Shown here piece by piece: positions 1 through 64,000 of a DNA stretch of 64,000 nt (positions within the stretch are counted from its first letter, which is position 1; each line of letters begins with the position of its first letter). A program made the position numbers and the translations under genes. This stretch comes from Catenulispora sp. MAP5-51 (lineage in GTDB: Bacteria; Actinomycetota; Actinomycetes; Streptomycetales; Catenulisporaceae): positions 1-64,000 of the forward strand of contig NZ_JBGCCH010000036.1 in assembly GCF_041261205.1 (NCBI RefSeq), given 5' to 3'. Under the pieces are notes generated by a model. The model had not been told where the DNA came from. It ran no database searches and saw only the letters and a list, made by a program, of their open reading frames with translations.

Positions 1-198
1 CCGCCGCGTCGAGCCCGCCGCCCCTCCCATACCTCATACCAACGGCATAGCGCGCACGTAACAGCCTGTCACCAGACGTCGACCCGGCAACGACATCCGG
101 TCCGAAAGCCCTCTAGCTAGAGCGCACAGCTGCCGCCGGTTGCCTGATCACGGGGTGTGGGTAAGTGTGGGATGACTTGACCGGCCGGGAGCGTAACT

Positions 199-1014
199 TT
201 GACCGAACTCACGGGGCAGGCTCAGGACGTCGCCGCCCAGACCAAGCTTATCAGCAGGTTGCGGACGTTCGGCGCTGTTCTGTGCATCGCCGCGGTCATC
301 ATTCGCACTGCCGCCTTCGGCCACGATCTGCGGTTGGTCGGTGATGTCGGCGTCCCGGTGACCTACTCCTGGATCGTATTTGCGGTTCTGACCGCCTGCC
401 ACGTGTTCCTAACCCCGTTCCACGTCCACAAGACGCACGAGGTGTGGCTCGACCTGAAGTCCGGAGAAGGCGCCACCATCCTGGACGTTGTCAAACGCGA
501 AGGCGGCATCTACGTCAGCCACATCGAGCCCACACTGACCAAGCGCAGATTTCGCTACCACCGCAGCCTGTGGGACCTCTCGTCCTGGACCGCCTACTTC
601 AGCACCGTCCTGCTCGTCGCGGCGGTCGCCCCCTGGCACCTGGACCACGGCCACCTCCGGTGGGCGAAGACCTCGACGACCGTCTGCCTGCTGCTGGTGG
701 CCTTGGCGCTGGCGGCTGTCAACTGGGTGGCCGGCAGCACGTGGATGGTAGCGCTCATCGAACTTGCGGTGCCGCGCGACCAGGCGTCCTATCACGCGAA
801 GCTTGAAATCCGAGAGGAGTCGGCGCTCCACGGACTGCGGCGTGAGCTGCTGAACAGATGTGTGTATGGTTCCCTGCTCGGGTTACTGCTGTTCGTGGCC
901 CTCAAGCTTTCCGACGTCGTCAGCTGGTCGTGGTGGTGGCTGTCCATACCTCTGATTGCGTCGATGGCGGCGATTGCAGCCGCGTTCCTGGCGGGACTCG
1001 CCGTGCTGTCGTGA
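199..1014 (+). CDS. Hypothetical multi-pass membrane protein (271 aa)
   Basis: This 271-residue protein is not recognised as a member of a named family. The TTG start is preceded by a GGGAG ribosome-binding site about 8 bases upstream. Hydrophobic stretches near residues 20-40, 55-75, 130-150, 160-185 and 220-270 suggest five or six membrane helices. A more polar central section (about 80-125) is rich in basic residues and is probably cytoplasmic. No catalytic motif is visible. It stands alone: there is no co-directional neighbour, and the next gene points toward it. Function is unknown; only the membrane location is inferred. Confidence 0.6.
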   Translation: MTELTGQAQDVAAQTKLISRLRTFGAVLCIAAVIIRTAAFGHDLRLVGDVGVPVTYSWIVFAVLTACHVFLTPFHVHKTHEVWLDLKSGEGATILDVVKREGGIYVSHIEPTLTKRRFRYHRSLWDLSSWTAYFSTVLLVAAVAPWHLDHGHLRWAKTSTTVCLLLVALALAAVNWVAGSTWMVALIELAVPRDQASYHAKLEIREESALHGLRRELLNRCVYGSLLGLLLFVALKLSDVVSWSWWWLSIPLIASMAAIAAAFLAGLAVLS

Positions 1015-1315
1015 GCATGACCCTGCCATGTGGTGCTCGGCGGCCGTGGAAGGGCGTCAGGGTTCTACAGTGAATATTCGCGCGGGGCTGGTCATGGGGA
1101 GGGGCCTGGTGTGATCGAGACGCTCTAGGAGCGCGGGAAGGCTGGATCAATAGCTCTACGGCGGCACCGCTAGTGCATTGAACTGGGCGACTTGTCCGAG
1201 GGGTAGAGAATGAGGTACTTGGGCATCTGGCGATCCTCCGTGTCAACGCCGCACACGAACCGAACAGCGGATGCACAGTTAGTGCCTTCGTGTGTTTGCG
1301 GGGCCGGAGAGCATG

Positions 1316-1348
1316 CCGAGACCTTCCGGTATTACGGGAAGGTCTCGG
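1316..1348 (-). terminator. Stem-loop terminator after the secreted carbohydrate-active protein gene
   Basis: A 12-bp perfect stem (CCGAGACCTTCC paired with GGAAGGTCTCGG) with an 8-9 base loop lies in the 372-base gap between the convergent genes ending at 1014 and 1387. It probably ends both transcripts. Nothing else is recognisable in the gap (1015-1386). Confidence 0.6.
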
Positions 1349-1386
1349 CCGTACTACTTGTGGAGCCTTAGGGACTTGTGTCCGAC

Positions 1387-4044
1387 TTAATTGACGGCCC
1401 AGTGCTGCGTGGCCGATCCGGTGTCCGCCTGCTGAGTTACCGTCGAGCCGTCGGTGGTGATCGACGCGGTGGTCAGCAGCAGTCCGCTCTTCTGGGAGGC
1501 GATGGTGTAGCCGCCGCCCGTCAGCGGGGTCACGATCCAGTGCTGGCTGTTGCTTCCGGTGCACGTGGACTGGATGACCGCGGCTCCGGCGGTCGTGGCG
1601 CCGCCACTGACCTCCATGCACAGTTGCGACAAGCCGTTGGCGATCTGGTAGGAGCCGTCCGGTTGCTGGGTGAAGACCCAGTTCTGGTTCGACGTGCCGC
1701 CGGGCGGCCAGGTGATGAGCTGGGTTCCGGCGGTCCTGGAGCTGTTCGGGTCGTCCAGGGCTTTGCCCGAGGCGACGATGGTGTGGGTGCCGTTGAGGTT
1801 CGTCGCCGCGGCGGTGCCGCTCGCGACGAAGTTGTCGATGTGGACGCTGGTGTTCGCGGAGTTGTAGGTCATGTTCACGCGCAGGTAGCGCGCCTGGACG
1901 TTGACCGGGTAGCTGTCGCCGGCGCTGGTCGCGACCGCGGTGGTGTTCTTCGTCGCGATCGTCGTCCAGGTGGCACCGTCAGTGCTGGCCTGGATGTTGT
2001 ATTGGTAGTAGCGGGTCCCGTCGTTGTAGGTGGTGACGGCGACGTTGTTGACGTTGTAGAGCCCTTGCAGGTCGACCTGCCACCACTGGGAGTAGGGGCC
2101 CGCGGCCCAGTAGCTGTTGTTGCTGGGGTCGCCGTCCACCGCCAGGCTCGCCGGATGCCCGGCTTCATTGCTTTGCGCGGTCGCCGGCTTGTTCAGCGCG
2201 AGGTTCACGGCGGTGGCAGTCCCCACCGCCATGAAGCTGAGGGTCTGCTCGGCATCGCTGCGGGTCCCGCCGACGCTTCCGCCGAGGGTGTCGGTCCAGT
2301 AGCGCGGCGGGGTGGTCTCGGCCAGGCGTGTGGAGTCTGAGGACATGCCCAGCGCCAGGCCGCTGTAGCGGTTGACGAGCCGGTAGCTGCCCAGCGGTGC
2401 GCTGGAGGCGTCGGTGTTCTTGACGAAGAACCACTGCTGGCCGACGGTGGGGCCACCGGTGCCCTGTGTGGTCGCCGTCGGCCGGGTCCCCCAGGCGCGG
2501 TTCGCCGTGGCGGTGGAGTCGACGCCCAGCAGCTGGCCGGTCGCGGCGTTGGCGATGGTGTAGGAGCCGTCGCCATCGGATGTGAACGCCCAGGCCTCCA
2601 GCGTCGAGCCGGTGGGTGACGCGATCGAGGTGGTCGCGGAACTGCCCGAGACCTGTGCCAGGATCCTGCCCGATCCGCTGCCGATCTGGTAGGTCTTGGA
2701 CGGGTCGACCGGCGGCGCGGCCGGTGTCGTCGAGTCGATCGTGACGTTGCGGTACTCGGCGCCGCCCGACGGGCATCCGAAGTCGCAGTAGCTGCGGAAC
2801 GTCTTGCCCACGATGGTCCCGGAGCTGCGGTTCACACTGTCGACGAACCAGTGGTACCAGTAGTCCTGGTACAACGTGGAGCCGGTGTCGCTGATCTGGT
2901 ACCACTTTTGCGTCGCCAGGTTGTCGGTCGCGAACAGCGGCTCCGCGTGCGCCGGAGCGGCCGAGGTGTTCTCCGGGTTGGCCCCGGCGATGTACAAGCC
3001 GAGGTAGGCGTCGTAGGTGACGTTCATGTACAGCAGCGGCGACTGCCCGGGCAGCTTCCCGGACGTCACCTGGTCCTCGAACGGTCCGGTGTTGGCGGGG
3101 TTGTAGTCCATGGTCGTCGGCGTGTACCCGTTCGGGTTCGAGGCGTCAACCGGGACCAGGTCGCTCTCCTTGCCCCCGATGCCTGGCTGCGACCAGGCGC
3201 CGTTGTACCACTTGGACCAGGAGCCGGCCGCCATCTTCCCGGACAGCGGCGCGCGGGCCACGAACTCCAGGCGGTTCCAGGTGCCGCCGCCGCCGAACTT
3301 GTCGAGGACCGCCGCACTGTAATAGACGTAGAAGTACCCGGACGCGGTGTCGACGAACAGGCGCGGGTCGCCGTCACCGAAGTAGTAGGTCTGGTTGGGG
3401 AACGCGACCGTGTCGCCCCGCTGGGTGCTGAACGGCGACGTGATCGCGTGACCGGTGATGGTCCACGTGTGGCCCTGGTCGGTCGACTTCGCGTAGTCGA
3501 TCGAGTCGTAGTGCACCGCGTCCATGAAGGGCGATGGCGTGAACTCGTTGTGGACCAGCCCGATCCAGTCGCCGGTGTCGGGGTCGACCCAGGTACCGAT
3601 CAGGTCGCAGTAGTTCGGCTGGGTGTAGGTCGAGGTCGGCGGCGCGGGAGTCGCGGACAGGCCCGTGGGGCTGTTGTTGCACCGCCACGTGGTGTTGTTG
3701 TTCTCGTCCTGGCTGTTGTTCGGATTCACCGCGTTGTCCAGGCCGCTGTCCAGCGCGCCGTCGTCGAAGTTCGTGCCGGTGTCGAACAGCCATACCCGGG
3801 GGTCGGTCGCCCCGTACAGCGAGGCGGACTCCTGGGTGTGGAACGTGCCGTCCTTGTCGATGAACGGGCTGGCCGGGGAGTCGGTCGAGTAATTGTTGGG
3901 GCCGGCCGCGCCGACCGTGACCGTGTAGGTGGTGCCGGGCGGCAGCGGGGGTGTGGCCGAGGCGGTCGTCTGGATCGCCGCGGCCGCCGCGGCCACCGTG
4001 AGGGCGGTCAGCGCGGCCGCGAGGGTTCTTCGGGAGCGTGGCAC
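1387..4044 (-). CDS. Secreted Asp-box propeller protein with discoidin and ricin-type carbohydrate-binding domains
   Basis: An 885-residue exported protein, probably a glycan-active enzyme. The GTG start at 4044 is chosen because GGAAGGAC lies just upstream and a classic signal peptide follows (basic MPRSRR, Ala/Leu-rich core, cleavage near ASA). The N-terminal ~480 residues contain an Asp-box (STDQGHTW), typical of sialidase-like beta-propellers, and a DPRLFVD segment. A ricin-like stretch follows. Next comes an F5/8 type C domain (about 615-750, starting NLALNKPATAQS), then a C-terminal ricin-B lectin (about 750-885) with QxW-like repeats NQNW, SQHW and TQHW. The exact catalytic family and substrate cannot be read. 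It precedes a ROK repressor and a sugar ABC importer and shares an operator-like motif with them, so it probably liberates the imported sugar. Confidence 0.75.
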   Translation of the reverse strand: MPRSRRTLAAALTALTVAAAAAAIQTTASATPPLPPGTTYTVTVGAAGPNNYSTDSPASPFIDKDGTFHTQESASLYGATDPRVWLFDTGTNFDDGALDSGLDNAVNPNNSQDENNNTTWRCNNSPTGLSATPAPPTSTYTQPNYCDLIGTWVDPDTGDWIGLVHNEFTPSPFMDAVHYDSIDYAKSTDQGHTWTITGHAITSPFSTQRGDTVAFPNQTYYFGDGDPRLFVDTASGYFYVYYSAAVLDKFGGGGTWNRLEFVARAPLSGKMAAGSWSKWYNGAWSQPGIGGKESDLVPVDASNPNGYTPTTMDYNPANTGPFEDQVTSGKLPGQSPLLYMNVTYDAYLGLYIAGANPENTSAAPAHAEPLFATDNLATQKWYQISDTGSTLYQDYWYHWFVDSVNRSSGTIVGKTFRSYCDFGCPSGGAEYRNVTIDSTTPAAPPVDPSKTYQIGSGSGRILAQVSGSSATTSIASPTGSTLEAWAFTSDGDGSYTIANAATGQLLGVDSTATANRAWGTRPTATTQGTGGPTVGQQWFFVKNTDASSAPLGSYRLVNRYSGLALGMSSDSTRLAETTPPRYWTDTLGGSVGGTRSDAEQTLSFMAVGTATAVNLALNKPATAQSNEAGHPASLAVDGDPSNNSYWAAGPYSQWWQVDLQGLYNVNNVAVTTYNDGTRYYQYNIQASTDGATWTTIATKNTTAVATSAGDSYPVNVQARYLRVNMTYNSANTSVHIDNFVASGTAAATNLNGTHTIVASGKALDDPNSSRTAGTQLITWPPGGTSNQNWVFTQQPDGSYQIANGLSQLCMEVSGGATTAGAAVIQSTCTGSNSQHWIVTPLTGGGYTIASQKSGLLLTTASITTDGSTVTQQADTGSATQHWAVN

Positions 4045-4159
4045 AGTCTGTCCTTCCGGGAAGAGGGGACGCCGTGTTTCCGGGTACGCCCTCCGGCGTG
4101 GTCCGCACGCTCGTCGACACACGCGTGGCGTTCTCGCGGCCGGGAGGCTAATTTCGTAC

Positions 4160-4188
4160 CTCAGATATGTAACTGAGGGAAGTAAATG
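4160..4188 (+). promoter_or_regulatory. Candidate ROK operator upstream of the secreted glycan-active gene
   Basis: This 29-base motif lies about 116 bases upstream of the GTG at 4044. It matches 25 of 29 bases with the reverse complement of 5517-5545, upstream of the ROK gene and Gfo/Idh operon. Its first 18 bases also form an imperfect palindrome (CTCAG...CTGAG). Sharing between two promoters of one locus suggests binding by the ROK repressor encoded between them; this is inference. Confidence 0.5.
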
Positions 4189-4257
4189 GCCGCGCCTACG
4201 ACCCGTCAAGACGCGGGCAAGCGCCGTTACCGAACCGTGATCTGATGCGCCTGTGTG

Positions 4258-5478
4258 CTATGCGCTGCGGTCGGCAGGCTGCCGGATCGCGGCGGGCACC
4301 AGGGCCGTCGAGCTGTCCAGCGAGGTCATCCGCTCGTCCACGGCATCCAGCGCGCGGCGCACCGCGCCGAGGGCGACCGCGTCGTCGCCCAGGTCGGAGG
4401 CTGCCAGCCGTGGCGTGTGCAGCCGGCACGTTCCGGCCAGCTTCGCCTCCAGTCGCGGCAGTAGCAGGTCGGAGGCATGAGTGAAGCCGCCGCCGAGCAC
4501 CACCAGTTCGGGGTCGATGGTCAGCGTCATGAGCGTGATGCCCCGCGCGACGTCGGAGGCGAACTGGTCCACGGCCGCGAGCGCCGAGGCGTCCCCGTCG
4601 CGGGCGGCGTCGAACACCTGCTTGGCTGCGGCGTCGACGTCGGCGTCGGCTGCGACGTCTACGCCGGCGTCGGCGTCACCGGCCGCGGCCGCGATCAGCC
4701 GCTCGGCGGCGTCGTACCATCCCAGTTCGCGTAGCTCCCCGATCTCCCCGGCGGCGCCGGCCGTCCCGCGGTGCAGCTGCCCACCGATGACCAGCCCGGA
4801 CCCCAGTCGCGTGCCGGCGAGCACGTAGATCATGGTCTCGGCGCGGTGCCCCCGCCACCGCTCGGCCAGTACGGCCAGGTTGCAGTCGTTTTCCACCGCC
4901 ACCGGGCATGGCAGCACCGCGGCGAGCAGGGCCGCGGGCTTCAGACCGGTCCATCCCGGCAGGTCGGAGGCGGTGACGGTGCCGTCCGGAGCGACGACGC
5001 CGGTGGCTCCGAGGGTCGCCGCCCATACGTCGTCCGGTGTGATGCCGGCGTCGGCCAGCGCCTCTTGCACGACTCGTTCCGCGGCGGCGAGCCGGCTGAG
5101 CGAGGAGTCGCCGGGCGAGACCTCGGTGCGACGACTGGCGACGATCGCCGCGTCCAGGTCCGCCACCAGGACTTGGATCCAGTTTCGGCCCACGTCGAGT
5201 CCGACCACGTGCCCGGCCTCGGCGCGGAACCGATACCGGCGTGCCGGACGTCCCAGCCGCTTCTCGCCGGCGGTCTCCGCCTCGGCCTCAGCGAGCCAGC
5301 CGTTGGCGTCCAGCGTTTCGACGACCACCTGGGTGGAGCGCCACGACAGGCCCGTCGCGTCGGCGACCTCCCGCAGCGGACGCGGCCCGCCGCCGCGCAG
5401 TGCGGCCAGCACCGACAGCTCGTTGACCCGGCGCAGCAGCGTCTGGTCGCGGGCGGCGTTGGGAAACGATTCGGTCAC
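4258..5478 (-). CDS. ROK-family transcriptional repressor
   Basis: A 406-residue NagC/XylR-like regulator. An N-terminal winged helix (about 10-75, with LLRRVNELSVLAALRG and LREVADATGLS) precedes a ROK sugar-kinase-like fold. That fold shows VVGLDVGRNWIQVLVADL (phosphate-binding region), VENDCNLAVLAE, GTRLGSGLVIGG and GAAGEIGE. The cysteine zinc motif of ROK kinases is absent, consistent with a sensor rather than a kinase. The GTG at 5478 is preferred over an upstream GTG (5532) because AGGAG lies 10 bases before it. The gene is divergent from the Gfo/Idh-ABC operon and downstream of the candidate operator at 5517-5545, so autoregulation and control of sugar uptake are likely. Confidence 0.85.
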   Translation of the reverse strand: MTESFPNAARDQTLLRRVNELSVLAALRGGGPRPLREVADATGLSWRSTQVVVETLDANGWLAEAEAETAGEKRLGRPARRYRFRAEAGHVVGLDVGRNWIQVLVADLDAAIVASRRTEVSPGDSSLSRLAAAERVVQEALADAGITPDDVWAATLGATGVVAPDGTVTASDLPGWTGLKPAALLAAVLPCPVAVENDCNLAVLAERWRGHRAETMIYVLAGTRLGSGLVIGGQLHRGTAGAAGEIGELRELGWYDAAERLIAAAAGDADAGVDVAADADVDAAAKQVFDAARDGDASALAAVDQFASDVARGITLMTLTIDPELVVLGGGFTHASDLLLPRLEAKLAGTCRLHTPRLAASDLGDDAVALGAVRRALDAVDERMTSLDSSTALVPAAIRQPADRSA

Positions 5479-5516
5479 GGCGCGGACTCTCCTCTTGACG
5501 ACGCTGTCGCGCGACT

Positions 5517-5545
5517 CATTTACTTCCCCCACTTACTTATGTGAG
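5517..5545 (-). promoter_or_regulatory. Candidate ROK operator in the divergent ROK / Gfo-Idh promoter
   Basis: This is the second copy of the 29-base motif, here on the minus strand. It ends in GGGGAAGTAAATG, as the copy at 4160-4188 ends in GGGAAGTAAATG. It lies 39 bases upstream of the ROK start and 37 bases upstream of the Gfo/Idh start, a position able to control both promoters. Confidence 0.5.
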
Positions 5546-5582
5546 TTCTAAATATAGGCCACGGGATCAGGAGTCGCACACG

Positions 5583-6866
5583 ATGGGGTCGAACACAGGC
5601 GGGCACGGCACCAGTTTGGCGGTAATCGGCGCCGGCGTGCGCGGTCTGGGCTATGCGCGCCGGGCCGTCGCCCAGGGCGCGCGGGTCGTCGCGGTCGCCG
5701 AACCGCGGCGCGACACGCGGTCGGCCTTCGCCGCGGAGTTCGGTATCGCCCCGGACCTGGCGTTCGCCGACCCGGCCGACCTGCTGGCCGCGGGCCGGCT
5801 CGCGGACGGGGCCGTCATCGCCTCGCCGGACTCCTGCCACGCCGACCAGGCCGTCGCGGCCGCCGAACGCGGCTATGCGATCTTGCTGGAGAAGCCGATG
5901 GCGCTGCGCGAGGACGACTGCCTGCGGATCATCGAGGCGGTGGAGCGCGCGGGGGTGGTCTTCGCCGTCGGCCACGTGCTGCGCTACACCCCCTACACCC
6001 GCGCGCTCAAAGCCCTGCTGGATTCCGGGCGCATCGGCCGGATCATCAGCGTCGAGCACTTGGAGCCTGTCGGGTGGTGGCACCAGGCGCATTCCTTCGT
6101 GCGCGGCAATTGGCGGCGTGCGGACGAGTCCGGCCCGATGCTGCTCACCAAGTCCTGCCACGACATCGACTGGCTGATGCACATCATGGGCGAGGTCCCT
6201 GCGCGGACGGCGTCTTTCGGCTCGCTGAGCCACTTCAAAGCCTCCGACAAGCCGTCCGGGGCCACCGACCGGTGCGTCACCTGCCCGGTCGAGCAATCCT
6301 GCGCCTACTCGGCGAAGCGGATCTACCTTCGCTGCGTCGGCGACCCGGTCCGGGAGTACTGGCCGCTGTCCATGGTCAGCGCCGACGTCACCGAGGCGGG
6401 GATCCTGAAGGCGCTGGAAGACAGCCCCTACGGCCGATGCGTCTACTCCTGCGACAACGACGTGGTCGACCACCAGGTCGTCAGCATGGAGTTCCCGAGC
6501 GGCGCGACCGCGTCGTTCACCATGACCGCGTTCACCCCGCTCACGCACCGCAGGACCCGGATCTTCGGGACGCGCGGCTTCCTCGAGGGCGACGGCGACC
6601 GCCTGTCCCTGCACGACTTCGTCAGCGACCTGGTCGAGGAGCACCTCATCACCAGCGCGGGGGCTTCCGCCGCGGACGGCCACGGCGGCGGCGACGACGC
6701 CCTGGTCGCCGCGTTTCTGAGCGCCGCCGCCGGAGGCGACGGCAGCGTTCTGATCTCTGATGCCCGCACCAGCCTGGCCGGACACCAGGTGGTCTGGGCC
6801 GCCGAACACGCCCGGCGCACCGGAACGGTGGTGACCATCCGTAAAACCGTCCAGCCCGCCAAGTAG
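5583..6866 (+). CDS. Gfo/Idh/MocA-family NAD(P)-dependent oxidoreductase
   Basis: A 427-residue predicted sugar or sugar-derivative dehydrogenase. The N-terminal Rossmann fold begins VIGAGVRGLGYARRA (about residues 12-26). The family's Glu-Lys-Pro motif is present as LLEKPMAL, followed by the C-terminal alpha/beta domain. A cysteine-containing insert (CVTCPVEQSC) is found in one branch of the family and may bind metal. The ATG at 5583 is chosen over an in-frame start at 5541 because CAGGAG lies 9 bases before it. It is the first gene of an operon with the ABC importer and probably oxidises the imported sugar. The exact substrate is unknown. Confidence 0.85.
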   Translation: MGSNTGGHGTSLAVIGAGVRGLGYARRAVAQGARVVAVAEPRRDTRSAFAAEFGIAPDLAFADPADLLAAGRLADGAVIASPDSCHADQAVAAAERGYAILLEKPMALREDDCLRIIEAVERAGVVFAVGHVLRYTPYTRALKALLDSGRIGRIISVEHLEPVGWWHQAHSFVRGNWRRADESGPMLLTKSCHDIDWLMHIMGEVPARTASFGSLSHFKASDKPSGATDRCVTCPVEQSCAYSAKRIYLRCVGDPVREYWPLSMVSADVTEAGILKALEDSPYGRCVYSCDNDVVDHQVVSMEFPSGATASFTMTAFTPLTHRRTRIFGTRGFLEGDGDRLSLHDFVSDLVEEHLITSAGASAADGHGGGDDALVAAFLSAAAGGDGSVLISDARTSLAGHQVVWAAEHARRTGTVVTIRKTVQPAK

Positions 6867-6890
6867 CACTCATCTCACTCAGGAGGAAAC

Positions 6891-8252
6891 ATGAGCAAGC
6901 ACCGCCAGTTCCACCGTCGCACAGCAGCGGCTGCTCTGGCCACGGCGATGGCCCTCACCGGCCTCACCGCGTGCGCCAGCGGCAAGAGCTCCGAAAGTGC
7001 CTCGACAGGCAGCGGTCAGACGCTGACCTACTGGTCGATGTGGAAACAGGGCGAAGACCAGCAGAAGGTACTGCAGGCCTCGATCGACGCGTTCACCGCG
7101 AAGACCGGCATCAAGGTCGACGTCCAGTGGTCCGGCCGCCAGGTGCTCACCCAGGTCATGCCCCGGCTGTCGGCCGGCACCGTGCCGGACCTGGTCGACG
7201 GCGGCGGTGCGGACCTGACGGGCCAGCTCGCCCCGGTCGACGGCGCACTGGGCCTGAACGACGTCTACGCCTCGTCCCCCTCCGGCGAGACGCGGAAGAT
7301 ATCGGACATCGTTCCGGCAAGCCTGGTGGCGAGAACCGTGACCAAGGACGGTCAGCCGCTCGTCGTGCCGTATGAGATCCTCGGCGTCACGAACTGGTTC
7401 AACGAGCTGCGCGACCCCGATCTGGTGGCCGACCCGCCGAAGACCTGGACGGATTTCGTCGCCGTCCTGGACAAGCTGAAGGCCAAGGGCCGGACCCCCA
7501 TCTCCATCGAGGGCGACCAGGCCGACTACGAGGCCTACTGGTACATCTACAGCCTGGTGCGCCATGGCGGCGTCGGGCTGCTGGACAAGGCCGCTCTGGA
7601 CAAGACCGGCGCGGCGTTCGACGACCCGGCGTTCCTGGCCGCCGCCTCCGATATCGACCAGCTCATCAAGGGCGGCTACATTCCGGCGGACTTCACCAGC
7701 ACCAAGTACCCGGTGCAGCAGACCGGTTGGGCCGACGGCACCAACAAGACCGACTTCCTGTTGATGGGCACGTGGGCGCCGAGCGAGACCGGCGACGCAC
7801 TGACCAAAGCCGGCAAAGACCTGGCTTCGACCATCAAATACCGCTCGATGCCGTTCCCCACGGTCGACGGCGGCAAGGGCAACACCGCGGTGGAAGTGAA
7901 CACCATCGGCTTCGCGATTCCGAAGAGGGCGAAGAACGCCGACGCGGCCAAGAAGTTCATCGAGTTCTTCATGGCCAAGGACCAGATCGGCGGGATCAGC
8001 TCCGTCGCGAAGAACCTGACGCCGCGCACTGACGTCGCGCCTCCGGCCGAGCTCGCGGACTTCGCCAAGGAGTATGCGGCGGCCGGGACCACGTTCCTGG
8101 ACAAGGACGGCATCGGCCTGGACGCGCCGAAGTGGGTGAGCTCGGTATGGCAGCCGCTGATGCTGGACTTCTTCAACGGCAAGTACGACGCCGCGGGGTT
8201 CGTCGCGGCCCTGAAGTCCAAGTCGGTCGCGTACTACCAGAGCATCGGCTGA
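6891..8252 (+). CDS. ABC transporter sugar-binding lipoprotein
   Basis: A 453-residue extracellular solute-binding protein, family 1 (MalE/UgpB type). The lipoprotein signal peptide has a basic start (MSKHRQFHRR), a hydrophobic core and the lipobox LTAC at about residues 24-27, so the mature protein is anchored outside the membrane. The following domain has the family pattern TLTYWSMWKQGEDQQKV. AGGAGGAAAC gives a strong ribosome site. It is followed by two permease genes and is the substrate-recognition part of the importer. The sugar is not readable, but the operon's ROK regulator and secreted lectin-rich protein suggest an oligosaccharide. Confidence 0.9.
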   Translation: MSKHRQFHRRTAAAALATAMALTGLTACASGKSSESASTGSGQTLTYWSMWKQGEDQQKVLQASIDAFTAKTGIKVDVQWSGRQVLTQVMPRLSAGTVPDLVDGGGADLTGQLAPVDGALGLNDVYASSPSGETRKISDIVPASLVARTVTKDGQPLVVPYEILGVTNWFNELRDPDLVADPPKTWTDFVAVLDKLKAKGRTPISIEGDQADYEAYWYIYSLVRHGGVGLLDKAALDKTGAAFDDPAFLAAASDIDQLIKGGYIPADFTSTKYPVQQTGWADGTNKTDFLLMGTWAPSETGDALTKAGKDLASTIKYRSMPFPTVDGGKGNTAVEVNTIGFAIPKRAKNADAAKKFIEFFMAKDQIGGISSVAKNLTPRTDVAPPAELADFAKEYAAAGTTFLDKDGIGLDAPKWVSSVWQPLMLDFFNGKYDAAGFVAALKSKSVAYYQSIG

Positions 8253-8264
8253 GGACGGCCAGAA

Positions 8265-9215
8265 ATGACGATGACGATCGAGGACCGGCGGCGTGCGCGC
8301 CGCCGGCCCCGGCCGGCACGCCGGGCGCAGGACAAGAAGCGGCAACGGGTCTACTGGTCCTTCCTGACCCCAGCGCTGCTGGTGTACGTGTCGTTGTTCA
8401 TCGCGCCGGCGTTTGTCAGCGTCTACGCCAGCTTCACCAAGTGGCGCGGTTCCGGGGACAACATGCACTACACGGGACTCGCGAACTACCGGCGGTTGTG
8501 GCGGGACACCGAGTTCCACACCGCGTTCTTCAATACCCTGGAAGTCGTCGTGTACTGCGGCGTCGCAATCTTCGTGCTCGCCTTCGTCCTCACGATGCTG
8601 ATCCGCGAGATGCGGGCCCGCAAGACACTGCGCTCCCTGCTGTTCTTCCCCTACGTCGTCTCGCCGCTCGTCGTGGGCATCGCCCTCGGCATGCTCCTCG
8701 CCCCCGACGGCGCGCTGAACGCGATCCTGCGAGACGTCGGGCTGAACAGCCTGACGGGCGAATGGCTCAACCCGGACGTCATCTTCAAGACCATCTTGGT
8801 CTCGATCGTCTGGGTGACCACCGGCTTCTACGTGCTGCTGTTGATGGCCGGCGTGGACCGCATCCCAGCCTACTTCTACGAGGACAGCGAGCTCGCCGGC
8901 GCCAACGCGGTCCAGAAGTTCTGGCACGTCACACTTCCGCTGACCTGGGACGTGGTCACCGTTGCGGCGGTCCTGTGGGTGATCAACTCGGTCCGGATCT
9001 TCGAGTTCATCTACGCCTTCGTGGGCACCGCCTCCAGCCCGCCGATCAGCGCCCGAACGCTCACGGTGGAGCAGTTCCTGACCACGACCGGCGGAAACCC
9101 GCCGGCCTACGAGATGGGCTACGGCTGCGCGATGGGCGTCGTCATGGTCGTCCTCATCGGCGTCCTGGTCGTCCTGATGCGCCGCGTCATGCGCCGCGAC
9201 GTCGTCGAGTTCTGA
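8265..9215 (+). CDS. ABC sugar transporter permease (MalF/UgpA type)
   Basis: A 316-residue inner-membrane permease of a carbohydrate importer. After a basic cytoplasmic tail (residues 1-25) there are six predicted helices. The EAA loop is present in the form YEDSELAGANAVQKFWHVTLP (about residues 205-225), which docks onto the ATPase. The gene begins 12 bases after the binding-protein gene and abuts the second permease, so all three are one transcript. Confidence 0.9.
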   Translation: MTMTIEDRRRARRRPRPARRAQDKKRQRVYWSFLTPALLVYVSLFIAPAFVSVYASFTKWRGSGDNMHYTGLANYRRLWRDTEFHTAFFNTLEVVVYCGVAIFVLAFVLTMLIREMRARKTLRSLLFFPYVVSPLVVGIALGMLLAPDGALNAILRDVGLNSLTGEWLNPDVIFKTILVSIVWVTTGFYVLLLMAGVDRIPAYFYEDSELAGANAVQKFWHVTLPLTWDVVTVAAVLWVINSVRIFEFIYAFVGTASSPPISARTLTVEQFLTTTGGNPPAYEMGYGCAMGVVMVVLIGVLVVLMRRVMRRDVVEF

Positions 9216-9216
9216 G

Positions 9217-10173
9217 ATGAGAGCGAATCCCATGGCCGATATCCTCGTCGAACCACCCTCGACGCCTGTTGAGGCGGCTGTCAACAGGCCCCTGCGCGGG
9301 GGCCGATCCCGGCGGGTCCGGACGTCCGGCGGACCGTTCCGCCTGATCGGCCGCCCCTTCGTCTGGGCCTGGGCCGTCTTCAACGTGGCGCTGCTGGTCT
9401 GGATCGCGCTGCAGTCGTTCCGCAACGGCGAGGAGAGCTTCAGCAAGCCGTTCGGTCTGCCCCGATCCTTCAACTTCGACAACTACAGGTCCGCGCTGGA
9501 TGTCGGACAGCTCGGTTCCAGCTTCGTGAACACCGTGGTGATCGCGGGTTCGGCCACGTGCGTGACGATCAGTCTCGCGTCGCTGGCCGCCTATGTCCTG
9601 AGCCGCACCCGGACCCGCTCGGCCAGTCCGCTGACCACCTTCTTCGCGATGGGCATGGGCATCCCCGCGCAGGCGGTCATCCTCCCGATGTTCGTCATGA
9701 TGCAGAGCGTCACCACCTGGATGAACGACAACTTCGGCTGGTGGGACGACCGGCTGAGCCTGTTCCTCGTCTATGTGGCCACGTCTCTGCCGTTCGCGGT
9801 GTTCCTGCTGACGGCGTTCTTCCGCTCGCTGCCCAGCGAGCTGGAGGAGGCCGCGGCGCTGGACGGCTGCCCACCGCTGCGCGTGTTCTTCAAGGTGATG
9901 CTGCCCCTGGCCAAACCCGGCATCATCACGGCGTTCATCTTGACCCTGATGGGCCTGTGGAACGAGACCTTGCTCGCCCTGACGTTCATCACCGACAACG
10001 CCCAGTACACGCTGCCCCAGGCGCTGCTCGGGCTCTACGGGACCATGCAGTACACCTCGAACTGGGGCGGCCTGTTCGCCGGTGTGGTCATCGTGGTGCT
10101 TCCCATCGTCATCCTGTACGTGTTCCTCGGGCGCCGCATCGTCGAGGGCATGACCCTCGGCGCTGGGAAGTAG
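9217..10173 (+). CDS. ABC sugar transporter permease (MalG/UgpE type)
   Basis: A 318-residue second permease of the importer. It has a long cytoplasmic N-terminus, six predicted helices and the EAA motif ELEEAAALDGCPPLRVFFKV. A start at 9232 (MADILVEPP) preceded by GAGAG is also possible. No ATPase gene follows. The likely shared ATPase is the msiK-like gene at 39,264-40,358, on the other side of the putative island. The next reading frame is only a 7-codon remnant, so the operon has probably lost its distal genes. Confidence 0.9.
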   Translation: MRANPMADILVEPPSTPVEAAVNRPLRGGRSRRVRTSGGPFRLIGRPFVWAWAVFNVALLVWIALQSFRNGEESFSKPFGLPRSFNFDNYRSALDVGQLGSSFVNTVVIAGSATCVTISLASLAAYVLSRTRTRSASPLTTFFAMGMGIPAQAVILPMFVMMQSVTTWMNDNFGWWDDRLSLFLVYVATSLPFAVFLLTAFFRSLPSELEEAAALDGCPPLRVFFKVMLPLAKPGIITAFILTLMGLWNETLLALTFITDNAQYTLPQALLGLYGTMQYTSNWGGLFAGVVIVVLPIVILYVFLGRRIVEGMTLGAGK

Positions 10174-10184
10174 GGAGGATCCCA

Positions 10185-10208
10185 GTGAGCGAACCACTGG
10201 CAGCCTGA
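10185..10208 (+). pseudogene. 7-codon remnant of the next operon gene
   Basis: A GTG preceded by the strong site GGGAGG (7 bases upstream) begins 11 bases after the permease stop, just like a normal operon gene. It reads only MSEPLAA before TGA. Sequence resembling the flank of the right-hand 117-bp repeat begins within about 20 bases. The simplest reading is that a downstream gene was truncated when the island or its flank arrived; a leader peptide is a less likely alternative. Confidence 0.45.
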
Positions 10209-10386
10209 GTCCGACCGCCGAAGACCAATGCGGCCACTGCCACGCTTGACCATCGGTCGAACGAGGTCAGCTAAGGTCAGCTCGACCGCAGAGAAACCGC
10301 AGTTCACGGCGTTAGGATGGGTGCGGAGTCAGCTCTTGGCCCGCCAGATGTCAGACCCATAGCGACCCCGGGGGCCCCGAACTGGT

Positions 10387-10503
10387 CCCCAAAACATATC
10401 AAGGGCCTCGATCCGATCCCTCGGATTGAGGCCCTGATCTGCGACGTTACCGTCGGGCTGACGGGATTTGAACCTGCGACCCCTTGACCCCCAGGTCCAT
10501 GCG
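10387..10503 (-). repeat. Left 117-bp direct repeat: tRNA-Pro(GGG) 3' half plus terminator, attachment-site-like
   Basis: This copy matches 38,930-39,046 at 114 of 117 bases. Read on the minus strand it has an anticodon loop CTGGGGG with its 3' stem TCAAG, a T-arm (GGTTCAAATCC), acceptor strand GTCAGCCCGAC, and then a GGGCCTC...GAGGCCC terminator hairpin. The 5' half of the tRNA is missing, so it is not a functional gene. Looser similarity to the right copy extends about 170 bases further left (for example TTCACGGCGTT against GTCACGGCGTT). This is typical of att sites left by integration into a tRNA 3' end. Confidence 0.8.
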
Positions 10504-10645
10504 CAATTCGTGTGACGAAGCGGGGCGTCCGCGAGCGGCGATCCGGTCGACGGCTTATGGCCGGCCGCGCGTCAGGAACACCACGGTGTTCGAAGCATCG
10601 CCGGGCCGGGACCGCGGCCGGCAGGGCCCGATGTCACCTCGCCGC

Positions 10646-10683
10646 GGGACCGACGGCCCGTTCCCGGCCGGGACGTTCAGCCC
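10646..10683 (+). promoter_or_regulatory. Tandem pair of DosR-like boxes with no gene behind them
   Basis: Two 14-bp boxes, GGGACCGACGGCCC (10,646) and GGGACGTTCAGCCC (10,670), are spaced 24 bp start to start, about two helical turns. They resemble boxes at other promoters of this module. They lie just past the 3' end of the USP remnant and face the att repeat. No intact gene starts nearby, so the gene they once served was probably lost. The remainder of 10,504-10,694 holds nothing recognisable. Confidence 0.35.
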
Positions 10684-10694
10684 GGCCCGGAAAT

Positions 10695-10982
10695 TCACTG
10701 GGGCACCACCGCGACGGGGCATTCGGCGTGCTGCAACAGCGTTTGCGTCACCGGCCCGATGAGCATTCCGTGGCGTCCTTCGCCGTGCCGGCGTGCGCCG
10801 GTGACCAGCAGGTCTGCTCGGCGGGATGCCTCGACCAGCAGGGCGGAGGCCGAGCCGATGGCGAGTTGGTGGAAGGCGTGGACGTCGGGTTGTTTGGCTT
10901 GGGCGGCTTGGACGAGGGCGGTGAGGCGGTCGTCGCGTTCGCGTTCGATGCGGGCGACGTTGTCGGCGATGCGTCCCGGCGC
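10695..10982 (-). pseudogene. 3' fragment of a universal stress protein gene
   Basis: In this frame the minus strand reads about 95 residues of a second USP domain. It begins near GRIADNVARIERERDD and ends LLQHAECPVAVVPQ-stop. It closely resembles the C-terminal half of the USP at 24,398-25,264 (compare LLIEASHRADVLVTGARRHGEG with LLVEASRRADLLVTGARRHGEG). No start codon or first domain precedes it. Upstream sequence switches frame into an unrelated protein, so this is the surviving tail of a tandem-domain USP. Confidence 0.65.
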
Positions 10983-11371
10983 AGCGCCGCCTCGACCGGC
11001 CGGGTCAGCCGCTCACAGGTGCAGGCCAGCTTATCGGTGGTGCAGATCGCCGCGGCGCCGATCCAGGGGAAGCGTCCGGTGTCCGCCAGTCCCGTCACGA
11101 TCCGCGGCAGGTGGTTGCGCAGCGCACAGCAGGAACCGAACTCACGTGCGGTCGGGAAGGCGGGCGCGTCCGGGGAACGTGCGTCGACCACCGCGCCGGT
11201 GTCGGCATCGGTGCGCAGCGGGCAGTGACCGATTCCTCGCAGCACGACGCATCCGTCTTCGTCGGCGCGGTGGTCGGGATGGCAGAACGAGATGTCGTAG
11301 CCGGCTTCCCGGAGCCGCTGTTCCGCTTGGTCGGCCGCTCCGGGAGCGGACTCCGTCAACAGGACTCTCAT
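10748..11371 (-). CDS. Hypothetical protein whose 3' end runs out of frame through a USP relic
   Basis: The reading frame starts at 11,371 with a good site (AGGAGG, 10 bases upstream) and the sequence MRVLLTESAPGAADQAEQ. About 125 residues look like a real, cysteine-containing protein (FCHPD, GHCPL, SCCALR, CTCERL) of the small type often found beside USPs. From about residue 130 the translation becomes low-complexity Ser/Pro/Thr because it reads the USP fragment (10,695-10,982) in the wrong frame. The gene has therefore probably been fused to foreign sequence by deletion. Function is unknown, and the product may be non-functional. Confidence 0.5.
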   Translation of the reverse strand: MRVLLTESAPGAADQAEQRLREAGYDISFCHPDHRADEDGCVVLRGIGHCPLRTDADTGAVVDARSPDAPAFPTAREFGSCCALRNHLPRIVTGLADTGRFPWIGAAAICTTDKLACTCERLTRPVEAALRRDASPTTSPASNANATTASPPSSKPPKPNNPTSTPSTNSPSARPPPCWSRHPAEQTCWSPAHAGTAKDATECSSGR

Positions 11372-11526
11372 GGGTCCGTTCCTCCTGGCTCGGGATGCTC
11401 TCGTACCTGGCTCACGGCAGGAAGGCGCAATGACGGTGGTCATGGCGTCTCACAGAATGATCGTCGGCCAGCTCGGTCGCCCGGCCTGCTTCTCCCGCGA
11501 TGTCCGGTGGCCGGGGGGCGCCGCCA

Positions 11527-11540
11527 CGGCCGAAGGACCC
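11527..11540 (-). promoter_or_regulatory. DosR-like box between the antiporter and its divergent neighbour
   Basis: The minus strand reads GGGTCCTTCGGCCG, one of a series of related 14-bp boxes in this segment. It lies 156 bases upstream of the 11,371 start and 117 bases upstream of the antiporter start at 11,657. This copy is weaker than those at 20,478 and 24,007. Confidence 0.35.
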
Positions 11541-11656
11541 GTCATGCCAGAGGCGGACGGTCGCAGCCCGCGTCGCCCCGGTGAGCCGCCCGACGCACCG
11601 CTGTCCGCACCGGAGGTGTTCACTGTGGGAAGGACGCCTCGGCGAAGGAGGAACAG

Positions 11657-12811
11657 GTGAGCCTGGCCGTGCTCGCGCTGGTGCTGGCCGTCGGTCTGGT
11701 CGGCCCGCTGTTGGCCGCCGTGCGCCACGGAGCCGTCCCGGTCGCCGTCGGCGAGATCCTGGCCGGGGTGGTCGTCGGCCGCACGGGGTTCGGGTGGGTG
11801 GATCCGAGCGAGCCGGTGCTGGTGTTCCTGTCGCAGGCCGGGTTCGCCCTGATCATGCTGGTCGCGGGCAGTCACGTTCCGGTCAGGTCGGCTCGGCTGC
11901 GCCCGGCGCTGGGGCGCGGCGCGGTCCTGGCGGCCTTCACCGGGGCGCTGGCGGTCCCGGCGGGGCTGGGCGTGGCCGCGCTGGCCGGGACGGGACACGG
12001 CTGTATGTACGCGGTGCTGCTCGCGTCGAGCTCGGCCGCGCTGGTGCTGCCGGTGGTCCAGGACGCCGGGCTGTCCTCGACACCGGCGCTGGTGATGGTC
12101 GCCCAGGTCGCGGTGGCGGACACCGCGGCGATCGTGCTGCTGCCGCTGGCCGAGCAGCCGTCCCGGGCCGGGCACGCCGCCGTCGGGGTGCTGGCGGTGG
12201 CCGGTGCGAGCCTGGCGGTGTTCCTGATCGTGCGCCAGGCCCGCAGGCGGGGCTGGCAGCGCCGGTTGCACCGGTTGAGCCGGCGCCGGAATCTCGGGCT
12301 GGAGCTGCGCGAGCAGCTGATCATCGTGTTCGGTCTGGCCGGGCTGGCCGAAGCGGTCGGCGTGTCGGTCATGCTCGCGGGGTTCGCGGCCGGTCTGATC
12401 CTGGCGGCTCAGGGCGAGCCGCGCCGCCTGGCCCGCCAGCTGTTCGCGGTCGCCGACGGGTTCCTCGGACCGGTGTTCTTCGTCTGGCTGGGTGCCTCGC
12501 TGCAGCTCGACGACCTCGTCCGGCACCCTCGCCTGATCGGTCTGGCCGGGGCCCTGGCGGCAGCCACGCTCGCGGTGCACGCCGCGGCCCGGCTGCTGGG
12601 CCAGCCGCTGCCGCTGGCGGTTCTGGCCGGAGCACAGCTGGGAGTGCCGGTGGCGGCGGTCACCATCGGTGAGCGCGCGGGGCTGCTGAAGCCCGGTGAG
12701 GGCGCGGCGATCCTGGCCGCGGCGGTGGTCGGTCTCGCGGTGACGGCCTGGGCCGCGGCGATCGCCGGGCATGACGCCGCGCGGCGCAAGGAGTCCGCCC
12801 CCGCGGGCTGA
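11657..12811 (+). CDS. CPA2-family cation/proton antiporter (Kef-type)
   Basis: A 384-residue membrane protein with about 12 predicted helices over its whole length and no cytoplasmic RCK/TrkA domain. Family features include the glycine-rich LAVGLVGPLLAA...VGEILAGVVVGRTGFG opening, a QVAVADTAAIVLL helix carrying an Asp suited to ion exchange, and LAGFAAGLILA. It should exchange K+ or Na+ for protons across the cell membrane. GTG start with AGGAGGAACAG immediately upstream. It sits among USP and DosR-type genes, so a role in pH or ion balance during energy stress is inferred. Confidence 0.8.
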   Translation: MSLAVLALVLAVGLVGPLLAAVRHGAVPVAVGEILAGVVVGRTGFGWVDPSEPVLVFLSQAGFALIMLVAGSHVPVRSARLRPALGRGAVLAAFTGALAVPAGLGVAALAGTGHGCMYAVLLASSSAALVLPVVQDAGLSSTPALVMVAQVAVADTAAIVLLPLAEQPSRAGHAAVGVLAVAGASLAVFLIVRQARRRGWQRRLHRLSRRRNLGLELREQLIIVFGLAGLAEAVGVSVMLAGFAAGLILAAQGEPRRLARQLFAVADGFLGPVFFVWLGASLQLDDLVRHPRLIGLAGALAAATLAVHAAARLLGQPLPLAVLAGAQLGVPVAAVTIGERAGLLKPGEGAAILAAAVVGLAVTAWAAAIAGHDAARRKESAPAG

Positions 12812-12884
12812 GGCGGTTCGCAGTGCGGCACCACGGCATCAACGACCGCGATCGGCCGGCTCCTGAACGCGGGCGCGGAGCGGG

Positions 12885-12920
12885 GCATCTCCTTGACCTC
12901 GGTGCCGGTCAGGGAGATGC
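12885..12920. terminator. Bidirectional stem-loop between convergent genes
   Basis: A 14-bp stem (GCATCTCCTTGACC with GGTCAGGGAGATGC, one mismatch) around an 8-base loop lies between the antiporter stop (12,811) and the USP stop (12,941). It probably terminates both. Confidence 0.6.
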
Positions 12921-12940
12921 GCCGCTTCGGCGCGGCTTCA

Positions 12941-13828
12941 TCACCGCGGGACGACCGCCACCGGGCAATCGGCGTGGTGCAGCAAGGTGTGCGCGATCGG
13001 CCCGGGCCGCATGCCGAGGTGGCCGTCGCCGCGGCGGTGGGCGCCGACGACGATCAGGTCGGCGTCCTCGGTGAGGTCGGTCAGCACCGAGCTCGGGGTG
13101 CCGTCCGCGACCTCGACGGCGAGGCGGACGGCGGGGTACTTCGTCTGCCAGGGGTTCAGCCGGGTCTCCATCGTCTTGCGGATGTCGGTGACGGCCTGGG
13201 CCTTGGCGGTGTCGAGGTCGTCGGCGGAGTCCTGATCGGTGGAGTCCTGATCGGCGGAGCCGTCCCAGTCCAGGTCCCAGACGTTGACCGCTCGCAGCCG
13301 GGCACCGCGCAGCGCGGCCTGGGCGAAGGCGAACTCCACGACCTCGTCGGCGGCGTCCTCGATGTCGAGCGCCAGCACGATCGAGTCGGCCGGTTCCCGG
13401 GGCTTGCCGCGCACGATCATCGTCGGGCACGAGGCCAGCGTCAGCGTGCGCATCGACACCGAGCCGAGCAGCAGGCCGGAGAAGCCGCCGCGGCCTCGGT
13501 TGCCGAGCACCAGCAGGTCCGCGTCCCGGGACGCCTCGGCCAAGGCGTCGGCGGTGGGGCCGGCGATGACCGCCGAGTCCACCGGCATCCCGGGGTAGCG
13601 GTTCCGCAGCCACTGCACGCCGTCGCCGGCGATCTTGCCGGCGATGTCCTTGACCGTGCTCTGGTAGTCCACCGGCATGTAGCCCATCGGCGACACGACG
13701 GCGACCGCATGGTAGCCGGTGACCACGGTGACCGCCGCGTCGCGCCAGGCGGCTTCGCGTCCGGCCTGGGCCAGGGCGCGGTCGCCGGACGGGCTCTGGT
13801 CGTAGCCGACGATGATGGTGTGCTTCAT
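12941..13828 (-). CDS. Universal stress protein, two tandem USP domains
   Basis: A 295-residue cytoplasmic protein with two USP repeats. Domain 1 (about 1-140) opens MKHTIIVGYDQSPSGDRAL and has the ATP-binding G-x2-G-x9-G(S/T) pattern in LGNRGRGGFSGLLLGS. Domain 2 (about 150-295) ends VVGAHRRGDGH...CPVAVVPR. A short acidic direct repeat (DQDSTDQDSADD) lies between them. AGGAG lies 7 bases before the ATG. It is the last of four minus-strand genes (nuclease, phosphoketolase, acyltransferase, USP), 22 bases after the preceding stop, so it is co-transcribed. Tandem USPs of this kind belong to DosR dormancy regulons in mycobacteria. Confidence 0.9.
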   Translation of the reverse strand: MKHTIIVGYDQSPSGDRALAQAGREAAWRDAAVTVVTGYHAVAVVSPMGYMPVDYQSTVKDIAGKIAGDGVQWLRNRYPGMPVDSAVIAGPTADALAEASRDADLLVLGNRGRGGFSGLLLGSVSMRTLTLASCPTMIVRGKPREPADSIVLALDIEDAADEVVEFAFAQAALRGARLRAVNVWDLDWDGSADQDSTDQDSADDLDTAKAQAVTDIRKTMETRLNPWQTKYPAVRLAVEVADGTPSSVLTDLTEDADLIVVGAHRRGDGHLGMRPGPIAHTLLHHADCPVAVVPR

Positions 13829-13850
13829 GATGTCTCCTGTTCTTGTACGG

Positions 13851-16571
13851 TCAGCGAAGGCGGCGCAGGTAGGGGTCGGTGGGGGTACGGGGCTCCACCC
13901 GGATGCGGAAGTCCGCCGCTGTGACGCCGTCCGGGGTGGCGATCAGGGGGTTGATCTCGGCCTCGGCGACGCAGGTCTGCTCGGCCGCCAGCAGCGCCAG
14001 CCGGGACAGGACGTCGCGGACCTGGCCGATGTCGCCGCCGGGCCGTCCGCGATAGCCGGCCAGCATGCGCGCGGCCCGCGTGGCGTGTACGAGCTCGTCG
14101 GCGTCCGCGCCGGTCAGCGGCGCCAGCCGGTAGGCGCGGTCGGCGGCCAGGTCGGTGACGGTGCCGCCGATGCCGAAGGCCACCAGCGGGCCGAAGACCG
14201 CGTCGCTGTCGACGCCGGCCAGCAGCTCCACACCGTCGGGCGCCATCTCCTGCACCACCACCCCGGCGAGGCGGTCGCCGAACTTGTCGTGCAGCCGGCG
14301 CCAGCCGGCACGGACCTCGTCGGGACCGGACAGGCCCAGCAGCACGCCGCCGACGTCGCTCTTGTGGACCAGCTCGGGCCAGTACGCCTTCAGCGCGACC
14401 GGGCCGTCCCACACGTCCGCCGCGGTGAGAGCGGTCTGTTCGTCGGTGGCCAGCACCAGGCGCGCGCAGCGGATGCCATAGCAGGCCAGCAGATCGGCGG
14501 CCCGGTCCGGCGGCAGCCAGCCGCCTTCGGGATGCGCGGCCAGGAACAGCGAGATCAGACGTGCGGCGTCCTGCGAGCGGGCATCCGGCAGCCGCGGAGC
14601 CTCACCACCCGGTCGGCGCAGCCATTCCGCGTAGTCGCACGCGTGGCTCAGGGCCCGGACAGCGGTCTCGGCGTCGCCGTAGCACGGCATGAACCGTCCG
14701 TCGGCGCCCATCACGGTCTCGACCCCGGCGGCTTGGTCCACCAGGACCGCGACCACCGGCACCGGACCGGTCTGGGCGTCCACCGCGAGCGTCGGCGGCA
14801 GCTCCGCTAGTGCGGTCGGTACGAGAAGCAGGAGAACCGCATCGACCTCGCCGGACAACGCGACGATCTCCACCGCACCGCGCAGCGCCTCCCCGGAGGC
14901 ACCGGCCCCGGCGTCGACCGGATTGGCACAAGCAGCGGCTGGACCCAACTGGGTGCTGAGACGTTGGCGCAATTCCGCGCTGAACTCGGGAACGGTGAGC
15001 CCGGCCTCGGCACAGGAATCCGCCGCCAGTACCCCGGTGCCGCCGGCGTTGGACACCACCGCGACCCGGCGCCCGGTCGGCAGCCGGCCGGTCCGCAGCA
15101 ACGCGGCGGCCTCGATCAGCTCGGCGACCGAGCGCGTCGCGACCACACCGGCCTGCCGGTACAGCGCCTCGCGCGTGACGCCGGGGGTGACGGCCGCGGC
15201 GGTATGGGACGCCGCGGCTCGGGAACCGGCTGCGGAGCGTCCGGCCGCGACGGCCAGCACCGGCTTGGACCGTGCCACGCGGCGGGCGTAGCGGGCGAAC
15301 TTGCGGGGGTTGCCGAAGGACTCCAGGTGCAGCAGCACCAACTCGGTGGCCGGGTCGGCCGACCACCAGGCGAGCAGGTCGTTGCCGGAGACGTCGGCCT
15401 TGTCGCCGAGCGAGGCGAAGGAGCCGGCGCCGATTCCCAACCGGGACAGGTGATCCAGGATCGCGATGCCCACGCCGCCGGACTGCACCCCGATGCCGGC
15501 CGTGCCGCCCAGCGGGGTGTGCGGCCCGAAGGTGGCGTCCATCGAGATGTCCGTGCCGAAGGAGGCGATGCCCAGGCCGTTCGGGCCCACCAGCCGCATG
15601 CCGTAGCGGCGGCAGACCGCCTTCAGCGTGGTGCGCACCGAGGCCGGCACCGAGGAGGTGACCGCGGTCAGGGCCCTGATCCCGTGGCGGCCGCACGCGA
15701 TCGCCGCCTCGACCAGGCCGTCCGCCGGAACGGCCAGGATCGCCAGGTCGATCCGGTCCGGGAGCAGGTCGATCGAGCGTGCGCAGGGCACGCCGGCGAT
15801 CTGGTCGGCGTTCGGGTTCACCGCGAACAGCGGCCGGTCGAATTCGGCGGCCAGCAGGTGCTCCAGGATCGCGCGCCCGACTCCGCCCGGGTTGCGTCCG
15901 ACACCGACCACGGCCACCGCGCGCGGCCGGAACAGCGGTTCCAGCGACGCGGCGCTGGCCGCGAACTCGCGATCGGCGACGACCTCCAGATACGCGTCGT
16001 CCTCGGTGAGATCGATCTCGTGGAAGACGGTGCCGCCGTGCTCGAAGGTCGCGCTGTGGTGCAGTCCGGCCGAGGCGATGACCCGCTTCATTGCCAGGTT
16101 CTCCGACAACGTCTCGGCCACGAAGGTCCGGATCCCGGCGGCGCGCGCGGCGCCGGCGAGGTGTTCCAGCAGCAGGGTGCTGATGCCCAGGCCGCGGTGG
16201 CCCTCGGCGACGGTGAAGCCGACCTCGGCGGCGTCGGCGTCCGGGCGCAGCCGCCAGGCCTCGCCCTCGCCGATGATCTCCTCGTCCTGGCCGTGGTGCG
16301 CCACCACCACCAGCGCGATCCGGTCCGGATGCGGCTCGCACAGCCGCTGCGCGGCGCTGCGTCCGGCGGCGGCGCCGGAGGCGAAGAACCGCATGCGCAG
16401 GCTCTGCGGGGACAGCGCGGAGAACATCGCGTTCAAGCCGTCGAGATCCTTCGGCGTCGTAGGACGCAGCGACACCGTGGTGCCGTCGGTGAGCAACGCG
16501 TGGACGGCCTCCTCCGCCAGGGCTGGCGGCTGGGCCGTGGGTACCGTCCCGGTCATGACGTCCACGTCCAT
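13851..16571 (-). CDS. GNAT acetyltransferase fused to NDP-forming acyl-CoA synthetase-like domains
   Basis: A 906-residue fusion resembling actinobacterial protein lysine acyltransferases (Pat type). Residues about 25-190 are a GNAT domain ([18 protein letters not shown]; acetyl-CoA loop [16 protein letters not shown]). Residues about 205-300 are a CoA-binding Rossmann domain ([23 protein letters not shown]). Residues about 310-520 are a succinyl-CoA-ligase-like domain ([24 protein letters not shown]), and residues about 660-890 are an ATP-grasp domain ([19 protein letters not shown]). GGAGA precedes the ATG at 16,571, which overlaps the phosphoketolase 3' end by 19 bases. An ATGA-coupled start at 16,556 is an alternative. 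It may acylate metabolic enzymes according to acyl-CoA supply; whether the synthetase part is active cannot be told. Confidence 0.85.
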
Positions 16572-18946
16572 TCACGGATCTCCGGCATGTCCTCGCCGTG
16601 CTCGACGATCCAGCTCCGGTGCCGGGCCCGGGCGTCGGTCATCACCTGCCGGATCGCGGCGGCCTTGGGCGCCAGGTGCGGCACCCGGTCGATGACGTCG
16701 CAGACCAGTTGGAAGCGGTCCATGTCGTTGCGAACCAGCATGTCGAAGGGCGTGGTGGTGGTGCCCTGCTCTTTGTAGCCGCGTACGTGCAGGTTCGCGT
16801 GGCCGCGGCGGCGGTAGGCCAGGCGGTGGATCAGCGAGGGGTAGCCGTGAAAGGCGAAGATGATCGGCTTGTCGACGGTGAAGATCGCGTCGAATTGGGC
16901 GTCGGGCAGTCCGTGCGGGTGCTCGGATTCAGGCTGCAGGCGCATCAGGTCCACGACGTTGACCACGCGGATCCGCAGTCCGGGCAGGTGCTCGCGCAGC
17001 AGTTGCGAGGCGGCCAGGACCTCCAGCGTCGGCACGTCGCCGGCGCAGGCCAGCACCACGTCCGGTTCGGTGGCCAGGTCGTCCTCGGTCCCGGCCCACT
17101 CCCAGATGCCCAGACCTCGGGCGCAGTGCAGTTCCGCCTCCTCCGGTGTCAGCCAGTCCGGGCTCGGGTTCTTCCCGGCCACGATGACGTTGACCAGGTC
17201 CCGGCTGCGAAGGCAGTGCTCTGCGACCGACAGCAGGGTGTTGGCATCCGGGGGAAGATACAGCCGGACCACATCAGAGGTCTTGTTCGCGACGTGATCC
17301 AGGAACCCGGGGTCCTGATGGGAGAAGCCGTTGTGGTCCTGGCGCCACACATGCGAGGTGAGCAGATAGTTCAGCGACGGCACCGGCGCGCGCCAAGGCA
17401 GGGCCCGCGCGGTCTTGAGCCACTTGACGTGCTGGTTCAGCATCGAGTCGATGATGTGGATGAAGGCCTCGTAGCAGGAGAACAGTCCGTGCCGGCCGGT
17501 GAGCAGGTAGCCCTCCAGCCAGCCCTGGCACAGGTGCTCGGACAGCACTTCCATGACCCGGCCGTCGGGGGCCAGGTGGTCGTCGCCGGGTTTGGCGGGC
17601 AGCATCCAGGTTCGGTTGGTGACCTCGAAGACCGGGTCGAGATGGTTGGAGGCGGTCTCGTCCGGCCCGAACAGGCGGAACGTCCCGTGAGATGCGTCGG
17701 CGGCGATGACATCGCGCAGCCAGGTGCCGAGCACGCGGGTCGGCTCGTGCAGCGTCTCGCCGGGCTTGGCGACCAGCGCCGCGTAGGGCGCGGTCTGCGG
17801 CAGGTCCAGCGAGCGGGTCAGGATGCCGCCGTTGGCGTGGCGGTTGGCGCCGATACGTGCCTCGCCGTCCGGGACGCAGGCCAGGACGTCGGGCTTGGGG
17901 CGGCCGAAGTGGTCGAACAGTTCGTCGGGCCGGTAGGACTTCATCCAGTCGACCAGCATGTGCCGGTGCTTCGGGTTCTCCCGGACTTCGGCCAGCGGTA
18001 CCTGGTGCGAGCGGAAGGTGCCCTCGACCTGCACGCCGTCCACGGTGCGCGGGCCGGTCCAGCCCTTGGGCGTGCGCAGGATGATGACCGGCCAGGGCGG
18101 GACGCCCTCGTGGGCGGCCTTCGGGTTGCGTTTGGTGCTCTGGATGAGGCGGATGGAGGCCAGCGCGGAATCAAGAGCCTCGGCCATCTTGTGGTGCATC
18201 GTGTGCGGGTCGTCGCCGAACACCCAGCGGGGGTCCCAGCCGTGCGCGGCCAGCAGGCCGTCGAGCTGTTCGCGCGGGATCCGGTCCAGCACGGTCGGGT
18301 TGGCGATCTTGTAGCCGTTCAGGTGCAGGATCGGCAGGACCGCGCCGTCGCGGGCCGGGTTCAGGAACCTGATGCTCTGCCAGGAGGCGGCCAGCGGACC
18401 GGTCTCGGCCTCGCCGTCGCCGACGACGCAGGCCACGATCAGGTCCGGGTTGTCGAAGGCCGCCCCGAAGGCGTGGGCCAGGCTGTATCCGAGCTCGCCG
18501 CCCTCGTGGATCGAGCCGGGGACGTTGGCGGCGATGTGGCTGGGGACGCCGCCGGGGGCGGAGAACGCGGCGAACAGCTTGGTCATGCCGGTCTCGTCGC
18601 GGGTGACGTCGGGGTAGTGGTCGGTGTAGGTGCCGTCCAACCACGAGCAGGCCAGGGCTGCCGGACCGCCGTGGCCGGGACCCAGGACCGTGATCAGGTC
18701 CAGGCCGTTCTCGGTGATCAGGCGGTTGAGATGCGCGTGGACGAAGGACAGGCCGGGGCTGGTGCCCCAGTGGCCCAGCAGCCTGGGCTTGATGTCGGAC
18801 GGCTCCAGGTCGCGGTGCAGCAGGGCGTTGTCCCGCAGATAGATCTGGCCGGCGGAAAGGTAGTTCGCGGCACGCCAGTAGCGGTCGACGGCGCCGAGAT
18901 CGGCGCCCCCGCTCCAGGGGGCGTGGATGGGGGCGTGGATGGTCAT
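16553..18946 (-). CDS. xfp: Xylulose-5-phosphate/fructose-6-phosphate phosphoketolase
   Basis: A 797-residue thiamine-diphosphate enzyme that cleaves xylulose-5-P (or fructose-6-P) with phosphate to acetyl-phosphate plus a smaller sugar phosphate. The length is normal for the family. The N-terminus reads [18 protein letters not shown]. The ThDP-binding motif [22 protein letters not shown] and the C-terminal [17 protein letters not shown] are all present. The start at 18,946 overlaps the upstream nuclease stop by 4 bases (ATGA), indicating translational coupling. Acetyl-P made here could yield ATP without respiration, fitting the oxygen-limitation theme of the neighbours. Confidence 0.95.
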
Positions 18947-20379
18947 GGCAACAGGACCTTTTCTCCCGGGCGGGGGACGACGGCCGTCCACCGCAGGCGT
19001 TCGGTGATGCGCTCGCGAAGGAACTCGGCGGCTGTCGGCTCGCCGTGGACCAGGTAGGTGGTGTTCGGGGCCGGCGCGGTGCCGAGCCATTCCAGGACTT
19101 CGGGGTAGTCGGCGTGCGCCGACAGGCCGGACAGCTGCACGATCCGCGCGCGGACCGGGACATAACGGCCGTACATCTTCAGCGCCGTGGCGCCTTCGGC
19201 CAGGTCGCGGGCCCGGGTGCCGGCGGCGGCGAAGCCGACGATCAGCACGGTGTTCCGCGGGTTCGGCAGCATCGTCTCCAGGTGGTGCAGGATCCGGCCG
19301 CCGGTGGCCATGCCCGAGGCCGAGATCACGATCTGCGGGCCGTTGTGGCGGTCGATGCGTCGGGACTCCTCCTGGGTCCGGGCCAGCCGCAGACGCGGCG
19401 GATTCAGCTCGGCGAGGCCGTTCTCGGTGACGGTCGGCAGGAACTGGGGACGGTGGTCCTTCAGGGCCTGGGCGTAGACGTCGAGCGCGGCCAGGGCCAT
19501 GGGGCTGTCGATGTAGATCGGGACGTCGCGCAGCACGCCGCGCTGGGTCAGGCCGGCCAGTTCGTGCAGGATCATCTCGGTGCGGTCCACGGCGAAGGCC
19601 GGGATGAGCACCGTTCCGCCGTGCTGGAGGGTGGAGTCGACGGCGTCCTGGAACTGGGCCGCGGAACCGGCGTTGTCGTGACGGCGGTCGCCGTAGGTCG
19701 ACTCCAGCACCAGGGTGTCGGCGCCCTCGAACGGGGCCGGCGGCCGCAGCAGCGGATGGCGCGGGCGCCCCAGGTCGCCGGAGAAGACGATCGTCGAGGG
19801 CTGCGACGCGCCGTCCGGCCCCTCCAGGGTCAGCTCGGCCCAGGCCGAGCCGAGGATGTGGCCGGCGTTGCGCAGCCGGGCCTGGACGCCGTCGGCGATG
19901 CGGGCCGTGGTGTCGAAGTCGAGCTCGGCGAAGTACTCCAGGCAGCGTTCGACGTCCTTGGTGTCGTACAGCGGCAGCGCCGGGGCGTGTTTGCTCCAGC
20001 CGTGCTGGTTGGCGTGCTCGGCTTCCTCCTCCAGCAGGTGCGCGGAGTCCCGGAGCACGATCCCGGCCAGCCGGACCGTCTCCGGCGTGGCGTACACCTT
20101 GCCGGTGAAGCCGTCCTTGACCAGCCGGGGCAGGTAGCCGCAGTGGTCCAGGTGCGCGTGGGTCACGACCACCGCGTCGATGCTCTCGGCGGCCACGGGC
20201 AGCGGCTCCCAGTTCCGGCGCCGCAGCTTGCCCAGCCCCTGGAACAGCCCGCAGTCCACGAGCACAGAGGCCCGCGGCGTGCGGACGAGGTACTTGCTTC
20301 CGGTCACGGTGCCGGCGCCGCCCAGGAAGGTCAGCGATGTGTTTCCGGAAAACCGGGCTGCGGCCTGTGGTGCGCTCAT
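18943..20379 (-). CDS. Metallo-beta-lactamase/beta-CASP ribonuclease-like protein
   Basis: A 478-residue predicted RNA-processing metallo-hydrolase. Its MBL motifs are [14 protein letters not shown] (zinc-binding HxHxDH, about residues 65-78) and [12 protein letters not shown]. The beta-CASP part shows [26 protein letters not shown] and a final [17 protein letters not shown], as in Ysh1/CPSF-like exonucleases. AGGAGGAG precedes the ATG. It is the first gene of the four-gene minus-strand operon. A DosR-like box lies 99 bases upstream. Stress-linked RNA turnover is inferred. Confidence 0.9.
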
Positions 20380-20477
20380 GGCTCCTCCTCGCCTGCCGAG
20401 ATGGCCGGTCCGCGGCCACACCGCCAGCATCGTCCGGGCCGTTCCGGCCCGGCAGCGGCGCACGGCCCGGTTCGAAC

Positions 20478-20491
20478 GGGACTTTCGGCCC
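20478..20491 (+). promoter_or_regulatory. DosR-like box in the divergent promoter of the nuclease operon and a membrane protein
   Basis: GGGACTTTCGGCCC lies midway between the minus-strand start at 20,379 and the plus-strand start at 20,605. It is one of the best copies of the module's repeated 14-bp box. The mycobacterial DosR box also has a GGGAC...GTCCC core, so binding by the DosR-like protein at 23,277-23,936 is a reasonable inference. Confidence 0.5.
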
Positions 20492-20604
20492 GGTGGAAAT
20501 GGCGTCGCATGGCCGGTTCGGCGGCGGCCCGGTCGCAGGACTCTGTCGGTGGCACCGCAACCAGACATCGAAGAAACCCGGCGAACGTCCAATCGGAGGA
20601 CACC

Positions 20605-21180
20605 ATGAACATCACCCCCCGCGCCCTGGCCACCGGCATCGCGTCCCTGACCGGTGTGGCGCTGATCGCCGCCGGCCCGGTCATGATCTACGAAGGCGTG
20701 CACGGGCAGCACGAGGTCCGCAGCCAGCTGTCCGAGCAGCTGATCAGCTTCCCGGCCAAGGGATCGTCGGGTCTGCCGGCCGCCCAGGCCGCCTACGCCG
20801 GACAGCAGGTCACCACCGGCGGTCAGGCGAAGGCCTACGCCGACATGATCGAGACGCACATCAAGGAGGCCACCGGCGGCAAGACCTACTCGCAGGTCTC
20901 CGCCGCGGCCATGGCCGCCCCGAACGACACCAAGCTGGCAGGGGAGAAGCAGACCGCCTTCATGGGCGAGTCGCTGCGCGGTTCGCTGATGGGGGCCTAC
21001 CAGGCCTGGGAGGTCACCTACCTGGTCACCGGCCTGGGGCTGGCGTTCCTGGGGATCGGCGCGGCCACCCTGGCCGTCACCGGCCTGACCGAGGTCTCCC
21101 GCCGCAAGCTCCGCGTCCACGTCCCGGACACCATCGCCGCGCTGGCCGAGAACCCGAGCCCGGGGCAGCCGCTGATGTAG
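20605..21180 (+). CDS. Two-helix membrane protein of unknown function
   Basis: A 191-residue protein with one hydrophobic segment near the N-terminus (about 12-30) and another near residues 130-155. The polar loop between them (about 100 residues, Ala/Gln/Lys rich) is probably extracytoplasmic. An ideal GGAGGA site lies 4 bases before the ATG. No enzyme motif is visible. It is divergent from the nuclease operon across the DosR-like box and is followed by a strong terminator, so it is a single-gene unit. Confidence 0.75.
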
Positions 21181-21195
21181 CCGATGCCGCTCGTG

Positions 21196-21233
21196 ACGCC
21201 GCGGGACCCCGTGAGGACGGGGTCCCGCGGCGT
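21196..21233 (+). terminator. Strong 15-bp stem-loop terminator
   Basis: A perfect 15-bp inverted repeat (ACGCCGCGGGACCCC with GGGGTCCCGCGGCGT) with an 8-base loop begins 16 bases after the stop of the 20,605-21,180 gene and is followed by TTG. The rest of 21,234-21,532 contains no further feature I can support. Confidence 0.75.
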
Positions 21234-21532
21234 TGTCGTGGTTCCGCGGGCCGCCGCGCTGTTGCTGTGTTCGATGTCGTCGATACCGGCCCGGCGGTGC
21301 ATCGCCGGCTTCATGCCGGCGAAGGTCAGTCCTTTCCGGCTCCGTCGGCGCCGTGCGGAATGCGACGGCCGGTGACGCTCTCGGTGACGACCCTGATGAA
21401 GTGGTCCCGTGGACTCTGTTCCACAGCCGAGAGCCTCTGTTTCCCATCGGCTGTCGCCGCACTAGTCTGGCCGTGACAAGCAAGCCGATGCGGGCTATCG
21501 GCTCGCGCACCGTCGGGAAGGACGGTCCGGGC

Positions 21533-23248
21533 ATGGCCGATCGGGAGCCGCCAGAAGCCAAGAGCTCTGTGCTGCCGCAGCTGCGGTTCGACGACTTGCT
21601 GGACGAGCTGATCTCCCGCGTGACCCAGATCCGCGCCACCCGCGACCGGGTCCAGCAGCTCTTGCAGGGCGTGCTGGCGGTCTCCGGCGGGCTGGAGCTG
21701 GACCAGGTGCTGTCCACCATCATCGGCACCGCGGCCGAGTTGGTGGAGGCCCAGTACGGGGCCCTGGGCGTCATCGACAGCGGCGGGGAGCGCCTGGAGC
21801 GCTTCGTCACCGTCGGGCTCAGCCAGCAGGAGATCGACGCCATCGGGCCCTATCCCACCGGGATGGGCCTGCTCGGCCAGCTCATCCGGCATCCGCTGCC
21901 GTTGCGGCTGCCGGATATCGCGGCTCACGAGTCCTCGTTCGGGTTTCCCGACAACCATCCGCCAATGCGGACCTTCCTCGGCGTTCCGATCCGGGTCCGG
22001 GACAAGGTCTACGGCAACCTGTACCTGACCGAGAAGCGCGGCGGATCCCAGTTCGACGCCGACGACGAGACGCTGCTGACCACCTTGGCGGCGGCGGCCG
22101 GCGTCGCGATCGACAACGCCCGCCTGTACGACCAGGCCCAGCGGCGCCAGCGGCGCATGGAGGCCACCGCCGAGCTGACCCGCGGCCTGCTCTCCGGCGC
22201 CGACAGCCGCGACGTCCTGGCCGTGCTGGTCGAACGGGTGCGGGACATGGCCGGCGCGGAGTTGGTGATGGTGTCGCTCCCAGATTCCGCGGGCGAGCGT
22301 TTGACCGTCCAAGTGGCCGCCGGGACGGGAGAGGAACAGGCTCGTGGTTCCTCGGCTTCCATCGCCGACTCCGACATCGGCCGGGTGTTCACCGAAGCCT
22401 CCGGGCAGGCGGTCGCGGCGGGGGAGTGGGATGACCGGCCGCTGTGGAAGGAACTGGGTCTGGGGCCTGCCTACATCGCGCCGCTGGGCACGGCCGGCAA
22501 GGTCCGCGGCGTCCTGGTCGCGGCCAAGCGGTTCGGGTCGCTGCCGTTCGACGCCGGTGCGGTCCGCATGCTGACCGAGGTCGGCGGGCAGGCCGCTGTG
22601 GCGCTGGAGTTGGCCGACCGCCGCTTCGACGCGGACCTGCTGGCCCTGTACTCCGATCGGGACCGCATCGGCCGCGACCTGCACGACCTGGCCATCCAGC
22701 GACTGTTCGCCTGCGGCATGACCCTGCAGACGGTGCTGAAGATCACCGAGAAGCAGGCGGTGCGGGACCGGGTCAACAAGGCCGTGTCCGAGTTGGACGA
22801 CACCATCAAGGTGATCCGCTCGACCATCTTCGCGCTTTCCGAGCACGCGACCAGCGACGAGGCCCCCGGGCTGCGGGCCCAGGTGTTGCAGGTGTGTCAG
22901 GACTCGGTGGAAGCGCTGGGCTTCAGCCCGGCGGTGCGGTTCACCGGGCCGGTCGACTTCGAGGTCTCGGACGAGGCCGTCGACCACGCCCTGGCGGTCA
23001 CCCGCGAAGCCTTGTCGAATGTGGCGCGGCACGCGAAGGCGACGCGGGTCGATGTGGACGTGGCGACCGCCGACGGCTATCTGGTGCTGCGTGTCGCCGA
23101 CGACGGCTGCGGGATGCCGGACGGCGGACGGCGCAGTGGCCTGGCCAACCTCGCGGAGCGGGCCGCGGCCTTGGGCGGGGAGTTCAAGGTCGGACCCGGT
23201 GAGAACGGCGGCACCGTTCTGGTGTGGCGCGTGCCGCTGGACGACTGA
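21533..23248 (+). CDS. DosS/DevS-like GAF-domain sensor histidine kinase
   Basis: A 571-residue soluble sensor kinase close in layout to mycobacterial DosS. It has GAF-A (about 50-200), GAF-B (about 220-365), a dimerisation/phospho-acceptor region with His384 in [13 protein letters not shown], and a HATPase domain ([31 protein letters not shown]). GAF-A keeps the [21 protein letters not shown] segment, where the family carries its haem-ligating histidine as I recall it (His142 here). Oxygen, NO or redox sensing through haem is therefore likely. The response regulator gene at 23,277-23,936 is convergent and is its presumed partner. GGAAGGAC precedes the ATG. Confidence 0.88.
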
Positions 23249-23252
23249 TGCC

Positions 23253-23278
23253 GAGCGTGGTGCTCGCACCACGTTCTC
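23253..23278. terminator. Stem-loop between convergent kinase and regulator genes
   Basis: CGTGGTG pairs with CACCACG around a 4-base loop in the 28-base gap between the two convergent genes. The stem is short, so termination is plausible but not strong. Confidence 0.35.
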
Positions 23279-23936
23279 AAGGGCGGCGAGTCTGTCCGGA
23301 CTTGATCTCGGACACCATCACCGCGGCCTGGACCCGCCGGGTCAGACCGAGTTTGGCCAACAGCGCGGACACGTAGTTCTTCACGGTCTTCTCGGCCAGG
23401 AACATCCGCTCGGCGATCTGCCGGTTGGTCAGGCCCTCGCCGATCAGGTCCAGCACCTTGTGCTCCTGCGCGGTCAGCTGCGCCAGCGGGTCCTTCTTCT
23501 CGTCGGCGGCCCGCAGTTTGGCCATCACCTTGGCCGCGAGCCTGGGGTCCAGCAGCGACTCGCCGCCGGCCACCGTCCGCACCGCCGACACCAGGTCCGG
23601 CCCGAGCGTCTGCTTGAGCAGGTAGCCCGAGGCGCCGGCCATGATGGCGTCGAACAGCGCCTCCTCATCGGCGAAGGACGTCAGCATCAGGCACGACAGC
23701 TCCGGCAGCTTCGAGCGCAGTTCGCGGCACACGGTGACGCCGTCGCCATCCGGGAGCCGCACATCCAGCACGGCGACCCGGGGCCGCAGCGCTGGGACTC
23801 GGGCCAGGGCCTCAGCCGCGGTGGCGCCCTCGCCGACGACTTCGAAGTCTGGCTCGTCCTCCAGCATGTCCTTCAGCCCCCGCCGCACGACCTGGTGGTC
23901 GTCCAGCAGGAACACCCCGATCTTGCCGCCGTTCAT
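23277..23936 (-). CDS. DosR/DevR-like NarL-family response regulator
   Basis: A 219-residue two-domain regulator. The receiver (about 5-120) has the acidic pair in LLDDHQ, the phospho-acceptor Asp58 in [13 protein letters not shown], and Lys in GYLLKQ. The LuxR-type helix-turn-helix (about 150-210) reads [44 protein letters not shown]. It lies tail-to-tail with the DosS-like kinase. A box of the kind found across the module (24,007-24,020) lies 71 bases upstream of its start, suggesting autoregulation, which is known for DosR. It is likely the regulator of the surrounding stress genes. Confidence 0.9.
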
Positions 23937-24006
23937 GAATCCGCCTCCCGCAGGCCCGCTTCGGTGTCCTTCTGAAGAGGTTAGGGCTTCCGTGACCGGG
24001 CAGGGC

Positions 24007-24020
24007 GGGCCGAAGGTCCT
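24007..24020 (-). promoter_or_regulatory. DosR-like box upstream of the response regulator gene
   Basis: The minus strand reads AGGACCTTCGGCCC, 13 of 14 positions fitting the local consensus GGGACnTTCGGCCC. It lies in the promoter region of the DosR-like gene (start 23,936), at a distance suited to direct autoregulation. Confidence 0.5.
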
Positions 24021-24055
24021 GTCTTCGGCGACCGGGGGGATCGGGGATCGTGTTT

Positions 24056-24220
24056 CTAGGGCGCGCCGCGCCGAAGGAAGACGATGTTGGTAAAGGGCGC
24101 GAGGGACGAGTACGGAGCCAGGGCGCGTTGCACCGCGAGCAGGACGTCTCGGTAGGCGTCGTGGTTGTGTTCCGGGTGGTCGCGCAGGGGCGGTGCTCCG
24201 CGATCGATGGTTGTGCTCAT
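24056..24220 (-). CDS. Small hypothetical protein (54 aa)
   Basis: An ATG at 24,220 opens a 54-residue frame ([20 protein letters not shown]...) ending [12 protein letters not shown]. Third codon positions are almost all G or C, as in real genes of this genome, although the ribosome site is weak. No family is recognised. It is divergent from the USP gene at 24,398 across a DosR-like box and lies upstream of the dosR-like gene, so it may belong to the same regulon. Confidence 0.45.
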
Positions 24221-24306
24221 GGCCGGATCATTTTGCGAGGGTTCTTCGCTTCCAAGACTCGTACCGCTCAGTGGGATCGCGAATCGGTCGATCGGCCTGA
24301 CCTGAC

Positions 24307-24320
24307 CGGGACTTCGGACC
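24307..24320 (+). promoter_or_regulatory. DosR-like box between the small gene and the USP gene
   Basis: GGGACTTCGGACCC lies 78 bases upstream of the USP start (24,398) and 87 bases from the divergent small gene start (24,220). It keeps the GGGAC half of the local consensus exactly; the right half is shifted by one base. Confidence 0.45.
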
Positions 24321-24397
24321 CTGGGACGCCGGCGCCGCAGCCGCGACGGTGGGAGCAGCGCGAGTGCCGCGCAGGCTTCAGCCCTGGTGGAGGAATG

Positions 24398-25264
24398 ATG
24401 AACAGCACCGTCGTCGTCGGCTACGACCAGACCCCGCACAGCGACGTCGCGCTGGCCGAGGCGGCCCGTGAGGCGGCGATGCGCGGCGCGGACCTGAACG
24501 TCGTCACCGCCTTCCAGCGGCCGGTGGTTCCCGGTTCGTCCGTGCCGCCGGCGGACTCGCAGGACGCCGCGCGCAAGACCGCCGAGGCCGTCGCGCAGCA
24601 CGGGGCCGACAGCGTCGCCAAGCGTCGTCCCGGGCTCCGGGTGAGGCCCTACGCCCTGGTGGGTTCGGCCGGCAAGCTCCTGGCGCAGGCCGCCCACGGT
24701 GCCGAACTGCTGGTCGTCGGCAGTCGTGGCAAGGGCGGCTTCAGTGATCTGCAAGTGGGCTCGACCGCGATGCGTACCGTGGCCGACGCCTGCTGCCCGG
24801 TGCTGGTGGTCCGCGGCGAGACCGACGCCGACCACTCCCGGGTCGTGGCGGCGGTGGACATCGACGAACCCTGCGAAGCCGTCCTGGAGTTCGCGTTCCT
24901 GGAGGCTTCCCGCCGCCAGGCCCGGCTCACCGTGATCCACGTCTGGGACGAGCCCTGGATCCTGGCCTACGGCCAGCAGGACCCGGGCATCGCCGACGAC
25001 ATCGCGGCCATCGAGCGCGAACGCGAGGACCGGCTGTCCGCGCTCATCCACTCCGCCCAGCGCCGGCACCCCGAGGTCCAGCCGTTCCACCAGGTCGCCA
25101 CCGGCTCGGCCGGTCGGCTCCTGATCGAGGCCTCGCACCGGGCCGACGTGCTCGTCACCGGTGCCCGGCGGCACGGCGAAGGCCACGGGATGCAGATCGG
25201 CCCGGTCACGCACACGGTGCTGCATTACTCCGCGTGCCCGGTCGCCGTGGTGCCGTTGAGCTGA
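24398..25264 (+). CDS. Universal stress protein, two tandem USP domains
   Basis: A 288-residue tandem USP. Domain 1 opens MNSTVVVGYDQTPHSDVALAEAA and carries the ATP-binding pattern VVGSRGKGGFSDLQVGST. Domain 2 ends VTGARRHGEGHGMQIGPVT...CPVAVVPLS. Two ATGs are adjacent; the second (24,398) is better spaced from GGAGG. It is about as long as the USP at 12,941-13,828, and its second domain closely matches the relic at 10,695-10,982. The upstream DosR-like box supports induction by the local two-component system. Confidence 0.9.
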   Translation: MNSTVVVGYDQTPHSDVALAEAAREAAMRGADLNVVTAFQRPVVPGSSVPPADSQDAARKTAEAVAQHGADSVAKRRPGLRVRPYALVGSAGKLLAQAAHGAELLVVGSRGKGGFSDLQVGSTAMRTVADACCPVLVVRGETDADHSRVVAAVDIDEPCEAVLEFAFLEASRRQARLTVIHVWDEPWILAYGQQDPGIADDIAAIEREREDRLSALIHSAQRRHPEVQPFHQVATGSAGRLLIEASHRADVLVTGARRHGEGHGMQIGPVTHTVLHYSACPVAVVPLS

Positions 25265-25374
25265 AGAGGCCGGCGGTCATCGGCGCTGTGCCGATCCCGC
25301 ACCGCGCTACGAGCAACCATGTCCGTCCGGCATCGGTTCGCGCGTCGTTTCGATGCCCACGCCGGGCAAACCGG

Positions 25375-25566
25375 TCAGTGGCGCACGGCGTACCGGTCGG
25401 TGACAAGGCGCGAGGGCACCAGCAGGACGACGGCACCACCGATCGCGCCGAGCCACGTCGAGAGGTTGAAGGAGCCCTGGGTGCCGTTGACGTGGAACAC
25501 GGTGGCAGCAAGCCATCCACCGAGCAGCGCGCCGACGATTTCGCAGTGTCGACCTCCGGGCAACAA
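25375..25566 (-). pseudogene. Remnant of a GlsB/YeaQ-type stress membrane protein
   Basis: The minus strand reads IVGALLGGWLAATVF, NGTQGSFNLSTWLGAIGGAVVLL and an ending near RLVTDRYAVRH. These are characteristic of the small transglycosylase-associated (GlsB) family, normally about 85-95 residues. The N-terminal helix is missing and the LPGGR segment joins the second helix after an apparent deletion of about 20 residues. No ribosome site precedes it. It is probably inactive. The remaining sequence between 25,265 and 25,709 shows nothing further. Confidence 0.6.
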
Positions 25567-25709
25567 AACGGTCCGGCTCCAAACAGCTCAAGGCATTGAC
25601 AGGGATAACCCGAGGACTCTCGCGCGATGAGTCCGCGTGTCGGATACTGAGCGAACATCCGTCCGGATGGTGATGCGGCGGCGGTGACAGAGAGTCGGGG
25701 CAAACCGGG

Positions 25710-26105
25710 ATGTTCGATCAGCATCGCCTTCTCAAGCACGGCGCCACGGCCCAAGGGGTGGTCACGAGCCACAAGGAGATCGCCCACGACCAGTTCGGCG
25801 GCGAGCTCGACTACTCGATACACGTTCACGTCAGGTACGAGGACGGCACCGAGACCGAGATCGTCCACCGGTGGACCAAGCGGGCGAGAGTCGGCGTCCT
25901 TCGTGTCGGTGACAAGGTGCCGGTCCGGTACGACCCCGCCGACCATTCCAAGGCGGTCATCGACATGCCCGCTCTCGAAGCCGTGCACGCCCAGAAGATC
26001 GCCGAAGCCGAAGCGACGCTGAAACGGTACGAGCAGGAGCGGATCGCCAAGGCGCAGGCCGAGATCGCCGCGCAGAACGAGGCCAAACACAAGCACCGAC
26101 ACTGA
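25710..26105 (+). CDS. DUF3592-like soluble protein
   Basis: A 131-residue protein. The first ~90 residues have the beta-rich pattern of DUF3592-type proteins (GATAQGVVTSHKEI..., VRYEDGTETEIVHRW, VGDKVPVRYDPADHSKAVID). A charged helix with coiled-coil character follows (about 90-125, AEAEATLKRYEQERIAKAQAE) and then a histidine-rich end (KHKHRH). The membrane helices often seen in this family are absent. Role unknown. Confidence 0.7.
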   Translation: MFDQHRLLKHGATAQGVVTSHKEIAHDQFGGELDYSIHVHVRYEDGTETEIVHRWTKRARVGVLRVGDKVPVRYDPADHSKAVIDMPALEAVHAQKIAEAEATLKRYEQERIAKAQAEIAAQNEAKHKHRH

Positions 26106-26185
26106 GGTCCTGGTACCAGAATCTCTGGTCGGCCCGGACGTTCCACCGGCTGGTGACTTCGGCGGACAGTAGCGGCGGCACCACT

Positions 26186-26398
26186 TCAACCGGTGCTTAG
26201 CGGCCCTGGTCCGCTGCCGGGTCGGCGTCTCTGGAGCTCGATCGTGGCGATGCGCGTGACGTGAATGCCCGCCTTCGTCAACTCGCTGACGATCTCGTGA
26301 AGAGCTTGCTTGCCGTTCACGGCGGTGAGCTCCATATGCGCTGTGTGGATATAGCCATCCTCCGTCCGCTCTTCGTAGTACACGCGGTAGGAGTCCAT
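26186..26398 (-). CDS. Small hypothetical protein (70 aa)
   Basis: A 70-residue frame, MDSYRVYYEERTEDGYIHTAHMEL..., with an alternating polar/hydrophobic pattern suggesting a small beta-alpha fold. It ends in a Pro/Gly/Ser-rich tail. It is divergent from, and abuts, the gene at 26,405. No family is recognised. Confidence 0.5.
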   Translation of the reverse strand: MDSYRVYYEERTEDGYIHTAHMELTAVNGKQALHEIVSELTKAGIHVTRIATIELQRRRPGSGPGPLSTG

Positions 26399-26404
26399 GG
26401 CTCA

Positions 26405-26683
26405 ATGGTCCAGCTCGCCGCAGACGGCGCGGAGCTCAGCCGGGTCACCTTCTGCTGGGACGGACCGCGCCTGGCAGAGCAGAGCGAGTCAGGCCCTGAC
26501 GGCACGGTCAGGACTGTGACGTGGGACTACGACCCGGGTTCGTTCCGTCCCGCCACGCAGCGTCGCCGTGAGCTCCTGGCCGACGCCGACCAGTCCTTGT
26601 TGGGGGCGAAGTCCCACCTCGCGGAGGCGGGCCTCGGCGACGACGTCAGTGCGTGGGAGGAGATAATGCCGCGGCTTCCGTGA
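26405..26683 (+). CDS. Hypothetical protein (92 aa)
   Basis: A 92-residue frame beginning MVQLAADGAELSRVTFCWDG and ending EEIMPRLP. AGGAG lies about 11 bases before the ATG. Codon bias is normal for the window. No domain is recognised. It pairs divergently with the 26,186-26,398 gene with only 6 bases between starts, so their promoters must overlap each other's coding sequence. Confidence 0.5.
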   Translation: MVQLAADGAELSRVTFCWDGPRLAEQSESGPDGTVRTVTWDYDPGSFRPATQRRRELLADADQSLLGAKSHLAEAGLGDDVSAWEEIMPRLP

Positions 26684-27181
26684 GGGGTGGTCGCCAGCGG
26701 CCGGCTCAGGTCTGGAGGCGCTTCACGTTGCGGCTTCTGGCTTCCGGTCTGAGCGGTCACGCCTCCCGTTTCCGTGCCAAACCGACTGCTGCCGCGTCCT
26801 CGCAGTCGAACTCCGTACTGCAGCGAGGCAGAACTCGAAGTTAGGCGTTTCGCCATCGGCCTCACGGCGGATCTGCCTTGCCGTAGCCTGCATACCTGGC
26901 AGCAGCGGTCGTCGTCCTCGTCCATCACGACCAAGGCCCGACCCGCCACTGATACTCCGGTAGGCTGCCGCAATCCTGGATCGGCCCGAGTTCCGTGAAG
27001 TGGTCGTTGTGATCTTCAGCTTGTTCTGCATCCTGGAGTGGCCAAGGTGCACGTGAACTGCGATGATGGCTCTAGACCCACCGGGGACGGGTCCTCCGGC
27101 CGAGGGACCGGGGGATCCGCACCGACCCGAGACCTGACCCGAAACACGGTGTCGACGTCCGGTTCGGTGAACCGCTCGTGT
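26684..27181. other. 498-bp stretch without a supportable gene
   Basis: Short open frames here have poor codon bias and no ribosome sites. I see no repeat, RNA gene or strong hairpin. It separates the dormancy-type module from the LAL regulator, whose 3' end lies at 27,182. Confidence 0.5.
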
Positions 27182-29788
27182 TCACCGGACCGGACGGCTG
27201 CTCACGCCGAACCCTGGAACCCCCAACCGCGCGATCCGCCCGGCGGTGGCCCGATCGGGAGCCTGCAACTTGGCGAGGATGGCCGAGACGTGGTGGTCCA
27301 CGGTCTTCGCGGAGATGAACAGCCGTTCCGCGATCTGGGCGTTGGTGCAACCGTCGGCGAGCAGCCCCAGCACGTCGTGCTGCCGGCGCGTCAGGCCCAG
27401 CGGATGCGCACGCGTGGTGGGCCGCGGCCCGGTCGGGACGAACCGGGCCCCCAGACGCCGAAGCGCGCGCCGCGTCAGCTGCGCGGTGGCGTCGGCACCG
27501 AGCTCGGTGAAGATCCGGTACGCCTGATGGAGCAGCTCTTCCTCGCCAGAGTCGAGGAGAGCCAGACCGGCCTCGTAGGGACAGCCCAGCTCGGTCCAGA
27601 GCGTCGCAGCCCCGGTCGCGTCGCCGTCGATCATCCGCTGGTACGGCTCGGCCAGTTCACCGCGGACAGTCTGTCGTGAACCGGTGCGACGCAGCCAGAC
27701 GGCGACCGCGCCACGCTCCGCAGCCGTGCAGCCCGCCCCGGGTCTGGCCGCGGACTCCGCCTCGCGCCTCGCCTTCGAGGGGTGCCCGGCCAGCCAGTTC
27801 GCCTCGGCCCGCGCCAGGCGGGCCGCGACCTGGTACGGCGGCTCGCCCTGGTGGTCGGCGGTCGCCGCCGCCTCGTCCAGGACAGGCCAGAACCCTGATT
27901 CGCCGCGCCGCGCCCGGATGACGCCCAGCCTGACCAGCGCGCACTGCCGGCCGACCGGCGACGTTCCGGCCTCGCTCAGGATCCGGTGCGCCGTCGCCAC
28001 GGCCTCGTCCCACCGCCCGGTCCGCTCGAGCACGTGCGCTAGGTCGCCGCGCAGAAAAGTCGCATAGGCGGTGATGTCGTGCTCGTCGCAGTACGCGATC
28101 CCCTCGTGCAGGCAGCGCTCGGCGTCGGCGAACCGGAGCCGTCCTTCGCTGATCCCGGCCAGGTTGGCATAGGCGCGACCCGCTTGATCCTGATGCCGAC
28201 CGGCCAGCGCGACCTCCAGCGCACGCTGCATCAACCCCGTCCACTCCCGCCCCAGACCGGCGGCCCCGGCCGCTTCCGTGTTCAGCGCCCCGCTCAGCAC
28301 GTCCGTGGCGTCGAACCGCTCGGCCAGCTGCCGAGCCCGCCGGGCCCACCGGATCGCCGATTCGTAATCCGTGCCGAGCAGACACTGATGCGCCAGCGTC
28401 GCGTAGGCCCGCGCGAGCTCCGCGGTCGGCCCGAGCGGTTCGAGCACCGCGAGAGCGGCGCGCGTCTGTTCGGCGGCGTCCCGTCCCCGGCACAGACTCG
28501 CAGCGATCCGCGCCAACCGGGCCAGGTCCGCACCTTCACCCAGCCGATCGCCGATCTCGCGCCGCATCGCGAGCGCCTGCCGTGCGGCGTCCTCGGCCTC
28601 TGCGAAACGATCGAGCAGGGCCAGCTCGTCGGCGAAATCCTCGGAAAGCTCAGCGCGCCGGTCCCGGGCGGCGGCACCAGCGAACCGCAGCGTCCGGGCG
28701 AACTGGGCGGCCGCCTCGTGGTGCGCGCCGAGCTGGCTGGCTCGGCGCGCGGCGGCCGGGGCATGCCGCAGGACCGCGTCCGCGTCTCCCGCGCCCTCGG
28801 CGAGGTGCGCCAGGCGAGCGTCGTCATCGCAGCCCTGCGCGTGCAGCGCCTCCAGGACCCGCCGGTGGATCAGGAAGCTGCGATGTGGCGGGACGGCCTC
28901 GGCGACCGCGAGCCGGACGATTTCGTGCCGAAAGCGCAGCCGGATCCCGTCCGCGACCAGCAGCGCGGACGTCAGGAGGCCGTCGAGCCCTGCTGCGCTG
29001 CTCAGCGCCGTCAGCAGCGACAGCTCGACCCCCGCGCCGATCAGCGCGGCGGTCTCGAGGGCTTCGCGAGCTGACGGATCCAGCCGGACGGCCCGGGCGA
29101 GGGCCACGTCGCGCGCCGACGCCGGCACGCCTGGTCCTTCCGCCTGCAGGAGTTCCGTCACGTAGAAGGGATTGCCGGCGGTCAGCCGGAACACGTCATC
29201 GGCTGCGAAGCCGCTGCCTTCGGTGAGGGTCCGGACGGCGTCCGCCGACAGCGGCTCCAGGCGGATGCGGCAGGTCGTGGGCTGGGCCGCCAGGTCGCCC
29301 AGGGCGACCCGCAGCGCGTCGCCGGCGGTCTCGTCGTCTCGGATACTGGCGATCACGGTCACCGGCGCGCCCCGCAGCCGACGTCCCAGGAATCGCAGGA
29401 GGTCCAGGGTGGCCTCGTCGGCCCAGTGCACGTCCTCGACCACCACCACGTCTGGCACGCCCGTCGAACCCAGCTCGTGCAACAGCGCGCGGAAGAGCTC
29501 CTCCCGCTCGGCCCCGGCCTCGCAGCGCTCCAGTAGATCGCCGCCGAGCTGCTCGGCCAGGTCGAACAGAGGAGTCAGCGGTTGCGGGATGAACAACCCG
29601 TCACAGGCGCTCCATGACCACCGCACGGCTCCCAGGTCCCGGCGTGTCGCTTCCAGCAGTGCCGACTTGCCCACCCCGGCCTCGCCGGACAGCAACACCA
29701 GCCGGCCGCCCTCGTTCACGCACCGGACCATCTCGGCGAGCTGGGACTCCCGCTCCACCAACCGTCCCGCCGCAACCCCCCGAAACAC
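27182..29788 (-). CDS. Large LuxR-family (LAL) ATPase regulator
   Basis: An 868-residue transcription regulator of the MalT/LAL type. The N-terminal ATPase has Walker A in LLSGEAGVGKSALLE (about residues 26-40) and a Walker-B-like VVVVEDVHW. A long helical TPR-like middle section follows. The C-terminal LuxR helix-turn-helix reads LTRRQHDVLGLLADGCTNAQIAERLFISAKTVDHHVSAILAKL. The GTG at 29,788 is chosen because GGGAGG precedes it and the conserved LVERESQLAEMV follows at once; an upstream ATG (30,010) would add a low-complexity extension. It borders a transposase remnant and the lanthipeptide cluster. Control of that cluster is possible but unproven. The gap 29,789-30,134 holds nothing recognisable. 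Confidence 0.85.
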   Translation of the reverse strand: MFRGVAAGRLVERESQLAEMVRCVNEGGRLVLLSGEAGVGKSALLEATRRDLGAVRWSWSACDGLFIPQPLTPLFDLAEQLGGDLLERCEAGAEREELFRALLHELGSTGVPDVVVVEDVHWADEATLDLLRFLGRRLRGAPVTVIASIRDDETAGDALRVALGDLAAQPTTCRIRLEPLSADAVRTLTEGSGFAADDVFRLTAGNPFYVTELLQAEGPGVPASARDVALARAVRLDPSAREALETAALIGAGVELSLLTALSSAAGLDGLLTSALLVADGIRLRFRHEIVRLAVAEAVPPHRSFLIHRRVLEALHAQGCDDDARLAHLAEGAGDADAVLRHAPAAARRASQLGAHHEAAAQFARTLRFAGAAARDRRAELSEDFADELALLDRFAEAEDAARQALAMRREIGDRLGEGADLARLARIAASLCRGRDAAEQTRAALAVLEPLGPTAELARAYATLAHQCLLGTDYESAIRWARRARQLAERFDATDVLSGALNTEAAGAAGLGREWTGLMQRALEVALAGRHQDQAGRAYANLAGISEGRLRFADAERCLHEGIAYCDEHDITAYATFLRGDLAHVLERTGRWDEAVATAHRILSEAGTSPVGRQCALVRLGVIRARRGESGFWPVLDEAAATADHQGEPPYQVAARLARAEANWLAGHPSKARREAESAARPGAGCTAAERGAVAVWLRRTGSRQTVRGELAEPYQRMIDGDATGAATLWTELGCPYEAGLALLDSGEEELLHQAYRIFTELGADATAQLTRRALRRLGARFVPTGPRPTTRAHPLGLTRRQHDVLGLLADGCTNAQIAERLFISAKTVDHHVSAILAKLQAPDRATAGRIARLGVPGFGVSSRPVR

Positions 29789-30134
29789 CTGCCGCCCCTC
29801 CCGATGGCCACTTGAATCAGGGTACGCATAGAGAGGTATCCCTATTGGCCCCGGGGGTGGCTCGGAAGGTCTGACCTGGACCCGTGAGGAAGGCTCGACC
29901 GGGGGACCATTCGGGGTTGGCGGGGGTCTGTCGTGTTGGGGCGAAGTGGCGGTGTCGGCTTGAACTGGACCCGGTGCCGGCGTTGCGGTGAGACGGTTGT
30001 CGTGGTTCACCGTGTCCGGAGGGTTCCGCTACTTCCCCTCGACGAAGTGCCTGTCCTTGCCGAGAACCTCGTCCGCCCTGGCCGAGTAGGGCGTCAGGCA
30101 GCGGCGAGTGCTGCTGGTGGGATCGTGAGTTCTT

Positions 30135-30555
30135 GTGTGTCCTCACTTCGCCCACGTCCTGGCCGTCCGCATCGTTCCCGCGCTTCGACTACGGCGGCGC
30201 GGCGACGATGACAAGACCAACGAGATACTGCTGCTACGCCACCAACTCCCAGTCTCGCAGCGCCAACTTGCCGCGGCAGAAAAGCGACCGCGACCTGATT
30301 GGGCGGATCGCGCGATCATCGCGCTGCTGGTCGGTCTGGTGCCCAGGGCGCGTCGCGCTGGTCTGTGTCTGTTCGTCGCTCCGGACACAATCCTGCGCCG
30401 GCACCGTGATCTGCTGCGGCTCCGCTGGGCGAAGAAGTCCCAGTCGAAGAACGGCCGTCCGCGACGCACCGGAATATCAAATCCCTGGTTCTGCGTATGG
30501 CACGCCAGAATCCGGAATGGGGTTGCCGGCGGATCCACGGGCCCAGCGGCCTGAC
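30135..30555 (+). pseudogene. Truncated integrase-type (rve) transposase
   Basis: The frame reads DKTNEILLLRHQLPVSQRQLAAAE, then DWADRAIIALLVGLVPRARRAGL, then APDTILRRHRDLLRLRW. This is the N-terminal helical part of an integrase-core transposase of the IS3/IS481 kind. After about 30,480 the homology shifts frame (LVLRMARQNPEWGCRRIHG, read one frame over) and stops before the catalytic DDE core. It is a broken insertion sequence next to the end of the lanthipeptide cluster (30,655). Confidence 0.7.
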
Positions 30556-30654
30556 CTGCACGAATGAGGTTTTCGGCAAGGGCAGGTCTGTGGGCGCGCT
30601 CATGTGCGCAGGGTATCGGGCAGGCTGCGAGGCGCCTTTATCAGGGTTCTTCAA

Positions 30655-31941
30655 TCAGTACACCATTGCCCTGCCGGCGTCGTCATCCCAAACCACCTCG
30701 ACCACCCCCGCACCGAGCAACTGCCGCAGCACCTGGTGCCCCCGCGTGCCGAGTCCGTCCAGATAGGTCCCGATCGGCATCGTGGCGGGATCGTCTGCCT
30801 CCAGCCGCGCGGCGACGAACTCGGCCGCTGAGGGTTCGACGGCGACCTCGCGGTCACCGATGTGCAGCACCAGTGCGCCATCCGCGCGGTAGTCCACAGC
30901 GAGCACCGCCTCGCGGATCGTGACGATGCCGGCTGCGCTGTCCAGGTCCGCGTCGGACAGGATCGCCGCGGTCACCGGGCTCGGGCGTGGCGGATTCCAG
31001 AACGTGCGCAGCGCGGCGACTGCCCGTTCGGCGATCGCCGCGGCGTCTTGGCGGGACGCCCACGCGCTGAGCTCCTTCAGCATCCGCGCCGATTCCTCGC
31101 GCGCTCCTTCCTCCGAGGCGAGCGCGGCCAAGGGGAGTTCGCGGCGGAAGTCCTCCTCCTGCGCCAGGCCTTCGAAGGCGCGCGCCGCCAGCCAGTGCGG
31201 GCTCACTTCCGGGACCGAGAGCGTCAGGTGCAGCGACGGCGCGGCGTCGGTGGTGAAGACCTCGTGCAGCCAGCCGCGCGGCAGCCACAACACGTCGCCG
31301 ACGGTCAGCTCGTAGCGGGCGAACGGCCCGGAGTCCCTGAGGGTCTTCCTGTCCTCGGCCGTCAGCATCGACTCCCGCCAGCGCTGGTCGTCCAGCGGAA
31401 AGGGCGCGATCGGACGGTTGAGCTCCCACGTCTTGCGGCCGGCGAGCTGAATGACGAAGGCGCCGTGGGTGTCGTAGTGGATCCCGAAGCCCTGTGCGTT
31501 CTCAGGGGTCAGATACGCGTTCGCGCCGACCGGACGGCCGATCTCGTAGCCGAGCCGGCGGCAGAAGTCTGCGACCGGCCGCCAGGTGCGGTGCAAGTGC
31601 TCGAGGATGAGCGTCGCCCGGTCGGCGAAGCGCGCCTGGACCGCCGAGGGGTCGGGCATGTCGCGCGTGACGGAGCCCGGGGTGCGCTGCGCGTAGGTGT
31701 AGGCGCTGCCGGGCAGGCGCGAGCCGTCCTTCGACATCGTGAACAGCGGGTGGCGAAGTCCGTGGTCGGCGATCAGCTCCTCGGCGGCGCGTAGGCCGAA
31801 CAGCCGGCCCAGACGCGCGGGGTCCCGGCGCGCCAGTCGTGGTTCGACGGGCAGGTCGGTGCGGAAATCGTCGAGGCGGTCAGTGAGCGCCGAGAGGGCC
31901 CGCAGATTCCGGCTGGACGCTGCGGGGTTCGTGGTCGTCAT
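30655..31941 (-). CDS. JmjC/cupin-type Fe(II)/2-oxoglutarate oxygenase
   Basis: A 428-residue protein related to bacterial JmjC (ROXA/YcfD-like) hydroxylases. The iron-binding facial triad is visible: His155 and Asp157 in GIHYDTHGAF, and His226 in LPRGWLHEVFTT. Lys170 in LAGRKTWEL fits the 2-oxoglutarate contact seen in this fold. A helical C-terminal region (about 240-428) follows, ending in a winged-helix-like stretch. The ATG at 31,941 overlaps the MFS gene by 62 bases; an ATG at 31,977 is an alternative. It is the last gene of the lanthipeptide operon. Relatives hydroxylate ribosomal protein side chains, so here a precursor peptide is the likely substrate (inference). Confidence 0.8.
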   Translation of the reverse strand: MTTTNPAASSRNLRALSALTDRLDDFRTDLPVEPRLARRDPARLGRLFGLRAAEELIADHGLRHPLFTMSKDGSRLPGSAYTYAQRTPGSVTRDMPDPSAVQARFADRATLILEHLHRTWRPVADFCRRLGYEIGRPVGANAYLTPENAQGFGIHYDTHGAFVIQLAGRKTWELNRPIAPFPLDDQRWRESMLTAEDRKTLRDSGPFARYELTVGDVLWLPRGWLHEVFTTDAAPSLHLTLSVPEVSPHWLAARAFEGLAQEEDFRRELPLAALASEEGAREESARMLKELSAWASRQDAAAIAERAVAALRTFWNPPRPSPVTAAILSDADLDSAAGIVTIREAVLAVDYRADGALVLHIGDREVAVEPSAAEFVAARLEADDPATMPIGTYLDGLGTRGHQVLRQLLGAGVVEVVWDDDAGRAMVY

Positions 31942-33214
31942 GGGGAGGCTCCGGTTCTGCGGGGCGGTACGCGGCATCGAACTCGGTCAGCTGCTGCAGG
32001 AAGGCTGGAGTGACGGTCAGGGCCAGGACGGCGGCGAGAACCGCGGTGAGAACCGCGTAGCCCAGCCGCGGTGAGCCGTGCTGTGCCAGTGCGCCCATGG
32101 CCACGCCGCCGAAGGGATAGATGGAGCCACCGACCAGGAACAGGGCCCCTTGGACCCGGCCGGTCCACTCATCAGGCACCACCGCGTAGACACGGCTGTC
32201 GAAGGGGACGGCGATCATCGGCGCGAGCAGGGTGATGCCGGACAATCCCGCGATGGCCACGGCGGGCACCGGGTCGGCGGCGACAGCGGCGCACAGCAGC
32301 GGTGTCAGGACGCTGGCTCCGATGATGATCGCCTTGGCGGGCAGGCGCAGCATGCCGGGCGCCAGCATCGCGCCGACGATCCCGGCACAGGCCACGGCGG
32401 AGTACGCGGCGCCGACCCCGACGCCGTGGCCGGGCCCGACCACAAGCACCAGCCCGAAGCCGATCCCGGCGGTCGCGAAGTTGAGGAGCGCGGCCCAGGC
32501 GGTGAGGGTGAGCAGGAAACGGTTGCGCAGGACATAGCGCAGCCCTGATATGGCTTCACGCATCGCCGGATCTTGCGATGCCGTGCCGCCGCCCAGCGCG
32601 CCTCGGATGGCCGCCACGCACAGGCATGAGACGACGTACGTGGCTGCGTCCAGGACGAAGGGCAACCACGGCGCGAACGCGAAAAGCAGCCCGCCGAACA
32701 GCGGCCCCACCAAGGTGACCGTGTATCCGCGGGCCTGGTTCAGACCGAGCGCCACAGTCAGGTCCCCGGGGCCGACCAGATGCCGCAGCGCCGCGGCCTG
32801 AGCCGGGCTGAAGAACGCCGTGCCTGCTCCTTCCGCGGCGGCCAGCGGAATCAGGACAGGCATGGGCAGGGAACCGGCGAGCAGCAGGCCGCTGATCCCC
32901 AGCATCGCCAGGGCGCGGACCGTGTCGGCGGCGACCATCAGCCGTCGGCGGTCCAGGTGGTCGGCGACGGCTCCGGCGGGCAGCCGGGCCGCCGTGGTCA
33001 CCAGGTACCGGATTGCGATCACCAGGCCCGCGTCGACCGCGGAGCCGTGGAAACGCAGGACAGCCAGCGGCAGAGCCAGTCCGGTCAGCTGCGAACCGAA
33101 CAGCGACAGCGCCTGGCCGCCCCACATGAGGCGGAAGTCGCGGCTTGCGTGCCGCAGGAGAAGGCGCATCCGCGGCCTGCCGTCGGCCTGCGATGCCTTC
33201 GCCCTACGAGACAT
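31880..33214 (-). CDS. MFS exporter of the lanthipeptide cluster
   Basis: A 444-residue major facilitator with about 12 helices. It begins MSRRAKAS, then FRLMWGGQALSLFGSQLTGLALPLAVL, and carries the loop signature GAVADHLDRRRLMVAADTVRAL, typical of the MFS_3/drug-exporter branch. The start at 33,214 overlaps the LanD gene by 11 bases. Position between the modification genes suggests it exports the finished peptide or gives self-protection. No ABC exporter is present in the cluster. Confidence 0.85.
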   Translation of the reverse strand: MSRRAKASQADGRPRMRLLLRHASRDFRLMWGGQALSLFGSQLTGLALPLAVLRFHGSAVDAGLVIAIRYLVTTAARLPAGAVADHLDRRRLMVAADTVRALAMLGISGLLLAGSLPMPVLIPLAAAEGAGTAFFSPAQAAALRHLVGPGDLTVALGLNQARGYTVTLVGPLFGGLLFAFAPWLPFVLDAATYVVSCLCVAAIRGALGGGTASQDPAMREAISGLRYVLRNRFLLTLTAWAALLNFATAGIGFGLVLVVGPGHGVGVGAAYSAVACAGIVGAMLAPGMLRLPAKAIIIGASVLTPLLCAAVAADPVPAVAIAGLSGITLLAPMIAVPFDSRVYAVVPDEWTGRVQGALFLVGGSIYPFGGVAMGALAQHGSPRLGYAVLTAVLAAVLALTVTPAFLQQLTEFDAAYRPAEPEPPHDDHEPRSVQPESAGPLGAH

Positions 33215-33803
33215 GGGATCGCACCGCCTCCCAAGCCGCATTCTCCGGCGTCGTCGAGCCTTGAGTCGCTGTCAGCCAGCCGGAGACGATCCGGGCGACT
33301 TCCTGCGGACGTGGCATGCTGCGCCCCGGACCGAGGGCGCCGCGCCAGAACTCGAACACCTCGCGCTCCTCGGGGTCGACGACGATATGCCCCTGCTCCC
33401 GCAGGCTTCTGACATGTCGGCCGACGATGTCCTTCTCCCACATGGCCTTGTTCATGTGCGGGAAGAACAGGCACCCGGCCGGCGCGGCGAGCAGCGCGGT
33501 CGCGGCGGGGCTGTCGGCCAGTCCGAGCGCGGCGGCGGCCAGGATCTGGGCCGAGGCGGGCAGCACGACAATGCCGGCCGCGGTGAGCGCCAGCTCCACC
33601 GGGTTCACCCCTGGCGCATCGCTGGTGAGGACGCGCCCGCCGACCCAGCCGAGGCTTTCGGCAGGCAGAAAGCGGACCGCATTCGCGGTCATCAGGCAGG
33701 TGAATCCGCCGCCGAGCACGGAACGCAGTGCGGCCAGATATTCGGGCGCCTGCAGGGTCGCGCTGGTGCCGGTGACGATGATCAGAGCCGAGCGGTCGGC
33801 CAT
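33204..33803 (-). CDS. lanD: LanD/EpiD-like flavoprotein (HFCD family)
   Basis: A 199-residue flavoprotein of the family that oxidatively decarboxylates C-terminal cysteines to aminoenethiols. Visible motifs are PASA (residues 82-85) and the substrate-clamp PHMNKAMW (115-122), matching the PxMNxxMW of EpiD. At the place of EpiD's catalytic His the sequence is GVNPVELAL (Asn67-Pro68), so that residue seems replaced. The start lies 5 bases after the LanKC stop, with GAAGGGA within the end of LanKC. Both precursor peptides end in Cys, the expected substrate. Confidence 0.82.
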   Translation of the reverse strand: MADRSALIIVTGTSATLQAPEYLAALRSVLGGGFTCLMTANAVRFLPAESLGWVGGRVLTSDAPGVNPVELALTAAGIVVLPASAQILAAAALGLADSPAATALLAAPAGCLFFPHMNKAMWEKDIVGRHVRSLREQGHIVVDPEEREVFEFWRGALGPGRSMPRPQEVARIVSGWLTATQGSTTPENAAWEAVRSHVS

Positions 33804-33807
33804 GTCT

Positions 33808-36423
33808 TCAGTCCCTTCCGGCGTCGCGGACACGCGGGACGAGCAGCCCGTCCAGGACGCTGTGGAAGTCCGGCCCGGGATGGGCGAGCCGGTGCAGCAG
33901 CTGGAGGATCCCGGCGCTGCCCGAGGCCAGGTCGACGGTGTAGCGCAGGAGTGAGTGGCCGGGGAACGCCAGGCCTTCGGGCTGCCGGCACCCCAAGTTG
34001 AGGATCGAGCCGGCCAGCGTCTCGGCCTGGGTCCGATACCGGTCGCCGCCGAGCAGGTGGTCGTGGTCGAGCGCGAAATTGGCCAAGCCCGCCATGCCGT
34101 AGAACAGGCCCGGATTGATCGACAGCGGAGACAGGGTCGGCGTCATCAGCCGGTCCAGGACGTCGAACAGGTCCGCCTCGCCAGTGGTCGCGGCGTACCG
34201 GATCACCGCCGAGCCGACTCCCGCCGAACCGCGCGCCCAGTACGGTTCGATGAGCTGTGAGTCGATCCGGCCCGGGAATCCGATGCCGACGCGGCGCGGC
34301 CGGGCGGTGGCGAGGTCGAACTGCAGGGCTCGGCAGCCGATCCGCAGGAACTCCTCGCGGCCGGTCGCAAGGTGCAGATACAGCAGGAAGCCCGCGACCC
34401 CCGAGGAGCCCGAGGCGTAGCCGGCGCTGGCGGGCGCGTTGTCCGGGTCCGGCCAATACAGGCCGGTACCGTCGTCGCGGGCGGCGGCCAGCAGCAGGCG
34501 GCCGGTCCGGTCGGCCGCCTCCAGGTGCCGGGCGGTCCCGGTGGTGAGCCAGGATTCGAGCAGGGCCGTGCCGATCCCGGCCAGGCCCGTGGCGATGTCG
34601 TAAGCCGGGACGGCGTCGAGCCCGGCCACGACCCGGTCGAGCAGCCCGATACCGCGGTCCTCCTCCCCGATGCCGATCATCGCGGAGGCCACCCCGGCCC
34701 AACCGTAGTGGAGTCCCGGCGGGAGCCGGTCGGCGTCCGGCAGGTTCCGGTCCAGCCACGACCAAGCGGCTTCGGGGACCTGTCCGGTCAGCCGGTACAG
34801 GGCGCGCAGCACCCCTGCGGCGCCGTGTGCCAGGCCGAAGGCATTGGTGGCGAAGACCGCCGCGTCGGCGGGGAACAGCCGGTCTGCGCGGTCGGGGGTC
34901 ATGGTGCCGAGGATGAACTCGACGCCGTCGGCGACGATGGCGTCGACGGCCGCCGCGTCGTAGCCGACCGGCTCGACGTCCAGGTCGGTGTCGGGACCGG
35001 CGTCCACGCCGAGCTTGCCGAAGACTTCGCGGTCCAGGGGCCACCCGATCAGCGCCGCCGCGTGCCGGGTGATGCGGACCAGCGCCGCGGGGTTCAGCCC
35101 GACCAGCTCGTTGGCCGGGACCACCAGGGCGATCTCAACCCCGGCCAGGCCCGCGTCGTCGAACGCCTCGCCGGGCGCCGTGGCGAAGTCGCTGTCGGGC
35201 GGGCAAAAACCGCGCGTGCGCGGGTAGTCCTTGTGGTCGGCCGTCAGGGGACGGCTCGCCTCGAAATCGATGAGGCGGACGTGCAGGGAATCGGGATCGA
35301 TCAGGATGTTGGTCGGGGACAGATCGCCGTACACCAGGCCCGCCGATCGGCAGGTGTCGACCGCGGCGCGCACGTTCTCGAGCACACGCCGCGCCGAAGT
35401 GCGGTATTCCGCAAGGGCTTCGGGACCCATGTCCCCCTGCGCCACGGGGTTGTTCCTGGCGACGAAGGTGCGCAGCGACATGCCGTAGATCCATTCCTCG
35501 GCGAGGTAGAGATGTTCCCAGGCCTGGAACAACTCGACCGGGCGTGGGCCCAGGCCCGTGGACGCCATCATCTGCAGGACCTCGTACTCACGGCGCAGCC
35601 GTTCCTGCGCGTCGGAACCGCCGGGGCTGAAGGCGGTGGCGGGCCGGGCCTCCTTGAGGACCACCCGGCCGCCCGCCAGCAGATCGTCGGCCAGGTAGAC
35701 GCCACCGGACGTGGAGTGGTGCAGAGCCTTGAGGACCTTGTAGCGACTCAGAGGGCTGTCACCCGCGACGCCGGCGGGCTGCTCCGTGGCGATGAGGTCC
35801 GGGACCCACGGGGGCTTGCGGTAGGCGGGCGAGCGCAGATCCGGCCAGCGCTCGCCGGACGGGCCGGTCAGCATGGTTTCCACGCGGCCGTCGGGACGAA
35901 CCCTGGGCGACTTGAGGAACTCGCCGTAGCGGTAGAAGACCGGTGCGGAGTCGGCGAAACGGCGGTCGGAGAGGATGTAGGGGCCTGAGAAGCCGGCGAA
36001 CGCCGCGGCGAAGCGGTCGAGCAGCGCGCGGCAGTCATCGGGCGAGCGGGAGTAGACCGTGACGACCTTCCCGGCCGAGCCGCGGGGCCACCAGCGCGCA
36101 CCGCTCGCCGCCACCAGGCGGGTGTCGCGCAGGATCTTGAAGACGAACGGCGCGGCCTCGTACTCGCCGCAGACCAGGTCCGCGGCCTGCAGGGCGTTGG
36201 CCGGCGTCGCGGACATGTGGATCTTCCAGCCGTGCTCCGGCAGCACGGGCGCGCCGTACGGGCGGGCGCGCGTCCAGATGCCCTCGACGGCGGTCTCGAC
36301 CGTGGCGCCGAGCCGCTCGCGGACTCGGCGGGTGAGGTCGTCGGCGAAGTCGAAGCGGCCGAGGGTCTCAAAGAAGCGGTCGTCGGCCAGGAGGTAGCTG
36401 CGGATGGCGTTGGTGTCGGCCAT
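33808..36423 (-). CDS. lanKC: Class III lanthionine synthetase (LanKC)
   Basis: An 871-residue trifunctional enzyme that phosphorylates Ser/Thr, eliminates phosphate and cyclises Cys. Residues 1-215 are the lyase domain (FVFKILRDTRLV, WWPRGSAGKVVTVYS, GPYILSDRRF). Residues about 226-480 are the kinase, with Gly loop STSGGVYLADD, Lys257, catalytic Asp367 in YGDLSPTNIL and metal Asp386 in IDFE. Residues about 520-871 are the LanC-like cyclase (HYGWAGVASAM, YWARGSAGVGSA, GLFYGMAGLANFALDH). The zinc-binding Cys and Cys-His of class II/IV cyclases are absent (WARG, FYGMAG), which places it in class III. The ATG at 36,423 avoids overlap with the precursor gene. Confidence 0.95.
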   Translation of the reverse strand: MADTNAIRSYLLADDRFFETLGRFDFADDLTRRVRERLGATVETAVEGIWTRARPYGAPVLPEHGWKIHMSATPANALQAADLVCGEYEAAPFVFKILRDTRLVAASGARWWPRGSAGKVVTVYSRSPDDCRALLDRFAAAFAGFSGPYILSDRRFADSAPVFYRYGEFLKSPRVRPDGRVETMLTGPSGERWPDLRSPAYRKPPWVPDLIATEQPAGVAGDSPLSRYKVLKALHHSTSGGVYLADDLLAGGRVVLKEARPATAFSPGGSDAQERLRREYEVLQMMASTGLGPRPVELFQAWEHLYLAEEWIYGMSLRTFVARNNPVAQGDMGPEALAEYRTSARRVLENVRAAVDTCRSAGLVYGDLSPTNILIDPDSLHVRLIDFEASRPLTADHKDYPRTRGFCPPDSDFATAPGEAFDDAGLAGVEIALVVPANELVGLNPAALVRITRHAAALIGWPLDREVFGKLGVDAGPDTDLDVEPVGYDAAAVDAIVADGVEFILGTMTPDRADRLFPADAAVFATNAFGLAHGAAGVLRALYRLTGQVPEAAWSWLDRNLPDADRLPPGLHYGWAGVASAMIGIGEEDRGIGLLDRVVAGLDAVPAYDIATGLAGIGTALLESWLTTGTARHLEAADRTGRLLLAAARDDGTGLYWPDPDNAPASAGYASGSSGVAGFLLYLHLATGREEFLRIGCRALQFDLATARPRRVGIGFPGRIDSQLIEPYWARGSAGVGSAVIRYAATTGEADLFDVLDRLMTPTLSPLSINPGLFYGMAGLANFALDHDHLLGGDRYRTQAETLAGSILNLGCRQPEGLAFPGHSLLRYTVDLASGSAGILQLLHRLAHPGPDFHSVLDGLLVPRVRDAGRD

Positions 36424-36512
36424 GGGGTGTCCCTCGTCAAGGAAAGGTGCGCCCGAAGGCGCCGGAAGGTATCGGGAGGTTCGCCGGGAAGAACCAGTGG
36501 GAATCGCCAAAC

Positions 36513-36546
36513 GCCTGGCCCGTGCCCCGGCGGGCGCGAGCCAGGC
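36513..36546 (-). terminator. Hairpin after precursor gene 1 (attenuator-like)
   Basis: A nested stem (GCCTGGC...GCCAGGC with an inner GGCCC/GGGC-type stem) lies between lanA1 and lanKC. An almost identical hairpin follows lanA2. It may partly stop transcription so that precursor mRNA exceeds synthetase mRNA, or stabilise the precursor transcripts. Confidence 0.45.
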
Positions 36547-36571
36547 GGCTGTTGTGCGGAATCGAACGGGA

Positions 36572-36715
36572 TCAGCAGTCAACGCTGCAGCCATCAACGC
36601 TGCAGTCAAAGCTGAGGTTGCTGACGGTTGTGACGATCAGGACCCCGTTGGGGTCCATGTCGAGCTCAGGCTCGGTCTCGGTCTGGACCGACTGCAGCTC
36701 CAAGACGTCCTGCAT
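36572..36715 (-). CDS. lanA1: Class III lanthipeptide precursor peptide 1
   Basis: A 47-residue peptide. The leader begins MQDVLELQSVQTETE and contains LELQ, the hydrophobic recognition motif of class III leaders. The C-terminal part holds S32-N-L-S35-F-D-C38, a Ser-x2-Ser-x2-Cys pattern of the kind that makes labionin or methyl-free carbacycles. CSVDGCSVDC follows, giving two more Ser-Cys pairs and a C-terminal Cys47. AAGGAGG lies 9 bases before the ATG. The gene sits between lanA2 and lanKC. The cleavage site is not evident; no protease gene is in the cluster. Confidence 0.85.
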   Translation of the reverse strand: MQDVLELQSVQTETEPELDMDPNGVLIVTTVSNLSFDCSVDGCSVDC

Positions 36716-36746
36716 GGGGATCGCCTCCTTGGCGGATCGGGATGGT

Positions 36747-36780
36747 GCCTGGCCCGCGCCCCGGCGGGCACGAGCCAGGC
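36747..36780 (-). terminator. Hairpin after precursor gene 2 (attenuator-like)
   Basis: The same nested GCCTGGC...GCCAGGC hairpin as at 36,513-36,546 lies between lanA2 and lanA1. Its duplication together with the precursor gene and ribosome site shows that the whole gene-plus-hairpin unit was duplicated. Confidence 0.45.
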
Positions 36781-36805
36781 GGCCATTGCTGCGGAGCCCG
36801 ACGGG

Positions 36806-36913
36806 TCAGCAGTTCCAGCTGTAGGAGCTGCCGTCCGTGTCGATCAGCACGGAGATGTCGGTGTCGGTCTCGGTCTCGGTCTGGACCGACTGCAGCTCCA
36901 GGATGTCCTGCAT
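36806..36913 (-). CDS. lanA2: Class III lanthipeptide precursor peptide 2
   Basis: A 35-residue peptide. The leader MQDILELQSVQTETE has the canonical ILELQ motif and differs from peptide 1 in one of its first 15 residues. An acidic Thr/Asp/Glu stretch follows, then the core end DGSSYSWNC. S29-x2-S32-x2-C35 is a Ser-x2-Ser-x2-Cys motif placed exactly at the C-terminus. With a LanD enzyme this could form an avionin-type ring, as in lipolanthines. AAGGAGG lies 9 bases before the ATG. It is the first biosynthetic gene of the operon; its promoter must lie in 36,914-37,061 or upstream of the regulator. Confidence 0.88.
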   Translation of the reverse strand: MQDILELQSVQTETETDTDISVLIDTDGSSYSWNC

Positions 36914-37061
36914 GGGGATCGCCTCCTTGGCGGATCGGGATGGTGCCTGACGACTCGAAGGTGTCACGCCCGCCGTCCCGGGAAACAGGGTCCTGATTCC
37001 CGGTGGTGTCCCGGGACCGCGCCGGGCGGGATCGCGATATCGCCGCCGAGATCGCGTCGCC

Positions 37062-37718
37062 TCAATCCACGGCGCTGGAGCCCCAGGCCGCCGCCACCGC
37101 CGCCGCACGCGAGGGGACCCCGAGCTTGGCCATGATGGTGGAGACGTGATTGCGGACCGTCTTCTCGGCGAGGAACAGCTCCTTCGCGATCCGGCGGTTG
37201 TCGTATCCCTGCGCGACAAGGCGCAACGTCTCCTGCTCACGTCGGGACAACCGGCGCAAGGCGATGGAGTCCTCGCCCTGCCCGAAGCCGTCGAACAGCG
37301 GGCTCAGTTGCTCGGCCACGGGCCCGGCGAAAACCAGGCTGCCGGCCGCGACCATGCGCACGGCGCACGCCAGATCGCCACCGGAGGAGCCGATCGTCAG
37401 ACACCCGCGAACCCCGGCCCGCACCACCGCCGCCACAGTGTCCGTGTCCTCTGCCGCGGCCAGCGCCAGCGCCAGCGCCAGCACCGGCACCGGCGGCCGG
37501 CGCCGGCGCAGGGCCCGGATGACGTCGACGGCCGCGCGCACATCACCGTGCAGCCCCAGGATGACCAGGTCCGGCGCCAACTGATCGGCCACCACGATCG
37601 CATCCCGCGCCCGATCAGCTTCCCCGACAACGCGAAACTCGGCGCTCCCCTCGAACAACGCCGCCAGACCCGCCCGGAACACCGGCCACTCGTCGACGAG
37701 CAGAATGTTGAGACTCAT
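37062..37718 (-). CDS. Atypical NarL/LuxR-type response regulator of the lanthipeptide cluster
   Basis: A 218-residue regulator. The receiver-like domain (MSLNILLVDEWPVFRAGL...) has LVILGLHGDV where the phospho-acceptor Asp should stand, so residue 55 is Gly. Classical phosphorylation is therefore unlikely. The C-terminal helix-turn-helix (about 150-212) reads LSRREQETLRLVAQGYDNRRIAKELFLAEKTVRNHVSTIMAKLG. GAAGGA precedes the ATG at 37,718. It is co-directional and 148 bases upstream of lanA2, with no histidine kinase nearby. It probably activates the cluster in response to a ligand or its own level. Confidence 0.85.
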   Translation of the reverse strand: MSLNILLVDEWPVFRAGLAALFEGSAEFRVVGEADRARDAIVVADQLAPDLVILGLHGDVRAAVDVIRALRRRRPPVPVLALALALAAAEDTDTVAAVVRAGVRGCLTIGSSGGDLACAVRMVAAGSLVFAGPVAEQLSPLFDGFGQGEDSIALRRLSRREQETLRLVAQGYDNRRIAKELFLAEKTVRNHVSTIMAKLGVPSRAAAVAAAWGSSAVD

Positions 37719-37951
37719 GTCCTTCTTCGCCTCCATCAAGAAGAGGAATCACGGCGCCGCCGCGGGCAGCCCACCTGAACACCCGGCTCGAGGAACGTTC
37801 CACTTTCAAGCCTGCCCGAGGGTTGCGGGCCGGGCATCGGGAGCCGGTCCCTATCTTGGCTTCGCGATCTCCCCATGCCGGACCGCTTGCGCGGGACGTG
37901 CAGACTCGGGGGTGCCCCTGTGTCTTCGTCAAGTGGGCACGGTGATGCGGC

Positions 37952-38035
37952 GACCCGGAACTGACCAATGACGAGCTGCGGGACTACCGCAAGTTCTGGA
38001 ACACCTCCAGCATGGTCACCAACGCTCAGACCTAG
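37952..38035 (+). pseudogene. Short unidentified coding remnant
   Basis: A 27-codon stretch reads DPELTNDELRDYRKFWNTSS and ends NAQT-stop. It has protein-like composition but no start codon or upstream homology. It looks like the tail of a lost gene; the family is not recognised. Between it and the regulator start (37,719-37,951) nothing else is visible. Confidence 0.3.
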
Positions 38036-38149
38036 CTAGTGACTTGAGTTGGGGTTTGGCCGTCACCACTTGTGTTGTGGTGTGTATCAGGCGTCGTGGC
38101 TTGGTGGTGGCGGTTTGGCTGGGGTCGTGACGTGGCCCTGATTCCGCGC

Positions 38150-38250
38150 TGTGCTGCGGATATGGGTGATCCGAGGCTTGAGCCGCTGGTGTTGACCGAT
38201 GTCGAGCGGCGAACGTTGGAGAACTGTGTACGTCGTCGTTCCACAGGTCG
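38150..38250 (+). pseudogene. N-terminal fragment of an IS630-type transposase
   Basis: The plus strand encodes LEPLVLTDVERRTLENCVRRRST, like the start of IS630-family transposases (LVLSDEER..LERWARRRST). It then runs into unrelated sequence. No catalytic part is present. Confidence 0.5.
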
Positions 38251-38259
38251 GCCGGGTGG

Positions 38260-38480
38260 GAGTGCCACTCGTCGTGCAGGGTCGGCGCCACGGTGAAGCC
38301 CAGCTGGAGCAGCAGCAGCGTGGGCGCCAGCGCTTGGACGAACACGTACACCAAGCGGCGACGAAGCCCGCGGCGGGGTGCAACCCCCGCCCGGCGTAGG
38401 CGCCGACCGAGGCCGCCGCGGGCAGATACCGGGCCAGCTCGGCGATGGAGTTCGCGGCCAGCAGGCACGCCGCCATCGCC
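38260..38480 (-). pseudogene. Frameshifted amino-acid permease fragment
   Basis: Two frames on the minus strand together read SIAELARYLPAAASVGAY and GRGLHPAAGFVAAW, then, one frame over, VYVFVQALAPTLLLLQLGF. This is typical of the second to fourth helices of APC amino-acid permeases. Both ends and the frame are broken. Confidence 0.5.
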
Positions 38481-38484
38481 AGCG

Positions 38485-38670
38485 GCACCGACATCTACCT
38501 CGACGGCGAGCTCGATCAGGTGGTCGTCGTCGAACAGCGACCGCTCGTCGACGAAGCAGTTGCGGAACAGGACGCCTACCAGTTCCGTCTGCTTGCCCTT
38601 TTCGGCTGCGAAGTGAATCAGCCAGTGCATGTTCAAGGTGTTGCCGACGCCGTGCGCACTGAAGATGTAC
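38485..38670 (-). pseudogene. DsbA/FrnE-like oxidoreductase fragment
   Basis: The minus strand reads GVGNTLNMHWLIHFAAEKGK and continues LFRNCFVDERSLFDDDHLIELA. This corresponds to the helical insert of FrnE/DsbA-family thiol oxidoreductases. The thioredoxin-fold ends with the CxxC are missing. It abuts the permease fragment, so the area is a collection of decayed gene pieces at the island edge. Confidence 0.5.
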
Positions 38671-38929
38671 TACAGGCTGCTGGCGTGCGGGTTGGGATGC
38701 GACCCGCTCCTAAGCGGCCTTCGCCTGCTCTTGAGGACGCGTGGTACCGGGAACATGTAAAGGGAGCGACGCGCCCTGGCACGGCCATTGCCGCACTTGA
38801 CCACAGGTCAATGAGGCCAGCGCCGCTGTATAGAAAGCGCAGGTCACGGCGTTGGCGCGGGGAGCGGGGGTAGCTTCCGTGCACCGTGGCGGTGGCACCA
38901 TGGTGGCCCCCAAGTGGCCCCCAAGTGGC

Positions 38930-39046
38930 CCCCAGAACATATCAAGGGCCTCAATCCGATCCCTCGGATTGAGGCCCTGATCTGCGACGTTACCGTCGGG
39001 CTGACAGGATTTGAACCTGCGACCCCTTGACCCCCAGGTCCATGCG
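38930..39046 (-). repeat. Right 117-bp direct repeat: tRNA-Pro(GGG) 3' half plus terminator, attachment-site-like
   Basis: This is the second copy of the repeat at 10,387-10,503, in the same orientation with 3 mismatches. It again lacks the 5' half of the tRNA. Short GGCCCCCAAGTGG repeats flank it (38,905-38,932 and 39,143-39,162). Because neither copy is a whole tRNA gene, an intact tRNA-Pro should lie elsewhere, probably beyond another inserted element. The rest of 38,671-39,263 has no supportable gene. Confidence 0.8.
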
Positions 39047-39263
39047 GTAGTCGCTTCCGCTCGTCACGCACGCTATGCCTCCTCGGTCGGCCCGGTGTGG
39101 CGAGCGACGTTCAGCGGGGTCGTTCATGATCGCGATTCCCGTGTGGCCCCCAAGTGGCCCCCGGGTGACGGGCCTGGGTGCAGCACAGGCTCCTGTCGTG
39201 GTCATCACCCTTCAATGGTGATTGCCTTCGGTCGTCGCCAATCGGGCGATTTCGAACTGAATC

Positions 39264-40358
<1,095 letters not shown>

Positions 40359-40654
40359 GATTCATCCCTTTCAGCCGGCAGGAATGTGCCGGACAGTCCG
40401 TAACTGAAAGTTGGCGTGCGTATAGCCGCACAGCCTTGTCTGTGACAGCACGCGGTGATCGAGTTTCACCCGCGTTGAAGATCCGCTTCGCCTAATCCGC
40501 GGCGGGGTGGAACTAGGTGATGATCACCGATGCGCGGTCGCTCCGGCTGACGGAACCTGGGTATGCGCCACCGTGGGTGACCTGTAGGGCGATGGACGAG
40601 AGCGCAAAGCACTGAACGGCACTGGTAGCTCGTCGACGAAAGGACAAGGGCGGC

Positions 40655-40909
40655 ATGCGCGATCATCTTCCGCCACCCCGGGCCGAGCACTGGGACTGGC
40701 AATACCGGGCTGCCTGCCGCGGCATGGACGAAGCCGCCTTCTTCTCACCTGTCAACGAGCGGGGCGATGCCCGCCGCCGTAGAGAGGAGCGGGCTCGCCA
40801 GGTCTGCCTGGGGTGTCCGGTGCGGGAACCGTGTGCCGCGTTCGCCCTTACCACGCAGCAGCACTACGGCGTCTGGGGCGGGATGACCGAGCGTGATCGG
40901 CGGTCGTGA
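40655..40909 (+). CDS. WhiB-family iron-sulfur transcription factor
   Basis: An 84-residue WhiB-like protein. It has the four cluster-binding cysteines (Cys21 in AACRGM, Cys51 and Cys54 in CLGC, Cys60 in EPCAAF) and the YGVWGG turn, followed by a short tail. These actinobacteria-specific factors bind a [4Fe-4S] cluster and partner sigma factors. The N-terminus RDHLPPPRAEHWDWQYRAAC is normal. Which WhiB subgroup it belongs to cannot be told from sequence alone. Confidence 0.9.
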   Translation: MRDHLPPPRAEHWDWQYRAACRGMDEAAFFSPVNERGDARRRREERARQVCLGCPVREPCAAFALTTQQHYGVWGGMTERDRRS

Positions 40910-40970
40910 GCGGCCGGGATCGGTGCTCGCTTGGGATCGGTGTTCGCTGGGGATCGGTGTTCGCCTGGTC

Positions 40971-41308
40971 CTACAAGTCGCCGACGCTGGCGCACCGGTA
41001 GAAGAACGGGCCGAGCTCGGCGGCGACGGCTCGGGTGAGGCCCGAGCTGTCCTCCAGGAGGCGGGCGCCCGGGTCGATGTCGCCGACGAACACGGGTCCT
41101 CGGCGACCTTGTAGGGGACGGACTCGCGCTTGGCGCCGTGCTCCGCCCAGGAGGGGATCGGGTTGCTGAGGTCTTTGCCGATGACGCCGTCGAAGTTCTT
41201 GCCGTCCGCCGGCCCGTACAGGTGCCCGAGCACGTTGTCCAGGGAGCGGTTTTCGAAAAGCACCACCACGATGTGGTCCATGGCGTGGGACCTGTCCGGC
41301 GTCGACAT
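40971..41308 (-). pseudogene. Phospholipase C/phosphoesterase gene remnant
   Basis: From the ATG at 41,308 the frame reads DHIVVVLFENRSLDNVLGHLYGP and continues through IGKDLSNPIPSWAEHGA. This is the N-terminus of bacterial phosphoesterase (phospholipase C-type) proteins. After about 65 residues the frame changes into an unrelated tail (FVGDIDPGARLLEDSS...CASVGDL-stop), so most of the enzyme is deleted. Three imperfect 16-bp repeats (GGGATCGGTGTTCGCT type) lie just beyond, at 40,917-40,965. Confidence 0.6.
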
Positions 41309-41389
41309 CGCTTCACCTCCACGTGACCGCACTGCCGAGGTAGTGCTGGGTCAGGGGGTCGGGTGCGGCGTAAACAGGACGCACAGACC

Positions 41390-41527
41390 CAGTACGCCGC
41401 CGACCCGGTCATCAAGAAGTACACCGGTGTCCTGGCCGCCGCCGACGTCTACACCCGAAGCCACGCCTTCGTCCTGCTGGAATCCATCCGGCTCGACCTC
41501 GGCGTCGGCTCCCCGGTCCACCCCTGA
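41390..41527 (+). pseudogene. 3' fragment of an unidentified gene
   Basis: The plus strand reads QYAADPVIKKYTGVLAAADV, then an Arg/Ser segment and LLESIRLDLGVGSPVHP-stop. Codon bias is good but there is no start. It looks like the C-terminal ~45 residues of a truncated protein; I do not recognise the family. Confidence 0.35.
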
Positions 41528-41586
41528 CACCAGCACCGCCGGTCCGGACCGCGACGCGGCCCGGACCGGACCGGACCGGACCGGCG

Positions 41587-42312
41587 TCACAGGGCCACGC
41601 CGGCCGATTCCCGGGCACGACGCACGGTTTGGCCGCGCTCGGTCTCCGGATAGCGCAGAAGCATCGCCCTCAGTTCCTCGGCGCCGACGTTCGCACCGAA
41701 CGGCTCGGTGCCCGGCTCCAACCGCTTGCCCTCGGCCAGCGGGCCCGCGACGACCGCGTCGAAGCCGAGCGCTTCGACGAGACCGGCCACGGTCGCCAGA
41801 TCCGCCGGATCGTCGCCGGCGACCGCGATCGCCTTCCGGCCGGGAGCACCCGTCTGGAGAGCGCCGGCCTCCAGGTCGTGGTACCCCATGTGATTGAAGG
41901 CCTTGACGATGCGCGAGCCGGCCAGATACTCCTGCACGACCTCGCTGGAGGAGGTGCGATCGTCGGTCAGGTCCGGGCGCGGGCCGTCGACCTCCCACCA
42001 GTGGTTCATGGCGTCGATGACGAGTCTGCCCCACAGGGCTTCGGCCGGGACGGTGTGGACCTTCCCCAGCGGCAGGGCCAGGACGATGATGTCCGCTTCC
42101 GCCGCCACCTCGGCGGTGGTGGTCGCCACGGCGCCGGGCGTGAGCACTTCGACCGTGAGGGCGATCCGGGCCGGATCCCCGGATCCGGCGATGAGGACCC
42201 GGTATCCGGCGGCTACAGCCAGCCGGGCCAGGACGGTTCCGACCTTTCCCGCGCCCAGGATGCCTACTGTCCGCACCGTGGAGGCGCCGCCTGTGCTCGT
42301 CTGCGATGGCAT
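41587..42312 (-). CDS. NADPH-dependent F420 reductase-like (NpdG) oxidoreductase
   Basis: A 241-residue Rossmann protein. The dinucleotide loop is [17 protein letters not shown] (about residues 16-32), followed by [11 protein letters not shown] and [13 protein letters not shown]. It resembles the F420:NADP oxidoreductase-like group in its NAD(P)-binding core. GGAGGGG precedes the ATG at 42,312. It lies 23 bases downstream of a luciferase-like monooxygenase gene in the same direction, which suggests it supplies reduced F420 or flavin to that enzyme. Confidence 0.78.
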
Positions 42313-42335
42313 TGCTGTTCCCCTCCGCTCGGATG

Positions 42336-43367
42336 TCAGTCTGCGAGGATGTCGCGCACCATCGGCACGACCTTCGCGCCGAAGAGCTCCACGGAGCGCA
42401 GCCGGTCGCTGATCGACTGGGCGCCGCCGGTGTAGATGAGGTCGAACCGGCCGACGCCGAGGGCCTTGATGGCTGCGGCCATCTTGCGGGCGACTGTCTC
42501 GGGGGAGCCGATGTACAACGACCCGTGCTCGATCTCGGCCTCGTACTCCTCCTTGCGGATCGGCGGCCACCCGCGCGACGCGCCGATCCGGTCGCGGATC
42601 ACCTTGTAGTGCGGCCAGTGCGCCTCGCGGGCCTGGTCGTCGGTGTCGGCGATGAAGCCGGGCGAGTGCATGCCCACCGGGTGCGCCGTGGTGCCGAACT
42701 GGTCGGCGGCCCGCTGGTAGAGATCCAGGTAGGGCGCGAACCGGGTCGGAGATCCGCCGATGATGGCGATCATGAGCGGGAAACCGTACTGCGCGGTGCG
42801 GACGACCGACTGGGGGGTGCCGCCGACCCCGACCCAGGTCGTCAGGTGGCCGGACTCCGTTTTGGGGAAGACGTCGGCGTTGTCCAGCGCGGCCCGCTTC
42901 GTTCCGCTCCAGGAGACCGGTTTCTCCTCGAGCAGCTTGGCGAACAGCTCGAGCTTCTCCTCGAACAGGACGTCGTAGTCGCGCAGGTCGTAGCCGAACA
43001 GCGGGAACGACTCGGTGAACGACCCGCGCCCGAGGATGACCTCGGCGCGGCCGTCGGACAGGGCGTCGAGGGTCGAGAACCGCTGGAACACCCGGACGGG
43101 GTCATCGGAGCTCAGGACCGTCACGCCGGAGGAGAGCCGGATTCGCGACGTGCGGCCCGCGATGCCGGCCAGCACCGTCTCCGGGCTCGAGACGGCGAAC
43201 TCGGGACGGTGGTGCTCGCCGAGCGCGACGACGTCCACGCCGACTTCCTCAGCGAGTACCGCCTCCTCGACGACCTGCCGAATGGCCCGTGCGTCCGACA
43301 CCATGGCGCCGGAATCGTCCCTCGGCACGTCTCCAAAGGTGTCCAAACCGAAGACGAGAGCAGACAT
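42336..43367 (-). CDS. LLM-class (luciferase-like) flavin/F420-dependent oxidoreductase
   Basis: A 343-residue TIM-barrel oxidoreductase. Family features include [20 protein letters not shown], the [21 protein letters not shown] segment, and [20 protein letters not shown]. The start at 43,367 is preferred because GGAGGAG lies 6 bases before it. Co-transcribed with the F420-reductase-like gene. The upstream region holds a TTGAATGCTCAA palindrome (43,437-43,450) resembling the MarR-locus operators at 56-58 kb. The substrate is unknown. Confidence 0.85.
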
Positions 43368-43436
43368 TGCCAACTCCTCCATCTTGTGCAGCGTTGTGCG
43401 GGTCGTGCGGGTGGTTCCGCGCGTGGGCTCGCCCTA

Positions 43437-43450
43437 GTTGAATGCTCAAC
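43437..43450. promoter_or_regulatory. MarR-type palindrome upstream of the LLM oxidoreductase gene
   Basis: GTTGAATGCTCAAC lies 70 bases upstream of the ATG at 43,367. Its TTGAAnGnTCAA core matches the repeated operator at 56,826-58,306, so the MarR protein at 56,262 may also act here. Confidence 0.35.
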
Positions 43451-43634
43451 CATTTTCCCCGCTGTGGCATTCCGTCAGGCACGCGGCAGCCCAAGGCGGC
43501 ACGGCGCCCGGCGGTTGGCGAATCACCGGCTTCGGGTGAGGGCGGCTCACCTGGGTCGGTGCGAATCTGCCATCAGGACGCCGTTTCGGCCCCGCGCCTG
43601 GGACGTCGATCCGCGGCTCCTCGAATATCGACCG

Positions 43635-43816
43635 ACAAGCCCGACACCGTCATCGCGGAGTGGAGCGTCAAGGGCCACGTGATCCCCACCGGCAACACGT
43701 ACAACATGGCCTACGCGACGTTCGTCACTGTTCGGGACGGACAGATCACGGGCTACCGCGAATACTGGAACCCGCTCGCCTTCGGTCAGGCGCTGGAGGG
43801 TGTGTCCTTCGGCTAG
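43635..43816 (+). pseudogene. 3' part of a SnoaL-like (NTF2-fold) gene
   Basis: The frame reads DKPDTVIAEWSVKGHVIPTG, then YATFVTVRDGQITGYREYWNPLAFGQAL and stop. This is the C-terminal half of a SnoaL/ketosteroid-isomerase-like protein. Upstream codons lose homology and bias, and no ribosome site is present. It is probably a 5'-truncated relic. Confidence 0.55.
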
Positions 43817-43920
43817 CGCGTGGCAAGGTCCGTGCCCAGGTGCCACAGACCGCCCCGCGCCCAGCAGTTCCGTGTCCATCAGCAGCCGTGCATGCGTGAC
43901 CAGCTGAGGAGGGCCGGCCA

Positions 43921-44658
43921 ATGGCCGACAACACCGACAACACCGACAACACCGATAACGCCGACAACAAGGACGGAGGCCGACGGGTCGCTGTGGTGAC
44001 CGGCGGATCCGGTGCCATCGGCGGTGCGATCGCCGCGCGCCTGGCAGAAGATCACACCGTGGTGGCCCTCGACCGCGATGGTGACGTCGCTGTCGACCTC
44101 GCAGACCAGGCCCAGGTCCGCCAGGCGGCGCAGGAGGTGCTCAGCCGGCACGGCCGGGTCGACGTCCTCGTCCACGCCGCGGCGATGGTGGCCTTCGAGG
44201 CGATCGAGGAGTTCGACCTGGAGCTCTGGCGTCAAGTCCAAGCCGTGAACGTCGAGTCGGCCCTGCTGCTCACCCAGGCCTTCACGCCCGGGATGCGCCA
44301 GCGTCGATTCGGCCGCTTGGTCTTCGTCGTCTCCAACACGTTCTGGCGTCCGGCCGGCGGCCATCAGATCGCCTATGTGGCCTCCAAGGGTGCGCTGATC
44401 GGCATGGCACGCGCCCTGGCAGTGGGACTCGGCGGCGACGGGGTGGCGGCGATGGCCGTGGCCCCGGGACTGACCCGCACGCCGGCCACCAGCGTCGTGC
44501 CGGCCGAGGAGTTCCAGGACGTGGCCGCGCACCAGGCGCTGGCCAGGCCCCTCACCCCGGACGACGCGGCCGCCGTCGTCGCGATGCTGGTCCGCGATGA
44601 CGCCGCCGCGCTGACCGGGCAGACGCTCATGGCCGACGGCGGCCTGGTCCTGAGCTAG
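43921..44658 (+). CDS. Short-chain dehydrogenase/reductase
   Basis: A 245-residue SDR. The cofactor loop is VTGGSGAIGGAIA (about residues 27-39), followed by the catalytic YVASK, with VVSN upstream at the Ser position, and LTGQTLMADGGLVLS at the end. The first 17 residues are a repeat of Asp-Asn-Thr encoded by 9-base tandem units (43,927-43,967) and are not part of the usual fold. The ATG at 43,921 has GAGGAGGG upstream. Substrate unknown. Confidence 0.85.
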   Translation: MADNTDNTDNTDNADNKDGGRRVAVVTGGSGAIGGAIAARLAEDHTVVALDRDGDVAVDLADQAQVRQAAQEVLSRHGRVDVLVHAAAMVAFEAIEEFDLELWRQVQAVNVESALLLTQAFTPGMRQRRFGRLVFVVSNTFWRPAGGHQIAYVASKGALIGMARALAVGLGGDGVAAMAVAPGLTRTPATSVVPAEEFQDVAAHQALARPLTPDDAAAVVAMLVRDDAAALTGQTLMADGGLVLS

Positions 44659-44784
44659 ACCAGAGGGCGGGGCCAATCGCACCCGATACAGCTCGCCGAA
44701 CGCTGAGCGCCGCTACAACAACGACATGAACCCCGCGCACGAGGCACAACGGGAGATGCAGGCCCGGCCACGTAAGGAGCGGCA

Positions 44785-44986
44785 ACCAGGGCGGAGTCCC
44801 CGGCATCGAGCCCAACAACTTCGGCCGCTGGGCCGAGCAGCCTTCATACGCCGACCCGGGGCTGCCGGTCGGACAGAGCGCTGACCATTTCGACTTGCGC
44901 CAGGACGACGACTACTTCACCCAGCCGAGAGACCTTTTCCGACTGATGACGGCGGTGCAGCAGCAGGAACTCTTCGACAACACGGC
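44785..44986 (+). pseudogene. Catalase C-terminal remnant
   Basis: The frame reads GIEPNNFGRWAEQPSYADPG, then DHFDLRQDDDYFTQPRDLFRLM and QQQELFDN. This is the segment of monofunctional catalases beyond the haem core (NYEPNSF...DDYTQAGDLFRLM). The haem-binding parts are absent, the frame is broken upstream, and it runs into a GMC fragment. Confidence 0.65.
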
Positions 44987-44989
44987 GTG

Positions 44990-45270
44990 CGCTCCTGGCC
45001 GCAGATCGCGATGTTCGCCGCATGCTGGAAGGCGTCAAGCCGAGCCGCGCCATCGCCCGCACACCCTCCTTCGCATCCTTCCTCGCCGGCGAACTTCTCC
45101 CCGGTGAGGCCGTTGACGACAGCGAGCTGGCCACATTCATCCCCGGTGCCATTGCCGTTGCCGTTGCCGTTGCCGTCTACGGTCATCCCACCTCCACGGT
45201 GCCGATGGGCGGGCCGGGCGACCCGGGGGCCGTCGTCGATGCGGGTGTACAAGGCCTGACAGCCGTTCGC
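44990..45270 (+). pseudogene. GMC oxidoreductase C-terminal remnant
   Basis: The frame reads MLEGVKPSRAIARTPSFASF, then DDSELATFI. After a GCCGTT 6-base repeat tract (45,150-45,176) it continues HPTSTVPMGGPGDPGAVVDA. The conserved His-Pro-x-Gly/Ser-Thr catalytic region of GMC flavoenzymes is recognisable, but the flavin-binding N-terminus is gone and a frame change is present. Confidence 0.6.
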
Positions 45271-45279
45271 CGCGTGCTG

Positions 45280-46887
45280 CTAGGGAACGACGACGCCGAG
45301 CCCTCCGATGAACGTGTGCGTGGGATTCAGGTCGCGCAGCTCCTCGACCGGGCACTGACCGGGGTCCCGGTCCCAGACGGTGAAGTCGGCGAGGCGCCCG
45401 GGTGAGAGCATCCCGCGCAGGCGGTGTTCCCCGACCAGGCGGGCCGCGGCGGTGGTGTGGAGCGCGACTGCCTCGTCGTACGTGATGGCGTGTTCGGGCC
45501 CTTGTACGCCGATCACGGACTGCCGGGTGATCATGCCCCACACCGAGCGCATGGCGCCGAACTGCCCGACCGGGAAGTCCGAGCCACCGGCGATCAGGGC
45601 GCCGGTGTCCAGCCACTGGCGGGCGGGGAACAGGCGGGCGACGCGTTCCGGGCCCCAGAATCCGGTCTCGACCTCAGCAGTGTCGTGCAGCAGCGGCAGC
45701 TGGATGGTGACCGGGATGCCGAGGGCCACGGCGCGGGCCCGTTGTTCGGGGCCGGCCAGGCCGCCGTGCTCCATCACCAGGGTGCCCGGCGGCAGGCCCG
45801 GGTTGTTGCGCAGGACACGTTCATAGGTGTCGAGCAGGACGCGCACGGCGCGGTCCCCGTAGGCGTGCGTTCCGACCCGCCAGCCGCGCCGCACCACCGC
45901 CTCGACCGCTTCGGTGAAAGCGCCCGGCTCCCAGGTGAGCGTGCCTGAGAAGCCGTGGTCGCAGGCGTACGGCTCCTCCGTGGCGCCGGCCTCCAGGCCG
46001 CCGTCCAGCCCGAACTTCACGCCCCAGACACTCAGCCAGGGATCGGAGGCATATCGCCACTGCTCCATCTCGTCGAGCAGGTCCTCCACCTGGGCGGTGG
46101 TGGAGAGCCCGAACGTCGCGATCAGGGCCCGGACCCGGGTGTTGAGCGCGCGCTGGTGCCGGGCGGCGAGCAGGTTGCGGTAGTCCTCGGGCCAGACCGC
46201 GCAGTCGCGGACGGTGCCGATGCCGGTCGCGGCGTACTGCGCGCTGGCCAGCCGGAGGCCGTCCACGATCTGCGAAGGATCGTCCGCGGGCACGAGCTGC
46301 TCGACCAGCCGCTGCGCCGTGTCGATCAGCCGCCCGTCGAGCCGGCCCTCGGCGTCGCGCCCGATCACGCCGCCGGGCGGCACCGGCGTCTGCTCGGTGA
46401 TCCCGGCCAGCCGCAGCGCGTAGGAGTTGACGACATCGTTGTGCCCGCCCCGCTTCACCAGTACCGGGTGGCGGTCGGTGGCCCGGTCGAGCTCGGCCGC
46501 GGTGGGCATGCGCCGCTCGGCCAGGTTGAGCTCCTGCCAGTTCGTCGTGGTGCGGATCCACTCGCCCTCGGGGGTGGTGGCCGCCCGTTGCCGGATCAGC
46601 TCCACGAACGCCTCGATCGTGCGGGCCAGGTGGACGGGGACGTCGTGTGCGCTGCGGCCGGCGAAGACCAGGTGGGTGTGGGTGTCGTCGAACGCCGGCA
46701 GCACCGTGGACCCGGGCAGGTCGTGGACCGTGGTCCGGTCGGCCACCCAGCCGTCCAGGCCGTTCGGATCGGCGGAGGTGGCCACGACGCGGTCGCCGCG
46801 CACCGCGATCGCGCGCTGGACGGGTAGGCCGGGGACGAGAGTGTGCACCTTGCCGGCCCGGACCAGAATATCAGCACCATGATTCAT
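45280..46887 (-). CDS. YtcJ-like amidohydrolase family protein
   Basis: A 535-residue metal-dependent hydrolase of the amidohydrolase superfamily. The N-terminal composite domain opens ILVRAGKVHTLVPG. The first metal motif is LPAFDDTHTHLVFAG (HxH). VWGVKFGLDGGLEAG follows, with VGTHAYGDRAV, MEHGGLAGPEQ and the late Asp in IAGGSDFPVG. The ATG at 46,887 fits the start of homology. The length is usual for YtcJ-type proteins. Substrates of this family are mostly unknown (N-acyl or imide-like bonds). It is downstream of, and in the same direction as, a LAL regulator. Confidence 0.85.
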   Translation of the reverse strand: MNHGADILVRAGKVHTLVPGLPVQRAIAVRGDRVVATSADPNGLDGWVADRTTVHDLPGSTVLPAFDDTHTHLVFAGRSAHDVPVHLARTIEAFVELIRQRAATTPEGEWIRTTTNWQELNLAERRMPTAAELDRATDRHPVLVKRGGHNDVVNSYALRLAGITEQTPVPPGGVIGRDAEGRLDGRLIDTAQRLVEQLVPADDPSQIVDGLRLASAQYAATGIGTVRDCAVWPEDYRNLLAARHQRALNTRVRALIATFGLSTTAQVEDLLDEMEQWRYASDPWLSVWGVKFGLDGGLEAGATEEPYACDHGFSGTLTWEPGAFTEAVEAVVRRGWRVGTHAYGDRAVRVLLDTYERVLRNNPGLPPGTLVMEHGGLAGPEQRARAVALGIPVTIQLPLLHDTAEVETGFWGPERVARLFPARQWLDTGALIAGGSDFPVGQFGAMRSVWGMITRQSVIGVQGPEHAITYDEAVALHTTAAARLVGEHRLRGMLSPGRLADFTVWDRDPGQCPVEELRDLNPTHTFIGGLGVVVP

Positions 46888-46988
46888 ACCCTCGACACTA
46901 GGAGCGGGTGCGCCGGGTCCGCTCCCGTCATCTGACCTACTTCCGCCGGCGGACCCCGACCCCGGACCCCGACCCCGGACCACCCGGC

Positions 46989-49745
46989 TCAGTCGCGCGC
47001 GAACGGAGCCAGCGCGTCGCGCAGGGCGGCCCGCGAGCTGACACCGAGCTTCGGGAAGAGCTGGTAGAGGTGGCTGGACACCGTCCGTGGAGACAGGAAC
47101 AGCTTCTCGGCGATCTGCTTGTTGGTCAGACCGGCCGCCGCCAGCCGGGCGATCTCCCACTGCTGCGGCGTGAGCCTGACGCCCTCGGTCCGCGGCGTTG
47201 TGTGCACCGCAGCGCCGCAGGCGCGCAGCTCCTGGTTGGCGCGCTCGGCCCAGGGCGCCGCCTCGAGCCGGGTGAAGGTCTCGACGGCGTTGTCGAGGTA
47301 CAGCCGAGCTCGCGCCGGAGCCTTGCCCCGCCGTAACCGCTCGCCGAAGTACAGCTGTATTCGTGCCGTGTCGAAGGGCCAGCGCTCGGTGCCCTCGATG
47401 GCCAGCGCGTCCTCGAACCCGCGCTCGGCCTCCTGGTCGTCCTCGGCCGCCAGTGCCGCCGAAGCCAGCAGGATGAAGCGCAGACGCTGGGAGACGGCAT
47501 CCAGGCCGGCCCGCCGGGCCGCCGCGACGTGCTCCCGGGCCTGCTCTCGGTGCCCCGAGCGCACGGCCGCCTCGACCTGGTCCAGGATCGACCACAGCGC
47601 GTGCCCGGCGAACGGCGCGAACTCGCCGGTCGGCGTGATCACCGCCGCGTGGTGGTGGGCCCGCTCGAAGTCGCTCTGCGAGAGCGCCATCAGGGTCCTG
47701 GCATGCGCGGCGTAGCAGCGCACGGCCTGGGAGCGGCGCGGGCCCGCCCACATGTCCATCTCGTCGGCCAGTGCCCGGGCCGTCGCGAAGTCGCCGCGGA
47801 CCGCCGCCAGGCACGCCAGAACCCACTTGCCGGTCCAGGAGCGCAGCCGGTATCCCAGTTCGTCGCACATCCTCAGGCTGGTGCCGACCACCTCGCGCAG
47901 CTCGGTCCACTGCCCGCTGCTCCAGGCGTGGCTGCCCCACAGGAAGGACGCCTGGATCGCCGGGAAACTGTTCGCTCCGGTGCTGCCGCCGCGCGCCGTG
48001 CTCCGCAGCTGCTCGTCGATCGCTCCCAAGCGGTCTGCGTAGGCCCCCGCGGTGGCGATCCGCACGATCCGCGCGGGGTCCGGCTCGCCGGGCAGGGCCG
48101 CGAGAGCGGCGTCGAGCCGGGCCCAGTCCGCGGGCCGGGCGCGCGCCGGATCGGCGAACGTGGTGCGCAGCAGGTGCAGTCCGTCCGGGACCGCCGTGCA
48201 CTTCGCGGCTATGGCGTCGTAGTGCGCCCACTCTTGCGCGCGGCCCGCGTGGACGCTGACCATCAGCAGCGCGGAGAGGGCCTCGCGCGTGGTGGTGTCG
48301 TCGGTGTCGTAGGGCTCGGGCAGGTGGGCGAACGCACCGGTCAGCAGACGGCACGCGGTGTCGGTGTCGCCGTGGCTGTTGATCAGGTACACCGCGGTGG
48401 CCACCGCTGCGGCCAGCGAGTCGTCGTCCGGCGAGGCCTGCTTCGCGGAGTCCAGCAGACGGGGGACGTCGCGCACGAAGCCGGTGAGGTTCGCGCCGAA
48501 GTACGCCGCCTTGGCCAGCCGGCGGGCTCGTTCGGTCCCCGCCGGGCTCAGGTCCGCCGAGCGCAGCAGCGCCGCGACCGCGTTCGGGCCGTCGCCGCGC
48601 CGGGAGCTCAGATCGGCGACCTCCTCCAGCAGAGCCGCGAGGGACTCGTCGGGATCGACCGTGGCCTGCGCCAGATGCCAGGCCCGCTGCTCCGGTACGT
48701 CCCGCCAGACCTCCGCCAGCGCCCGGTGCACCCCGCGCCGCTGATCACTGGTCGACAGGGCCACCACCGCCGAGCGCATCAGAGGGTGGCGGAACGTCAG
48801 CCGGCCGGTCCCGTCATCGACGTCCACGAGCCGGGCCCGCTCGGCCGGCGCCAAGTGCTTCAGGTGGCACTTCCCAGCAACCGCCTGGCGGATCACCCGC
48901 AGGCTGCCGGTGCCTTCCAGCGCTGCCACGAGCAACAGGTGCCGGGCGGCGGCCGGCAGGTGCTCGATGCGGGAGGCGAACATCGACTGCAACCGCTGTG
49001 TCAGCGGCAGCCGGTCGGGCAGGGACCAGGTCTGGCTGCGCTGGGAGTCGGTGAGAGCAGCCGGCAGTTCAAGAAGGGCCAACGGATTGCCCTCCGCGGC
49101 GGCCATCAGGCTGTGACGCACGTGCGAGGCCAGCATCGGGAAGCTGCGGGTCAGCAACGCCTCGGCGGCGGCGGAGCTGAGCGGCCCCACGTGGTGGAAG
49201 GGAATCCCGCCGTAGTCGAAGAAGCTGTCCTCTCCCATCCTCGCGGCGCACAGCATCCCCGCGCCGGTACCGGGCAACTCCTGGGCGACCCGTGCCAGGA
49301 CCCCGGCGCTGGCCCGGTCCAGCCACTGCGTGTCATCGAGCGTCAGCAGCATGGGCTTGTCGACGGAGAGCTTCGCGACCAGCGTCACGACGGCTGCGCA
49401 GACCGCGTCGTCGCCCGCCGGCTCGGCTCGCGCGCTTCCCAGGATCGTGGCGAGCACCGGGATGTCGGCCGCTGCCTCCCGGCTTTCCGGTGAGGATTCC
49501 AGCAACAACCGCAGGGCACCGTATGCGATCTGCGCGCGATACTGCACGCCGCCTATCGACAGGATGGCGAGCCCGGCCCGTTCGGCTCGTTCGGCCGCCG
49601 CCGCGAGCAATGCCGTCTTGCCGACTCCCGCCTCGCCCAGAACGACCAGCGCCCCGCCGAAGCGCGGCACGTCGGCCAGGAAAGCGTCCAGCCGCGCCAA
49701 ATCCTCTTCGCGGCCGATCAGGGAAGGTTGTGCCTCGCTCGCCAT
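46989..49745 (-). CDS. Large LuxR-family (LAL) ATPase regulator
   Basis: A 918-residue MalT/LAL-type regulator. It begins MASEAQPSLIGREEDLARLD, with Walker A VLGEAGVGKTALLAAAAE, Walker-B-like LTLDDTQWLDRASAG, a long helical repeat region, and the C-terminal LuxR helix-turn-helix LTPQQWEIARLAAAGLTNKQIAEKLFLSPRTVSSHLYQLFPKLG. The ATG at 49,745 is chosen by the conserved GREEDLARL start. It is divergent from two alpha/beta hydrolase genes and 101 bases upstream of the amidohydrolase gene, which it may regulate. Confidence 0.88.
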   Translation of the reverse strand: MASEAQPSLIGREEDLARLDAFLADVPRFGGALVVLGEAGVGKTALLAAAAERAERAGLAILSIGGVQYRAQIAYGALRLLLESSPESREAAADIPVLATILGSARAEPAGDDAVCAAVVTLVAKLSVDKPMLLTLDDTQWLDRASAGVLARVAQELPGTGAGMLCAARMGEDSFFDYGGIPFHHVGPLSSAAAEALLTRSFPMLASHVRHSLMAAAEGNPLALLELPAALTDSQRSQTWSLPDRLPLTQRLQSMFASRIEHLPAAARHLLLVAALEGTGSLRVIRQAVAGKCHLKHLAPAERARLVDVDDGTGRLTFRHPLMRSAVVALSTSDQRRGVHRALAEVWRDVPEQRAWHLAQATVDPDESLAALLEEVADLSSRRGDGPNAVAALLRSADLSPAGTERARRLAKAAYFGANLTGFVRDVPRLLDSAKQASPDDDSLAAAVATAVYLINSHGDTDTACRLLTGAFAHLPEPYDTDDTTTREALSALLMVSVHAGRAQEWAHYDAIAAKCTAVPDGLHLLRTTFADPARARPADWARLDAALAALPGEPDPARIVRIATAGAYADRLGAIDEQLRSTARGGSTGANSFPAIQASFLWGSHAWSSGQWTELREVVGTSLRMCDELGYRLRSWTGKWVLACLAAVRGDFATARALADEMDMWAGPRRSQAVRCYAAHARTLMALSQSDFERAHHHAAVITPTGEFAPFAGHALWSILDQVEAAVRSGHREQAREHVAAARRAGLDAVSQRLRFILLASAALAAEDDQEAERGFEDALAIEGTERWPFDTARIQLYFGERLRRGKAPARARLYLDNAVETFTRLEAAPWAERANQELRACGAAVHTTPRTEGVRLTPQQWEIARLAAAGLTNKQIAEKLFLSPRTVSSHLYQLFPKLGVSSRAALRDALAPFARD

Positions 49746-49911
49746 GGGCCCAGTCAAGCCGCGGCGGTGCGCGATCACCAGGAAAAGGAGCGGGCAAAAG
49801 TAGCCGCCGCCTGGCGCGAACTAGGTCACATGACTGGAGCGGACGTGTCTGCCGCGCTTCTACCTTCGAGGCAAGGGCCCACATCAAGCCCGGAAAACCA
49901 CTGGAGGTTCG

Positions 49912-50601
49912 ATGAGTGACAGCGTGCGCGGGAACGTGGTTCTCGTCCACGGCGGTTTCGTGGACGGTTCCGGATGGCAAGGCGTCTACGACGCTCTGAA
50001 GGCCGACGGTTACAACGTGGCCATCGTGCAGAACGCCACCTTCTCCCTCGAGGGCGACGTCGCCACCACCCATCAGGTCATCGCCGGGATGCCCGGGCCG
50101 GTGACGCTGGTCGGCCACTCCTATGGCGGCGCCGTCATCACCGAGGCCGGGACCCATGAGTCGGTCAAGGCCCTGGTGTACATCACGGCGTTCGCGCCGG
50201 ACAAGGGCGAGTCCGTCAATACCCTGATCGCCGACCCGCCGCCCGGAGCGCCGGTGCCGCCGATCCTGCCGCCGCAGGACGGGTTCCTGTTCCTGGACCG
50301 GGAGAAGTTCCCGGACTCGTTCGCCGGGGACCTGCCGCGCGCTCAGGCCGAGTTCATGGCCGACTCGCAGGTGCCGTGGGGCCTGGAGGCCCTGGGCGGC
50401 GCGGTGTCGGAGCCGGCGTGGCGGCACAAGCCGGCCTGGTACCTGGTCGCCGCCGACGACCGGATGATCCCGCCGCCGGCCCAGCGCATGATGGCCGAGC
50501 GGATCGGCGCGCAGGTGGTGGAGGTGCCGGGCAGCCACTCGGTGTACCTGTCCCGGCCCGGTGACGTCGCCGACATCATCAAGCAGGCCGCCGACGCCTG
50601 A
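49912..50601 (+). CDS. Alpha/beta hydrolase
   Basis: A 229-residue cytoplasmic alpha/beta hydrolase. The oxyanion region is VVLVHGGFVDGSGWQGVYDAL. The nucleophile elbow GHSYGG holds Ser at about residue 84, the acid is in the AADDRMIPP region, and the catalytic His is in VPGSHSVYLS. GGAGG lies just before the ATG. It is followed after 32 bases by a similar but exported hydrolase. The substrate is not known. Confidence 0.88.
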   Translation: MSDSVRGNVVLVHGGFVDGSGWQGVYDALKADGYNVAIVQNATFSLEGDVATTHQVIAGMPGPVTLVGHSYGGAVITEAGTHESVKALVYITAFAPDKGESVNTLIADPPPGAPVPPILPPQDGFLFLDREKFPDSFAGDLPRAQAEFMADSQVPWGLEALGGAVSEPAWRHKPAWYLVAADDRMIPPPAQRMMAERIGAQVVEVPGSHSVYLSRPGDVADIIKQAADA

Positions 50602-50633
50602 GGCGGACGGCGAACCCACACGCGAGGAGTTCC

Positions 50634-51479
50634 ATGAGTTCTGATGTTTCCCGCCGCCGGGTTCTGGCCGGCGGAGCGGCGCTGGCCGGATCGGCGGCGC
50701 TGATCGCCGCGCACGAAGGAACCGCCGCCGCGGCCTCGGCGCAGACCGAGGGAAGGAACCCGAAAGTGAAGCCCACGATCGTCCTGGTGCACGGCGGCTA
50801 CGCCGATTCGTCGTGCTGGAACGCCACCATCAAGGAGTTGCAGTACAAGGGCTACACCGCGATCTGCGGGTCGAACCCGCTGCGGGGCATCCCGACGGAC
50901 GCCCCGTACATCGCGAGCCTGCTGGACTCCATCAGCGGACCGGTGGTCCTGGTCGCGCACTCGATGGGCGGGACGGTCATCACGAACGCCGCCGCCGGCA
51001 AGGCCAACGTCAAGGCCCTGGTGTACATCTCGGCGTTCGTGCCCGACGTCGGCGAGACCCAGGGCGACCTGATCAACAAGTTCCCCGGCAGCGAGGTGCT
51101 GCCGGTGAGCGTGCCGGTCCCGTACACGAAGGCCGACGGCACGACCGGCACCGACCTGTACCTGTCCAAGGACGGCCAGGCCGCCTTCGCCGCCGACATC
51201 TCCACCACCGACTTCCAGGTCCTGCAGGCCACGCAGCGGCCGTTCGACGCCGATTCCTTCACGTTCCCGACCACGGCCGCGGCCTGGAAGACCATCCCGG
51301 TGTGGGGCCTGGTCGCCGGTCAGGACAAGGCGATCCCGCCGGCGTGCGAGCGCTGGATGTACCAGCGGGCGAACGCACGCAAGGTCGTCGAGGTGCCGAC
51401 CTCGTCCCACGTCGCGATGATCAGCCACCCCCGGGCCGTCGCCGACCTCATCACGGACGCCGCCGAGGCGGTCAGCTGA
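50634..51479 (+). CDS. Tat-exported alpha/beta hydrolase
   Basis: A 281-residue relative of the preceding hydrolase with an N-terminal twin-arginine signal (SRRRVLAGGAALAGSAALIAA; cleavage near residues 30-40). Catalytic motifs are VLVHGGYADSSCWN, the nucleophile elbow AHSMGG, AGQDKAIPP and TSSHVAMIS. CGAGGAG precedes the ATG. The pair probably arose by duplication, one copy acting inside and one outside the cell. Confidence 0.88.
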   Translation: MSSDVSRRRVLAGGAALAGSAALIAAHEGTAAAASAQTEGRNPKVKPTIVLVHGGYADSSCWNATIKELQYKGYTAICGSNPLRGIPTDAPYIASLLDSISGPVVLVAHSMGGTVITNAAAGKANVKALVYISAFVPDVGETQGDLINKFPGSEVLPVSVPVPYTKADGTTGTDLYLSKDGQAAFAADISTTDFQVLQATQRPFDADSFTFPTTAAAWKTIPVWGLVAGQDKAIPPACERWMYQRANARKVVEVPTSSHVAMISHPRAVADLITDAAEAVS

Positions 51480-51492
51480 TCGCTCGTGAAAA

Positions 51493-51524
51493 GCGGGTGG
51501 GGAGCGGAGAACCCGCTCCCCGCC
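51493..51524. terminator. Stem-loop between convergent hydrolase and XRE/NB-ARC genes
   Basis: An inverted repeat (GCGGGTGGGGAGCGG with CCCGCTCCCCGCC, loop AGAA) fills the 44-base gap between the stops at 51,479 and 51,524 and probably terminates both genes. Confidence 0.6.
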
Positions 51525-53800
51525 TACATGTCGGCCCGCCACTGCTCCAGCACCTCGTCGATCGCGGCGATCCGGTCGGCGGCGTCCAAGCCCGAAAAGC
51601 GGCTCCGGGCTGTCTGGAGCATCGGGACGGCCTCGTCCGGCCGTCCGAGCCGATACAGCAGTCGCGCGAATCGTTGCTCCAGATCAGCTTGCTGACCTGC
51701 CAGATCCGCCAGGTCGGCATGCGCGAGCACCCGCCGATAGGACTCCTCTGCCAGGGCGTCCTCGCCGAGTTCCTCGTGGGCCATGGCCAGATATTTGGTG
51801 CCGACCACCAGGCAGACGTCGGCGATCCGCTGCCGAGCCGGGTCCGGCTGGGGGATCCGGGCCACCTGCTCCGACCGGTGGAGCACGGTGATGGCCTCTC
51901 GCGGGCGTTTCATGGAGATCAGGTTCACGGCCATCATGTGCAGGCTTTGCAGGTGTCCTTCCCAGTCGCCGAGACGGACGAACAACCGCTCAGCCTGTCG
52001 CACGTAAGACAGAGACGCAGCCGGGTCCTGAGCGACGAGAGCGCTTGCCGCGTACTGGAGACCCCAGGCTTGCTGGCGGACGTCCCCTGCCTGTTCGGCG
52101 ATTCGGGCGGCGCGCAGTGCCGTCTGCGCGGACAACTGGTGCTCCCAGCGGACCCCTTGTGCCCAGGACAGATAGTTCAGCTGCGTGGCTTGGGCCACGG
52201 CGTCGCCCATCTGCTCGGCCGCCTCGGCGGCCAGGGCGAACAGCTCGTGCCAGTGCGGCCACTGGGGCCAGTGGTCTGAGAACCAGTGCTGAGCCTCGGC
52301 GGTGTCGACGACCCGCTGGTTCCAGCCGTGATCGGCGGCGACGCGCACCGCGCCGAACCAGTTCTCGGCCTCGTCGTGCAACCAGGCCGCCGCCAGCTCG
52401 GATGTCGACAGGTCGACCGGCAGGCTCCAGTTCACGGGGGCGGCGCCGTAGCCCGGCTCGTACCACCGGCCGGCCGCGACGGCGACGTCCAGCAACCAGT
52501 CAGTCATGAGCCTGACCAGCGCGGCGCGTTCGGCGGGAGCCTCCTCGGCGACCAGGCGGTCGGCGGCGAACAACCGGATCAGGTCGTGGAAGGCGTAGCG
52601 CGAATCGTCGCCCTGCGAGAGCAGTACCAGCTCCAGCAGCTCGTCCAGGAGATCCTCGGTGTCCGGGACCGAGGATCCGATCACCACCGAGGCCAACGGG
52701 GCGGTGAAGTCGGGCCCCGGTATCAGGGCCAGGCGGCGGCACAGCCGGCGGGCGTCCGGGCTCAGCTGGTCATAGGACATGCCGAACGCCGCGGTGATCT
52801 GCAGGTCGCCGGCGTTGATCCGTTCCAGGCGCCGCTCGGAGTCGGCCAGCCGGTCGGCCAGCTGCCGCGCGGTCCAAGCCGGTCGGGTGGCCAGGCGGTT
52901 GCCGATGATGCGCAGGGCCAGCGGCAGCCCGCCGCACTGCGCCGCGAGTTCGGCCAGGCCCTCGGCGCGGGGCCCGTCGGCGTCACCGATGATCGAGGCC
53001 AGCAAGGCCACAGCCGCCGCGGAGTCCAGGACCGGAACCGGCAGGCGGGCCACGCCCTCCAGGCCGGTCAGCAGGCGGCGGCTGGTCACCAGGACCATCC
53101 CGGCCCCGGCGCCGGGCAGCAAGGGCCGAGCCTGCTCCTCGTCCCGGACGTTGTCCAGGACGACGACGGCCGGCCGTTCCTCCAGCAGCGTCCGGAACTG
53201 TCCGGACCGGCCCTCCAGATCGTCGGGCAGATCGCGGTTCCCGACCCCGAGCGCCTTCAGGAGCCGGAACAGCGCGGTGCTGGGATCGAGGGCTTGCGAG
53301 TCCATTCCCCGCAGATCCACGTAGTACAGGCTCAGGCCCCGAGCTCGCGCGAGCCGTCGGCCGGCTTCGACGGCGAGCGTGGTCTTGCCGATACCGCCGG
53401 GCCCGGACAGCACCACGACCGAGGCCGTCGCATCCGAGCCGTCCGCCAGGTCCGCGAGCCGTGCCAGTTCCGTCTCGCGCCCGGTGAAGTCCGGAATCGG
53501 CCGTGGCGGCACGCACCAACCGGTGGGTGCGGTGACGGGCCGCTGCCGCCCCTGCTCGGCCAGGCGCTCCAGTGCCTCCCGCGCTGTCTCGTCCAGCCCG
53601 AGACCGTCGGCCAGGGACATCACCGTCCGGTGTTGCGGACCCAGGCTGTGCCCGCGCTCCAGGCCGCCGATCGTCCGAGCGCTGACGCCCGAGGCATCCG
53701 CCAGCGATTCCAGGGTCAGTCGCGCTCGCAGTCGTAGCCGCCGCAGCTCTTCGCCGAATGTGGTCGCTGACCGTTCATCGCCCACAGCCACTCCGATCAC
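51524..53800 (-). CDS. XRE-HTH / NB-ARC / TPR regulator (paralog A)
   Basis: A 758-residue STAND-type protein. An XRE helix-turn-helix occupies about residues 14-75 (FGEELRRLRLRARLTLESLADASGVSARTIGGLERG). The NB-ARC ATPase (about 110-400) has Walker A LSGPGGIGKTTLAVEAG, the Walker-B region VVVLDNVRDEEQ and CGGLPLALRIIGNRLATRP. A helical TPR-like C-terminus follows (about 480-758). Such proteins are common activators of actinobacterial secondary metabolism, though STAND ATPases also serve in phage defence. It faces away from a close paralog at 53,888, with both reading out of an 87-base shared promoter. Confidence 0.85.
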   Translation of the reverse strand: MIGVAVGDERSATTFGEELRRLRLRARLTLESLADASGVSARTIGGLERGHSLGPQHRTVMSLADGLGLDETAREALERLAEQGRQRPVTAPTGWCVPPRPIPDFTGRETELARLADLADGSDATASVVVLSGPGGIGKTTLAVEAGRRLARARGLSLYYVDLRGMDSQALDPSTALFRLLKALGVGNRDLPDDLEGRSGQFRTLLEERPAVVVLDNVRDEEQARPLLPGAGAGMVLVTSRRLLTGLEGVARLPVPVLDSAAAVALLASIIGDADGPRAEGLAELAAQCGGLPLALRIIGNRLATRPAWTARQLADRLADSERRLERINAGDLQITAAFGMSYDQLSPDARRLCRRLALIPGPDFTAPLASVVIGSSVPDTEDLLDELLELVLLSQGDDSRYAFHDLIRLFAADRLVAEEAPAERAALVRLMTDWLLDVAVAAGRWYEPGYGAAPVNWSLPVDLSTSELAAAWLHDEAENWFGAVRVAADHGWNQRVVDTAEAQHWFSDHWPQWPHWHELFALAAEAAEQMGDAVAQATQLNYLSWAQGVRWEHQLSAQTALRAARIAEQAGDVRQQAWGLQYAASALVAQDPAASLSYVRQAERLFVRLGDWEGHLQSLHMMAVNLISMKRPREAITVLHRSEQVARIPQPDPARQRIADVCLVVGTKYLAMAHEELGEDALAEESYRRVLAHADLADLAGQQADLEQRFARLLYRLGRPDEAVPMLQTARSRFSGLDAADRIAAIDEVLEQWRADM

Positions 53801-53887
53801 AGCCGATCAGGTCCGGTCCCCGAGACCGATCGACGTCTTTCGAGTACCGTCGAGCCACTGATCTTGCCATGGAGGGGAGCAACTGGG

Positions 53888-56215
53888 ATGCCGACGCCCG
53901 GGCAGCACGGCGAGCGCCTCGACGACACGTCTGGCACGTCCGGCACGTCCGGCACGTCCGGCACGGATGACACGTTCGCGGCGGAACTCCGGCGGTTGCG
54001 GCAGCGATCGCATCTGACGCTGGAGCGTCTGGCGGAGTCCTCGGGTGTCAGTGTGCGGACGATCGGGGGTCTGGAGCGCGGCCACAGCTTGGGACCCCAG
54101 CGGCGCACCGTGATAGCGCTGGCGGACGCTCTGGGGTTGGGCGAAGCGGACCGGGCGAACCTGGAACGCCTTGCCGAGGTCGGACGCCCGCGGCCGGTCA
54201 CGGCGCCGGCCGGCTGGTGCGTGCCGCCGAGACCGGTCCTGGACTTCGCCGGGCGCGAGGCAGAGCTCGACCACCTCGCGGGGATACCCGTCGGCTCGGG
54301 GACCGGCGTGCCGGTGGTGGTGCTGTCCGGGCCCGGGGGGATCGGCAAGACGACGCTCGCAGTGCAGGCCGCTCGGCGGATCGCGGGCGCGCACGGGCTC
54401 CAGGTGTGCTACCTCAATCTGCGCGGTCTGGACTCCGAACCGCTGGACACTGCTACGGCACTGTTCCGTCTTCTCAAAGCCTTGGGAGCCGGGAACCGAG
54501 AGGTGCCCGACGACGTCGAGGGCCGGTCCGAGCGGTTCCGTGAGATGTTCGCGGAGCGTCCCGCCGTCATCGTCCTGGACAACGTCCGCGACGAGGAACA
54601 GGTGCGTCCGCTGCTGCCGCGTTCCGGGGCGGGGCTGGTATTGGTGACCAGCCGCAGGCTGCTGACCGCTCTGGACGGCGTCGAGCGGATGCCGGTACCG
54701 GTGCTGGCCCCGGCGGACGGTTCAAGCCTTCTGCGATCGATCATCGGCGGCGCCGCGGACGGCCCGCGCGGCGTCGGACTGGAGGAGCTGACCGCCTTGT
54801 GCGGCGGCCTGCCGCTGGCGTTGCGCATCGTCGGCAACCGGCTGGCCACCAGGCCGGCGTGGACCGCGCGCGACTTGGCGGACCGCCTGGCCGACTCCGA
54901 ACGGCGCGTGGAGCGCATCCGGGCCGGGGACCTGCAGATCACGGCCGCGTTCGGGATGTCCTATGACCAGCTCAGCCCGTCGGCGCGGCGCCTGTGCCGT
55001 CGGCTGGCTCTGGTGCCGGGACCGGACTTCGACGCCGTGCTGGCCGCGGTCCTGATCGGCGGAGGGGTCCGCGACGCCGAGGAGTCCTTGGCGGAACTGC
55101 ACGAGTTGGGGCTGCTGTCCCAGGACGAAGACGGCCGCTACGGCTTCCACGACCTGATCCGGCTGTTCGCCGGCGACCGGTTCACGGCCGAGGAGGAACC
55201 GGCCGTCCGGGCGGAGCTGACCCGGTCGATGACCGAGTGGCTGCTGGAGGTGGCCGCGGCCGCGGCGGCCTGGTTCGATCCCGCCTGTGGCGCCGCGCCG
55301 TCCGACTGGCACCGTCCCGTCGACCTGTCAACGTCCGAAGCCGCCGAGGCCTGGCTGCGCGCCGAATCAGACAACTGGTTCGGCGCGGTGCGCGTCGCCG
55401 CCGGGCAGGGATGGGACCGCCTGGTCGTCGAGACGGCCGATGTCGTGCACTGGTTCTCGAACCAGTGGCTCCTGTGGGCGCACTGGCACGAGTTGTTCAC
55501 CCTGTCCGCCGCGTCGGCGGAGCGCATGGGCGACCCGGTCGCCCACGCGACCCAGCTGTACAACCTCTCGTGGGCGAAGGCCCAGCACGGAGAGATCGAA
55601 CAGGCGGTGGCTTCGGCCCTTGAGGCGGTGCGCATAGCCGAACTCGCCGGCGCGGCCCGGCAGCAGGCGTGGGGACTGCACTTCGCCGCCCGTGCGCTGA
55701 TGGCGACCGACCCCGCGGCGGCGCTGCCCCACGCCGAGCGGTCAGAGCGGTTGTTCGCGCAGGTCGGCGACTGGACGGGGCAGACGACCGTCCTGATGTC
55801 GGTCGGCATCATGTTGATGGGCCTCGGACAACCGAAGGCGGCCGTGGAGAAACTCCGGAACGCCCTGGAGATCGCCGAAAGTCCGCCGTCGGGCGGAGCG
55901 TGGCAGACGATCGCCGACGTCTTGCTGATATCCGGCAACTACTACCTGGCCATGGCGTACGAGGCGATCCAGGAGGACGGCCCGGCTGAGGCTTCGTACC
56001 TCTTCGCCGCCACCGAAGCCGGCCGCATCGGTATGGCGCTGCACCAGGGTCGTGTCGAGGTGAAGCTCGCGCAGCTGTTGCACAGGCGAGATCGCTTGGC
56101 CGAGGCCACGAAGACACTGGAGGCGGCCCGAGCCCACTTCCTGCATGTACAGGCCTCAGCGGAGGTCGCGGACGTGGACGAGTTGCTGGAGAAGTGGAGC
56201 GGCGCGCAAACCTGA
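53888..56215 (+). CDS. XRE-HTH / NB-ARC / TPR regulator (paralog B)
   Basis: A 775-residue paralog of the divergent gene, alike along its whole length: FAAELRRLRQRSHLTLERLAESSGV, Walker A LSGPGGIGKTTLAVQA, CGGLPLALRIVGNRLATRP, and ITAAFGMSYDQLSP shared exactly. An N-terminal Ser-Gly-Thr repeat from 9-base tandem units (GGCACGTCC, about 53,935-53,963) is special to this copy. The ATG at 53,888 is preferred over an upstream TTG. The target is unknown; the next gene is a MarR regulator 46 bases on. Confidence 0.85.
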   Translation: MPTPGQHGERLDDTSGTSGTSGTSGTDDTFAAELRRLRQRSHLTLERLAESSGVSVRTIGGLERGHSLGPQRRTVIALADALGLGEADRANLERLAEVGRPRPVTAPAGWCVPPRPVLDFAGREAELDHLAGIPVGSGTGVPVVVLSGPGGIGKTTLAVQAARRIAGAHGLQVCYLNLRGLDSEPLDTATALFRLLKALGAGNREVPDDVEGRSERFREMFAERPAVIVLDNVRDEEQVRPLLPRSGAGLVLVTSRRLLTALDGVERMPVPVLAPADGSSLLRSIIGGAADGPRGVGLEELTALCGGLPLALRIVGNRLATRPAWTARDLADRLADSERRVERIRAGDLQITAAFGMSYDQLSPSARRLCRRLALVPGPDFDAVLAAVLIGGGVRDAEESLAELHELGLLSQDEDGRYGFHDLIRLFAGDRFTAEEEPAVRAELTRSMTEWLLEVAAAAAAWFDPACGAAPSDWHRPVDLSTSEAAEAWLRAESDNWFGAVRVAAGQGWDRLVVETADVVHWFSNQWLLWAHWHELFTLSAASAERMGDPVAHATQLYNLSWAKAQHGEIEQAVASALEAVRIAELAGAARQQAWGLHFAARALMATDPAAALPHAERSERLFAQVGDWTGQTTVLMSVGIMLMGLGQPKAAVEKLRNALEIAESPPSGGAWQTIADVLLISGNYYLAMAYEAIQEDGPAEASYLFAATEAGRIGMALHQGRVEVKLAQLLHRRDRLAEATKTLEAARAHFLHVQASAEVADVDELLEKWSGAQT

Positions 56216-56238
56216 CCTGTGTAGTCGGCGACCGGCTG

Positions 56239-56254
56239 ACTTGAAGGCTAAACT
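56239..56254. promoter_or_regulatory. MarR operator copy 1 (degenerate)
   Basis: ACTTGAAGGCTAAACT lies 7 bases before the MarR ATG (56,262). The left half matches the operator consensus ACTTGAAnGTTCAAGT exactly, the right half weakly. Its place fits autorepression. Confidence 0.45.
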
Positions 56255-56261
56255 CATCGGC

Positions 56262-56771
56262 ATGACTGTGACGCCGCGACAGGACGATGCCGACGCACCC
56301 GCAGCCGAGTCTTCCGACTTGTGGCTCACCTCGGACGAGCTGTCCTCGTGGCTGTCCGTGGTGCGCCTGATCACCCGGCTGCCGTGGGCCATCGACTCCG
56401 AGCTTCAGCGCGATGCCGATATCAGCATGGTCGAGTACATGACGATGGCGATGCTCGGCGAGGCGCGGGACTGGACGATGCGGATGAGCGAGCTGGCCGA
56501 TCAGGCCAGTGTGTCGCTGTCGCGGCTGTCGCACCTGGTCAAGCGCCTGGAGGCGCGCGGCTATGTGCGTCGGGAGCCGGATCCGCGGGACGGCCGGTTC
56601 ACGAACGCGATCCTGCTGCCGGCCGGGAGGCGCAAGATGGAGGAGGCCGCGCCGGCGCACGTGGCGTTCGTCCGCCGCCTCGTGGTCGACAATCTCTCGC
56701 CCGAGCGGCTGCGGCGCCTCGGGCAGGACGCCGAGCGGATCCTTCAGCGGATCGACTCGCCGGCGCGCTGA
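56262..56771 (+). CDS. MarR-family transcriptional repressor
   Basis: A 169-residue winged-helix regulator. The DNA-binding part reads RMSELADQASVSLSRLSHLVKRLEARGYVRREPDPRDGR (about residues 80-118), including the MarR wing signature DPRDGR. Helices at both ends form the dimer interface. Four palindromic boxes of ACTTGAAnGTTCAAGT type lie at its own promoter and at those of the next genes, so it probably represses FMN reductase, pirin and SnoaL genes until an aromatic or electrophilic ligand is bound. Confidence 0.9.
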   Translation: MTVTPRQDDADAPAAESSDLWLTSDELSSWLSVVRLITRLPWAIDSELQRDADISMVEYMTMAMLGEARDWTMRMSELADQASVSLSRLSHLVKRLEARGYVRREPDPRDGRFTNAILLPAGRRKMEEAAPAHVAFVRRLVVDNLSPERLRRLGQDAERILQRIDSPAR

Positions 56772-56825
56772 GCCGCGCGAGGCTGCCCCGCATCTTCGCC
56801 GGTCAGCGGCGACTTCTCCCGTATC

Positions 56826-56841
56826 ACTTGAATGTTCATGC
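56826..56841. promoter_or_regulatory. MarR operator copy 2
   Basis: ACTTGAATGTTCATGC, 75 bases upstream of copy 3 and in the promoter region of the FMN reductase gene (start 56,939). Confidence 0.5.
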
Positions 56842-56900
56842 GATCGGGCCTAGATTTGGTCGCAGAGGGACAAGCGTGAGCGGGTCACATCCCGACTATC

Positions 56901-56916
56901 ACGTGAATGTTCAAGT
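56901..56916. promoter_or_regulatory. MarR operator copy 3
   Basis: ACGTGAATGTTCAAGT lies 23 bases before the FMN reductase ATG and would block its transcription start when bound. One mismatch from a perfect palindrome. Confidence 0.6.
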
Positions 56917-56938
56917 CATCACGAAGGGGAGTGGCGTC

Positions 56939-57502
56939 ATGAGCGACCTGCGGATCGCCGTCATCCTGGGCAGCACCCGGCCGGGCCGGCGAGGCGAGGG
57001 CGTGGCGCGATGGGTCATGGAGCGCGCGAAGGGGCGGGCCGGCGCCGACTACGAGCTGGTCGACCTGCTCGACTACCCGCTGCCGCACATGGACGAACCG
57101 CTGCCGCCGTCCTTCGGACAGTACGCCGGCGAGCACACCAAGGCCTGGGCCGAGACCATCGGGGCCTACGACGGATTCATCTTCGTCACACCCGAGTACA
57201 ACCACTCCGTCCCCAGCGTCCTGAAGAACGCCGTCGACTATGTCTACGCCGAGTGGAACGACAAGGCCGCCGGCTTCGTCGGCTACGGCACGGTCGGCGG
57301 TACCCGCGCCGTCGAACAGCTGCGGGGGATCCTGTCCGCCGTGAAGATCGCGCACGTGCACCAGCAGCTGGCCTTCTCGGTGTTCACCGACTTCGACGAG
57401 GACGGCGCCTTCATCCCGAACCCGCGCCACGAGCCCGCGATGACGACCCAGTTCGACCAGGTCGAAAGCTGGGCGCGAGCGCTGAAGACGGTCAGGGGCT
57501 GA
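56939..57502 (+). CDS. NADPH-dependent FMN reductase
   Basis: A 187-residue flavodoxin-fold reductase. The phosphate-binding loop is ILGSTRPGRRGEGVARWV, and the flavin contact region TPEYNHSVPSVLKNAVDYVYAEW is typical of the NADPH:FMN reductase/azoreductase family. GGGGAG precedes the ATG at 56,939. It overlies two MarR operator copies and is followed after 2 bases by a pirin gene. It likely reduces quinones or supplies reduced flavin. Confidence 0.9.
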   Translation: MSDLRIAVILGSTRPGRRGEGVARWVMERAKGRAGADYELVDLLDYPLPHMDEPLPPSFGQYAGEHTKAWAETIGAYDGFIFVTPEYNHSVPSVLKNAVDYVYAEWNDKAAGFVGYGTVGGTRAVEQLRGILSAVKIAHVHQQLAFSVFTDFDEDGAFIPNPRHEPAMTTQFDQVESWARALKTVRG

Positions 57503-57504
57503 CC

Positions 57505-58296
57505 ATGGCGGCGTCCGGCACACCGACGGTCGACATCCGCCGCTCCGGCGACCGGTCCGAGACCGAGCTTTCGTGGCTGCACGGCCGGCACTCGTTCTGG
57601 ATCGGCGGCCGGCCCCACGACCCCGACAACACTCACCACGGACTGCTGATGGTCCACAACGAGGACGTCATCAAGCCGGGCACCGGCTTCGAGACGCACC
57701 CGCACCGGGATATGGAGATCGTCACCTGGGTCCTCGAAGGCGCCCTGGTCCATCAGGACTCGGTCGGCAACTCGGGGATCATCTATCCCGGGCTCGCTCA
57801 GCGGATGAGCGCCGGCACCGGAATCATGCACTCGGAGAAGAACGATTCCCGGCGCCTCGGCGGCGAGCCGCACACCGATCCCGTGCATCTGGTCCAGATG
57901 TGGATCGTCCCCGATGAGAGCGGCGTCACGCCCGGCTACGAGCAGCTGGAGATCGACCATGAACTGCTGTCCGGGGCGCTGGTGACTGTCGCCTCGGGCA
58001 TGCCGAAGCACGCCGATGACACCGCCATCCGCATCCGGAACCGCGACGCGGCACTGTACGCGGCCCGACTGATACCCGGACAGCCGATTCAGCTGCCCGA
58101 GGCCCGGTACCTGCACGTGTTCCTCGCCCGCGGCGCGGTCGAGCTTGAAGGTGCCGGCGCGCTCGCGACCGGAGACGCCGTACGCCTCACAGCGACCGGC
58201 GGCCAACGAATCGCCGCCCTGGAACCCGCCGAAATTCTCGTCTGGGAGATGCACGCGGCCCTGGCCGGCCCGACTCTCGTTTGCGCAATGACTTGA
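57505..58296 (+). CDS. Pirin-family cupin protein
   Basis: A 263-residue bicupin protein. The N-terminal cupin contains the metal-binding ETHPHRDMEIVTWVLEGALVHQDS and IMHSEKN. The C-terminal cupin is in LPEARYLHVFLARGAVELEG. Some pirins act as quercetin dioxygenases and others as regulators. The gene starts 2 bases after the FMN reductase stop, so the two are co-transcribed. Its last codons overlap MarR operator copy 4. Confidence 0.88.
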   Translation: MAASGTPTVDIRRSGDRSETELSWLHGRHSFWIGGRPHDPDNTHHGLLMVHNEDVIKPGTGFETHPHRDMEIVTWVLEGALVHQDSVGNSGIIYPGLAQRMSAGTGIMHSEKNDSRRLGGEPHTDPVHLVQMWIVPDESGVTPGYEQLEIDHELLSGALVTVASGMPKHADDTAIRIRNRDAALYAARLIPGQPIQLPEARYLHVFLARGAVELEGAGALATGDAVRLTATGGQRIAALEPAEILVWEMHAALAGPTLVCAMT

Positions 58297-58306
58297 AGGT
58301 TCAAGT
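58291..58306. promoter_or_regulatory. MarR operator copy 4 (best palindrome)
   Basis: ACTTGAAGGTTCAAGT is a near-perfect palindrome (ACTTGAA/TTCAAGT) lying 24 bases before the GTG of the exported SnoaL-like gene (58,331) and overlapping the pirin stop. Confidence 0.65.
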
Positions 58307-58330
58307 AACTTCATCGAAGGGGAGAACACC

Positions 58331-58885
58331 GTGAACACCACCTCGAAGCGCATCGGGATCGCCGCGGCCGTCGCCGCCGTGGCTGTGGGGGGCTTGACCG
58401 TCGCGAGCGGCACCGCGAGCGCGACGACAACCGACCGGCCCCACGGCCTCGACAACGCCAAGGTCAGGGCCAACGAGGCCGTCGTCGAAGCCTTCATGCG
58501 CGACGTCCTCGACAACCACCGCGGCGATCACGCCGCCGCCTACTTCACCCCGACCATGGCCTGGCACGGCGGCAGCGTCGGCACCGTGTCCGGCGCCGGC
58601 AACGTCGCCGGGCTGATGACCGCCGTGGTGACCTCGATCCCGGACCTGCGCGCCGCCCAGCAGGACATCGTCGCCCAGGGCGACGAGGTGGTGGTCCGCC
58701 TGGTCGTCACCGGCACCCAGACCGGCCCGATCCTGAACATCCCCGCCAGCGGCAAGCCGGTGCGCTGGGACGCGATCGACGTGTACCGCCTGGCCGGCGG
58801 CAAGATCGCCGAAGAGTGGGCCGGCGAGGACTTCACCGCCTTCCTGAACGACACCGGGACCTACAAGGCCCCCTGGATCCAGTGA
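58331..58885 (+). CDS. Exported SnoaL-like polyketide-cyclase-fold protein
   Basis: A 184-residue protein with a Sec-type signal peptide (MNTTSKRIGIAAAVAAVAVGG, cleavage near ASA at about 34-36). It carries an NTF2-like SnoaL domain of the ester-cyclase kind (VEAFMRDVLDNHRGDHAAAYF, VSGAGNVAGLMTAVVTSIPDLR, RWDAIDVYRLAGGKIAEEW). The GTG start has GGGGAG upstream. Exported members are unusual. Fold assignment is sure; the substrate is unknown. Confidence 0.8.
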   Translation: MNTTSKRIGIAAAVAAVAVGGLTVASGTASATTTDRPHGLDNAKVRANEAVVEAFMRDVLDNHRGDHAAAYFTPTMAWHGGSVGTVSGAGNVAGLMTAVVTSIPDLRAAQQDIVAQGDEVVVRLVVTGTQTGPILNIPASGKPVRWDAIDVYRLAGGKIAEEWAGEDFTAFLNDTGTYKAPWIQ

Positions 58886-58947
58886 CTTCGCTGACGACGC
58901 CAGACCCGAAACCCGTACCCACCCACACAGAGAAGGAGACAACCGTC

Positions 58948-59364
58948 ATGCATGAGAACGAGAAGATCATCCGCGCCGCCTACCAGGTCGCCGAGGACCA
59001 GGACGTCGCCGGCTGGGTCGCCGCCTTCACCGAGGACGGCACCTTCACCGACGAGTCCATCCCCTACACCTACCAGGGCCCGCAGGAGCTGGGCCTGACC
59101 GTCGAGGTCTACGCCAAGGCGTTCCCCGACATGCACCGCGAGCTGGAGAAGTTCTACGTCGTCGACAACATGGTGATCGTGCAGCTGCGGTTGCAGGGCA
59201 CCCACACCGGCCCGCTGGAGCTGCCGACCGGCACCGTCCCGCCGACCGGCAAGCGGATGGACGCCCCGTGCTGCGACGTCTTCGAGCTCGTCGACGGCAA
59301 GATCAAGCGGTTCGACTGCTACGCCGAGGGCTCGGTCATCGCCAAGCAGCTCGGGCTCGCCTGA
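58948..59364 (+). CDS. SnoaL-like protein
   Basis: A 138-residue cytoplasmic NTF2-fold protein (ENEKIIRAAYQVAEDQDVAGWVAAFTEDGTFTDES, CCDVFELVDGKIKRFDCY). AAGGAG lies 9 bases before the ATG. It follows the exported SnoaL gene by 62 bases and is probably part of the MarR-controlled group. The two share the fold but little sequence. Confidence 0.85.
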   Translation: MHENEKIIRAAYQVAEDQDVAGWVAAFTEDGTFTDESIPYTYQGPQELGLTVEVYAKAFPDMHRELEKFYVVDNMVIVQLRLQGTHTGPLELPTGTVPPTGKRMDAPCCDVFELVDGKIKRFDCYAEGSVIAKQLGLA

Positions 59365-59436
59365 CACCCGCTGACCAGAGCACGGCACAAAGTGCCCATA
59401 CTCCGCCGCACCATGCCCGGAAAGGCAACCAGGACC

Positions 59437-59530
59437 ATGTCCGTGCTCGACTCCGCCACGAACCGACGCTCGTTCCTGACCCGATCCGCGACGCTCGCGG
59501 CCGCCCCGGCGCCCGCATTCGCCCAGCGCC
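59437..59530 (+). pseudogene. Truncated gene with Tat signal peptide
   Basis: An ATG with a fair ribosome site opens MSVLDSATNRRSFLTRSATL, followed by AAAPAPAFAQ, a twin-arginine signal peptide. Within a few codons the reading passes into the antisense of the LAL gene (59,602 onward) with no mature domain. The secreted protein it belonged to has been lost, probably by deletion at this junction. Confidence 0.5.
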
Positions 59531-59601
59531 GGCCTCAGCCCACCAGGCCGGCGCACATTCGTCGGCGTGGATCTCCGCTCCGTCTGGTGGGGATCCACGC
59601 C

Positions 59602-62358
59602 TCACCGCGTGAGCGGCAGGTCCCGGAGCTGTCGCCGCGAGGTGATCTCGAGCTTCTTGAAGATGCTGCGCAGATGCGCGTCGATCGTCCGCGGGCTCAG
59701 GAACAGCTGCGCTCCCACCTCCTTCGACGTGGCGCCGGTGGCGACCAGCTTGGCGATCTGGAACTCCTGGGCCGTGAGCCGGCCGGCGCCGTGCCCGCCG
59801 GGCCCGGATGGCCGAGTCTCGACGCGCTCTCCCAGCGCGCTCAGCTCACGTGCCGCGCGCGTCGCGAACCCGTCCGCTCCGATCGCGGTCAGCATCTCGT
59901 GGGCTTCCCGCAGGTTGGTCCGGGCGGCCTGGCGGTGGCCGGCCCGCCGTAGCCACTCGCCGTACAGGAGCCGGGTTCGTGCGGTGTGCAAGCGGCCTTC
60001 GCTGTGCTCGAAGTTGTCGATCGCGGCGCGGTAGAGGCCGTCGGCGGCCGGGCCTTCGGCGATGAGGGCCCGGCAGCGCAGTTCCACTCCTGCGGCCCAC
60101 TCGGTGCGGTTCGCTCCCGTTCGCTCCGTGAGCGTCTTCACCATGGGTACCGCGAGTTCCCGGCGGCCCGACCGGACGGCGGCTTCCACGAATTCGTGCG
60201 GTGTGCAGGAGTGGAAGCCCATCTCGTCGAGCTCGGCCGATGGTCGGCAGGCCTCCAGCGCTTCCTGGTACCGGCCGCGGCTGTTGAAGAACACCGCCTG
60301 GGCGAACTCGATAGCGGTGACGAGCCGTCCCTCGCCGCGTTCGACGGCGCCGCGGCGGGCCTTCTCGGCGAGTACGGCCGTCCGGCTGTCCCCGCGCCAC
60401 GCGGCGAGGGTGATCTCGACGTACTCCATTCCAGGCGCGCCGATCTCAGCGGCGATGGCGCAGGCCTCGGCGACGTTCGCGGTGGCGTCGTCGAACCGGC
60501 CGGCGTGGATGTCGGTGAGCGCGAGGTAGCTCAGGGACACCGGAAGCGCCGCCACCGTACCGGTCGAGCGGGAGGACCGGACCTGGCGGTCGGCCAGGGT
60601 GCGCCAGGCCGTGTCCTCGAACAAGTCCATCGCGGCGCTGCAGGCCAGCCAGACCTCCCCCGGCGAGAACGCGTCGTCGTCCTCTTCCTTCACATAGAGG
60701 TCGACCACCTGGCGCAGGAGCGGTGCGGCTTCCAGGAATCCCGATCTGACCTGCGTCGTCAGGCCGTCTAGCAGGAGGTCGACCGGTCTGGTCGGCGACG
60801 GCGCGGGGAGCACCGTGCGAGCCCGGTCGGCCGTCTGGAGCAGGCGGGGGCCTTCGGTGAACCGGCCGACGAAGACGGCGCCGGCCAAAGCCTCCAGGAA
60901 GATGTCCCGGGCGGCGGCCTCGTCCAGGCCCATGGTCAGGTTCGCGGCGTGTTCGAGCCGTGCGACCGCTTCGTCGCTGCGGGCCTGGTCGAAGGCGATC
61001 CTCGCACGCAGCGTGGCGCCGCGTGCGTGGCTCGAGGCGTCGCAGGGCCCCGCGTCGGCGACGGCCAGGAGCTCCAGCGCCCGGTCACCGGCGCCGGCGT
61101 CCCGCTTCGCGCACGCCGCCGCGAGCGCTCGCTCGGCCCGCCGCGCCGGGTCGGGAGTCAGCTGGGTCGCCGCTTCCAGGAACGCCGCCGCGGCGGCGAT
61201 GCCGCCCCGCGCCCGGGCCCGGCCGGCCGAGAGTTCGAGCGCGTCGGCCACTCCGGCGTCCGGGCCGCAGGCGGCCTGGGCGCGGTGCCAGGCCCGGCGG
61301 TCCGGCTCCTCGCCGTCGTCCATGGCCTGGGCCAGCGCGCCGTGCACGGCCCGGCGGTCGGACAGCGAGGCGTCGCGGTAGATCACCGACCGGACCAGCG
61401 GGTGCCGGAAACGCACCCAGAGCCCGAAGGCGATCAGGCCGGTCTCCTCCGCGGGGGTCGCCGCGGTCGAGCCGATGCCCAGCCGCTCGGCCGCGCGCCA
61501 TAACAGGACGCTGTCTCCGGTCGTCTCCGCGGCGGCCGCGAGCAGCAGGAGCCGGGTGTCCGGCGGCAGTCCCCGAAGGCGGGACCGGAAGCTGGCCTCC
61601 ACCTTGCCCGAGACCGGGACCGCGTCGGGCGCGGCGAACCCGCCGGCCAGGTCCGCGCTGCGCGGGAGCTCCAGCAGGGCCAAGGGGTTGCCGCGGGACT
61701 CGCCGAGGATGCGGTCCCGTACCCGGTCGTCCAGCGGCGCCCGGATCCGCGATCTCAGGAGGCTGAGGGCGTCGGGCTCCGGCAGCCCGTCGAGCCGGAG
61801 TTCGGGCAGTCCCGCCAGCTCCCACTGGACTTCGGGTTCGCGGATGGCGAAAAGAAGCGCCACCCGCTCGTTCTGGACTCGCCGTGCGACGAACGCGAGC
61901 GTCCGCGCCGATGCCTGGTCCAGCCACTGCGCGTCGTCGACGACGCACAGCAAGGGCTGCTTCGTCGACGCCTCCGCCAGCAGCCCGAGCACGGCTAGGC
62001 CTGCCCGGAAGCGGTCCGGAACACCCTCGCCTCCCATCCCGAACGCGGTGCTCAGGGCATCGCGCTGAGGCGCGGCAAGCTTCCCGAAACCGTCCAGGAC
62101 AGGGGAGCACAGCTGGTGCAGGGCGGCGAAGGCGAGCTCGGTTTCGAACTCCACGCCGCTGACCCGCAGGATCCGCACGTCGTCAACGGTGAGAACGGAC
62201 TCCAGCAGGGCGGTCTTGCCGATGCCCGCCTCGCCGCGCACGACGAGCGCCCCGCCCCGGCCCGCTCGCAGCTCGGTCACGAGCCGGTTGAGGGCAGCGG
62301 ACTCCGCCCGCCGTCCGACGAGATCCGAGCCTTGGGCTGGTGCGGGACGATCTTTCAT
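59602..62358 (-). CDS. Large LuxR-family (LAL) ATPase regulator
   Basis: A 918-residue MalT/LAL-type regulator. Walker A lies in VVRGEAGIGKTALLESVL (about residues 41-57). CVVDDAQWLDQASART follows at the Walker B position, then a helical middle region and the C-terminal LuxR helix-turn-helix LTAQEFQIAKLVATGATSKEVGAQLFLSPRTIDAHLRSIFKKL. The ATG at 62,358 is preferred because homology begins at once (DLVGRRAESAALNRLV). It is divergent from the MDR oxidoreductase gene across a 280-base region that contains the inverted repeat GTTGA...TCAAC at 62,411-62,427. Confidence 0.88.
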   Translation of the reverse strand: MKDRPAPAQGSDLVGRRAESAALNRLVTELRAGRGGALVVRGEAGIGKTALLESVLTVDDVRILRVSGVEFETELAFAALHQLCSPVLDGFGKLAAPQRDALSTAFGMGGEGVPDRFRAGLAVLGLLAEASTKQPLLCVVDDAQWLDQASARTLAFVARRVQNERVALLFAIREPEVQWELAGLPELRLDGLPEPDALSLLRSRIRAPLDDRVRDRILGESRGNPLALLELPRSADLAGGFAAPDAVPVSGKVEASFRSRLRGLPPDTRLLLLAAAAETTGDSVLLWRAAERLGIGSTAATPAEETGLIAFGLWVRFRHPLVRSVIYRDASLSDRRAVHGALAQAMDDGEEPDRRAWHRAQAACGPDAGVADALELSAGRARARGGIAAAAAFLEAATQLTPDPARRAERALAAACAKRDAGAGDRALELLAVADAGPCDASSHARGATLRARIAFDQARSDEAVARLEHAANLTMGLDEAAARDIFLEALAGAVFVGRFTEGPRLLQTADRARTVLPAPSPTRPVDLLLDGLTTQVRSGFLEAAPLLRQVVDLYVKEEDDDAFSPGEVWLACSAAMDLFEDTAWRTLADRQVRSSRSTGTVAALPVSLSYLALTDIHAGRFDDATANVAEACAIAAEIGAPGMEYVEITLAAWRGDSRTAVLAEKARRGAVERGEGRLVTAIEFAQAVFFNSRGRYQEALEACRPSAELDEMGFHSCTPHEFVEAAVRSGRRELAVPMVKTLTERTGANRTEWAAGVELRCRALIAEGPAADGLYRAAIDNFEHSEGRLHTARTRLLYGEWLRRAGHRQAARTNLREAHEMLTAIGADGFATRAARELSALGERVETRPSGPGGHGAGRLTAQEFQIAKLVATGATSKEVGAQLFLSPRTIDAHLRSIFKKLEITSRRQLRDLPLTR

Positions 62359-62638
62359 GTGCGCAGCTTCCCCATCGTGCGCGCCGCCTGAGTGCTGCGA
62401 CGGCGAGATGGTTGATGAATTCTCAACAATAGCGCGGGCGGGCGAGGTGGTGCCCGGTGCGCGAGCCGCGTCCCGCACCGAGAACATACCAAATACTGAC
62501 CACTTGGCCGATTGCCTAGTCCGCGGCATCGGCGAAGCTAGGCGATCTTCACCGATGCGGATCTCCGCATCCGGCGGAAGGCTTGAGGGCCGGTGGCATC
62601 CGACCGGTGCGACCGCGGCCGACGCAGGAGGTCACCTC

Positions 62639-63589
62639 ATGAAGGCGCTTGTCGCGCGCGACTATGGTCCCCTGGAGGACCTGGTGGTCGAAGAGATGCC
62701 CGTCCCGGTCCCGGGGCCCGGACAGCTGCTGGTCCGCACCGAGGCCGCCGCGCTGAACCCGGCGGACACGGCCTTGATTACCGGCGCGATGCGGGATGTG
62801 CTCCCGGTCGGGCACCCATTCATCCCCGGGGTCGACACCGCCGGCATCGTGGTCGCGGTGGGCGAGGGCGTCACCCGGTTCGCGGTCGGCGACCCGGTCC
62901 TGGCCTGGAACGGCATCCCGTCGGGAACGCTCGCCGAGTTCGCGATCGTCGGCGACGGGCCGGGGACCGGACACCGTCCCGCCGCGCTTGACCCGGTCCG
63001 GGCCGCGGCGCTGCCGACCGCCACGCTCACCGGCGCCGCGCTGCTGGACGCCGCCGAGGTCAAGCCGGGCGGAACCCTCTTGATCGTCGGCGCGTCCGGC
63101 GGCATCGGATCGTTCCTGGTGCAGATGGCAGTCCAAGCCGGCGTGCGGGTCCTGGCGACCGGCCGGGCAGAAGACGAGGAATACCTGCGGGGCCTCGGTG
63201 CGCACGAGTTCATCGACTATCGGGACGCCGCCGTGGCGGCCCAGACTCGGCGGCTGGTGCCCGGCGGCGTCGACGCGGTGATCGATCTGGCGCTGGCCGG
63301 ACCGGCGCTGGCGGGCTCGGCCGCGGCGGTGCGGTCCGGCGGTCTGGTGGTGTCGCCCAAAGGCGGCCCGGATCTGTTCGACGGGGGAGTCACCGGCGTC
63401 TATACCGGCGTCACCCGGCCCGAAGGCCGGCTCGAAGGATTCGCGACGCAGGCCGCCGAAGGCCGGCTGCAAGTGCCGATCGCGGCCGAGTACCCGTTCG
63501 CCGACGTGCGGCAGGCGGTCATCGATTTCCCCCGGCGGCACCTGCTCGGCAAGGCGATCGTCGTGTTCCCGCCGATCGAAGCGGAGTGA
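62639..63589 (+). CDS. Quinone oxidoreductase-like MDR dehydrogenase
   Basis: A 316-residue zinc-independent medium-chain reductase. The GroES-like N-terminus (MKALVARDYGPLEDLVVEEM, LNPADTALITG) is followed by a Rossmann domain with IVGASGGIGSFLVQMAVQAGVRVLATG. Zinc ligands are absent, as in QOR/Zta1-like enzymes. AGGAGG precedes the ATG. It is next to an Atu4866-like small gene and divergent from a LAL regulator, its likely controller. Confidence 0.9.
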   Translation: MKALVARDYGPLEDLVVEEMPVPVPGPGQLLVRTEAAALNPADTALITGAMRDVLPVGHPFIPGVDTAGIVVAVGEGVTRFAVGDPVLAWNGIPSGTLAEFAIVGDGPGTGHRPAALDPVRAAALPTATLTGAALLDAAEVKPGGTLLIVGASGGIGSFLVQMAVQAGVRVLATGRAEDEEYLRGLGAHEFIDYRDAAVAAQTRRLVPGGVDAVIDLALAGPALAGSAAAVRSGGLVVSPKGGPDLFDGGVTGVYTGVTRPEGRLEGFATQAAEGRLQVPIAAEYPFADVRQAVIDFPRRHLLGKAIVVFPPIEAE

Positions 63590-63632
63590 TGCGGCCACTA
63601 TGTCCCGCCGCCCGGAGAGGCAGTGCCGCGGC

Positions 63633-63953
63633 CTAGGCAGCTCCGGCGCCAACGCTGGCGCTGGCGCCGCCTCCGCCGGAGCCCTTGTCGTGCTCCCGGT
63701 AGAGCACCAGGTGCTCGTGGTAGAGGACGCCGTCGCGGACATCGCCAGTAGCGGTGAAGCCCGTGTCGTCCTGGTAGTCGATGTGGTCGCCCCGGACCGT
63801 GTACGAGCCGGTGTAGGCACTCGGGCGATCGCCGCGAGCCTCGTCGTAGCGTCCGTCCGCGCGCAGTTCCTGCCGGATGTAGCCGTCTTCGGTCACCCAC
63901 ATTCCAACGAAGGGGTGCCGGTCCGGTCCGGGTTCTCTGGTGTCGCCATTCAT
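63633..63953 (-). CDS. Atu4866-domain small protein
   Basis: A 106-residue protein whose body (residues about 15-90) matches the Atu4866 domain: FVGMWVTEDGYIRQELRADGRYDEARG, SAYTGSYTVRGDHIDYQDDTGFTATGD and DGVLYHEHLVLYRE. A Gly/Ala/Ser-rich tail follows. The domain is a small beta-barrel of unknown activity often found near NAD(P)-dependent oxidoreductases, as here (convergent MDR gene). Nothing is recognised in the last 47 bases of the window. Confidence 0.8.
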   Translation of the reverse strand: MNGDTREPGPDRHPFVGMWVTEDGYIRQELRADGRYDEARGDRPSAYTGSYTVRGDHIDYQDDTGFTATGDVRDGVLYHEHLVLYREHDKGSGGGGASASVGAGAA

Positions 63954-64000
63954 GAAGCCACCATCATCCCGACGCCGCCGGGCGACCAGGCCGCGTCTTC

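Follow-up and report, generated by a model that had tools for sequence, protein, structure and literature searches.

In the window (the whole 64,000-nucleotide stretch of Catenulispora sp. MAP5-51 DNA that was analyzed), the minus strand between positions 30655 and 37718 carries an operon composed of a LuxR-type regulator gene with a pseudo-receiver domain, genes for two precursors of 35 and 47 amino acids (A1 and A2), and genes encoding a LanKC synthetase, a LanD-like flavoprotein, an MFS exporter, and a JmjC_2 (ROX-type) oxygenase (Table 1). There is good support for calling it a compact class III lanthipeptide cluster that has two precursors. The exporter and oxygenase that a preliminary description had placed downstream on the same strand exceeded the Pfam cutoffs (MFS_1; PF08007 JmjC_2, 71 bits), as did the flavoprotein (PF02441); against TIGR00900, the exporter scored 145 bits, under the cutoff of 319.6. 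The regulator that had been described has both expected domains and is likely to be the pathway regulator, with the qualification that the position which we take to be the phospho-acceptor Asp site is Gly, the sequence being PDLVILGL here and PDVVVVGL in the congener G010.

Table 1. Features of the class III lanthipeptide locus
Feature	Positions	Strand	Basis
NarL/LuxR-type response regulator, pseudo-receiver	37062..37718	-	PF00072 + PF00196
Precursor A1, 35 aa	36806..36913	-	ORF + alignment of nine precursors
Stem-loop after A1	36747..36780	-	42-nt repeat; second copy 36513-36546 after A2
Precursor A2, 47 aa	36572..36715	-	95-nt leader repeat shared with A1
Class III lanthionine synthetase LanKC, 871 aa from chosen ATG	33808..36423	-	NF038151; RamC_N, Pkinase, LANC_like
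LanD-like flavoprotein (HFCD family), P78 at active-site His position	33204..33833	-	PF02441
MFS exporter; frame overlaps LanD end	31880..33241	-	MFS_1/MFS_3
JmjC_2 (ROX/NO66-like) 2OG oxygenase	30655..31941	-	PF08007

The two tiny genes lie between the regulator and LanKC genes, as had been claimed. A1 reads MQDILELQSVQTETETDTDISVLIDTDGSSYSWNC and terminates in T-D-G-S-S-Y-S-W-N-C, and the C terminus of A2 is SNLSFDCSVDGCSVDC; the LELQ motif and S-x2-S-x2-C core attributed to them are present in both, in keeping with the LxLQ-type leader and S-x2-S-x2-5-C core of class III precursors. The near identity of the leaders was likewise borne out: each gene is preceded by AAGGAGG, and the leader together with the ribosome site forms a 95-nt direct repeat with 93% identity. 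A second repeat (42 nt, 90%) follows each gene as a stem-loop (-39.3 and -36.3 kcal/mol; z scores of -4.54 and -4.46), possibly a partial terminator or RNA stabilizer. A2 comprises a core unit ending in SNLSFDC and a C-terminal extension, SVDGCSVDC, with a 15-nt unit in three near copies within the core, and looks like a 38-aa form lengthened through in-frame repeats. Scores against precursor models fell under the cutoffs (A1 versus NF038159, 21 bits and cutoff 30; A2 versus NF038154, 20.4 bits and cutoff 22). In 40 second-order Markov simulations of the window, ORFs of 25 to 60 aa that have [LIVMF]xLQ near the start and end in Cys averaged 0.05 (maximum, 1), compared with the 2 observed; taken alone, the LxLQ-like motif was no commoner than expected by chance (3 observed; mean, 3.9).

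LanKC, claimed in the preliminary description, was recovered with its three domains at 674 bits against NF038151, over the curated cutoff of 575. By alignment, it is identical at seven of the eight lyase residues named for ThurKC in the excerpt of PMC10604976, with Arg in place of K108. The kinase motifs are kept (the VVLKEA Lys, GDLSPTN, and DFE), and the sequence gives no sign of an inactive kinase, an outcome that had been named as capable of refuting the cluster. In the oxygenase, which matches NO66 at 1.7e-19 with HYD, GRK, and a later His aligned, the HxD...H residues and a Lys are kept in common with NO66 and the G010 homologue; we take them to be the iron triad and the 2OG Lys. Its structure model is poor (pLDDT, 39.6).

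G010 has an identical gene order, with one precursor found, and the similarity stops at the same genes: of the 153 stop-to-stop frames whose start lies at 15 to 50 kb in the window, every one that matched a 20-kb G010 stretch fell inside 30658 to 37775. Identity across the syntenic block is 54 to 65% (regulator, 54%; JmjC, 55%), and the core pattern is kept. Two other members of the genus, G005 and G012, carry precursor, LanKC, LanD, and MFS genes and no JmjC gene, and the MFS gene adjoins LanD in all three relatives. The G005 locus was considered as the catenulipeptin locus and rejected, its precursor being unlike that of catenulipeptin; it is probably a second class III locus in that genome. 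LanD beside LanKC is rare: it occurred at 0 of 29 loci examined with flanks of about 1.5 kb (L051 to L079) and at 4 of 14 in another set. No LanKC was found among eight genomes of the G398 family, a plasmid search returned a Rhodococcus LanD-MFS pair with neither LanKC nor a precursor, and a search of contigs with the LanD sequence yielded a single distant locus resembling CoaBC. Homologues of the JmjC enzyme occur widely (55 of 394 genomes, including that of the window), and neither LanKC nor LanD was present in six JmjC neighborhoods (L044 to L049) drawn from the 54 other genomes. Literature searches by term retrieved no paper joining lanthipeptide, LanKC, and JmjC, or placing a ROX-type JmjC enzyme on a lanthipeptide.

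Across nine aligned precursors from loci with both LanKC and LanD, four of which belong to another family whose LanD is of a separate lineage, the only invariant columns were Met1, one leader Leu, and the Ser, Ser, and Cys of S-x2-S-x2-C, which is the sole invariant core pattern and lies at the C terminus. This is the spacing of avionin, the decarboxylated form of labionin, and a C-terminal avionin-type ring is for that reason our best prediction. Small ORFs were filtered for LxLQ (G010), for at least one Cys (G005 and G012), or for Cys near the end (the other family and loci lacking LanKC); G005 and G012 have LxLA instead of LxLQ. A terminal Cys occurs in all eight peptides found beside the Pro-type LanDs (those with Pro at the active-site His position) of the close clade, five adjoining LanKC (A1, A2, G010, G005, and G012) and three at loci without it (G013, G383, and G316). 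Without the residue filter, the G010 gap yielded the same precursor ORF, and at the three LanKC-less loci the same ORF was the only common small ORF besides a frame antisense to LanD. No precursor with Cys near its end was found at the Pro-type LanDs of Rhodococcus, G390, and G486. The JmjC gene co-occurs with cores of the form VL[IV]xTxxSxxSxxC (three precursors, two genomes): T-x2-S-x2-S-x2-C was found in 3/3 precursors with JmjC (A1, the A2 unit, and G010), in 0/2 without it, and in 0/4 from the other family.

The assignment of the flavoprotein as LanD-like stood with respect to family and fold: it matches MrsD at 2.3e-21, its model (pLDDT, 61) superimposes on MrsD with Z 15.3 and rmsd 3.8 over 159 aligned positions, and M-N-x2-M-W is retained as in MrsD. 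Counting against it, the PATANI of MrsD is PASAQI here, and although the protein has the flavoprotein fold of HFCD peptidyl-Cys decarboxylases it lacks their active-site His, P78 aligning with H67 of EpiD and with the His of MrsD. All eight rows of its close clade (support, 100/99) have Pro at this position and read N-P where His-type rows read x-H; in a tree of 22 hand-chosen rows, support for the 11 Pro rows as a single group is only 77/86, and the two groups of LanKC-linked LanDs are separate. The His is kept in MrsD, SpaF, TvaF, a Priestia flavoprotein beside class I genes, two CoaBC proteins, and G655, as well as in the four LanKC-linked LanDs of the other family (L093 to L096, from uncharacterized loci). 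This residue is thought to be essential in the LanD family, and EpiD H67N is reportedly inactive. The EpiD form solved with substrate is H67N, according to the title of 1g5q. The loss of 46 Da put forward in the preliminary description is plausible but unproven, because the close clade has Pro for the active-site His; oxidative decarboxylation is thus not established, whereas the class III cluster with its two precursors stands.

The arrangement can be set against several characterized systems. Clusters of the SapB/ram type have LanKC, a small precursor, and an adjoining NarL-type regulator, as here, with ABC exporters in place of the MFS protein and, to our knowledge, neither LanD nor JmjC. 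We know of no flavoprotein or JmjC enzyme in the labyrinthopeptin, NAI-112, and catenulipeptin clusters; the window adds both, and its core ends exactly at Cys. LanKC, an LxLQ leader, and an S-x2-S-x2-5-C core are common to those systems and the window, as excerpts of PMC8960859 and PMC7268733 describe them. EpiD and MrsD share the fold and M-N-x2-M-W with the window LanD and differ in having His where it has Pro. In the lipolanthines (microvionin, goadvionin, and nocaviogua), according to PMC9415263, LanKC acts with a LanD-type flavoprotein and the C-terminal Cys is decarboxylated to give avionin. The window has LanKC, a flavoprotein of the LanD type, and a terminal Cys in common with these, and the S-x2-S-x2-C motif appears compatible with avionin; the window differs in its His-free LanD and its additional MFS and JmjC_2 genes. 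Membership of the lipolanthines is not claimed, since no PKS/FAS gene was found among the frames scanned: no ketosynthase or carrier-protein family was matched (Pfam) in 31 of the larger neighboring window frames, some of which may not be genes, and the KR model is matched only as a second hit of an isolated short-chain dehydrogenase (43921-44658).

We favor, with a probability of roughly 0.6, a class III pathway in which LanKC cyclization is followed by Cys decarboxylation to an avionin-type ring, JmjC hydroxylation, and MFS export. LanKC would bind the LELQ leader, phosphorylate and eliminate Ser and possibly Thr, and cyclize the C-terminal S-x2-S-x2-C; the C-terminal Cys would be the substrate of the flavoprotein, which most likely converts it to an enethiol through oxidative decarboxylation, and the A1 ring would close as avionin, that of the lengthened A2 as an avionin- or AviCys-type ring. 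The JmjC_2 enzyme may hydroxylate a core residue, and the MFS protein would export the product, the leader presumably being removed by a protease encoded elsewhere. Genes, motifs, synteny, and the retained LanKC and JmjC residues were read from the sequence, and all of the chemistry is inferred from them; the weakest step is the decarboxylation, since this LanD lacks the usual His.

The uniform Pro substitution would also fit a flavoprotein without decarboxylase activity that acts instead as a scaffold holding the C terminus, leaving LanKC alone to form labionin or lanthionine with the carboxylate intact, and the excerpt of PMC7268733 has characterized class III peptides with S-x2-S-x3-C forming lanthionine or labionin. 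We consider this unlikely, given that the clade is conserved beside Cys-ending peptides both at loci that have LanKC and at loci that lack it, and that Cys is terminal in five of five of its LanKC-linked precursors. Alternatively, the consistent N-P signature could mark other chemistry at the C-terminal Cys, for example an oxidation in which CO2 is kept, with water or Asn77 replacing the His; a more distant Pro-type flavoprotein adjoining an NRPS gene in Streptomyces finlayi hints at other substrates. We judge this improbable, on the indirect argument that we know of no reaction of the LanD family on peptides besides Cys decarboxylation.

That the cluster is silent or decaying and makes no product seems very improbable: a scan for the sigma-70 consensus found no promoter, but that consensus misses many actinomycete promoters, and the frames are all open, the genes overlap, LanKC and JmjC retain the catalytic residues that were mapped, and the G010 synteny persists at the identities given above. 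Terminator and promoter scans of the locus gave nothing usable as support. A far more adventurous proposal, to which we attach very little credence, is that LanKC zips three dehydro residues in T-x2-S-x2-S-x2-C in a single cascade (one C-S and two C-C bonds), which the His-free flavoprotein and a JmjC enzyme that hydroxylates the peptide would complete; we know of no description of such an extended labionin/avionin ring or of a His-free flavoprotein mechanism.

The locus belongs to a known family and may harbor new chemistry in its LanD-like enzyme. If the flavoprotein decarboxylates the C-terminal Cys, then the active-site His is dispensable and, as the tree keeps the two LanD groups apart, class III pathways would have acquired LanD from no fewer than two distinct lineages. 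If it does not, an enzyme conserved next to peptides that always end in Cys would catalyze chemistry not yet described.

The minus-strand locus (see the table) opens with a NarL-type regulator, followed by two small precursor genes (A1 and A2), the class III synthetase LanKC, a LanD-like flavoprotein, an MFS exporter, and finally a JmjC_2 oxygenase; the last four have overlapping frames. Reading frames and Pfam and NCBIfam matches bear out the preliminary description, which had proposed this composition. We conclude that the class III lanthipeptide cluster is real, probably works, and represents a new variant. LanKC scored 674 bits against the NCBIfam class III model (cutoff, 575), carries the kinase motifs VVLKEA, GDLSPTN, and DFE, and, when aligned, is identical at seven of the eight lyase residues of ThurKC named in PMC10604976, K108 being replaced by Arg. 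When window frames between 15 and 50 kb were compared with a 20-kb stretch of the comparison genome G010, similarity was confined to the segment from the regulator to the oxygenase, which likely sets the cluster borders there. Three large LuxR-family AAA_16 regulators also lie in the window, and the first two had no match in the G010 stretch. A Pfam scan of 31 frames neighboring the cluster found no ketosynthase or carrier protein, so that lipolanthine-type acylation is not suggested.

Coordinates of features in the window and in fetched loci
Feature	Location	Coordinates	Strand
Cluster, regulator to oxygenase	Window	30655-37718	-
A1	Window	36806-36913	-
A2	Window	36572-36715	-
AAA_16 regulator	Window	27182-30010	
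AAA_16 regulator	Window	46989-49778	
AAA_16 regulator	Window	59602-62529	
26-aa ORF divergent from Pro-type LanD	L013	9352-9432	-
26-aa ORF divergent from Pro-type LanD	L017	9555-9635	-
26-aa ORF divergent from Pro-type LanD	L018	10563-10643	+
Pro-type LanD and MFS pair	L080	10031-11792	
Distant flavoprotein	L082	8019-8603	
Distant flavoprotein	L019	9841-10434	

A1 and A2 share a 95-nt repeat block spanning the ribosome site and leader (93% identity), and a 42-nt repeat downstream of each is predicted to form a stable hairpin, with folding energies of -39.3 and -36.3 kcal/mol (z scores of -4.54 and -4.46); at the sequence level, the two genes are a tandem duplication. That duplication, together with LanKC and conservation elsewhere, makes it implausible that the precursors are chance ORFs. 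The window holds 2 small ORFs that combine an early [LIVMF]xLQ with a terminal Cys (mean in simulations, 0.05); taken by itself, the LxLQ-like motif was not above chance (3 observed versus 3.9 simulated). The G010 precursor reads MQDEILELQ...VLVHTDGSHVSILC, those of G005 and G012 are 38-aa peptides ending in SAVSDHC, and those at four loci of the G393 family end in S[IVF]SS[NS]GC. These last four loci (L093-L096), which combine LanKC, a His-type LanD, and such short precursors, appear lipolanthine-like. Across nine aligned precursors, the invariant positions are Met1, a single Leu, and both Ser and the Cys of S-x2-S-x2-C, which is the spacing of avionin. The class III ring motif is given as S-x2-S-x2-5-C (PMC8960859), and avionin is described as the decarboxylated analogue of labionin, formed from a C-terminal Cys (PMC9415263). 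A2 fits the alignment and then continues for nine residues, again to a terminal Cys; in the DNA of this region a 15-nt unit is repeated, imperfectly, in three copies that read SFDC-SVDGC-SVDC, so that in-frame repetition most likely lengthened a 38-aa form into A2.

The oxygenase retains the HYD...H and GRK Lys of NO66. Its family is widespread (55/394 genomes, the window's included), and none of six fetched JmjC neighborhoods held LanKC or LanD; the argument for its membership in the cluster is thus the synteny between the window's genome and G010, and in both clusters the cores read VL[IV]xTxxSxxSxxC. In the same two clusters, the usual phospho-acceptor position of the regulator is Gly, which makes control by phosphorylation unlikely. 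Among the papers searched, none combines lanthipeptide, LanKC, and JmjC. Lanthipeptide and JmjC occur together in PMC12710340, whose passages mention bacterial JmjC homologues in RiPP-like contexts without the term "class III", and in PMC12707348, on biphenomycins.

LanD (E value of 1e-15 or better) occurred in 5 of the 14 genomes of the family set, which includes the window's; LanKC and MFS adjoin it in four (the window, G010, G005, and G012), and JmjC is at the locus in two (the window and G010). LanD was found in 8/391 genomes at the order level (1e-25) and in 3/394 at the class level (1e-20). LanKC is common (53/384 genomes at 1e-60), with no LanD match at 29 other LanKC loci examined; in the G393 family, LanD adjoins 4 of 14 LanKC places, which lie in 12/201 genomes. 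Since PMC7268733 already reports flavoproteins in class III clusters, the pairing of LanKC with LanD is not new by itself.

The flavoprotein groups with MrsD and EpiD by sequence and by model, the model (pLDDT, 61) being only moderate evidence for the fold match. The active-site His of the EpiD/LanD family is generally regarded as essential. Alignment of EpiD 63-171 with flavoprotein 74-182 places H67 at position 78, and P78 also lies opposite the MrsD His; PDB entry 1g5q is titled as EpiD H67N with a substrate peptide. Among 22 rows chosen by us for tree and alignment, the site is Pro in 11 and His in 11; a close clade of eight rows (support, 100/99) has N-P throughout, and four LanKC-linked LanDs of the G393 family form a separate group (support, 100/100) that keeps His. 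The peptides found beside close-clade LanDs end in Cys in 8/8 cases, which argues for action on the C-terminal Cys despite the lost His but does not demonstrate decarboxylation. No precursor was found beside the Rhodococcus member of the clade, a plasmid-borne Pro-type LanD paired with MFS (L080), and LanKC was not found there either. Close-clade LanDs also occur without LanKC in G013, G383, and G316, divergent from 26-aa ORFs (MKKI[ST]VRK[TP]GSIKLTSSA..Y....C), the same ORF being picked in all three when small ORFs were compared without a filter. Near these ORFs lie TPR and flavin-reductase or P450 frames with no LanKC match, and the loci are perhaps another RiPP type. Two more distant flavoproteins (L082 and L019) also have Pro at the site, and at L082, in Streptomyces finlayi, an annotated NRPS gene adjoins, so the Pro-type group may be active beyond RiPPs too. 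A bench test would be best aimed at the chemistry of the His-less LanD.
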